DNA of 33,446 bases. Origin: Polyangium aurulentum (GTDB lineage Bacteria; Myxococcota_A; Polyangia; Polyangiales; Polyangiaceae). The DNA lies in contig CAMCKZ010000030.1 of the NCBI GenBank assembly GCA_945875545.1, positions 1-33,446 on the forward strand, written 5' to 3'. Of the stretch, positions 1-33,446 are shown in pieces (the first letter of the stretch is position 1; each line of letters begins with the position of its first letter). The notes under the pieces were generated by a model. That model saw only the letters and a program-made list of their open reading frames with translations, did no database searches and was not told where the DNA came from. The position numbers and the translations under genes were made by a program.

Positions 1-840
<840 letters not shown>

Positions 841-930
841 GCGCGGTTCGAGCGCAGGCGAATGCATGTAACTAGTTGAAAACGTTTGATATTTTCCCCC
901 CAATAATTGCATCGAGAGAGAGAAAAGTCC

Positions 931-2355
931 ATGACGCCGAAGGAAGCGATCGAGCTTGGTAAGAAGCACAATGTTCAGTTTGTCGATCTGAAGTTCATCG
1001 ACTTTCCCGGGGTGTGGCAGCACACCACCATCCCCGCGTGGCGACTGGACGAAGACCTTTTTGAAGACGGCATTGGCTTCGACGGCTCCTCGATTCGCGG
1101 CTGGCAGCCCATCAACGCGAGCGACATGCTCATGATTCCTGATGCTTCGACGGCGAAGATCGATCCGTTTTACGAGCGCCCGACGATCACATTTGTGTGC
1201 ACTATACACGACCCGATCACGAAGCAAGAATACAGCCGCGATCCTCGTTATATCGCCAAGAAGGCCGAGGCTTACCTCAAGCAAACAGGCATCGGCGACA
1301 CGTGCTTTATGGGGCCCGAGGCCGAGTTTTTCGTCTTCGACAACGTGCGTTTTGATCACTCGCAAGCGAACGCGGGTTTCTACTTTCTCGACTCCAACGA
1401 AGGCATTTGGAACCAGGGCAAAGAGGGCACCGCCGAGAACCCAAACCTCGGTTACAAAATTCGCCACAAGGAGGGTTACTTCCCTGTCATGCCGACCGAC
1501 CAGCTCGCCAACTTGCGCATGGACATGATGGCCATGCTGCAAGAAACCGGCGTCACCGTGGAGGTTGGTCACCACGAGGTTGCAACCGGCGGTCAGTGCG
1601 AAATCGGCTGCAAATTTGCTTCGCTTCTCGTCGCCGCAGACCAGCTCGGTTGGTACAAATACGTGGTGCGAAACGTCGCTCGCAAACATGGCAAGTCGGT
1701 CACGTTTATGCCGAAGCCCCTCTTCGGCGACAACGGCAGCGGCATGCACGTGCACCAGTCGCTCTGGAAAGACGGCCAGCCCCTCTTTGGCGGCGACGGC
1801 TACGCGGGCCTGTCGGACATGGCGCGCTATTACATCGGCGGCATCATCAAACACGCGAAGTCTCTCGCGGCCCTCACCAACCCCACAACGAACAGCTACC
1901 GCCGGCTCGTTCCAGGTTTCGAGGCCCCGGTGAACCTCGCGTATTCGAGCCGCAATCGGTCCGCGTCCGTGCGCATTCCGATCTCCGGTCCGTCCCCCAA
2001 GGCGAAGCGTATTGAGGTGCGTTTTCCCGATCCATCTTGCAATCCGTACCTCGCGTTTTCGGCCATGCTCATGGCCGGCCTCGACGGCATTCAGAACAAG
2101 ACCGACCCGGGCGACCCCCTCGACAAAGACATCTACGCGCTGTCACCTGAAGAACTTCGCACCGTTCCGAAAATGCCCGGCAGCCTCGACGAGTCGCTCG
2201 CGGCTCTCGAAGAAGATCACGAGTACCTTCTTCGCGGCGGCGTCTTCACGAAAGATGCCCTCGACGAGTGGATCGAATTCAAGCGCACGCGCGAACTGAA
2301 TCCGATTCGCATGCGCCCAACGCCACACGAGTTTACGCTGTACTACGACATCTAG
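931..2355 (+). CDS. glnA: Glutamine synthetase, type I (GSI-beta)
   Basis: It catalyses ATP-dependent condensation of glutamate and ammonium to glutamine as a cytoplasmic dodecamer. The 474-aa length is normal for GSI. The start at 931 ([14 protein letters not shown]) follows a GAGAGAGA purine stretch; an in-frame ATG eight codons earlier would put that stretch inside the gene. Visible motifs are the beta-Grasp segment with FDGSS near 50, GPEAEFF near 130, the ATP-site [10 protein letters not shown] near 265-275, and NRSASVRIP near 350. The adenylylation loop reads [11 protein letters not shown] with Tyr402 in the place of E. coli Tyr397, so the enzyme should be controlled by GlnE-type adenylylation, consistent with the intact PII site upstream. 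No clear promoter was found in the 90-bp gap after glnB. Confidence 0.97.
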
Positions 2356-2388
2356 TCAGCGAAATACGTAGCGCAGTCACTACCAAGA

Positions 2389-2417
2389 CCCGGCACATGT
2401 TCGCGTGTGTCGGGTTT
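2389..2417 (+). terminator. Probable terminator after glnA
   Basis: Inverted repeat CCCGGCACA (2389-2397) and TGTGTCGGG (2406-2414), nine pairs including one G-U, with an 8-base loop, followed directly by TTT and a pyrimidine-rich stretch. It begins 34 bp after the glnA stop. The U-tract is short, so efficiency is uncertain. Confidence 0.55.
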
Positions 2418-2484
2418 CCTTGCGTGTGTGAGCCCGACCAGACAAAAAAAAAGCTGTCCATGCCTCTATTTCCGTGTTTTGTTC

Positions 2485-2512
2485 TTGACGCGCCGCGTAA
2501 TTGAGTCATGCT
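2485..2512 (+). promoter_or_regulatory. Possible sigma-70-type promoter of the malic enzyme gene
   Basis: TTGACG (2485-2490) matches the -35 consensus at 5 of 6. After 16 bp a weak -10 hexamer CATGCT lies at 2507-2512. A nine-A run at 2444-2452 lies further upstream and could act as an UP-like element. Initiation a few bases downstream would give a short leader with the ribosome site AGGAGA (2527-2532), in agreement with a start at 2538. Confidence 0.35.
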
Positions 2513-2537
2513 GCGGGGTGCCAACCAGGAGAATCGT

Positions 2538-4271
2538 ATGCGCCGAGTAAGCCCATTGTTTGATGTTGTTCGCGATGCAACGGGGCGCGAGCTCCTTCAG
2601 GTCTATGTCGACGGCATCGAACTTCTTCGTCTCACCATGACGAACAAGGGAACCGCTTTTTCAATGGAGGAGCGTCGCGCGCTTCGCATCGACGGCCTGC
2701 TGCCGCCCAACGTGTCGACCCTCGACGAACAACTCGCGCTCGCCGTGGCGGCGTTTCGGCGCGCCCCCCTCGACCTCGACAAATACCAATTTCTACGCGC
2801 CTTGCAGGAGCGCCACGAGGTGCTATTCTACGCCCTCTTGGAGCGCAACCTCACAGAGGTTTTGCCCATCGTGTACACGCCCACCGTCGGCGAAGCGGTG
2901 CAAAAGTTCTCGCAAATTTACCAGTTTCCCCGCGGCCTCTCTTTCAGTCCGCGCAACATCGATCGCTCCGAAGAGGTCTGCCGAAACTTCCCCTGGGACG
3001 ACGTGCGCATGATCGTCGCGACCGACTCCTCGGCCATTCTTGGCATCGGCGATCAGGGCTACGGAGGCCTAGCGATCAGCATCGGAAAGCTTGCACTCTA
3101 CACGGCCGGCGGCGGCGTGAGCCCGATGCACACAGCCCCCGTGAGTCTCGATGTGGGCACGGAACGAACCGACCTTTTGGAAGACCCAGCCTACCTCGGC
3201 GTGCGGCACCGCCGACTGAAAGGCGAGGAATACATGGCCTTTTTCGACCGTTTCGTCGCGGGCGTCAAGGCGCGTTGGCCCAAGGCGATCATCCAATGGG
3301 AAGACCTCGCGAAGGAGTCGGCGTTCACGGTTCTTGAGCGGTACCGAAAGGTGCAGCCGAGTTTCAACGACGACATTCAGGGCACCGGAGCTGTCACGCT
3401 GGCCGGCGTTCTCGAGGCCTGCCGGCGTCGGGGCACCAAGTTTTCGAACGAGCGCATTCTCGTTTACGGTGCGGGCGCGGGCGGCATCGGCGTGACCTGG
3501 GCCCTGTGGATGGGGCTCCAACGCGAGGGACTGAGCCCAGAAGAGGCCGCATCGCGCATCTTCGTTCTCGATTCCAAGGGCCTTCTCACGGACGACCGCC
3601 CGATGGAAGATTACAAGAAACCCTACGCGCAAAAACGCGAGCGCTTGGAGGGCTGGAAGTTCGCGGGCACAAACCCCGACCTCCTCGAAACCGTGCAGAA
3701 TGCACGCATCACGACCATCATCGGGCTCTCGGGGCAAGCGGGCGCGTTCACCGAAGAGATCGTCCGCGCAGTCGCAAAAAACGTGGATCGGCCCACGGTT
3801 TTCGCACTCTCGAACCCCACGAGCATTTGCGAAGCCAACCCCGTCGACGTCATCGCGTGGACCGGCGGCAAGGCATTTGTCGCAACGGGCAGCCCGTTTC
3901 CCGCGGTCGAATACGGCGGTCAAACGATTCCGATTGGCCAGGGCAACAACGCCTTCATCTTCCCGGGCCTCGGCTTCGGCTGCATTCTGGCCGACGCCAA
4001 AGAGATCACCGACACCATGGTTCTCGAGGCCTCCTACGCGCTGGCCGAATACGTCGAGAAGCACCACGGCGAGTCGCTCTCGCTGTACCCCCCCGTCGAC
4101 GAGCTTCGCACCGTGAGCCTTGAGGTCGCGGCCCGAGTCATTCTTCAGGCGCAAAAAGACGGCGTGAGCCAGCGGCCTTCGCTGACGCTTGATGGCGCAC
4201 GTCAGCTTGCCAAGCAAAAAGCCTGGAAGGCCGAGTACTTGCCGATCGTCAGGGCCGAGCGTCGCCAGTAG
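2538..4271 (+). CDS. maeA: NAD-dependent malic enzyme (oxaloacetate-decarboxylating)
   Basis: It oxidatively decarboxylates L-malate to pyruvate and CO2 with NAD+, linking the TCA cycle to the pyruvate pool. The 577-aa length and unbroken family sequence fit the large MaeA/eukaryote-type class (about 565 aa) rather than the shorter MaeB. Visible motifs are LERNLTEVLPIVYTPTVGEA (about 96-115), the catalytic and metal region with ATDSSAILGIGDQGYGG (about 160-177), IQWEDLAKESAF, FNDDIQGTGAVTLAG (about 275-289), and the nucleotide-binding VYGAGAGGIG. The start at 2538 follows AGGAGA with good spacing; an in-frame ATG at 2508 would place the likely promoter and ribosome site inside the gene. Two dispersed 11-mers lie in the coding region (3092 and 3694). 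The convergent neighbour is separated by the repeat array at 4277-4398. Confidence 0.95.
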   Translation: MRRVSPLFDVVRDATGRELLQVYVDGIELLRLTMTNKGTAFSMEERRALRIDGLLPPNVSTLDEQLALAVAAFRRAPLDLDKYQFLRALQERHEVLFYALLERNLTEVLPIVYTPTVGEAVQKFSQIYQFPRGLSFSPRNIDRSEEVCRNFPWDDVRMIVATDSSAILGIGDQGYGGLAISIGKLALYTAGGGVSPMHTAPVSLDVGTERTDLLEDPAYLGVRHRRLKGEEYMAFFDRFVAGVKARWPKAIIQWEDLAKESAFTVLERYRKVQPSFNDDIQGTGAVTLAGVLEACRRRGTKFSNERILVYGAGAGGIGVTWALWMGLQREGLSPEEAASRIFVLDSKGLLTDDRPMEDYKKPYAQKRERLEGWKFAGTNPDLLETVQNARITTIIGLSGQAGAFTEEIVRAVAKNVDRPTVFALSNPTSICEANPVDVIAWTGGKAFVATGSPFPAVEYGGQTIPIGQGNNAFIFPGLGFGCILADAKEITDTMVLEASYALAEYVEKHHGESLSLYPPVDELRTVSLEVAARVILQAQKDGVSQRPSLTLDGARQLAKQKAWKAEYLPIVRAERRQ

Positions 4272-4276
4272 GCGTT

Positions 4277-4398
4277 GGCTGCAGTGTGCATGCGTGTAGT
4301 CTGCATCGAGTGACGCATGCGATGTAGTTTACATCGAATGACGTATGCGTGAGGTCTACAGAGATCCGCGCATACGTGTAGGATGCATCTACATTGCT
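4277..4398. repeat. Degenerate 27-28-bp tandem array carrying the dispersed 11-mer
   Basis: The convergent intergenic space between the malic enzyme and cytochrome-type genes is almost entirely repeat. Units start with TGCGT/TGCGA/TACGT and end near GACGCA: 4291-4317 (27 bp), 4318-4345 (28 bp), 4346-4372 (27 bp), and a partial unit from 4373. Each unit has the 11-mer at the same place: TGTAGTCTGCA (4295), TGTAGTTTACA (4323, inside the palindrome GATGTA-GTT-TACATC), the decayed TGAGGTCTACA (4350), and TGTAGGATGCA (4377). One more, TGCAGTGTGCA, precedes them at 4280. The array is much more AT-rich than its surroundings. It may act as a bidirectional end-of-operon structure or as a protein-binding array; both are inference. 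Confidence 0.85.
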
Positions 4399-5601
4399 CT
4401 AGTTGCCGAGCCAGGCGGCGAGCCTGGCACGCCTGGTCTCGTTCAGTGGAACGGTGGCGGGCGGCATGTTTTGCAGCACAACGACCCGTTGCTTGATGAG
4501 GGCGCGGTTCGCAACCCAGGCGCCGTACGTCGACAGATTGAGTCTGCCCGGGGCCGTGACGGCGTGGCATTGGAGGCAGGTTTCGCGGGCAATCGGCAAC
4601 ACCTTGTCGATCCAGTCCAGTTCGTCGGGGCTGGCGGGGCCCGCGTCGACGGGTGCCGGTCCAGCATCCGTTCCACCATCGGTGGTGGCGACGGGAGCGC
4701 CCGTGAACGGGGCCAAATACGCGCGACGACCGGAGAGCGTGACGCCGATGCTGAAGGACTTGCAGGTGCCCTGTCCGTCGCCGTCGAGATCGCCCAAAAG
4801 CCGCAAAAAGCCTAGGGCTCCATCCTTTTCGGCGGACCCCAGATCGAACTCCTGAATGATGCCGTTCAGCTCTTCGAGGGTGACCCCACCGCCGATGACG
4901 CCCGTGACGCGGCCGTGCTCGTTTTCGTCGAGAACGAGGCGCACGCGGGCGCCCTTCAAGTGAAACTTGAACTTCTCAGCGAAAACATAGACGAGGAGCG
5001 TGAGGTTGAACGGGCCGACCTCGAAAACACCGTTTTTGATGGCGCCGACCGCGTGGGTTTCGTCGCCCGTCGGGTCGAGCTCGAAGGTTTGGTTCGGGTC
5101 AAGCTCGCCGTCGGTTCCCATGGTTGGCGTGCCGAGGCCCGAGCGAAAACGGACCTCTACACACGGGTCGTCCTTCAGGTTGTCGATGCCGTCGAGGGTG
5201 ATGGTTGAAAGGAGCTGCCCGTTCTCGATGGCCCCTTTGATGATGAGGTTGACGTCGGCGGCGGTGATGCCGTCGAGGAGCGGCAGGAGTTTGGCGAGCT
5301 GGTTGTCGATGCCTGGCCGGCCCTCGGCATCCAGGTAATCGCCCTGCTTGCACGTCAGGAGCTTGCTTTCGTCGGGCTGATTGGCGTCGCTGACGAGGCC
5401 GTCGATGTCGAAACCGGCGGTAACGCCCTTCGGATTTTCGCGGGCGAAAGCGAGCCGCGAAAGAATCGTGGTTTGCGAGGCTCCGGGGGTGCACGTATCG
5501 CCGACGCGTTGGTTTTTTTCAGGTGAACTGCAGCCCATCGCGAGAGCGCCCACGGTGCCAAGAAGGCCTGCAGCGATGACGCTGGAACGGGAAAAGAGCA
5601 T
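4399..5601 (-). CDS. Lipoprotein with a C-terminal c-type haem motif
   Basis: This is a 400-aa exported lipoprotein, last gene of the minus-strand block. The N-terminus MLFSRSSVIAAGLLGTVGALAMGC has a hydrophobic stretch and lipobox with Cys24. The middle (about 40-290) is not recognised; it has beta-rich, calcium-protein-like segments with many Asp/Gly. The last 70 residues look like half of a class I cytochrome c: CLQCH at 342-346, and NMPP with Met379 as plausible distal ligand, followed by a terminal helix ending AAWLGN. Its ATG shares one base with the TGA of the DUF1552 gene (TGATG), implying translational coupling. Similar CxxCH tails occur next to DUF1552/DUF1592 genes, so a periplasmic or outer-membrane redox role is inferred; substrate unknown. 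The motif array lies directly downstream. Confidence 0.8.
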   Translation of the reverse strand: MLFSRSSVIAAGLLGTVGALAMGCSSPEKNQRVGDTCTPGASQTTILSRLAFARENPKGVTAGFDIDGLVSDANQPDESKLLTCKQGDYLDAEGRPGIDNQLAKLLPLLDGITAADVNLIIKGAIENGQLLSTITLDGIDNLKDDPCVEVRFRSGLGTPTMGTDGELDPNQTFELDPTGDETHAVGAIKNGVFEVGPFNLTLLVYVFAEKFKFHLKGARVRLVLDENEHGRVTGVIGGGVTLEELNGIIQEFDLGSAEKDGALGFLRLLGDLDGDGQGTCKSFSIGVTLSGRRAYLAPFTGAPVATTDGGTDAGPAPVDAGPASPDELDWIDKVLPIARETCLQCHAVTAPGRLNLSTYGAWVANRALIKQRVVVLQNMPPATVPLNETRRARLAAWLGN

Positions 5602-6920
5602 CAGGATGCCTCGATCGCGGTGAGCCGGTCCGACGATTTTGCGGTGTCGAGACCGTAGTCGGCGCGGCGCAGGCCCATGGCGTTCACCAGGGTCAGCATG
5701 ACGCGGCTCGCGTTGTCTTCGGTGGTGGACTTGATGTGCAGGCCGGTCTTCAAAAAGCCTCCGCCCTTGCCCGCAACGATGAGCGGGTAGTTGTTCAGCT
5801 GGTGCGTACGACCAAAACCACAATCGGTCGTACCGAGTATGACGCAATTATCGAGGAGGGTGCCGCTGCCTTCTGGGATCGCCTTGAGGGCACCGAGAAG
5901 GTAGGCAAATTCCTGCATAATCGTGAGAATAATCCCGTGCACGTTGGGCTGGTTTCCGGCCTCGTCGTGGGTGAGTTGGTGGTGGCCGGCGCTCGCGGTG
6001 CCGATCAAAATGTCGGCGAGGGGCTGGGTGAACATGTCGAAAAAGACCCGCGTCTGATCGCACGCCAAGGCCATCGCGAGAAGATCGCTCATGGCGCGGC
6101 TCACGGCGCTGAGCTGTTGGCGGCCCGCAACATCGGTGTAGTCTGCAAGTGGTGCGTTCGGCAGTGCGCAGGCCGCGAGGGAGACCGGCGAGGCTTCCAA
6201 ACGGGCAATCTGGCGTTCGAGGGAACGCACGCCCTCCAAATGCTGCTCGATGCGGGCTCTGTCGCTCGCGCCGAGGCGCGCCTTGAGCGCGGTCGATTGG
6301 GCCAGCACGCCGTCGAGAACGCTGCGGCGAAGGGGCAGGCGAGGGTCGGGGCCGGTGGTGGCGTTGGGGTCGCGAAAGTCTTCGCCGAAGAGGCGATCGA
6401 AGAGCCTCGCGGGGCTCGTCTCGATGGGATTCATCTGCGTTGGGCTCGCGTAGGAAAGGCTGCGCGTGCTGCGTTGAACCCCGAACTCCAAGGAGCGAAA
6501 ACGCGTTTCGCCGCCAAGTTCTTTTGCAATAACCTGGTCGACGGTCGGTGCAACATACATGTCGGTTCGCAGGGCGGCGCCCGTGAGAAGGCCCGCGGGC
6601 CCGGCGCCGTGAGGTCGGTCGTTTTTCACGTTGACCTTGAAGCCCGTGATGACGTTGATGTCGGCCTTGTGCGCCGCAAGAGGCGCGAGCTGCTCGGACA
6701 ACTGCCAATTCGTGCCCTCGCCGGTCGGTGCCCAGCGATCGGGAATGACGCCGTTGCCCCAGAAGAAGACGCCGAAGCGCTTGGGGAAGGGCGTTCCGTT
6801 CGCGTAGGCGGTGCCAGACGCGTTCATGAAGGCTTCGAGGGGTGGGAGGGCCACCGAGACGGCGGCGCCGCCTACGAGGCCCCTGAGCACGGTGCGGCGG
6901 TCGAGTTTGAAGTTAGGCAT
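5601..6920 (-). CDS. DUF1552 family protein, Tat-exported
   Basis: This 439-aa protein belongs to the DUF1552 family, which is usually found beside DUF1592/DUF1588 proteins in Planctomycetes and myxobacteria and has no established function. The start at 6920 gives MPNFKLDRRTVLRG, a twin-arginine motif (Arg8-Arg9) followed by a hydrophobic segment to about residue 30, so folded export by Tat is likely. Family hallmarks are FGVFFWGNGVIPDRWAP near 45-61, GPAGLLTG near 100, SLEFGVQRSTRSLSYASP, and the C-terminal TDCGFGRTHQLNNYPLIVAGKGGG. This last part recalls sulfatase/alkaline phosphatase-like DUF1501 and DUF1552 proteins. It starts 5 bp after the DUF1592 gene stops and overlaps the next gene by 1 bp. 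Two dispersed 11-mers lie in it (6137, 6549). Confidence 0.88.
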   Translation of the reverse strand: MPNFKLDRRTVLRGLVGGAAVSVALPPLEAFMNASGTAYANGTPFPKRFGVFFWGNGVIPDRWAPTGEGTNWQLSEQLAPLAAHKADINVITGFKVNVKNDRPHGAGPAGLLTGAALRTDMYVAPTVDQVIAKELGGETRFRSLEFGVQRSTRSLSYASPTQMNPIETSPARLFDRLFGEDFRDPNATTGPDPRLPLRRSVLDGVLAQSTALKARLGASDRARIEQHLEGVRSLERQIARLEASPVSLAACALPNAPLADYTDVAGRQQLSAVSRAMSDLLAMALACDQTRVFFDMFTQPLADILIGTASAGHHQLTHDEAGNQPNVHGIILTIMQEFAYLLGALKAIPEGSGTLLDNCVILGTTDCGFGRTHQLNNYPLIVAGKGGGFLKTGLHIKSTTEDNASRVMLTLVNAMGLRRADYGLDTAKSSDRLTAIEAS

Positions 6921-6925
6921 GATGG

Positions 6926-8644
6926 TTACTCGCCCTGAGCGGGTGCGCTTGCAATGCGGAAGGAGTCGCTCATGGCGACGGATTTGAGGAGCGCGTGCAA
7001 ACGATGACCGCCTGCAATAAAGCTGGTCGTCAGGGAGTTGATCTCCGCCTGCTCGCCCTTGCCCGCCGTGTGGCCGTAGGCAAAACGATGAATTTTCTTG
7101 ACAACGCACTGGGGAAAGTCTGGGTGGCGGGCGACCAATTCCGAGAGCTGAAGGGCGCCATCAAACGTCGAGCCGTCGAGTTCGCCGGTGAGGTCAAGGG
7201 GCGCGCCGTTGTCGGTCTTGCGGAACTTGCCCGCGCCGTCGAAGCCCTCGAGGGGAAGGCCCACCGAGTCGATGGGAATGTGGCAGCCGGCGCAGAATGG
7301 CACCGTCTGGTGAGCCAGCAAACGCTCGCGCATCGTGCGAAGATTGGCCGCGACCTCGGGGATCGCCGTGTCGACGTTCGCCGGCGGCGGGCTCACTGTT
7401 TGGCAAAGGAGCGTCTCGCGAATAAACGCCCCGCGCTTGGTGGGACTAGACCCTGTAGGGTGCGCGTAATACGCGAGGAATCCGATGGACCCCAAGAGGC
7501 CCGAACGGGGAGAATCGCTGGGGAATGTAACGAGGCCAAAGCCTGTCTGAGAAGGGGCCGCGACGTCGTAGAGCGCGGCGAGCTTGCGGTTCACGAACGT
7601 TTCGCGCGTCGTGAACATGCTCCGCAGATCGGCCTTTGTGTCGAGGGCGATGCGCTGAATGTCGAGCAGGACCTCTTGCCTAGCGGCCGGGCCCACTTCG
7701 CCGCTAAACGACGTGAAGATCGTCGTGTCTTTGGCGAGATCTTGGAGCCCGCGAAGGTGCAGCCACTCGTCGACGAAAGACGAGAGCCCGCGCCGGGCCT
7801 TGGGGTCTGCGAGGAGTCGATCAACTTGCGCCTCAAGCCCCGACGCCTTCGCCAGATCGCCCTTCTTGGCGGCGTCGAGAAGGGCCTCGTCGGGTGGGCC
7901 GTCCCACAGGAAAAACGCTAGCCGCGAAGCAAATTCCGTATCCGAGTAGCGATGCTCTTGGGGCTTGGCCGGGGTCGGGGAACCAACCTCGACGCGGTAA
8001 ATAAATTCCGGTGACTGGAGAAGCGCTGCGACGAGAAATCGAACCGATTGCGCGGGCGCTTGCATCGCCGTTCCGGCGTTGGTCGCAAGAACCATGAGGG
8101 CGTCGAGTTCCGTCTCGGTCACGTCGCGACGCCACAAACGGCGACCGTACTTCGACGCGATGGATCGAAGGCACGGCGCGTCGATCGTGGGCGTGGGCGT
8201 GGGCGTGCCGACGAGGCAAGGCGCGAACCGCGCGGCGGCCGCTTCGGTGGCCATGATTTGTTTGCCAATGTCGTAGGCGATGGCCTCGAGGTTCTCGACG
8301 CCGCGAGGCGAAATGCTGGAAACGCTCGACCCCACCGACGCCGCACCCTCGACCATCACGTCGGGTTCGGGCGGCACGGCAACGATGATGGCGTCGCCGA
8401 ACACGTCGAGAATCGCGTTCTGAAATTGCGATTCGGTGAGGCGCCGCAATGCCGACGGCTCGGACTGAAAGGCACCGGCAGTCGTGTCCGCGGTGCCATT
8501 CGGCGTGACCATTGGGGCCGAGGTAGGCTCCGCTGCGGTCTCGAAACACGCCGCAAGCGAACCCAGAAGAACCGCGGTGCCGACGGCGGCGGCGGTACCG
8601 AGCGTGCGGGCCTGGGGACGGAATCGTTTTGTAAGCATTTTCAT
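6926..8644 (-). CDS. DUF1592/DUF1588-family lipoprotein (PSD-type, CxxCH)
   Basis: This is a 572-aa exported protein of the multi-domain family with DUF1587, DUF1595, DUF1592, DUF1588 and DUF1585 in that order. The N-terminus has a signal ending in the lipobox LAAC with Cys33. RRLTESQFQNAILDVFG (about 66-82) is the DUF1587 start; RRLWRRDVTETELDAL is DUF1595; ASRLAFFLWDGPPDEALLDAA is DUF1592. The DUF1588 part contains RETLLCQTVSPPPANVD and the haem-type CAGCH, and VVKKIHRFAYGH is DUF1585. In Planctomycetes this family pairs with cytochrome-like or DUF1552 proteins, as here; biochemical activity is unproven. ATG 8644 and ATG 8638 are both possible starts. The gap to the upstream hydrolase gene is only 6 bp, so the genes are co-transcribed. 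Confidence 0.9.
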   Translation of the reverse strand: MKMLTKRFRPQARTLGTAAAVGTAVLLGSLAACFETAAEPTSAPMVTPNGTADTTAGAFQSEPSALRRLTESQFQNAILDVFGDAIIVAVPPEPDVMVEGAASVGSSVSSISPRGVENLEAIAYDIGKQIMATEAAAARFAPCLVGTPTPTPTIDAPCLRSIASKYGRRLWRRDVTETELDALMVLATNAGTAMQAPAQSVRFLVAALLQSPEFIYRVEVGSPTPAKPQEHRYSDTEFASRLAFFLWDGPPDEALLDAAKKGDLAKASGLEAQVDRLLADPKARRGLSSFVDEWLHLRGLQDLAKDTTIFTSFSGEVGPAARQEVLLDIQRIALDTKADLRSMFTTRETFVNRKLAALYDVAAPSQTGFGLVTFPSDSPRSGLLGSIGFLAYYAHPTGSSPTKRGAFIRETLLCQTVSPPPANVDTAIPEVAANLRTMRERLLAHQTVPFCAGCHIPIDSVGLPLEGFDGAGKFRKTDNGAPLDLTGELDGSTFDGALQLSELVARHPDFPQCVVKKIHRFAYGHTAGKGEQAEINSLTTSFIAGGHRLHALLKSVAMSDSFRIASAPAQGE

Positions 8645-8650
8645 TGGATT

Positions 8651-9868
8651 TTAGCGTGTCTTATAGGTTGCAACCGCGGCATCATTTTTCTTGCCCGCCA
8701 GGACGTCAGCGGTGTTCGCGCTCGTATCGCGGAGGAGGGTTTTGCGAGCGAAGGCCAGGGAGAACGCCCCGGCGATCGGTACCTGTTTCGCGTCGTCAAT
8801 CAACGGGCATTTCCCGATGCCGTAATATTGGTGGCACGCGCCCTCCACGTCGACCCACGTGAGCGGAAATGGTGCGGATCGGTTCCAAAAAGAGGCCTGG
8901 CCCACGTCGTCGTCGGTGCCCGTCATGTAGAATATCGGGATCGTGACGTTTGCTTCCGGATGCTCGCCGAGCCAGTCGGGGAGGGGACTTCCCGCCATGG
9001 CCAAGCCCGCGATCACGCGTTTATCGTGCACGCCTGCTCGAAACGCGGCCAAGTCGGCCTCGGTGCAGGTGCCGGCGGGCTTGCATCGTGCCTCAATCGC
9101 GGCGACGTCGAACGGCGCGCCGGCAGACGACCAAACCGTGTGGGTGCCGAAACTGTGACCGCTGAGAAAGACGCGCGACGTATCCAGTTTTCCCGCGAGG
9201 CCGTCGGTCGCCGGGAGCTTGGCAAGCGCGGTGATGGCGGCAGTCACGTCGAGACCGCGAAGGTAGTAGATCGACGGCGCTCTTTCCGGGGGGTCTGAGA
9301 GGGTGTTGCCCACGTGGCGAGGTGCCACCACCACCCAGCCGTGAGATGCAAAATGCCTCATCAAAAACGGTGTGCTTTGAGGAATACCGCGATGACCATG
9401 AGAGAATACGTGAACCGGATACCGTCCGCCGGTGTATGCGCTCGGAGCAAGCGAGGCATCGCTGATCGCAAGCGGGTCTCGGATAATGGACTCGTAGTTG
9501 GGGTGCTCGCCGTCTTCGTCCAGCGTGGGGTACCAAAGGTGCAGTTCGATGGTGCGTGTTGCGCCGCTTGGCGCGACGTAACTCGTACTTGCCACGCGGT
9601 AACCCACGTGAAACGGCCCCGCGGCGTCGAGGGCCCAGCCCATGGGATCGCCAAAAGTGGGGGCCGGCGTCGCCGCAGAAGTGCCCGCCGACGTGCTGCA
9701 CCCGGCCGCCCCCGCCGATGCGAGACCCGCGAGAATAACCGCGGAAAACCTCAGGAAAAAGCGCGACCCGACGCTGCGCCCGCCGCGCGCGCCGCGACCT
9801 GGGGCCTCGGAAGGCCGGTCGCTGGCAGTGTGACGGGGCAGTGTGGGTCGTGTGGGCGCGATGGTCAT
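8651..9868 (-). CDS. Alpha/beta hydrolase lipoprotein (dienelactone hydrolase / PAF-acetylhydrolase-like)
   Basis: This 405-aa secreted esterase-type protein is the first gene of the four-gene export block. After an unusually long basic N-terminus (about 36 residues) come a hydrophobic segment and the lipobox AAGC at Cys57, so a lipoprotein is likely, although the true start may be further in (no later ATG, GTG or TTG fits well). The fold is shown by PVHVFSHGHRG (oxyanion region, about 151-161) and the nucleophile elbow GHSFG with Ser239. Asp319-321 in MTGTDDD and His346 in GACHQYYG probably complete the triad. Such proteins cleave esters or acetylated phospholipids; the real substrate cannot be told. 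metK lies 78 bp upstream on the same strand. Confidence 0.82.
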   Translation of the reverse strand: MTIAPTRPTLPRHTASDRPSEAPGRGARGGRSVGSRFFLRFSAVILAGLASAGAAGCSTSAGTSAATPAPTFGDPMGWALDAAGPFHVGYRVASTSYVAPSGATRTIELHLWYPTLDEDGEHPNYESIIRDPLAISDASLAPSAYTGGRYPVHVFSHGHRGIPQSTPFLMRHFASHGWVVVAPRHVGNTLSDPPERAPSIYYLRGLDVTAAITALAKLPATDGLAGKLDTSRVFLSGHSFGTHTVWSSAGAPFDVAAIEARCKPAGTCTEADLAAFRAGVHDKRVIAGLAMAGSPLPDWLGEHPEANVTIPIFYMTGTDDDVGQASFWNRSAPFPLTWVDVEGACHQYYGIGKCPLIDDAKQVPIAGAFSLAFARKTLLRDTSANTADVLAGKKNDAAVATYKTR

Positions 9869-9946
9869 GCGCCCGGGACGGTAGCAAGCCGGTGGCCGGG
9901 CGCAACCTCCTTGACAGGTGGTCAGGCGGAAATGGGCCTAGCCTGG

Positions 9947-11098
9947 TTAGGAGTGAAGAGCCGCTTGGATGGCCTCGACCTTGCTGGTCTTTTCCCAGGG
10001 AAATTCCGGGCGTCCAAAGTGCCCGTAGGCTGCCGTCGGGCGGTAGATTGGCGCGAGCAGGTTGAGCTCGGCGATGAGTGCCTTGGGGCGCATGTCGAAA
10101 AGTTCCATGATGACCTTCTCGAGGCGTTCGTCGGAGACGGTGCCCGTGCCGAAGCTATTGACGTGCACTCCGACGGGACGCGCAACACCAATCGCATAGG
10201 CAATTTGCACCTCGCAGCGCTGGGCGAAGCCCGCAGCCACGACGTTTTTGGCAATGTAGCGCGCGTAATAACAGGCGCTGCGATCGACCTTCGAGGGGTC
10301 TTTGCCCGAGAACGCGCCGCCGCCGTGACGGCCCATGCCGCCGTAGCTATCGACGATGATTTTGCGGCCCGTAAGCCCGCAATCGCCCATGGGGCCGCCG
10401 ATGACGAAGCGGCCCGTGGGGTTGATGTGAAACTTGGTCTGCGCGTCGACGAGGTGCGCGGGAATTACCTTCTTGACGACGGCCTCGATGATGGCCTCGC
10501 GAAGGGTTTCTTGCGACACATCGGGGGAGTGCTGCGAGCTGACGACGATGGCGTCGATGCGGACCGGCTTGTCGTTCTCGTATTCGAGGGTGACCTGCGT
10601 TTTTCCGTCCGGGCGAAGGAATGCGAGCTCCTTCGATTTGCGAACCAAGGTCAGTTGTTGCGCGAGGCGATGCGCGTACTGAATGGGCGCGGGCATTAGC
10701 TCGGGCGTCTCGGTGGTGGCGTAGCCGAACATCAGACCTTGATCGCCGGCACCTTGTTCCCTGAAATCTCCCTCGTCAACGCCCATGGCGATGTCTGGCG
10801 ACTGCTGCTCGATGGCCGTCAAGACCGCGCACGTATTCGCGTCAAAACCGAGGTCCGAGTGGTCGTAACCAATTTCGCGAACCGTGTTCCGAACGATGGT
10901 CGGGACGTCGATGCGCGCGGTCGTCGTGATCTCGCCGGCGACAACAACCATGCCGGTTTTTGCCAGGGTTTCGCACGCGACCCGGGCGCGGGGATCTTGC
11001 GCAAGAATGGCGTCGAGAATGGCGTCGGAGACGTTGTCGCAAAGCTTGTCTGGGTGGCCTTCGGTGACGGACTCGGACGTAAATCGGTAGCGGGCCAT
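9947..11098 (-). CDS. metK: S-adenosylmethionine synthetase
   Basis: It makes S-adenosylmethionine from methionine and ATP in the cytoplasm. The 383-aa length matches the family (E. coli 384). The start at 11098 gives [21 protein letters not shown]; upstream in-frame sequence is unrelated. Signature sequences are GHPDK near 15, GEITT near 55, [12 protein letters not shown] near 115-126 (the methionine/ATP-site hexapeptide GAGDQG), and [16 protein letters not shown] near 260, the second family signature (GGGAFSGKD). All catalytic segments are intact. The 283-bp intergenic region upstream separates it from the divergent tRNA-Arg/CYTH pair and holds one strong hairpin (11239-11269). No SAM or SAH riboswitch could be recognised by eye. 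Confidence 0.97.
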
Positions 11099-11238
11099 GG
11101 GAAAATCCGTAAATTTAGGGCGCGGTGATGCCGGGCGTGGGCTGGCGCGGGCGAGCGCGACCAGGGTGTTGCGTGGGGCGGAGAGCCCTCGGAATTTCGC
11201 CTCGTTAGCAGTCAACCCCAGCCTTGCCAATGAAACGC

Positions 11239-11269
11239 GCACGCCGCCCGTCCTATCTGCGCGGCGTGC
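11239..11269. promoter_or_regulatory. Hairpin in the metK / tRNA-Arg divergent region
   Basis: A perfect 9-bp inverted repeat, GCACGCCGC (11239-11247) and GCGGCGTGC (11261-11269), has a 13-base loop. It sits about 140 nt upstream of metK and about 110 nt upstream of the tRNA. Reading toward the tRNA it is followed about 10 bases later by CCCCTTTT, so it could be a terminator-like or leader structure. Nothing shows which strand uses it. The rest of 11099-11381 shows no gene or clear promoter. Confidence 0.4.
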
Positions 11270-11381
11270 CCGCGGCGCTCGCTGCCCCTTTTCTTCCCGG
11301 GCCGAACTCCGCTAAGGCACCCCTCTTCCCCTCTTCCCGTTATTTTCCCCTCTGCGAAAGACTCCCGCGTGGAATCCTTCG

Positions 11382-11458
11382 GCGCTCGTAGCTCAGTTGG
11401 ATAGAGCAGCGGCCTTCTAAGCCGCGGGTCGCTGGTTCGATTCCAGCCGAGCGCGCCA
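11382..11458 (+). tRNA. tRNA-Arg (anticodon TCT), CCA encoded
   Basis: A complete cloverleaf can be drawn. The acceptor stem is GCGCTCG (11382-11388) with CGAGCGC (11448-11454). The D stem is GCTC/GAGC around AGTTGGATA. The anticodon stem is GCGGC/GCCGC with loop CTTCTAA and anticodon TCT at 11416-11418. The variable loop is GGGTC, and the T arm is GCTGG-TTCGATT-CCAGC. The discriminator is G (11455) and CCA follows at 11456-11458. TCT reads AGA/AGG arginine codons, which are rare in this GC-rich genome. The final A of CCA is also the A of the ATG of the CYTH gene. Confidence 0.97.
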
Positions 11459-11994
11459 TGGCAATCGAAATCGAACGCAAGTTTCTCGTCCGCGCGCAGG
11501 CGTGGGAACGCGCGCACGCGGGCGTGGCAGGTACGCGTTTTCGTCAAGGCTACCTTTCCACCGAGGCCAATCGCACGGTCCGCGTGCGCGTCGCCGGCGG
11601 CGAAGCGTGGCTCACGATCAAGGGTGAACCCCAGGGAAAAGCCAGGCTTTCGCGCTTGGAGTTCGAGTACGAAATACCCGTGCAAGATGCACATATTCTC
11701 CTCGACGAGCTCGCGACGGGAATCGTCATCGACAAGGTGCGCCGCGTTCTCGACGTCGGCGGAACCGTGTGGGAGCTCGATGAATTTCACGGAGCCAACG
11801 CGGGTCTTCTCGTCGCGGAAGTTGAACTCGCCGCCGAGGATGCCCCATTCGTCAAACCCGATTGGCTCGGTGACGAAGTCTCCGCCGACGCACGATTTGC
11901 AAACTCGCGCCTGTCGTCGGTGCCATTTTCCGAATGGACCGCCGTCGACAAAGAGCGCGTTCGCCTAGGAATTGCCCCGGATTTGCCCGGGTAA
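11458..11994 (+). CDS. CYTH-domain protein (triphosphate tunnel metalloenzyme)
   Basis: This 178-aa protein has the compact bacterial TTM architecture, whose members hydrolyse inorganic triphosphate or related triphosphates in a beta-barrel tunnel with Mg2+. The hallmark EIERKFLV at residues 4-11 holds the ExExK motif. Further tunnel residues are in TVRVRV, LTIKG, RLEFEYEIP, WELDEFHG, LLVAEVEL and the C-terminal RFANSRLS. The start is forced: ATG at 11458 gives the canonical N-terminus, and reading upstream in frame through the tRNA there is no ATG, GTG or TTG before a TAG at 11389-11391. No Shine-Dalgarno is visible because that sequence is the tRNA T-arm and acceptor stem. One dispersed 11-mer (11681) lies inside. 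The precise substrate (PPPi, thiamine-PPP or ATP cyclisation) is not predictable. Confidence 0.9.
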   Translation: MAIEIERKFLVRAQAWERAHAGVAGTRFRQGYLSTEANRTVRVRVAGGEAWLTIKGEPQGKARLSRLEFEYEIPVQDAHILLDELATGIVIDKVRRVLDVGGTVWELDEFHGANAGLLVAEVELAAEDAPFVKPDWLGDEVSADARFANSRLSSVPFSEWTAVDKERVRLGIAPDLPG

Positions 11995-12094
11995 CAATGG
12001 CGGCTTCGCTGAAAACTTCGACCCCGCGTGCAACGCCCTGAAAGGGCTCGAAATAGGCCACACGGCCCTTCTCGCTCGTGGCAGACACGGCCCC

Positions 12095-14113
12095 ATGCCT
12101 ATGCGCCGTGCCTTTCATTTGGTTGTGCTCCAAGCCCTGGCCACCCTTGGCTCCCTCGCCGCGGGGGCCGCGACCTTCGACGCGCGCGGCATTTTTGCGT
12201 TCGATAAACGTGCAGTCTACACGATTGGCTTCGACGGCGGCGACGAGGTAACCGGTGTAGTCTACAAAGAAGATGAGACGGCGCTGCAAGGCAAAGGCTA
12301 TGCGCGGGTGACCTCGTCGGGTTACCGATCGAGCGACATCCCCGTGAAGCTTCCCGCAGCAAAAGCACGGTACCGCGCGGCCATGTGGGCGCGAAACAAC
12401 CGCGTGGTGGCCGACATTTCCGTGGAGTACCTGGGGCAAACAGGGGCGGGTTCCCCGAGCCACGCAGCGCGATTCTTTCCGACGGGCCGCGTGACGAGCG
12501 ACGGTTGGTACGAAGTGGCCACCGCCCCCTTCACTGTGGACGGAACACGTAAACACGAAACTGTATTGTCTCTGTATGCCTCTGGTGCCGACCTCGACGG
12601 TTTGGAGTTCGTCGAAGAGGGAACTTTTCGCGAGGCCGCTGTGTGCCAAGGCCGGAGCACCAGCACGTGCGGCGATGGCGAATTTTGCGCCGGCGGGTAT
12701 TGCCGAAATGGCAATGAGGGCGTTCCAGCGCTGCCCAATGAAGATGACCGGGTGCACCTCGCCAACTACTTGGCGTGGCGTCTCAAGGCGTTTTTCGGAG
12801 GTCGATTGACCAGGGAAAACACTATGCCCCAAGCTCTTTCATCGCTGCAAACGATGAAGACCGCCACCTCCGGGTGGGCGTACTGGAACGGCTATGCAAC
12901 GGCTATTCACCGGCTGCGTGACTGGCATACGACCATCAGTGGCCCCGTCGAAGTAGCGGGCCGCGGCGCGTTTCCGTTTTGCGTCGACGAAGCCGTCGCC
13001 GATGCGTCGCGGGCGCAGGCACCTTCGACCGCTGGCCTCCTCGATGTGATCATCACGGCGGCGGGCCCCGAGGGCAATTCGGGGCTCAAGGTCGGCGACC
13101 GAATCGTGGCGATCGACGGGCGGCATCCCATTCAATGGGCCGAAAGTTTCGACGACCTTTACTGGGGCTACTGGCGCGCCGACGACCCCGACGCGCACGC
13201 CGAAGGGCTTGAGCGGCTTCGCTTTATGGTGAGGCGCTGGGCCACGGAACTCACGGTTATTCGCTGCGATTCCGCGACCGGCGTCTGCGGTCCCCTCGAG
13301 CGCCTCGCGGTGAAAGACCTCCCAACGGCGGAACCCAGCGTGTACCCCGTCTGCGACCATCGGCCGTTTTATCACTTCGTCACGGGAGGGCCCGATCCGG
13401 TGACGCACTACCCGTCGCGAAGCGATCAGGGCATCTCCCTCGGACCCATTCGCGAAAACGTGCAGAGTGAAAGCATTTACACGATGGTCTGGGACAGCGT
13501 GATGATGGACAACCCGGACGACAACCCCTACGCGGCACCCATGACGACCCTGCGCGGAAACGCCTCCGCGGTGATTCTTGACCACCGAACCGGCAACGGC
13601 GGAACGGAGCCCGCGGCGGAGTTTTTGACGCAGCTTTTTCGCCGGCCAGCGATCCTCGGCGTGTCGTCGGGCTTCAATGGAACCGTGGGTTTTTTCGACG
13701 CACCGTACACGGCGGCGCATGGCCAGGCGCTGGTTTCCCGGTTGCACGATTCCGACGACGCGTTCGCCGTCGGGGCCAACGACGCCCGCGACACAATGCG
13801 AACGGCGGTGCTCCTGGCGCGCGACGGAAGTGCGAGCGACTGGTGGCCCGAGGGCATGAAAAACGGCGGCGCCAACATTCGCCTTTTTGGGCGACGCACG
13901 GCCGGGGCGTTCTCGTCGTTTTTTCAGTTCGACTACTTCGGAGGCATGAGCTGGCAGTTTGCCTCCGGCGAATACGTGCGCCCCGACGGCACGACCCACA
14001 TCGGTGAGGGCGTTCGTCCCGATGAAGACATTTCGCCGACCCAATCGGACCTCCTCGCAGGCCGAGACACCGTTTACCTGCGCGCCCTTGATTGGGTTCG
14101 CACCGGCCTCTGA
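12095..14113 (+). CDS. Secreted S41-family (C-terminal processing) peptidase-like protein with PDZ
   Basis: This 672-aa exported protein has a signal sequence after either Met1 or Met3 (MRRAFHLVVLQALATLGSLA); the ATG at 12101 is an equally good start. Residues about 30-180 look like a carbohydrate-binding-type beta sandwich. A short disulfide-rich knot follows from Cys184 (CQGR..CGDGEFCAGGYC). A PDZ-like segment with GLKVGDRIVAIDG lies near 330-342. The S41 core starts about residue 485 with AVILDHRTGNGGT, the counterpart of the family's DLRGNGGG. Ser579/Ser581 in DGSASD are nucleophile candidates. The Lys expected about 25 residues later in Tsp/CtpA is missing: the matching segment reads GRRTAGAFSS, closer to tricorn/IRBP-type S41. 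It may be an atypical protease or a non-catalytic binding protein. Two 11-mers lie near the 5' end (12211, 12256). Confidence 0.75.
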   Translation: MPMRRAFHLVVLQALATLGSLAAGAATFDARGIFAFDKRAVYTIGFDGGDEVTGVVYKEDETALQGKGYARVTSSGYRSSDIPVKLPAAKARYRAAMWARNNRVVADISVEYLGQTGAGSPSHAARFFPTGRVTSDGWYEVATAPFTVDGTRKHETVLSLYASGADLDGLEFVEEGTFREAAVCQGRSTSTCGDGEFCAGGYCRNGNEGVPALPNEDDRVHLANYLAWRLKAFFGGRLTRENTMPQALSSLQTMKTATSGWAYWNGYATAIHRLRDWHTTISGPVEVAGRGAFPFCVDEAVADASRAQAPSTAGLLDVIITAAGPEGNSGLKVGDRIVAIDGRHPIQWAESFDDLYWGYWRADDPDAHAEGLERLRFMVRRWATELTVIRCDSATGVCGPLERLAVKDLPTAEPSVYPVCDHRPFYHFVTGGPDPVTHYPSRSDQGISLGPIRENVQSESIYTMVWDSVMMDNPDDNPYAAPMTTLRGNASAVILDHRTGNGGTEPAAEFLTQLFRRPAILGVSSGFNGTVGFFDAPYTAAHGQALVSRLHDSDDAFAVGANDARDTMRTAVLLARDGSASDWWPEGMKNGGANIRLFGRRTAGAFSSFFQFDYFGGMSWQFASGEYVRPDGTTHIGEGVRPDEDISPTQSDLLAGRDTVYLRALDWVRTGL

Positions 14114-14131
14114 AACGCCCGAGACGAGTCC

Positions 14132-14995
14132 ATGAACCACGCCAAATTTCCTGGTATTTCCCACATATTCCTTCTTGCCGCGTTTGCCGCGTTTGCCGGG
14201 TTGGCCGGGTGCGCCAAGACCGAAAACCCCGCGGTCGTCGCCGACGTAGATGCGGGCCCGGGCGGGCCTACCGTTGCGGAACCGGGGGCACCGATTGTGC
14301 GCACCGTGGTGCAAAGAAGTCCCTTCGGAAATCTTTCAATCCCCGACAACTTGGTGCTCGACGGCGACTTTGAATTCACGGGCCGTAGCGGCCAAATGCC
14401 TTGGCTCGTCTTCGGAAACTCCGGTCAAGGAACCCTTGCTTTTGCAACGGGCGGCGCGTGCCGATCGGGCATTCGTTGCGCCGCGGTTCCCGCTGGCAGC
14501 GAGATGATCGGGTGGATGGCCTCGCCAAAAAGTGGTGGCATGAACGTGTCGCTGTGGGTCAAGCCGCCCAGCGGCAAATGCGACGATCTCCGTGTATCTA
14601 TTACGGATATGGCCGGGAGCATCGGCGGCGATATCGTGCGCTCGGAGACCCTCCGCGCAGGTACCGACGGCTGGTGCCGCTTCAACGGCGACGCGGGAAA
14701 CTACGCGGGCCAGCAGCCGGTCGTCTACATCGCCACCGCGAACAACCGCGTTCAGGGGCCCATTCTCGTCGACGACGTCGTCGCCCGCACGCTCCCGAGC
14801 ACCCTCAAAAAAAATCTCGCTGCGGCCCCATCCCCCGGGTCGCGCCCGTCGCCGTTGGACACCGAAACCCTCGCGCGGGTGCGCTTCATCGGCGAGTGGC
14901 TTCGCGCCCATCGCATCTTCGGCATGCCCGAGCGGTCAACCATCGAGGCCCCTGATTCGCGCCTCATCGATGCGCCACGCCAGACAATTCGCTGA
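14132..14995 (+). CDS. Lipoprotein with a carbohydrate-binding-like beta-sandwich
   Basis: I do not recognise a named family for this 287-aa protein. The signal segment to residue 27 ends in a lipobox (LAGC). Residues about 70-210 read like a CBM/discoidin-type jelly roll: NLVLDGDFEFTGRSGQMPW, then alternating strands with paired cysteines, ending in GPILVDDVVAR, a motif common to CBM-type modules. The last 70 residues are Pro- and Arg-rich and probably helical. It begins 18 bp after the S41-like gene and is probably co-transcribed, suggesting a pair of surface or periplasmic proteins acting on a polymer. No catalytic motif is visible. Confidence 0.7.
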   Translation: MNHAKFPGISHIFLLAAFAAFAGLAGCAKTENPAVVADVDAGPGGPTVAEPGAPIVRTVVQRSPFGNLSIPDNLVLDGDFEFTGRSGQMPWLVFGNSGQGTLAFATGGACRSGIRCAAVPAGSEMIGWMASPKSGGMNVSLWVKPPSGKCDDLRVSITDMAGSIGGDIVRSETLRAGTDGWCRFNGDAGNYAGQQPVVYIATANNRVQGPILVDDVVARTLPSTLKKNLAAAPSPGSRPSPLDTETLARVRFIGEWLRAHRIFGMPERSTIEAPDSRLIDAPRQTIR

Positions 14996-15056
14996 TAAAA
15001 TGTCGGCGGCGACGTAACGCCCACAGGGCCGTGCGCCCATGGTTTAGGTTCCCTCC

Positions 15057-16292
15057 ATGACCGACCTTGCCCATCGTCTGCACCATCCGCTGCCCGAGCT
15101 TGTGCCGGCGTCGAAGACCCTGGCCGACATCGATGGCCTTCGGGCAGCGGGCGTGCGCGCGGGGATCAAGGCGAGCGGGAATCCCGACGTGGGCCTGCTC
15201 GTGGCAAACGGGCTCGTCGATGTAGCTGCAGTCTTCACGCAAAATAGATTCGCCGCCGCGCCCGTTCTCGTGTGCCGCGAACATCTGAAGAAGAGTGGAG
15301 GTCGGGCGCGGGCCATTGTCGTCAACTCAGGAAATGCGAACGCGTGCACCGGCGATGATGGCTTGCAGAATGCACGGATCATGTGCGCGGACGTCGCAAA
15401 ACTCGTGGGCTGCGCCCCGGAGCACGTGCTTGTGGCGAGCACCGGCGTCATCGGCGTGCCTTTGCCCATGGCGAAAATTCGTGCGGGAATTATTGAGTCA
15501 TTTCAATCGCTTGATGCAGGTGAGCGCGCAGGTCGAGCCTTTCTGAGCGCCATCCAAACGACCGACGCCTACCCCAAAGAAGCGGCCGAGGTCGCGGACG
15601 ATTGGTCTGTGGCCGGCGTGTGCAAGGGCGCGGGAATGATCGCCCCAAACATGGCCACGATGTTGGCGTTTCTTGCGACCGATGCACCGGTGAATGCATG
15701 CAATCTGCAGGCACTTCTCGCGGCTGCCGCCACAGCCTCGTTCAACGCGGTTCACGTCGACTCCCACGCGTCCACGAACGACTCCCTCTTTCTCATCGCC
15801 ACGCGCGGCGAGTCAGGGCATCGCGCGCATGGGGTGGAGCCTGGGTTTTTCCTCGCTTTGGAGAGAACGTGTCGGCGCCTCGCGTGGCTCATCGCCCGGG
15901 ACGGCGAGGGTGCCACGAAGGTCACGACCATCAAGGTGTCCGGCGCTTCGTCCCATGAGGCGGCGCAGGCCATCGCTCGCCGCGTGGCCGAATCGGCTCT
16001 CGTGCGCACGGCTCTCTTCGGCAACGATCCGAACTGGGGCCGTTTTGTGAGCCAAGTGGGCAACGCGAAAGAGGTCGCAAGTGTGGCGGGCCTTCGCTGC
16101 CGCGTGCAGGGAATTACCGTGTTTGAGAACGATTCGCCCACGACTTTCGACCGCGCAGCCGCAAGCCAAGCGATGGCAAAAGAAGATGTGCTGCTCGAAC
16201 TCGAGCTCACGGAAGGCGCGGGCGAAGGCGTGATTCTGACGAGCGATCTCGGGTACCGCTACGTTGAAGTCAATGCAGAATACACGAGCTAG
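15057..16292 (+). CDS. argJ: Bifunctional glutamate N-acetyltransferase / ornithine acetyltransferase
   Basis: It transfers the acetyl group from N-acetylornithine to glutamate, running the cyclic arginine pathway, and may also start it from acetyl-CoA. The 411-aa length is typical. AGVRAGIK and VFTQNRFAAAPV open the protein, and VVNSGNANACTG lies near 90-101. The self-cleavage site is in KGAGMIAPNMATML, with Thr201 as N-terminal nucleophile of the beta chain. HVDSHASTNDS and FGNDPNWGRF are the substrate-site signatures, and the C-terminus VEVNAEYTS is family-like. The autocatalytic alpha/beta split is expected from family knowledge. No other arg gene is in the window. Three 11-mers occur here, each in a different codon phase (15364, 15699, 16274). 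Confidence 0.97.
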   Translation: MTDLAHRLHHPLPELVPASKTLADIDGLRAAGVRAGIKASGNPDVGLLVANGLVDVAAVFTQNRFAAAPVLVCREHLKKSGGRARAIVVNSGNANACTGDDGLQNARIMCADVAKLVGCAPEHVLVASTGVIGVPLPMAKIRAGIIESFQSLDAGERAGRAFLSAIQTTDAYPKEAAEVADDWSVAGVCKGAGMIAPNMATMLAFLATDAPVNACNLQALLAAAATASFNAVHVDSHASTNDSLFLIATRGESGHRAHGVEPGFFLALERTCRRLAWLIARDGEGATKVTTIKVSGASSHEAAQAIARRVAESALVRTALFGNDPNWGRFVSQVGNAKEVASVAGLRCRVQGITVFENDSPTTFDRAAASQAMAKEDVLLELELTEGAGEGVILTSDLGYRYVEVNAEYTS

Positions 16293-16462
16293 AATACCGC
16301 GCGCGATCTGGCCTTGACCGGGCGCCGAATGTTGGCACCACTGGGCGAGTCTTGGCCCCCCCTCGCAATTTGCGCACACCGCTCGACCCGAGACTGAGCG
16401 TCCTCCGGGTGCCTCGGTGCCTCCCGCTGCGGAGGGCGAAGTCCACGACGGCACGCGCCACG

Positions 16463-16589
16463 AGACCTCCGAGGCGGCGCGAGTTCACGGTCATCGGCGA
16501 CACGGTCAACGTGGCCTCGCGCGCTCCGCGGTCGGGAGCGCGAAGAGGCGATCTTCACGGTCTCGCGCACCACGGGCGACGTCGAATAG
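16463..16589 (+). pseudogene. Relic of a class III adenylate/guanylate cyclase catalytic domain
   Basis: The frame beginning at 16463 reads RPPRRREFTVIGDTVNVASR (to 16522), the highly conserved strand-loop of bacterial class III cyclases (usual form YTVIGDxVNxASRLE), including the Asp and Asn that contact nucleotide. After Arg the homologous LE is absent, and the frame continues as Arg-rich junk. Another frame carries a short peptide ending at TAG 16587. Nothing before 16463 or after 16522 forms a cyclase domain, so this is a decayed fragment, not a gene. An 8-bp inverted repeat (CGCGCTCC 16520-16527, GGAGCGCG 16535-16542) sits exactly where homology stops. The 344-bp space between argJ and pckG holds nothing else recognisable apart from the hairpin at 16602-16629. 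Confidence 0.6.
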
Positions 16590-16601
16590 AGACCGCGTGC
16601 A

Positions 16602-16629
16602 GAGCCTTCACCGATCGGGGTGAGGGCTC
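16602..16629 (-). terminator. Hairpin directly after pckG
   Basis: Arms GAGCCTTCACC (16602-16612) and GGTGAGGGCTC (16619-16629) pair over 11 bp with one G-U, with a 6-base loop. It begins 7 bp beyond the pckG stop codon. It lacks a U-tract on either strand, so it is a terminator or 3'-end-stabilising hairpin rather than a textbook intrinsic terminator. Confidence 0.5.
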
Positions 16630-16636
16630 CGGTCGA

Positions 16637-18436
16637 TCACTTTTTAACGGCGGTCGCTTGCTTCACGCGCGCGAGAAGAATCTTCGCTTGGAGCATCAGC
16701 GGTTCGGGAACGGTGGGCCCGAGTTTCTCGAAAAACTCGATGCTCGACGTGAGTTCGCGATCCCATTCGCCGAGGTCGATTCGCGTGGCTTTCGCCAGCT
16801 TTTCTTCAGACAAATCGAGACCGGTAAGATCGAGATCGGCGTCTTTTGGTACCCAGCCCAAGAGCGTTTCTTGCGCGCCGACCTTGCCTCGCGCGCGGTC
16901 GACGATCCACTTCAGAACGCGCATGTTGTCGCCGAAACCAGGCCACAAAAACTTGCCGTCTTCGTCTTGGCGAAACCAGTTGACCATAAAGATTTTTGGC
17001 GGGAACGGGATGCTGTGCTGCATCTCCAGCCAGTGGCTGAAATAGTTGCCCATGTCGTAGCCACAGAAAGGCAACATCGCCATGGGGTCGCGGCGCACAA
17101 CGCCAACCTGGCCGACGGCCGCGGCGGTGGTTTCGCTGCCGAGGGTGGCGCCAAAAAAGACGCCGTGCAGCCAGTTGAAAGACTGGATGACGAGAGGCAC
17201 CGTCGTGGCGCGACGGCCTCCGAAAATGATCGCGCTGATCGGCACGCCGCGCGGATCTTCGCAGTGAATGCTCACGGCCGGATTGTTCTGCGCGGGGGCG
17301 GTAAAACGTGCGTTTGGATGCGCAGCTTTTTCCGTTGAGCCCTTCTTCCACGGGCGCCCTTGCCAATCGGTCAGCTCGTCGGGCACTTCGCCGTCCATGC
17401 CTTCCCACCACACGCCGCCGTCTTTCGTGAGCGCCACGTTCGTGAACAGCGTGTCGCGCATCACGGTCTTCATGGCGTTGGGGTTCGACGCATTGCTCGT
17501 TCCCGGTGCCACACCGAAGTACCCGGCCTCGGGATTGATCGCGTAGAGCTTGCCGTCGGGGCCAACACGCATCCAAGAAATGTCGTCGCCGACCGTCCAA
17601 ATCTTCCAGCCGGCAAAGCGCTTGGGCGGAATCATCATCGCGAAGTTGGTCTTGCCGCAGGCGCTCGGAAATGCCGCCGCCACGTAGGTTGTTTCGCCCT
17701 CTGGTGACTCGATTCCGAGAATGAGCATGTGCTCCGCGAGCCAGCCTTCTTGCTGGCCCAAATAGCTTCCGATGCGGAGCGCCAGGCACTTTTTACCGAG
17801 GAGCACATTGCCGCCGTAACCGCTGCCCACGGACCAAATGGTGTTGTCTTGCGGAAAGTGGCAAATGAATCGGCGATCCGGATTGCAATCGAGCACCGAG
17901 TGCAGCCCGCGATTGAAGTCGTTGGAGTCGCCGAGCATGTCGAGGGCGGCCTTGCCCATGCGGGTCATGATCCGCATATTGAGTGCAACATACACGCTGT
18001 CGGTTAGCTCGATGCCGACCTTGCTCATAGGCGAGCCCAGAGGCCCCATGACGTAAGGCACGACGTACATGGTGCGGCCGGTCATTGAGCCGTCGAAGAG
18101 CGCGCCAAGCTTCGCGTAGGCGTCTTGCGGGGCCATCCAGTTGTTCATCGGCCCAGCCTCGACTTTGGTCGGCGTGCAGATGAACGTGAGCTGCTCAACG
18201 CGCGCGACGTCGTTGGAATTCGAGCGGTGGTAGTAGCAGTTGGGCCACCGCTCTTGATTCAGCGGAATCAGCGTTCCATCGGAGACGGCGAGTTCCGTGA
18301 GGCGGCGTTTCTCATCTTCGGAGCCGTCGCACCACACGACGTGGTCGGGCTTCGTGAGGGCCGCAAGCTCCCTCACCCAGGCGAGGAGATTCGCGTTTTT
18401 GGTCAGTGTCGTCGCGGAAAGGGCTTCATTCGACAT
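16637..18436 (-). CDS. pckG: Phosphoenolpyruvate carboxykinase (GTP)
   Basis: It converts oxaloacetate plus GTP to phosphoenolpyruvate, GDP and CO2, the entry of gluconeogenesis. The 599-aa length is that of the GTP class. The N-terminal part has [11 protein letters not shown] near 32-42. [24 protein letters not shown] is a family-specific stretch. The P-loop FPSACGKTN carries the reactive Cys260 followed by GKT. The metal and nucleotide regions include [35 protein letters not shown] and GYNMG-like [12 protein letters not shown]. Together with the malic enzyme in this window it covers the PEP-pyruvate-oxaloacetate node. The neighbour upstream is divergent (154-bp gap, presumably with both promoters). 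One 11-mer (17984) lies inside, with the same sequence and phase as the one at 6549 in the DUF1552 gene. Confidence 0.97.
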
Positions 18437-18590
18437 GGTTCACCGATAGCGCACCCGCGTTATCAAGCGGCGAGCGATGCGTGTGGGCCTAGCGCAAACC
18501 GTGCAAAGTGTCGCGCAACGGCCACGGAAATTGGCAATGCTTGCCTTTAGCGCGGCGGAAAAACGGGGTTTCGCGCTACGCGTTCGGGCC

Positions 18591-19286
18591 ATGATTCGCG
18601 GATGGTTTTTGGCGGCAATGGCCACCGCTTCGCTTGGGTGCCAGCACGCGCCGCCGGTGGTTGCCGCGAACGCTCACGTCGACGCGAAAGCGCCGCCGGA
18701 CGATGGCGGTTCGTCCCGCGGAAGTGCTGGAGGAATGCAGCACGCGCAAGCGTTGGAGGCTCTCAGAAATCTGCCCGCCCAGACGGTGCAGAGCGCCGAC
18801 GGCCTCGTGCGTATGGGCCTTCCCGCGGGCGCGAATTGGCGTCGCGTCACGTTTTGGGGCTTCGACGCGTACACAGGTTTTCGCTTCGGGCAAGACCACC
18901 ACGCCATCGTGGGCGTGACGCTTTTCGAGCCGTTGCGCGGCGAAGGCGATCGCGGCTGCCTGGCGGCCTTCGACGAATGGGCCAAGCCGTACGTGGAGGC
19001 ATTCTCGTTGAAGCTCACCGGGCCCGTGCCCGCCATTGCGTCCATAAGTGGGCATTCGTCCTTCGTGCGCCGCGTCTACGCAACGGGCGAGAGCCCCCTC
19101 GGGATGGTCGATTATTACGCCGCATACGCAATCATACCAAGCACAACCGACGTATGCGTTGTGGTGGGTTTGGCCGTGCCCGTGCGCGAGGCCGGAGAGC
19201 GCGGAAAGTGGGCGCTCGACCACCTGGCCGACGAGGCATTCCGAACCGTTCGCGTCGATCCGAAGCTCGCACCGCGTAAGCCATAG
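18591..19286 (+). CDS. Putative lipoprotein of unknown function
   Basis: I do not recognise a family. The start at 18591 gives MIRGWFLAAMATASLGC, a short signal and lipobox with Cys17; an in-frame ATG 38 codons upstream would bury this signal. The mature protein (231 aa in total) starts with a low-complexity linker rich in Ala, Asp and Gly. A mixed alpha/beta domain follows from about residue 60, with WRRVTFWGFDAYTGFRFG, GRGCL-like GDRGCLAAFDEWAKPYVEAF and a strand-rich C-terminus. Only one cysteine pair is possible in the mature domain. Its TAG stop is immediately followed by the ATG of the transporter gene (TAGATG), so the two genes are translationally linked, although no shared function is evident. 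Confidence 0.7.
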   Translation: MIRGWFLAAMATASLGCQHAPPVVAANAHVDAKAPPDDGGSSRGSAGGMQHAQALEALRNLPAQTVQSADGLVRMGLPAGANWRRVTFWGFDAYTGFRFGQDHHAIVGVTLFEPLRGEGDRGCLAAFDEWAKPYVEAFSLKLTGPVPAIASISGHSSFVRRVYATGESPLGMVDYYAAYAIIPSTTDVCVVVGLAVPVREAGERGKWALDHLADEAFRTVRVDPKLAPRKP

Positions 19287-20204
19287 ATGCAGAATGCACG
19301 CACATCATCGCCGAGCCGAGAGCTCGCGCTCGTAGGACTTGCGGCGCTCGTATTTGCGACCAGTGGGCCTGTCGCAAAACTCATTGGAACGATCCATCCG
19401 CTCGCCGTCGCTTCGGGTCGCACGGGCCTTGCGGCGCTCGGTCTGATGCTCTGGGACGGGCCCCGAATCGTTCGTGTGTGGCGTGGCGCGACCCGCTCTG
19501 ACGTGTGGAAGGGCCTCGCCGCCGGAGTGCTTCTCGCCTGCCATTTTGCTGCCTATTTGTGGGGACTGGCGACAACCTCGCTGGCCGCGGCTTCCGCGCT
19601 CATCTCCCTCGAACCGGTCGCGGTGCTCGCGGTGGCGGCCCTCGTGCAGGGGCTTCATCCGCGCGCGACGGAGGTCGTGGGGGTCATCGTCGCGACGGTG
19701 GGCGCGGGCATCGTGAGTTCGGCGGCCGGCGATGGTGACCACCGGCTCGTCGGCGATTTGCTCGTGGTCGCGTCGGTATTTCTTTACGGTTTCTACGTGG
19801 CCGTGGCCCGGGAAGTTCGCCCCGAAATGGAGGGAAGACCATACGCAGCCTTTGTATATGTGATAGCAAGCCTTGTGATACTGCCAGTATTACCATTCGT
19901 AGACGGGGCATTGCGGGCCCCATCGGCACGCGACAGCTTCGCGGTGCTCGTTCTCGCGCTCTTTCCGACCCTCGTCGGCCACACCCTCGTTCAGCGGGCG
20001 GCGAGTCGTGTGCGGCCTGCGGTGCTGGCCTTGGTGTCGCCCGGCGAGACCATTGGGAGCATTGCCATTGGAGCCTTCATGCTTCGAATGCCTCCGTCGT
20101 TGCGCGAGGGTATCGGCATCGCGGTGGTGCTCCTGGGGACGACGCTGGCGGCGAGCGCGGGCCACGAAAACGAGGAGATGAGGGCCGATCCAGGCGGCTC
20201 CTAA
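19287..20204 (+). CDS. EamA/DMT-family membrane transporter
   Basis: This 305-aa inner-membrane protein has about ten predicted transmembrane helices in two homologous halves, as in drug/metabolite transporters of the EamA family (RhaT/YdcZ-like). Half one contains LAALVFATSGPVAKLIG and GRTGLAALGLMLW; the end of its helix 4 is SLAAASALISLEPVAVLAVAA, the characteristic EamA end of repeat. Half two ends with LALVSPGETIGSIAIGAFML and GIGIAVVLLGTTLAA, the same pattern. Substrate is unknown; the family exports amino acids, nucleotides or metabolites. The start codon lies in a copy of the dispersed 11-mer: the gene opens ATG-CAG-AAT-GCA, with the motif at 19288-19298. There is no intergenic base between the preceding TAG and this ATG. 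Confidence 0.88.
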   Translation: MQNARTSSPSRELALVGLAALVFATSGPVAKLIGTIHPLAVASGRTGLAALGLMLWDGPRIVRVWRGATRSDVWKGLAAGVLLACHFAAYLWGLATTSLAAASALISLEPVAVLAVAALVQGLHPRATEVVGVIVATVGAGIVSSAAGDGDHRLVGDLLVVASVFLYGFYVAVAREVRPEMEGRPYAAFVYVIASLVILPVLPFVDGALRAPSARDSFAVLVLALFPTLVGHTLVQRAASRVRPAVLALVSPGETIGSIAIGAFMLRMPPSLREGIGIAVVLLGTTLAASAGHENEEMRADPGGS

Positions 20205-20243
20205 ACTGTGCACGGGGCCTCGAACGTCGCGTAAGCTTGGCGC

Positions 20244-21851
20244 ATGGCAGCCCCGATTCTTGGCTTTAACCGCGCGCGTCCGGGGCTCGTCGATGAGACC
20301 GTGCGGCGCGTCGTGCTTGGCACCAAAGATCCCGTGTTCTCCCTCAACGACGCGGCTTTTTGCGAGGTGCGCAGACTTCAATCCGGGGGTTCATCGCGCG
20401 ACGGCGAACTCGCCGCGTGGCGTGACCTCGCGCGAAAAGTGGGGCGGCTCGGGCCCGCCGATCTGACGAAGAGTCTTGAGTCGGTGGCCCGCATGCACGC
20501 GGAAGATGTGGCCGGCAATTTCGACGAGCGGGTCTACAAAATCGCGTCCAAGGCGGCCGCTCCCCTCATCAACGCCCTGCTGTCGCCGCGAACGCTCTTT
20601 CAGGATTTCAAGGGAGCTTTCGACCTCCGAGCGCTGGATGGTCGGGTTGTCGTCGAGGGTCCGACCGAGCAGCTCCGTCGCCTGGCTGAAATCGGAACGC
20701 TCTGCTTCGTGCCCACGCATCTTTCAAATTTTGACTCGGTGGTTTTTGGCTTTGCGCTCGAGCGCGCGGGCCTCCCGCCGGCAACGTACGGGGCCGGAAA
20801 GAACCTCTTCACGAACCCCGCGCTCTCGTTCTTCATGCAGAACCTCGGCGCGTACAAGGTCGATCGCCGGCTTAAACATGCACTCTACAAAGATGTCCTC
20901 AAGACCTATTCGAGTGTCCTGATCGAGCGCGGATTTCACAGTCTGTTCTTTCCTGGCGGCACCCGATCACGCAGTGGAGGCATCGAACGGCGCCTCAAGC
21001 TTGGCCTTGCGGGCACCGGGGTCGAGGCCTTCCAGAACTCCGCCCTCGCCGGAAATCCTCGCCGCGTATTCTTCGTTCCCGCGACCATCAACTACATGCT
21101 CACGCTGGAGGCCGAGAGCCTCATCGACGAGTTTTTGCAGGAATCCGGCAAGGCTCGGTACATTCTCCAAGACGACGACGACGAGTCAACGCGCGTCTCC
21201 AGGATCGCCGCGTTCGTTCGCAAACTGGCCATGCACGACGCCGGCGTCGTTATTCGCTTTTCTCGCCCCCTCGACGTGGTCGGCAACTTTGTCGACGAGC
21301 AAGGCGATTCCCTCGACCCCGCGGGCCGTCCTTTCGATCCCGTCGGGTATCTGCAGAGTGCACGCACCGGCAAGGTGGTAGCCGACGACGTAAGAAATGC
21401 AGAATACACGCGTCAGTTGGGCGACTCGATTTGCGAGAGTTACCTCCGCGACACCGTTTTTCTGCCGACGCATTTGGTGGCCGCGGCAGCCTTCGCGTAC
21501 GTGCACGAGGTGCTCGGAAAGGGCGATTTGTTTGCCCTTTTGCGCCACGAAGACGACGTAAAAGTGCCTCGCGCGGAGCTTGCCCGCCGCGTCGAAGAGT
21601 TGCGCGATCGGGCCGCCGTGTTGGCCAAAGCGGGCAAAGTTCGCCTGGCCCCGAGTCTCTTGATCGACGACGGCGCGGGCATTCTTGCGGCGGGTCTCAA
21701 GGGTTTTGGCGGGTACCACGAGCACCCGGTCATCGGGCAGCAGGGCCAAGACCTCCTGCTCTCGGATACGCGGCTACTTTTCTATTACCAAAATCGCCTT
21801 GTGGCCCACGGGCTCGCTTTCGACGCGTCAAGTTCGTCCGTGCGCATCTGA
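20244..21851 (+). CDS. Glycerol-3-phosphate/lysophosphatidate acyltransferase (PlsB/PlsC superfamily)
   Basis: It probably transfers a fatty acyl chain to glycerol-3-phosphate or a lysophospholipid at the cytoplasmic membrane. The 535-aa protein shows the superfamily blocks in order: block I HLSNFD with catalytic His159 and Asp164 (HX4D); block II GAGKNLFTNPALSFFM; block III FFPGGTRSRSG (from about 235), binding the glycerol-phosphate; and block IV VFFVPATINY. This resembles the PlsB-like N-acyltransferase group more than the small PlsC proteins (about 250 aa). The N-terminal 140 residues and the C-terminal 200 residues are helical and less conserved. It follows the transporter gene by 39 bp. 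Three 11-mers lie inside (20879, 21352, 21398), the last two only 35 bp apart and in different codon phases. Confidence 0.85.
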   Translation: MAAPILGFNRARPGLVDETVRRVVLGTKDPVFSLNDAAFCEVRRLQSGGSSRDGELAAWRDLARKVGRLGPADLTKSLESVARMHAEDVAGNFDERVYKIASKAAAPLINALLSPRTLFQDFKGAFDLRALDGRVVVEGPTEQLRRLAEIGTLCFVPTHLSNFDSVVFGFALERAGLPPATYGAGKNLFTNPALSFFMQNLGAYKVDRRLKHALYKDVLKTYSSVLIERGFHSLFFPGGTRSRSGGIERRLKLGLAGTGVEAFQNSALAGNPRRVFFVPATINYMLTLEAESLIDEFLQESGKARYILQDDDDESTRVSRIAAFVRKLAMHDAGVVIRFSRPLDVVGNFVDEQGDSLDPAGRPFDPVGYLQSARTGKVVADDVRNAEYTRQLGDSICESYLRDTVFLPTHLVAAAAFAYVHEVLGKGDLFALLRHEDDVKVPRAELARRVEELRDRAAVLAKAGKVRLAPSLLIDDGAGILAAGLKGFGGYHEHPVIGQQGQDLLLSDTRLLFYYQNRLVAHGLAFDASSSSVRI

Positions 21852-21973
21852 CGACAGCCCCGCGGGCCATTTGGGGGGGGCCAGCGGCGAATTACGCGCG
21901 CGAGAGCGAAAAGGGACTTGAAATCCGAACGAGTCGGGGCCAATGGACGCGACTCACTAGGAACTGCGCGTCA

Positions 21974-24124
21974 ATGTCCGCTGAATCGAACGCTCCCGAG
22001 ACTGAAATCCCCGCCATCGCCGTTTTTGAGGCTGCGCCTGCATCAGCAGCTGCGCCCGCGCCTTCGCCTGCCGAGGCGGCCGATGCGGCCAAAGGGCCCG
22101 AGGCGGCCGAAATGGCCGACGCCGCTCACGTTGTTGCGGCGCACGACGATGACGATGACGCTGGCGAAGGCCACGACGATGGGGGCGACGACGATGACGG
22201 CCCGGGCGACGCCGACCCTGACGCAGACGCCGGCGCAGGCGGCGAGACGGCAGCAGCGGGCGCCGATGGTGCGGCATCTCCCGCGAAAAAGAAGCGTCGT
22301 CGCCGCAAGAAGAAGAAGCCCGCGGGCCTTGAAGGCGCGCCACTTGAGGGCGGCGGCGAGGCCGGGCAAGCACCTGTGCTCGCCGACGGCGAAGCGCCCG
22401 TGCGCACAGACCCGACCAAGCGCGTCGTTCGCGAAGTGCGGGCACCGAAGGCCGCGTATTACCGCTCCTACAACGTCGGCGACCAGGTGTTCGGCAAGAT
22501 CACCGAGGTCACGCCCGATGCCCTCTTCATCGATCTTTTCGACAAGGGTAAGGCGGTTTTTGACCTGCGCGAAATCCTTGTGCTCGAGGCCTCCGAGGCC
22601 CAGCGCGCCGAACACGAGGCGGCGGCAAACGCAGCCGATGCAGCCGATGCCGCAGCGCCGACCCGCGCAGAGCGCATTGAGTCAGCGGAGTCAGCGGAGC
22701 CAGCGAAGTCAGAGGGCGCAGCTTCGGAGGGCTCCGAAAGCACGGAAGCCGGCGAACTCAGCGCCGCGAGCGCTCCGGGCGCGATTTCTGCAAGTCAAGC
22801 AGAATCGGTCCCAGAGGCCGCAAAGGCTGAAAATATCCGGCCCGCAGCACCGCCTGCTCCACCTGCGCCACTGATGCCTCCTATGCCTCCGATCGTGCTT
22901 GAGGCGGGTGCCAATTTCGTGGGCATCGTCCACAACGACGGCGGTCGCGGCGGGCTCGTCGTGCTCACGCGCCTTCCGAAGCGCGGCGCCCTCGCCAAGC
23001 CCCGCGTTCGTGAGGCTCTCGACCAGAAAACCACGATCGAGGGTCTTGTCACCGGGGCCATCAAGGGCGGCGTCGAGGTCGACATCGACGGCCTTCGGGC
23101 ATTTGCCCCGGCCTCCACGATGGACCTCCGCCCCGGCGCAGACATGCGCCCGTTCGTAGGCGTTCGCCTCGATTTTCAGGTCACGAGCTACGGCAAGAGT
23201 GGCCGCGACATCGTGCTCTCGCGCAAAGACCTCGTCGAAGCGGAGTACAAGAAAATTCGCGCTGAGCGCCTTGCCACCCTTGTGGTCGGCGAGACCGTAC
23301 GCGGCCGCGTGCGCACCATTGTGAGCTTCGGCGCCTTCATCGACCTCGGCGGCGTCGAGGGCCTCGTCCCGTTGCAGGAGCTCTCCCACAACCGCGCCGA
23401 CAACCCCTCCGACGTCTTCTCGGTGGGCGAAGACGTGGAAGTCAAGCTCATTCGCGTCGACGAAAAGGGCAAAATCTGGCTCTCTCGCCGCGCCATCCTG
23501 GAAGACCCCTGGGCCACGCTTGCAGCCAAATACGCTGTAGGTTCGAAGCACACGGGCAAGGTTGTCCGCATTCAGCCCTTCGGCGCGTTCCTCGAACTCG
23601 AGTCCGGAATCGACGGCCTCATTCACGCGGCCGACCTGTCTTTTGAGCGCTTCGAAGACATCAACAAGGTCGTGAAGATCGGCCAAGAGATGGAGGTCGT
23701 CGTGTCGAGCTTGGAGCTTGGGCAGCGCCGCATTGCGCTCCACCCCGCACTCCAGGGCGAGGCCGCGAACGAAGAACCGCAGCGCGCGGTCGTGAGCAAG
23801 GGCGTTAAGGTCAAGGTTATTTCCCATGAGCCCAACGGCCTTGTGGTTCGTATTCTTGGCGTCACGGGTCGCTTGGCCCACGCGTTTGTCACGGGCGCAG
23901 GCACCGGCACACCGCGCGGCACCGACCTCCGCAAGCAGTTCCCGACGGGGCAAATTCTCGAGGCGAAGGTCTTGGAGATTGATCCACGCCGCGGCGAGGC
24001 AAAGCTGAGTGTCAAGGCTTTGCTCGACGACGCCGAGCGAAGCGCATACAATAACTACCGCAAAGAGGTAGGCCGCTCGTCCAAGTTCACGCTCGGCGAC
24101 CTGCTCGCCAAACGCGGAACCTGA
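21974..24124 (+). CDS. Multi-S1-domain RNA-binding protein with acidic/basic N-terminal tail
   Basis: This 716-aa cytoplasmic protein is related to ribosomal protein S1. Residues 1-110 are low complexity: Ala/Glu-rich, then runs of Asp (DDDDDAGEG, DDDDG). A polybasic patch KKKRRRRKKKKP follows near 102-113. The first S1-like segment starts at about 166 (VGDQVFGKITEV). An Ala/Glu/Ser-rich linker of about 100 residues then separates it from the rest. S1-type repeats follow at about 313-425, 436-515 (GRVRTIVSFGAFIDLGGVEGLVPLQELS), 519-590 (GKVVRIQPFGAFLELESGIDGLIHAADLS) and, more degenerate, 606-685. The two central repeats are canonical. It could be this organism's rpsA or an accessory S1 protein (Tex/YabR type lacks these tails). 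The start at 21974 is chosen because upstream in-frame sequence runs through the preceding gene. An intrinsic terminator follows. Confidence 0.85.
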   Translation: MSAESNAPETEIPAIAVFEAAPASAAAPAPSPAEAADAAKGPEAAEMADAAHVVAAHDDDDDAGEGHDDGGDDDDGPGDADPDADAGAGGETAAAGADGAASPAKKKRRRRKKKKPAGLEGAPLEGGGEAGQAPVLADGEAPVRTDPTKRVVREVRAPKAAYYRSYNVGDQVFGKITEVTPDALFIDLFDKGKAVFDLREILVLEASEAQRAEHEAAANAADAADAAAPTRAERIESAESAEPAKSEGAASEGSESTEAGELSAASAPGAISASQAESVPEAAKAENIRPAAPPAPPAPLMPPMPPIVLEAGANFVGIVHNDGGRGGLVVLTRLPKRGALAKPRVREALDQKTTIEGLVTGAIKGGVEVDIDGLRAFAPASTMDLRPGADMRPFVGVRLDFQVTSYGKSGRDIVLSRKDLVEAEYKKIRAERLATLVVGETVRGRVRTIVSFGAFIDLGGVEGLVPLQELSHNRADNPSDVFSVGEDVEVKLIRVDEKGKIWLSRRAILEDPWATLAAKYAVGSKHTGKVVRIQPFGAFLELESGIDGLIHAADLSFERFEDINKVVKIGQEMEVVVSSLELGQRRIALHPALQGEAANEEPQRAVVSKGVKVKVISHEPNGLVVRILGVTGRLAHAFVTGAGTGTPRGTDLRKQFPTGQILEAKVLEIDPRRGEAKLSVKALLDDAERSAYNNYRKEVGRSSKFTLGDLLAKRGT

Positions 24125-24143
24125 CCTTTTCACGCCGTTCGCC

Positions 24144-24182
24144 AAGCCGCTGGGTTCCACGAATCCGGCGGTTTCGCCTTTT
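24144..24182 (+). terminator. Intrinsic terminator of the S1-protein gene
   Basis: Stem arms CCGCTGGGTTC (24147-24157) and GAATCCGGCGG (24161-24171) pair over 11 bp with two G-U pairs and a CAC loop. They are flanked by AAG on the left and followed by TTTCGCCTTTT on the right. It lies 20 bp after the stop codon. Confidence 0.65.
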
Positions 24183-24195
24183 CCTCGCGGTCGGT

Positions 24196-24299
24196 GATGC
24201 GCGAGGCTGACGCGCGAGGCTGACGCGCGAGGCTGACGCGCGAGGCTGATGCGCGAGGCTGACACGCGAGGCTGACACGCGAGGCTGACACGCGAGGCT
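24196..24299. repeat. 13-bp tandem repeat, eight units
   Basis: Eight uninterrupted 13-bp units of the form GAYRCGCGAGGCT run from 24196 to 24299. Units 1 and 5 start GATGC, units 2-4 GACGC and units 6-8 GACAC. The block structure (ATGC, CGC x3, ATGC, ACAC x3) suggests expansion by slippage with spread of variants. It lies between the terminator of the S1 gene and the ComFB gene, and is not coding. Copy number is likely variable between strains. Confidence 0.95.
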
Positions 24300-24384
24300 G
24301 CGGAAAAGTGTGGAAATTTGCACGGGATCACGAATCATCCCCGTGTCAAGTCAAGATGGGCTAGGCTGCCCGACGGAGACGCGC

Positions 24385-24681
24385 ATGGCACGTAAGTGGT
24401 ACGACGACGACGAACTCGACATCCTCAACAACCGCAACCACGAGCGCGTCCTTGATGCGGTCGAGGTGTTTCTTGAGGCGACGCCCACGTTCTGCAGATG
24501 CCGCGATTGCCGCCTCGATTTGGCCGCCATCACGTTGAACGGCCTGCCCGGCCGGTACTACGTGAGCGAGGAGCACATGAAGTTCTACGGGCACTCCGAC
24601 GAGCGCCTGAACGATGATCGCGTGGCCAGGGCGGTTCACGAGGCTTCGGCCGTGGTGACGCGTCGCCCGCATCACGACTGA
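24385..24681 (+). CDS. ComFB-family (late competence development) protein
   Basis: This 98-aa cytoplasmic protein matches the ComFB family. It has a short acidic N-terminus, the helix NHERVLDAVEVFLEATP with Asn18 and Glu20, and then a zinc-type cysteine group CRCRDC (Cys37, Cys39, Cys42). The diagnostic LDLAAITLNGLPGRYYV follows at about 44-60. The B. subtilis founder sits in the comF operon but is dispensable for transformation; cyanobacterial members have been described as cyclic (di)nucleotide receptors. The start at 24385 follows GGAGA at 24375-24379; an in-frame ATG at 24310 would read through an intergenic stretch. No competence gene is adjacent, so a second-messenger sensor is as likely as a DNA-uptake role. 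The minisatellite lies 85 bp upstream. Confidence 0.82.
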   Translation: MARKWYDDDELDILNNRNHERVLDAVEVFLEATPTFCRCRDCRLDLAAITLNGLPGRYYVSEEHMKFYGHSDERLNDDRVARAVHEASAVVTRRPHHD

Positions 24682-24767
24682 CCCGCTTTGTTGTGCCGTG
24701 GCCCGAGGAAAAACCGGCCCACGTGAGCGAGGCACCCGTCGGGTCATAAACGGGTAAAGGGTCGTGC

Positions 24768-25799
24768 GTGCCAGCCATTATTGAGGTCACCAATCCCTTC
24801 GGAAATCTCGTCGCGAGCGTCGACGACGATGGCAACACTCTTTACCTTTACGTGCATCATGCACAGTTTCGCGAGTGGGGATTTCGTCCGCTCTGGCTAG
24901 CGAATAAACCCGTCGACGCGGGCGTTGCGCCGGGGCAGGCACCGCGACTACCTGTAGACTGCACGGATCATCCCGCGGGGCACGAGGGCCTCCACGCGAA
25001 AGATCTGGAGGTCGTGTGGACGCCGGCGGGCGACGGCGTGTTTCTCTTCCACCAAGGTCAGTTGCTCGCGCACCTGCCTGGCGTCGACGACACCCTCGGA
25101 AGTCCGGGATTTTCCAGGCATTCCACGGTCAAAGAGCGGTTCGCATGGCCCCTCCGTTACGGGCCCGAAGACCTCGCGATTCGGGGTGCCAGCGCGCGCG
25201 TTTTTTGGGCCGAGGTTCGCTCGCCCGAGGCTTGGGAGCGGACGCGCGATGCGGTGCTCGGCGCAGGAAAGACGGCGTTCGGCCCTCACGAGGCCTACTG
25301 GGCGATCGAGGAGAGCCGGTGGCCGTCGCTGGGCGTGGCGCGGTACGCATACGGCGAAAACGCGGTCTTCACCACGGTCGGAATGAGCCTTCCACGCATG
25401 CCCGCGCCCACCGATTTCGGGTGTGATCGCGCGGAGATAGCCTTTGCCGTGAGCGGGTTCGGTCGTCCGGAAGACGGCGGATGGTGCGTGCAGACTGCAG
25501 GTTGGCTCGGGCGATACCCGTGGAGCTTTTACACGCCCCTCGAAGACGGCGCGCTCATCATGGCGCCCACGGCTCACGCCCGCTGGTTTGCCCCCGACAG
25601 CTCCGCGGCGATGCTGCTCGACGACCCGGGCGCGTGGTTCGAGAGTGCGCCGCCGCGCATCGATGCGCCCGCGGGCGTGAGGCTCTTGTGGGCCATTTTT
25701 CTGAGCGCCGACGAAGTGAAGTTGATCGAACTTCTGGGCCGCGAGCTGCTGCGCCAGCGCCACCGCGAAAGCGGCCGCAATGTCGTTTTCGCGTGCTGA
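24768..25799 (+). CDS. Uncharacterised protein, possibly SUFU-like C-terminal domain
   Basis: This 343-aa soluble protein has no signal peptide and starts with GTG at 24768, with AAAGG about 7 bases upstream. The N-terminal 110 residues are beta-rich (EVTNPFGNLVASVDDDGNTLYLYV) and may bind something through the H-rich stretch DCTDHPAGHEGLH. The C-terminal 200 residues resemble bacterial suppressor-of-fused-type domains: a WPSLGVARYAYGENAVFTTVGMS strand pair, then RAEIAFAVSGFGRPEDGGW and ending with a helix LSADEVKLIELLGRELL. In bacteria such domains often serve as immunity proteins or stand alone; no toxin is next to it. I regard the SUFU assignment as a guess from pattern. Three 11-mers lie inside (24853, 24953, 25489). 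Confidence 0.6.
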   Translation: MPAIIEVTNPFGNLVASVDDDGNTLYLYVHHAQFREWGFRPLWLANKPVDAGVAPGQAPRLPVDCTDHPAGHEGLHAKDLEVVWTPAGDGVFLFHQGQLLAHLPGVDDTLGSPGFSRHSTVKERFAWPLRYGPEDLAIRGASARVFWAEVRSPEAWERTRDAVLGAGKTAFGPHEAYWAIEESRWPSLGVARYAYGENAVFTTVGMSLPRMPAPTDFGCDRAEIAFAVSGFGRPEDGGWCVQTAGWLGRYPWSFYTPLEDGALIMAPTAHARWFAPDSSAAMLLDDPGAWFESAPPRIDAPAGVRLLWAIFLSADEVKLIELLGRELLRQRHRESGRNVVFAC

Positions 25800-25866
25800 C
25801 TCTTGCTGACCTGGGCTCCGTTGGCGCGTAGATTTTCGACAGCCGTAGGCACTTTTCGGAGACCCC

Positions 25867-27912
25867 ATGACCTCACTCTGCGTGTCCCTTTCGGAAGCCC
25901 TCCCGGGCCTTGATGTTCGCGACGGTGAGGCCGATCGCCTTTCGTACTCCCGCGATCTTTGGCCGCGCCATCACTTGGCCGTGCGCGCCGGCAATGTGGC
26001 GCCGTCGAAACCTGCGGCAATTGCCTGGCCTCGAAGCACCGAAGAGACCGCGGCTCTTGTCTCATGGTGCGCCGAGCGCGGCGTAGCAATGGTGCCATTT
26101 GGGGCCGGCAGCGGCGTGTGTGGGGCCATTTTGCCGGGCCAAGATGCGCTCGTAATAGATGTAAAGCGCATGGATAAATTTCGACGCATCGATCGCGATG
26201 CGCGCGTTGTCGATGTCGAAACTGGGTACATGGGCGTGCCCTTCGAGGAGCGACTGGGCCGCGCTGGACTGACGCTCGGTCACTTTCCGTCGTCGATTTT
26301 GTGCAGCACCGTCGGAGGGTGGATCGCCGGGCGCGGAGCGGGCCAGTGTTCGGGTTATTACGGGAAAATCGAAGACATGGTCGTCGGCCTCGAGGTCGTC
26401 ACGGGCAAGGGCGAGGTGGTGCAAGCGCGGGCCCGGGCCCATGGCGCATCTCTCGTGCCGCTTCTCATTGGCAGCGAGGGCACGCTCGGCATTCTCACGA
26501 GCGCGACGCTACGCGTGCATCCTGCACCCATTACGCGGGCGCTTGCCTCGTGGTCGTTTCGCACGACCGAAGAGGCGTGGGAGGGCATGCGCGAAATATT
26601 CCAATTGGGCCTTCGTCCGGCGGTGCTTCGTCTGTACGATCCCTTCGATGCGATGCTCGCGCGCATGGGCGCGGTGAAGAAGCCAAAAGTGAGCAAAAAT
26701 GCTGGCAGCGACGACGACGGTGTGATCCCCGGAATGGGCGCATCGGTCCTCCGCACGATGCTCCAACAGCCGGCGATTTTTAACGAATTGGTCGACAGCA
26801 AATGGGGCGGCATGGCTCTCGGTGGCGCCCTCGTCGTTGCCGTTTGGGAGGGCGTTGGGGAGCGGCCTTCGCGCGAGCTTTCCGCGGCCCGCCGCATCAT
26901 GGAGCGCATGAAGGGCCGCTACGATGGCGAAGGTCCCGCGGCGCGTTGGCTGGCGCATCGCTATTCGGTTTCGTACCGTCAGGCGCCGGTGCTTCGGAGC
27001 GGCCTTTTCGTCGATACTTTTGAGGTCGCGGCCCCGTGGTCGAAGCTCGGCGCGCTGTACGATGGCGTGCGCGAGGCCGTGCGCGGCAAGGCATTCATCA
27101 TGGCCCATATGAGCCACGCGTACCCCGATGGGTGCTGCATTTATTTCTCCTTCGCGGGCAGTGCGGGCCCAGGAAATGCACCGTGGGATGAGCGCTGCGA
27201 GGAGCGTTACGACGCCATTTGGCTCGCGGCGATGCAGGCGGCCAACCGCGCCGGGGCGACCGTTGCGCATCACCACGGCGTGGGTCGATCCAAGGCCCCC
27301 GCACTGCGCGCAGAACTCGGAGCGGGCGTCGACGTGATTCGCGCGGTGATGAAGGCGATGGACCCGGGCCAAGTTTTCAACCCGGGAAACTTGCAGAGTA
27401 CAAAGACCATGGGCGGGTCGCAGGAGCTTCAGCCGCCGGCCCGAGGTGTGGCCATCGACGTCGCGAGTCTCTTGGCGCATGCCGCCGGCGAGACGACCGT
27501 TTCAGCGGTCGAAGAAGCTCTGCACGCCGAAGGGCTTACCCTGGGTTTTGACACCTTTCCGAAGGCCGACGTGACCGTTCGCGCGTTCATCGACGGCGGC
27601 CTTGGCGGTGCCCGCGACCGTTGGCACGACCCGGTCGATCAAGATGTCGCGGGGTACATGGCGCGCACGCCTCAGGGCAAACTCGTGACCTACGCGCCGG
27701 GGCCGCGTCGTGCGGCGGGCCCCGATCTTTTTGGCATTGTGCGCGGTGCCAAGGGCAAATACCTCCAGGTGGAACATGCGTGGCTTCGCGCTCACCGCAT
27801 CGGGGTCGAGCGCCCCACAGCGCCGCACGCGCACTTCGATCGAGACCCGGCGATTACGCGAGAAGAGGCGGCGATTCTCGATGGCATCGCGGTCTCGGTG
27901 GCGCGCACGTAA
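25867..27912 (+). CDS. FAD-binding oxidase, alkyl-DHAP-synthase-like, with C-terminal extension
   Basis: This 681-aa flavoprotein belongs to the vanillyl-alcohol-oxidase fold. The FAD domain spans about residues 48-225, with PFGAGSGVCGA near 78-88, VDVETGYMGV, TVGGWIAGRGAGQCSGYYGKIEDMV, and LLIGSEGTLGILT. The cap domain follows and ends with HHHGVGRSKAP and DPGQVFNPGNL (residue about 508). The HHHGVG motif is typical of alkyldihydroxyacetonephosphate synthase, which makes ether lipids, known in myxobacteria; D-lactate or glycolate dehydrogenase is the alternative. Residues 509-681 are unusual: after a linker they read like the front part of a second, decayed FAD domain (VAGYMARTPQGKLVTYAPGP, LFGIVRGAKGKYLQVEHAWL). 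Two 11-mers lie in the gene (26516, 27392). It starts 67 bp after the preceding gene. Confidence 0.82.
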   Translation: MTSLCVSLSEALPGLDVRDGEADRLSYSRDLWPRHHLAVRAGNVAPSKPAAIAWPRSTEETAALVSWCAERGVAMVPFGAGSGVCGAILPGQDALVIDVKRMDKFRRIDRDARVVDVETGYMGVPFEERLGRAGLTLGHFPSSILCSTVGGWIAGRGAGQCSGYYGKIEDMVVGLEVVTGKGEVVQARARAHGASLVPLLIGSEGTLGILTSATLRVHPAPITRALASWSFRTTEEAWEGMREIFQLGLRPAVLRLYDPFDAMLARMGAVKKPKVSKNAGSDDDGVIPGMGASVLRTMLQQPAIFNELVDSKWGGMALGGALVVAVWEGVGERPSRELSAARRIMERMKGRYDGEGPAARWLAHRYSVSYRQAPVLRSGLFVDTFEVAAPWSKLGALYDGVREAVRGKAFIMAHMSHAYPDGCCIYFSFAGSAGPGNAPWDERCEERYDAIWLAAMQAANRAGATVAHHHGVGRSKAPALRAELGAGVDVIRAVMKAMDPGQVFNPGNLQSTKTMGGSQELQPPARGVAIDVASLLAHAAGETTVSAVEEALHAEGLTLGFDTFPKADVTVRAFIDGGLGGARDRWHDPVDQDVAGYMARTPQGKLVTYAPGPRRAAGPDLFGIVRGAKGKYLQVEHAWLRAHRIGVERPTAPHAHFDRDPAITREEAAILDGIAVSVART

Positions 27913-28058
27913 CGCCGGCTTACGAGCCGCGGCACAATCCGGATGTCGGGTGGAAAATTCGGTCCACGGCGCATTGACATTTCTTCGCAAATGAACGGGT
28001 CCGAGGTGCGTGATTGGTTGCGCGTGCTACACTCTCGAGACTTCTTTCGAGGGTGGCG

Positions 28059-29045
28059 ATGCGGCTTTTTTCTTTCTCTGTTTTTCCGCAGTTTCTTGGG
28101 GCGTGTCTCGCAGCGGGTTGCACGACCCCCGCTTCGTCGAATGGCGCGGGCAACCCAGAACCCTGTGCCTTCGGAGACTGCCCTTCTAGCGACGGTGGGC
28201 CGTCGCCGGTCGATGGATCACGAGGCGACGGGGCGGTGGTTGCACCGCGCGATGCGGCCGTCGCTGACACGGGGCCTTCTGGTGCCGTTATCAACTGGGA
28301 CGGCTCGCGTCCGCCCTACGACGGCGCGGTTCCGGTGCGCGACGCGGCGTGGGAAGATGGCGGCGTCGTTGGGCCAGGCGGGCCCGTATTGCCCGGCGAT
28401 CCCCCGAACCGCGCGATATGCTCAAACGCTGGCCCCTTGGGTTTTTCCACACAAACGCTCACGGCAACGTCGCTTCCTCGCGGCAGCACAGACCCGATCA
28501 CGGCCCCGTGGGCTACCGCGGCGCAGCGCACCGGCGCGCCGGGTCCAGCGCTGATTCTCGTCGACAACTTGGGCATCTTGCCCGCCGGGGGTATTCGCGC
28601 GGTGCGTGTCGGAGCGCCGCGCAGCACCGGTGGATCGAGCCCATTCGGATTCTTGCAGATTGCAAACAATCCGGTGGCGACAAATTGGTCGCTCACAAAT
28701 ATGTACGGAGTAGCGGCCGATACAACCGCGAGCACGATGCCCGCAGGCACGTTGCGTTTGAAGGCTGCGTCCGGCGCGAACGTCGATATTCCGTTCGTTG
28801 CGGTCAAGCTCGATGGCCGTTTCGTCATCGAGCAAACGAGCGAGGCGTGCACGCATTTGCAGGTCGGCAGTCTCGCGTTTTTCATCGCTGAGAGTGCGGG
28901 CACCACGCTTCTCGAAGGGCAAGCCTTGAGCACTCTCTTGGGCACACGAACGTTCACTCTTGGCACACCCGCGGGCACCACCACGTATTGGCGCATCACG
29001 CTGAGCGGGGCAGCTCCGGTCGTTTCTCTTCAGGCATCTCCATGA
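28059..29045 (+). CDS. Lipoprotein A of the A-B-A'-B' operon
   Basis: Function unknown. It is a 328-aa lipoprotein: MRLFSFSVFPQFLGACLAAGC gives a lipobox with Cys21, preceded by a GAGGG ribosome site about 5-10 bases upstream. Residues 25-130 form an Asp/Gly/Pro-rich linker with the recognisable segment WDGSRPPYDGAVPVRDAAW followed by GPGGP. A beta-rich domain fills residues about 140-328 (PGPALILVDNLG, ASGANVDIPFV, LEGQALSTLLG, WRITLSGAAPVVSL). The protein downstream at 30802 has exactly the same length and shares all these segments, so the two are paralogues. The stop codon overlaps the next start by four bases (ATGA). It is probably surface-exposed by analogy with other linker-rich myxobacterial lipoproteins; this is inference. 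Confidence 0.8.
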   Translation: MRLFSFSVFPQFLGACLAAGCTTPASSNGAGNPEPCAFGDCPSSDGGPSPVDGSRGDGAVVAPRDAAVADTGPSGAVINWDGSRPPYDGAVPVRDAAWEDGGVVGPGGPVLPGDPPNRAICSNAGPLGFSTQTLTATSLPRGSTDPITAPWATAAQRTGAPGPALILVDNLGILPAGGIRAVRVGAPRSTGGSSPFGFLQIANNPVATNWSLTNMYGVAADTTASTMPAGTLRLKAASGANVDIPFVAVKLDGRFVIEQTSEACTHLQVGSLAFFIAESAGTTLLEGQALSTLLGTRTFTLGTPAGTTTYWRITLSGAAPVVSLQASP

Positions 29046-30802
29046 AGAGTACACGTAGTTTGAGTGCGTCACTTTCGGTGGCCGTTGCCGCGATGATGGC
29101 CGCTGTCGCCCTTATGGTCGCTTGTTCTGCGCCGCCAAAATCTGCGCCCATCGTCGGCGACGACGGTTTCGTCACAACGATTGTATCAGGCGAAACGCTG
29201 GCAACGCAGGGTTTGCTGCCCGCCTACCCCGCATGTTGTCCCGGTGCAGAATGCTGCGCGCCGCCGTATTTTTGCGCCTATTTCGATACAGCCGATGCGA
29301 GCTTGGGCGATGCGGGCGCCGCCATCAGTCCCGTATCGGGCCTTCGTTTGGTGGGCACGAGCCCAAAGGCCGGGGTCGGTGCAGCTTGCAAGAATCAGAA
29401 CGCGACGGCGTTCTCGGTGCCGGTCGCGATCGCGACACTGCTCTCCTACGACAACGCGATGGATTACGGGCAAGTGTTCCTTCCCTGGCCAGAAAACGAT
29501 ACCGACTCCTGGATCGTTGACGGCGCTCGCCGTGGCCTTGGTGACTTCTCGACCGACAGCACGCTCTCGAACGGCCTTGTCGGCTTGGTCGCGCGGCAAC
29601 CCAGGTGGCCGGGTTACGACTGTTACTGCGCCTGCATCCCGTTCACCAGCATCTGTGGGTGCGCGGCCACCTGCCACGACCGACTGAGCTGCAACCAAGG
29701 CGACTACGACGGCGCGTCTTCCGGAGCGTATACGCTGGCTGCGCAAGGCGGGTCCATGATGGGCGTTTTGCCCGACCCGTACTTCAACGATTCGTTCACC
29801 GAGATGAGCTCGGGCAACCCGCTCACGCTCGGCATTCGTGCGGCAAAAACGCGCCTCACGACTTACTGGAACACGAACAAGATGGCCACGCTCGCCATCG
29901 TCGTGACGTCGGCCGACTACGAGTATGGCTGCGGAAACGACATGAACACGCTCGCAACCGAGGCGTATGCATCAGCGTTCAACGGAAACCCGCGCATCTC
30001 GACGGACGTCGTTGGGTTCAGAATGGACGCCAACATGTCCAACGCGTTCGACACGGTGCGGCGCAACGGATGGGGTGCGATGAGCAGGAGCTGGCCCGGC
30101 AACGCGCGCACCGACATGAAGAACGCGATGACGTTCATGCGCAGCCAAGAGAAGGCCATGGCGTTCTTCGTGAATCCGCCCACGAACGGCGAGGCCATCG
30201 ACGACGCGTCGTTCAAGTTTTATCTCACCGCCGACGGCACCGAGACCCTTGTCCCGAATGCGGGTGCGCAGTCTGGCTGCGGAAGTTCGGCTCAGGGCTT
30301 TTGGCTCACCCGTCCCGACGGCGCGACGGGCCGCGTTCGAATCAACCTCTGCCCCGGCACGGTTGCAGTGGCCGCGCGGGCCTTTACCGTGAGCGGCCGC
30401 GTTGTTTACGATTGCGTCGAAACCTTTCCCTCCGCGGCTACCTTCGTCCGCGAATTCGACCTTTCGCGTTGCGCCTCTTCCGACACGAGCGCCACGCGGG
30501 CGGTGCGCCTCGACTGGGACACCACGCTCCCAGCCGATACCGCTGTGACCTTCAATGTGAAGCTGGCTGCGCAGAAATCGCAGCTCGCAAGCGCGCCGGT
30601 GGCCGTGAGCGCGTCGGCCCTTCAGTGGGTGCCCGGCAGCGAAAAATCGTATGTAGACCTCACCAATCGATCGCTGGTCACGCTGCCTCCGAACTACCAG
30701 TGGGCGCGCGTCGAGATGGCCTTGAAGTCGTCCGTCGATACGTTGCGAACACCCACGATCAGCAGTTGGAAGTTGACGTTTACCTGCACGGACGGCTCCT
30801 AA
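29042..30802 (+). CDS. Lipoprotein B, degenerate VWA-like domain
   Basis: This is a 586-aa lipoprotein (signal to Cys28, LMVAC). A double-CC motif follows, CCPGAECC, then FCAYF. The body has the layout of myxobacterial VWA-domain lipoproteins: a strand IATLLSYDNAMDYG near 130-142 where DxSGSM is expected, W and GLGDFSTDSTLSNGLVGLVARQP, SCNQGDYDGA, GNPLTLGIRAAKTRL (from 258, where TP..AL is usual), LAIVVTSADYEYGCGN (from 284, where VVLxTDGxP is usual), ISTDVVGF, and the C-terminal FKFYLTADGTETLVPNAGAQSGCG, TGRVRINLCPGT. The MIDAS residues are replaced, so metal binding is doubtful. A seven-Cys insertion (DCYCAC..CGCAATC) is missing in the paralogue at 31785. The start at 29042 overlaps the A stop (ATGA). 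Confidence 0.8.
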   Translation: MKSTRSLSASLSVAVAAMMAAVALMVACSAPPKSAPIVGDDGFVTTIVSGETLATQGLLPAYPACCPGAECCAPPYFCAYFDTADASLGDAGAAISPVSGLRLVGTSPKAGVGAACKNQNATAFSVPVAIATLLSYDNAMDYGQVFLPWPENDTDSWIVDGARRGLGDFSTDSTLSNGLVGLVARQPRWPGYDCYCACIPFTSICGCAATCHDRLSCNQGDYDGASSGAYTLAAQGGSMMGVLPDPYFNDSFTEMSSGNPLTLGIRAAKTRLTTYWNTNKMATLAIVVTSADYEYGCGNDMNTLATEAYASAFNGNPRISTDVVGFRMDANMSNAFDTVRRNGWGAMSRSWPGNARTDMKNAMTFMRSQEKAMAFFVNPPTNGEAIDDASFKFYLTADGTETLVPNAGAQSGCGSSAQGFWLTRPDGATGRVRINLCPGTVAVAARAFTVSGRVVYDCVETFPSAATFVREFDLSRCASSDTSATRAVRLDWDTTLPADTAVTFNVKLAAQKSQLASAPVAVSASALQWVPGSEKSYVDLTNRSLVTLPPNYQWARVEMALKSSVDTLRTPTISSWKLTFTCTDGS

Positions 30803-31788
30803 TGCGTTCCCCATTTCTTGCTCCGACGGTCGCCATTTGCGCCCTTGTTCTGGGTACCGGTTTTCTCTCCGCGTCGTGTTCCAAGGCCGCGCCCGCCGCG
30901 CCGGCCGGCGACGATCCTTGCCTGTATTCTGCATGCGATCCCGTGGATGCATCGAGGCCCGTCAAGGCCGATGCCGCGGCGGCCGACGCCTCCCCTCGCG
31001 ACGCCGCGTGGGGCGATTCGTCGCCAGGCAACGGCGTAACCGAATGGGACGGCTTCGTGCCTCCCGTCGACGGCGATATTCAGGTGCCCATTCGCGACGC
31101 CACATGGGGTCAAGACGGCGTTTCCGGCCCCGGCGGCCCCATCGCAGCAGGCCCCATGTCCGATGCCACCGATTGCGGACCGGGCCCCGTGGCCTTCGCT
31201 ACGAACGACCTTGAGGTCATCACCACGGGCGCAAATGCGCTTCCAGTGGCCTTCAAAACCCAGTGGGCGGCGGCGGTGGCGCGCGCGGGTTCTCCTGGTC
31301 CTGGCCTGGTGGTTCTCGCCAACACGGGCTCCGTCGACGGCGGCACCCGGCGTTTTTATTTTGGCGCACCGGTGGCCGCAGGCAGCGCGTACGCGTTCGT
31401 ATCGCAGCCCAATAACCCCTTCATCGCTTCGTGGAACTTCGTTCCCGCGTCGTACGTCGAGGCCACCGCGGCCGTCACGGTGAACACCTCGGCGGCGGTT
31501 CTTCGCTTTCGCACCGCGGCCGGAAGCAACGTCGATGTGCCCGTTGTCGATGCCTCTTTTCAGGGCGCGATTCGCGGCCGTGCGGGAGATGCTGCACTCT
31601 GCACGGGTCTCGGAAACACCGTACTTTCGCTGGTTATTCCGGCGGCAGGCGGAAGTATCACCCTCGAGGGTCAAACGCTCGAGGGCACACTTGGTGCGCC
31701 CGCAAGGCAGGCAAGCGGGGTCATCGGTTGGACCATCCGCCTCTTCGGTTCGCTGCCCAAAGTTGCCTTCTCCGGAGCGCTTCCGTGA
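30802..31788 (+). CDS. Lipoprotein A' (paralogue of lipoprotein A)
   Basis: It has 328 aa, the same length as A. The signal MRSPFLAPTVAICALVLG ends in the lipobox SASC with Cys26. The linker contains WDGFVPPVDGDIQVPIRDATW then GPGGP, clearly the counterpart of the A linker. The domain shows PGPGLVVLANTG, NNPFIASWNF, AAGSNVDVPVV, LEGQTLEGTLG and WTIRLFGSLPKVAF, each alignable with A. The ATG at 30802 shares one base with the TAA of B (TAATG), and its own stop overlaps the next start by four bases. Two 11-mers (30923, 31593) are at positions that have no motif in A, while the motif in A at 28654 is absent here. Function unknown. Confidence 0.8.
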   Translation: MRSPFLAPTVAICALVLGTGFLSASCSKAAPAAPAGDDPCLYSACDPVDASRPVKADAAAADASPRDAAWGDSSPGNGVTEWDGFVPPVDGDIQVPIRDATWGQDGVSGPGGPIAAGPMSDATDCGPGPVAFATNDLEVITTGANALPVAFKTQWAAAVARAGSPGPGLVVLANTGSVDGGTRRFYFGAPVAAGSAYAFVSQPNNPFIASWNFVPASYVEATAAVTVNTSAAVLRFRTAAGSNVDVPVVDASFQGAIRGRAGDAALCTGLGNTVLSLVIPAAGGSITLEGQTLEGTLGAPARQASGVIGWTIRLFGSLPKVAFSGALP

Positions 31789-33446
31789 AGAAACTTTCCG
31801 CTTTTTTCGCGAGTCTTTGCGCGGCGACCGTGTTCGCGGTTTTGGGAGTGAGCGCGTGCTCCGAGGCGCCTGGTACCGGGCCCGCGCCTGTGAGCGCCGT
31901 TGCCGCGACCGTCCTTCCTGACGCGGGCGGTTGCTTTTTTCCCAAGGAAAATGCTGGGGGAATGCGCACCATGAGCTTGTCGGTGCCGGCCGCGGGCTGC
32001 TGCCTCGACACCCTCTGTTGCTACCCATTTTGCGCCTACCCCGACACCATCGACAGCACGGTCATCGTGCCTCCGGCGTTTCAAAGTGCCGACGGCCTTC
32101 GCCTCGCGCCCACGTCGGCCACGTGCCGCGATCAGGGTGCGGCTGCGGCCCAAGCGCCCGTTGTCATGGCGACGGTGCTTGGCTACGACTACGCCGGATA
32201 CGACGGCGCCGTTGATTTGTGGCAGGGTTTTGTTGTCAAGTACAATCGGCTTGGCATCGGCGATTTCTTCGGAAACGCGGCACAAACGCAGGGTGCCCTG
32301 GGCTTGGTCACCCGCGACCCACTCTTTTCGGGCAGCAACATCGACTGCAATCAGGCGAGCTACGACGCCGTGACCAGTGCGGTTCTTTCGCTCACGCCGA
32401 ACGCCGGTGCCCTGCTGGGCGCTTGGCCGGTGCCGGGCAACATGGATTGGTGGGGGCAGCCCGCGGGCAATCCGGTCACTCTTGCCCTTCGCGCGGCGAA
32501 GGCTCGGCTTCTCAGTTATTGGGCCGCGAACAAGTTTGTGTCGCTCGCAACCGTGCTGGTCGTAAACGACTTTCCGGCGGCCTGCGGCGACAACCTCACG
32601 CAGCTCAATGCCGACGCCTGGGCGAATGTGTGGGGCACGGGATCGGGCACCAACCCGCGTGTCGAAACCGACGTCATCGTGGCCAACAACGACTACTTCG
32701 GCAGCGGCTACAACTACCAATACGACATCGTGCGCCGCAACGGCTGGGGCTCGATGGCCAGCTATTCGAACAGCTCCAACGCCTACGTTCAGAGCAAGGC
32801 GCAAGACGCCATGTTCTTCACGCGCAAGCAAATCGCGGTGGATCGCTTCGTGGTGCAACCCCCGTCCACGGGCGAGGTCGTCGATCTGACTACGCTCAAG
32901 TTCTACTTGACAATCGACGGCACCGAGCAACTCGTGCCGAACGCCGGCGCGCTGCTTGGCTGCGGCACCACGCTGCCAGGCTACTACGCCGAGCGCCCTG
33001 ACGGCGTGAACGGCCGCATTCTGATCAACCTCTGCCCGGTCAGTTCGGGCCAGGCGGCAGGTGGCGCGGTGCTCTCAGCGCGTGTCGTCTACAACTGCGA
33101 GCAGGTGCTTGGCACCCAGGCAACGTGGGTGCGCCCTTACGCGTTCGACATGACCGGCTGCAGCGCCGCGCAACCGCCCACCGCCACGCGATTCGAGTGG
33201 AACGCGAGCCTGCCAAGCAACACCTGGATCGAGTTCCGTCTCGCGTTTTCGCCCACCGTCGATGGCGCGCAAACAGCCCCGGTGAATTACAAGTGGCAGG
33301 CGCAGGCATGGTCGAATCCCGCGAGCGCTGTGGGTTACATGGAGCTGGCCCGTATGGCCCTCCAGAACCCGCTTCCGGCCGATTACCGCTGGAGTCGTCT
33401 CGAAGTCGAGCTCCACGCGAGCCAAGACCTCAAATATACGCCGTCT
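31785..33446 (+). CDS. Lipoprotein B' (paralogue of B), incomplete at window end
   Basis: The frame is open for 554 codons from a GTG start at 31785 to the end of the window, with no stop. The GTG overlaps the A' stop (GTGA). The signal MKKLSAFFASLCAATVFAVLG ends in SAC (Cys27). A CC..CC..FCAY motif follows (GCCLDTLCCYPFCAYP), as in B. The VWA-like body has ATVLGYDYAGYDG for the lost MIDAS motif, then GIGDFFGNAAQTQGALGLVTRDP, DCNQASYDA, GNPVTLALRAAKARL, ATVLVVNDFPAACGDN and VETDVIVA. The C-terminal domain has LKFYLTIDGTEQLVPNAGALLGCG and GRILINLCPVS. It lacks the Cys-rich insertion of B. The C-terminal end lies outside the window. Its signal, shared motifs and phase make it a real gene. Confidence 0.85.
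   Translation, partial: MKKLSAFFASLCAATVFAVLGVSACSEAPGTGPAPVSAVAATVLPDAGGCFFPKENAGGMRTMSLSVPAAGCCLDTLCCYPFCAYPDTIDSTVIVPPAFQSADGLRLAPTSATCRDQGAAAAQAPVVMATVLGYDYAGYDGAVDLWQGFVVKYNRLGIGDFFGNAAQTQGALGLVTRDPLFSGSNIDCNQASYDAVTSAVLSLTPNAGALLGAWPVPGNMDWWGQPAGNPVTLALRAAKARLLSYWAANKFVSLATVLVVNDFPAACGDNLTQLNADAWANVWGTGSGTNPRVETDVIVANNDYFGSGYNYQYDIVRRNGWGSMASYSNSSNAYVQSKAQDAMFFTRKQIAVDRFVVQPPSTGEVVDLTTLKFYLTIDGTEQLVPNAGALLGCGTTLPGYYAERPDGVNGRILINLCPVSSGQAAGGAVLSARVVYNCEQVLGTQATWVRPYAFDMTGCSAAQPPTATRFEWNASLPSNTWIEFRLAFSPTVDGAQTAPVNYKWQAQAWSNPASAVGYMELARMALQNPLPADYRWSRLEVELHASQDLKYTPS

Follow-up and report, generated by a model that had tools for sequence, protein, structure and literature searches.

The 127-bp gap downstream of the malic enzyme gene in the window (the whole 33,446-nucleotide stretch analyzed here, contig C30 of the Polyangium aurulentum draft genome, G000) holds a dense local cluster of a palindrome, TGYA-N3-TRCA, that recurs throughout the genome. 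The array is a species-level feature at the kind of place where such sites collect. We consider it about an even chance that these sites are bound by a putative homodimeric DNA-binding protein acting chromosome-wide, the array being a local cluster of its targets.

The gap is bounded on the left by the malic enzyme gene and on the right by an open reading frame whose product has no Pfam match and which PSD/PSCyt genes adjoin. Five motif copies lie inside it with spacings of 15, 28, 27 and 27 bp, and TRF reports a repeat at 4288-4360 with a period of 28 and 2.7 copies. The features of the gap are as follows (sites and gap carry no strand).

4272..4398, convergent intergenic gap, 127 bp, between gene calls ending at 4271 (+ strand, malic enzyme) and 4399 (- strand)
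4280..4290, array site TGCAGTGTGCA, PWM score 15.9
4295..4305, array site TGTAGTCTGCA, PWM score 20.8
4323..4333, array site TGTAGTTTACA, PWM score 15.2, inside the 17-bp palindrome
4321-4337, 17-bp palindrome CGATGTAGTTTACATCG (CGATGTA-GTT-TACATCG), seen in the sequence
4350..4360, array site TGAGGTCTACA, degenerate, PWM score 10.2
4377..4387, array site TGTAGGATGCA, PWM score 19.4

A sequence-only reading of this DNA had pointed out four 27-28-bp units (4291, 4318, 4346 and 4373) that each carry the motif, another copy at 4280 and a longer palindrome at 4323; we confirm five copies (cores at 4280, 4295, 4323, 4350 and 4377) and the palindrome, and the spacing holds for the last four copies. 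Its description of tandem units stands as far as the 28-bp period goes, but the similarity between units falls mostly within the 21-bp extended motif defined below, with agreement at only 0-3 of 6 positions outside it (best for the pair 4295/4323). The term tandem repeat would therefore mostly mean neighboring sites here, perhaps with one local duplication (4295/4323).

The array alone might still be a chance local duplication without function beyond that of its single sites, an account that we regard as doubtful but possible and that is compatible with the best explanation of the motif itself. It would fit the sequence that units 4295 and 4323 share outside the motif, as well as the corresponding gap of the sister species (G002, a metagenome-assembled genome), which contains a single site and no array. 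Against it stand the other clusters, with different spacings, that also occupy convergent gaps (L019, L027, L028, L050 and L052), indicating that clustering at such places recurs independently. The single site of the G002 gap adjoins a strong intrinsic terminator (L039 2520-2580), and the window has no such terminator there.

Motif counts, apart from those given for the whole genome or the window, were made in a sample of 833 kb (24%) of the 3.52-Mb draft. Exact TGYA and TRCA cores separated by three nucleotides occur 439 times in this sample, whereas any of the other spacings between 0 and 12 yields 4-60, and extrapolation gives about 1,850 sites per genome. The strict form GTGYANNNTRCAC is found 376 times genome-wide compared with 13 for the reversed control, and the window contains 23 matches to TGTAGNCTACA when up to two mismatches are allowed, against 2.8 +/- 1.5 for shuffled sequence. 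The dispersed 11-mer described earlier is thus real as a dispersed motif, but it is one form of a broader and longer element of about 21 bp, ATnCG-TGYA-KWM-TRCA-CGnAT. The logo is symmetric, the symmetrized counts carrying information out to +/-10 in the order A, T, n, C/G, G, TGYA, G/T and an A/T center, followed by the mirror image. Text searches of the literature, whose coverage was incomplete, gave no relevant match to a description of this motif. A smaller excess is seen for TGYA-N7-TRCA, which may represent overlapping sites or a second motif; the sample has 60 of these, 10 of them in convergent gaps, where other spacings give roughly 4-31.

The scatter of sites is nearly random (variance of 16 against a mean of 12.5 per 20 kb), and we dropped the idea of one site per gene, as counts per gene are near Poisson. 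Three 20-kb stretches are site-poor, holding 3, 3 and 5 sites (L043, L049 and L048, on G000 contigs C19, C25 and C24, respectively), and are possibly recently acquired DNA. The dispersed sites of the window are listed below; they come from a motif scan, combined with alignment where the sister species is mentioned, and carry no strand.

1198..1208, site in coding sequence (glutamine synthetase)
3092..3102, site in the malic enzyme gene, intact in G002 (sister species)
3694..3704, site in the malic enzyme gene, absent in G002 (sister species)
6137..6147, dispersed site
6549..6559, dispersed site
11681..11691, dispersed site, conserved in sister
12211..12221, dispersed site
12256..12266, dispersed site TGTAGTCTACA, perfect 11-mer palindrome
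15364..15374, dispersed site, conserved in sister
15699..15709, dispersed site
16274..16284, dispersed site
17984..17994, dispersed site
19288..19298, dispersed site
20879..20889, dispersed site, conserved in sister
21352..21362, dispersed site
21398..21408, dispersed site
24853..24863, dispersed site, all 23 bp identical in sister
24953..24963, dispersed site
25489..25499, dispersed site
26516..26526, dispersed site, conserved in sister
27392..27402, dispersed site, conserved in sister
28654..28664, dispersed site, conserved in sister
29380..29390, dispersed site, conserved in sister
30923..30933, dispersed site
31593..31603, dispersed site, all 23 bp identical in sister

The window also contains a 13-bp tandem repeat unrelated to the palindrome, TGACGCGCGAGGC, with 8.2 copies at 95% matches (24195-24300), in the gap that follows a gene with its end at 24124. 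At its start (13-840), a PII-family nitrogen regulator lies immediately upstream of glutamine synthetase; the long reading frame from 13 has a long N-terminal extension, and the codon-model caller starts the gene at 499.

Conservation was assessed by alignment to same-genus genomes at 76% identity, with figures given in the own direction because conserved own and sister sites overlap. Fully kept sites amount to 20 of the 35 ungapped own sites (57%) versus 18.8% of random control columns, indicating that the motif sites are held by selection, in agreement with what had been proposed from the array alone. Third codon positions within the core are 72.8% identical compared with a background of 53.6%, so the constraint on the core acts at the DNA level. 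At intact sites, conservation extends to positions 6, 7 and 9 but not to 8, 10 and 11. At sites missing from the sister, identity drops at the informative columns only, and the center and +/-9 remain at background. It follows from the latter pattern that sites are gained by substitution, and block replacement or the insertion of a unit is ruled out as their origin. Spread of single motifs from the array, as had been suggested, is excluded on the same grounds, and sites in coding DNA lack the flanks of the array.

One-mismatch cores are not in excess at N3 (361 versus 416-499 at spacings 0, 6, 9 and 12, which share the codon register), although about a quarter of them have strong flanks compared with 5% of random positions, which suggests that some are real variant sites. 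These counts bear on the possibility that the motif is a DNA uptake sequence, preferred by competent cells and driven to high copy number by transformation. Such a drive predicts a surplus of mismatched forms (PMC1939737), and its absence argues against this scenario, as do the palindromic, symmetric logo, which is unlike the uptake sequences known so far, and a ComEC that is present in this genome but equally so in relatives without the motif. We consider uptake rather unlikely, even if the copy number, the lineage restriction and an excess in unconstrained convergent gaps would all fit it.

This excess emerged from gene calls made with a simple codon model (G002 with the own-genome model), which are approximate. 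Coding sequence contains 383 of the 439 sites (~87%), near its share of the sequence, and the densities per kb in the own sample are 0.51 for coding sequence and 0.63, 2.35 and 0.14 for tandem, convergent and divergent gaps, respectively. Relative to a circular-shift null, convergent gaps are enriched (28 sites versus 6.6 +/- 2.7) and divergent gaps depleted (5 versus 13.7 +/- 3.6). The convergent excess is repeated in G002 (2.08 versus 0.38 per kb in coding sequence), and convergent density is likewise higher in other genera, with small counts, whereas the divergent depletion was not reproduced in G002 (0.62 versus 0.38 per kb in coding sequence). A protein-level repeat is an unlikely cause of the motif because codon phases 1 and 2 are used equally (177/183).

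Sites at most 30 bp apart are somewhat over-represented in the 833-kb sample (17 gaps versus 10.3 +/- 3.1). Within this 24% of the genome, it is mainly convergent gaps that hold the intergenic clusters, and the array of the window is the largest seen. No other 27-28-bp array of at least three copies turned up there, the other clusters having spacings of 11, 16, 26 and 29 bp. One 51-bp convergent gap has three sites (L052 3236-3278) with an exact 16-bp spacing and common flanks.

The distribution also weighs on two further accounts. If a global regulator of transcription of the conventional type used the sites as operators, a dimer-type palindrome would be expected, and large regulons exist in myxobacteria, with ~1,600 peaks for MrpC; MrpC peaks, however, are biased to non-coding promoter regions (PMC4320627). 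Since ~87% of the present sites are intragenic and the own genome has fewer sites in divergent gaps than expected, we judge this account decidedly improbable. The second account, an RNA hairpin, terminator or REP/BIME-like 3'-end element, would agree with the convergent-gap enrichment and with the folding of the array, which is better than that of shuffles on both strands (z of -3.6 and -3.2). However, across 438 sites all tested positions of the two arms vary independently except for the central pair, which matches less than expected; the array has no T-tract, and most sites are coding. This absence of compensatory pairing argues against an RNA hairpin, which we reject; the whole class of explanations appears extremely improbable, and the suggested role of the array in termination finds no support.

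Independent arms are, instead, as expected for two protein monomers. Weak centers also tend to be offset by strong flanks, as an affinity threshold would predict (rho -0.175, p 2e-4). Compensation is only partial, because a T in the arms goes together with weaker flanks, not stronger ones. In a general sense, the earlier suggestion of a multimeric protein-binding site is borne out by the symmetric logo, the conservation of sites and their extra density in convergent gaps. In the homodimer reading that we prefer, one monomer would bind each arm and make flank contacts about one turn away, and the protein would have an architectural or marking (nucleoid-associated) role over the whole chromosome instead of regulating specific promoters. 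Sites would arise by point substitutions and then be kept by selection, building up best between gene 3' ends, where binding would disturb least, and the cluster would have formed there.

Three families were considered as readers of the motif. Lrp/AsnC proteins are excluded by the absence of PF01037 matches in G000, G001, G002, G013, G027 and G030, and BlaI/MecI proteins by the absence of PF03965 matches in G000, G001, G002 and G013, with the proviso in both cases that draft genomes can miss genes. GntR, with one gene each in G000, G001 and G002, is very unlikely as it is missing from the motif-bearing G027 (a 99% complete draft).

Among 290 genomes of the class, motif enrichment is confined to ~14 genera of the family to which the window belongs, probably Polyangiaceae (Myxococcota). 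The remaining genera of this family do not rise beyond the level of the reversed control or close to it, and the ~200 genomes sampled outside it show no motif excess and are likewise at or near this control. Eight genomes (the own genome, G002, G013, G030, G154, G027, G026 and G279) gave the same logo, its flanks being informative out to +/-10. Lineage specificity is shared with HIP1, the GCGATCGC palindrome of cyanobacteria, which has been proposed to accumulate by the action of a DNA methyltransferase together with methyl-directed repair, and similar copy number, palindromy and mostly coding location extend the likeness (PMC4390886). An equivalent process acting here is unlikely: two N6/N4 methyltransferase matches occur in the genome, and the same in both same-genus genomes, but methyltransferases of that Pfam family are present in each of the 60 family genomes, whether or not it bears the motif, and ~21 bp of information with graded flanks and a degenerate Y do not resemble a methyltransferase site.

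More tentatively than for dimer binding as such, we propose an undescribed family-specific system in which a putative homodimer on ~1,850 selected sites, with clusters between convergent genes, would organize or tag the chromosome. Motifs repeated throughout a genome and maintained by selection within coding sequence are rare, and the function of the best known one, HIP1, is still open. A lineage-restricted example with a dimer-type logo would offer direct bait for finding the reader, and motif-bearing and motif-free genera within one family provide a natural contrast for function.

Compared with known systems, the element qualifies as a highly iterated palindrome by its strong genome-wide over-representation and mostly intragenic location. 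Like HIP1, it is restricted to a single lineage and occurs at about 0.5-1 per kb; it is not HIP1 proper, as its sequence differs from the contiguous 8-mer GCGATCGC, spans ~21 bp with graded flanks and an N3 center, and is enriched between convergent genes. It resembles the uptake sequences of Pasteurellaceae and Neisseriaceae in its copy number, in showing selection or drive across many loci and in a relative surplus in less-constrained non-coding DNA, but it is palindromic and its near-miss sites are not in excess. REP/BIME elements are also palindromes clustered between convergent genes, whereas 383 of 439 sites here lie in coding sequence rather than extragenically, and the arms do not covary. 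Nucleoid-protein sites (matS/MatP, Myxococcus CdbA and Streptomyces Gbn) are similarly many, spread over the chromosome, intragenic and not promoter-centered. Among them, matS is a different and rare sequence. The myxobacterial nucleoid protein CdbA uses a direct repeat, in contrast to the palindrome described here (PMC7156744).

Follow-up and report, generated by a model that had tools for sequence, protein, structure and literature searches.

Described systems closest to the locus

The described proteins that come closest to this locus are surface adhesins. CglB is a surface adhesin of gliding (PMC12282271 and PMC13104615), and Bdellovibrio has an adhesin of the MIDAS family, Bd0875 (PMC11003981). 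The locus analysed here encodes pairs of predicted lipoproteins, a small one (A) and a large one (B). By sequence comparison, no named protein comes closer than CglB to the VWA (von Willebrand A) part of B. VWA is a binding domain familiar from proteins of cell adhesion. However, B cannot be filed as CglB, since the CglB model (NCBIfam NF033757, curated cut-off 200 bits) matched neither B nor its second copy B', and none of the three genomes of the genus matched it at all. An A-B unit is defined here as an A-domain gene directly before a large lipoprotein gene bearing a characteristic C-terminal tail, and the pairs of this locus have that arrangement. No description of such a unit was found in the literature searched.

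Organization of the locus

The window, that is, the whole stretch of DNA analysed, corresponds to a complete contig (33,446 bases) of an assembly of 3.52 Mb (188 contigs, 97.5% complete; genome G000 in our numbering). The features of the locus are the following:

28059 to 29045, plus strand: gene A, class 1, a lipoprotein of 328 aa with an Asp/Gly/Pro-rich leader and the A domain
28410 to 29042, plus strand: A domain of gene A, the C-terminal ~210 aa, delimited by alignments and profile searches and present in 12 genera
29042 to 30802, plus strand: gene B, class 1, a large lipoprotein of 586 aa whose start overlaps the stop of A
29378 to 30160, plus strand: VWA-derived region of B (about residues 113-373), from a profile-profile match and a residue alignment
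29444 to 29458, plus strand: place of the DxSxS metal site in B, occupied by Ser-Tyr-Asp-Asn-Ala (residues 135-139, residue alignment)
30161 to 30412, plus strand: Cys-containing module of B, directly after the VWA region, as in VWA lipoproteins
30485 to 30799, plus strand: C-terminal domain of B (about residues 482-586), predicted to be beta-rich only from its sequence pattern; the constant tail of the partners of A
30802 to 31788, plus strand: gene A', class 2, 328 aa, whose start overlaps the stop of B
31159 to 31785, plus strand: A domain of A', from alignments
31785 to 33446, plus strand: gene B', class 2, 554 aa seen with no stop, whose start overlaps the stop of A'

The initial annotation had described a tandem A-B-A'-B' operon with overlap at all three junctions, and the order, the protein lengths and the repeat unit of 2,743 bp between the starts of A and A' were all reproduced from the coordinates of the open reading frames. 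The junctions are ATGA (29042-29045), TAATG (30800-30804) and GTGA (31785-31788). These overlaps suggest that neighbouring genes could be translationally coupled, not that their products are made in a given ratio. B' is truncated at its right end because the contig stops there, which is an assembly cut. Promoter and terminator patterns at the locus were no more numerous than in shuffled sequences. Elsewhere in the window, three adjacent secreted-type proteins are encoded on the minus strand (4399-8644), and by eye this trio resembles the cytochrome-linked sets of DUF1552/DUF1592 proteins that occur in Planctomycetes and Myxococcota.

Two diverged copies of the pair

A and A' are 35% identical (BLASTP, E 5e-35), and so are B and B' (E 2e-99). 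Both values are far beyond chance, which bears out the proposed paralogy of each couple. All four N-termini carry a hydrophobic stretch up to a Cys that has Gly, Ala or Ser immediately before it, and this Cys is invariant in the 8-row alignment of A and in the 7-row alignment of B. These residues are compatible with the proposed lipoboxes, but position -3 is atypical in several copies. The leaders noted after the predicted lipid anchor are present as well, Asp/Gly/Pro-rich in A and A' and Cys-rich in B and B'.

Both classes of the pair occur in the three genomes of the genus examined. Identity is 59-67% within a class and 33-42% between classes for A, and 61-72% and 30-39%, respectively, for B. 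Since identities within classes exceed those between them, the first duplication predates the three species of the genus, in agreement with the long divergence suggested for the copies. The dN/dS ratio between orthologues was about 0.19-0.36 (NG86), with dS at 0.9-1.5, near saturation. Such values are as expected if both classes are kept under purifying selection, as working genes are. The trees of A and of B agree on classes 1 and 2 and differ in the attachment of a third pair, found in relatives (see below). The AlphaFold models from the window's own A/A' and B/B' sequences had a mean pLDDT of 29.4 (A) and 32.2 (B), too low for any fold to be read from them. The identity of 35% over 594 aligned columns argues for B and B' probably sharing one fold.

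B derives from VWA lipoproteins and lacks the metal site

B and B' gave no convincing family in Pfam or NCBIfam, VWA (Pfam PF00092) had no match in either of them at E values up to 10, and the sequence search of solved structures returned nothing for B. Partial relatives of B are of two kinds: its middle resembles VWA lipoproteins, and its last ~120 residues resemble large proteins from many genera. A profile of seven B sequences matched a profile of three VWA lipoproteins (G059, G079 and G023, with PF00092 matches confirmed for G059 and G079) with a probability of 98% and an E value of 2e-13 over 309 columns (hhalign), and the match spans both the VWA region and the Cys-containing module behind it. 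By this profile comparison, the core of B is a derivative of the Myxococcota VWA lipoproteins. The initial annotation knew no described system of this composition; with B descending from VWA lipoproteins, the composition does have relatives.

The metal site has been lost in this derivative. In a residue alignment against five motif-bearing VWA regions, DxSxS was absent in all seven B sequences, so B was rejected as a MIDAS-type VWA adhesin. Relatives read DSSGSM, DQSGSM or DRSGSM where B has SYDNAM and B' has GYDYAG. The later Thr of the metal site is kept in four of the seven sequences, and the Asp of the third motif has no aligned counterpart in B, with a family-invariant Asp lying one position further. 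A control VWA lipoprotein from the window's genome (L133:2399-3679, minus strand, contig C153 of G000) keeps the motif (DKSSSL, TDG). Due to the loss of this site, the head of B in the genus would have to bind differently or be structural. On the other hand, the VWA region has been kept and duplicated despite this loss, which suggests that the unit may outlive the classical VWA binding mode.

It could be asked whether B and B' are the stand-in of the genus for CglB, the tandem pairs being parts of a focal-adhesion complex for gliding. Weak matches to the CglB model turn up in 32 of 39 relatives but in none of the three genomes of the genus, the model scores E 1e-8 and 7e-7 against the VWA parts of the A-paired B proteins of G016 and G066, respectively, and CglB itself is a surface adhesin of gliding in the sources cited above. 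However, none of the 39 genomes has a match over the cut-off, the metal site is gone from B, and A also pairs with FG-GAP and choice-of-anchor heads, all of which makes this explanation very improbable.

A is a family of its own

Searches of Pfam, NCBIfam, PHROGs and PADLOC gave nothing for A. A phage or defence origin was rejected for lack of matches in the last two, and two solved structures of malate dehydrogenase, reached at E 0.5, were taken as chance. Early A profiles reached G016, then G018, G066, G089 and G084, and then G035, G079 and G108. The A protein of G042 matched that of G108 by BLASTP (E 4e-13), and later reached E 4e-36 with a profile that already included G042. A 16-row profile added G022, G097, G014, G055, G100, G029, G005, G253 and G378 from a phylum-wide sample.

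The family is patchy, with members in 12 of 317 genomes of the class at E 0.01 (12-row profile), and it diverges to about 20% identity. The phylum-wide search retrieved 15 of 377 genomes at E 0.001, one of which (G433) was judged false. These searches score only the best first-look candidates, and members may be missed. The 25 A genes considered below leave out the A'' gene of G002, inside which the contig ends, and G433, whose match covers 44 residues within an FG-GAP-like frame. Partial or leader-only matches were also left out (G125, G105, G004, G130, G001:C530, G001:C549, G002:C511, G013:C101, G021:C1 and G000:C3). Among them, the proteins of G125 and G105 were inspected, and a profile scan of G013:C101 (L111) gave no match.

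A is nearly always followed by a large lipoprotein

Downstream sequence could be read for 25 A genes, and behind 23 of these, from 12 genera and two families, a gene for a large lipoprotein comes next on the same strand. The two genes overlap in 13 of these pairs and are separated by 1-13 nt in the other 10. G018 was scored as paired on the ~75 residues that lie between the junction and the contig end, and the ends of the partners of G018, G084 and G035 are not readable. The last seven pairs were located through A alone in the phylum-wide sample and thus are an independent test of the pairing.

The two exceptions, G253 and G378, are both distant and weak A matches. The overlapping next gene in G253 is a lipoprotein-like frame that is shorter and lacks the tail domain, and the next gene in G378 encodes a 357-aa protein of a different kind. 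A-like domains outside the order may have another kind of partner, as in G253. On the minus strand of G253:C205 (L158), a frame resembling a TonB-dependent receptor by eye lies behind the short lipoprotein-like frame. A search for A-B pairs in other Myxococcota had been suggested, and it found the pairing in the 12 genera mentioned; the opposite outcome, many genomes with A but no B, did not occur, the exceptions being these two.

Operon genes with related functions commonly have overlapping starts. Hence A and B could be co-transcribed envelope lipoproteins of one pathway that never touch, their closeness reflecting shared regulation only. Nevertheless, the pairing survives both the exchange of the head of B and the divergence of A to about 20% identity, and it persists where the gene upstream is another one (judged by eye, the window has an FAD-type oxidase there, G001 and G002 a NUDIX-type gene). 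Co-transcription without contact is for these reasons unlikely.

The partner combines an exchanged head with a constant tail

The middle of the partner varies between genera, being a degenerate VWA, an intact and paired VWA, an FG-GAP or a choice-of-anchor L head, and these classes cover all partners except those of G042 and G018. The genus has degenerate VWA heads. Two VWA stretches were matched in G016. In G066, Pfam matched one such stretch and another was recognized by eye, and the head of G035 is VWA-like by eye without a Pfam match. FG-GAP heads were matched in G089 and G079 and recognized by eye in G084. Choice-of-anchor L heads are found in G108, G022, G097, G014, G100, G029 and G005, and the partner of G055 is nearly identical in appearance to that of G014.

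The C-terminal tail domain, by contrast with these heads, is present in all 19 partners readable to the end. A tail profile of 13 non-genus partners, which match it by construction, recovered the six genus members with E values from 4e-14 to 4e-7, the best of 120 shuffles giving 1.3; a genus-only tail profile had earlier found G016, G042, G022, G097 and G005. The same domain was found in 16 other proteins, a count that omits G052 and G065 (loci cut by contig ends). An A gene precedes only that of G042, and the final profile scan agrees. Since the other 15 of the 16 have no preceding A, the tail can work without A. The idea that A and B belong together therefore holds in one direction: nearly every A gene has its partner (23 of 25), but most of these other tail proteins do without A.

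This distribution also bears on whether A could be a maturation or export factor (a chaperone, a folding factor or a surface delivery factor) that acts transiently on the Cys-rich B instead of being a lasting subunit. The A gene leads every pair whatever head B carries, B is Cys-rich, and each B has its own A, all of which speaks for such a factor. However, most proteins with the same tail and a similar Cys-rich N-terminus manage without A, and A and A' have diverged as much as B and B', beyond the need of a general helper. A transient role of this kind is rather unlikely.

The cluster in the genus

The gene order in G002 is A-B-A'-B'-E-A'', up to the contig end inside A''. The B' orthologue of G002 has 1319 aa; beyond the portion present in the window it carries Cys-rich repeats, a beta-helix-like stretch (by eye) and a Gly-rich end. 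E, which overlaps the end of B', encodes a Cys-rich protein of 475 aa with a lipoprotein-like start. G001 carries A-B-A'-B' on one contig, and on a second contig the end of an E-like gene, then A''-B'' and then an OmpA/TSP3 gene. A third pair, sought downstream at the suggestion of the initial annotation, was thus found in relatives (A''-B'' in G001, A'' up to the contig end in G002). The anchoring gene sought in the same way has a candidate in the OmpA/TSP3 gene behind B'', but in G001 only. Its orthologue in the window's genome (54%) lies on contig C4, away from the cluster, and forms the last part of a very long TSP3-type frame; hence the link is not conserved and this gene was rejected as a fixed cluster member.

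That frame of contig C4 (L142:3844-15999, minus strand) exceeds 4,000 aa (5,823 listed) and has Asp-rich TSP3-type repeats and a MYXO-CTERM-like tail, after which it continues, with no stop codon between, into an OmpA-type beta-barrel protein, by fusion or by an assembly slip.

No continuation of the cluster (the remainder of B' plus E, A'' and B'') was seen in the window's assembly, where it is unassembled or absent. The search for these genes gave an E-like paralogue elsewhere, a partial match of 35% and, where a contig ends, a Gly-rich match. Two contig ends (L131:1-720 on C60 and L132:11129-11473 on C36) carry overlapping parts of one E-like Cys-rich lipoprotein gene, and C60 and C36 probably adjoin each other. 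An alignment of B and B' alone found no relative in the genome contigs; the seven-row B profile retrieved three loci from two MAGs of lake origin (Lake Erken and Kiruna), and these correspond by length to contigs C424 and C138 of G001 and C418 of G002.

Proposed function of the A-B unit

Taking these results together, A could be a partner dedicated to a surface lipoprotein of modular build, and the locus two copies of a two-gene envelope unit of a Polyangiales-type bacterium; we give this explanation an even chance of being right. According to it, A would be a small lipoprotein whose domain forms a separate family, and B a large modular lipoprotein with a Cys-rich N-terminus, an exchangeable head and a constant C-terminal domain. 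A would be made just ahead of B from the same message, and both would be located in the outer membrane, facing outward. There, A would bind the constant part of B, most likely its C-terminal domain, and hold B at the surface. The head of B would bind a ligand or a neighbouring cell, in the genus without the usual metal, or alternatively could have a structural role there. A-B and A'-B' would be two specialised versions rather than spares. Counting against a dedicated partnership, closely spaced genes are ordinary in operons, the A-like genes of G253 and G378 precede other kinds of protein, and the trees of A and B disagree on the third pair.

A broader and more tentative proposal, towards which we lean less than halfway, is that the dedicated partnership could belong to a display platform of Myxococcota, in which A would dock large lipoproteins, the C-terminal domain would act as the plug and the head would be freely exchanged. 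If true, a cell with tandem A-B units would possess several adhesins or receptors, and a matched dock for each of them. Surface lipoproteins govern the contact of social and predatory myxobacteria with prey, kin and surfaces, and few of them have a known partner. A small partner that is kept whatever the head would help to sort many unnamed genes.

Comparison with known systems

Like CglB of Myxococcus xanthus, B is a predicted lipoprotein with a VWA-derived region followed by a Cys-containing module, and VWA relatives of B, including the A-paired B proteins of G016 and G066, match NF033757 weakly. Unlike CglB, B lacks DxSxS, has an extra C-terminal domain and is accompanied by A. The VWA lipoproteins of Polyangiales (G059, G079 and G023) show the same order of VWA region and module as B, but they keep the metal-site motif and have no tail domain. 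The large modular lipoproteins of Polyangiales (e.g. G033, G013 and G087) share the C-terminal domain with B and, wherever it is recognisable, a lipoprotein-type N-terminus, whereas they have other heads and no preceding A.

Bd0875, a surface adhesin of a predatory bacterium, offers a comparison with a VWA-type adhesin, and B may work in a way analogous to such VWA/MIDAS adhesins. This likeness is by description and not by sequence: the function of Bd0875 depends on the metal-site motif, and the available sections of PMC11003981 mention no A partner. The pairing is real, old and apparently unnamed, and it would represent a variant within the modular lipoproteins of the cell surface, not a system that stands alone.
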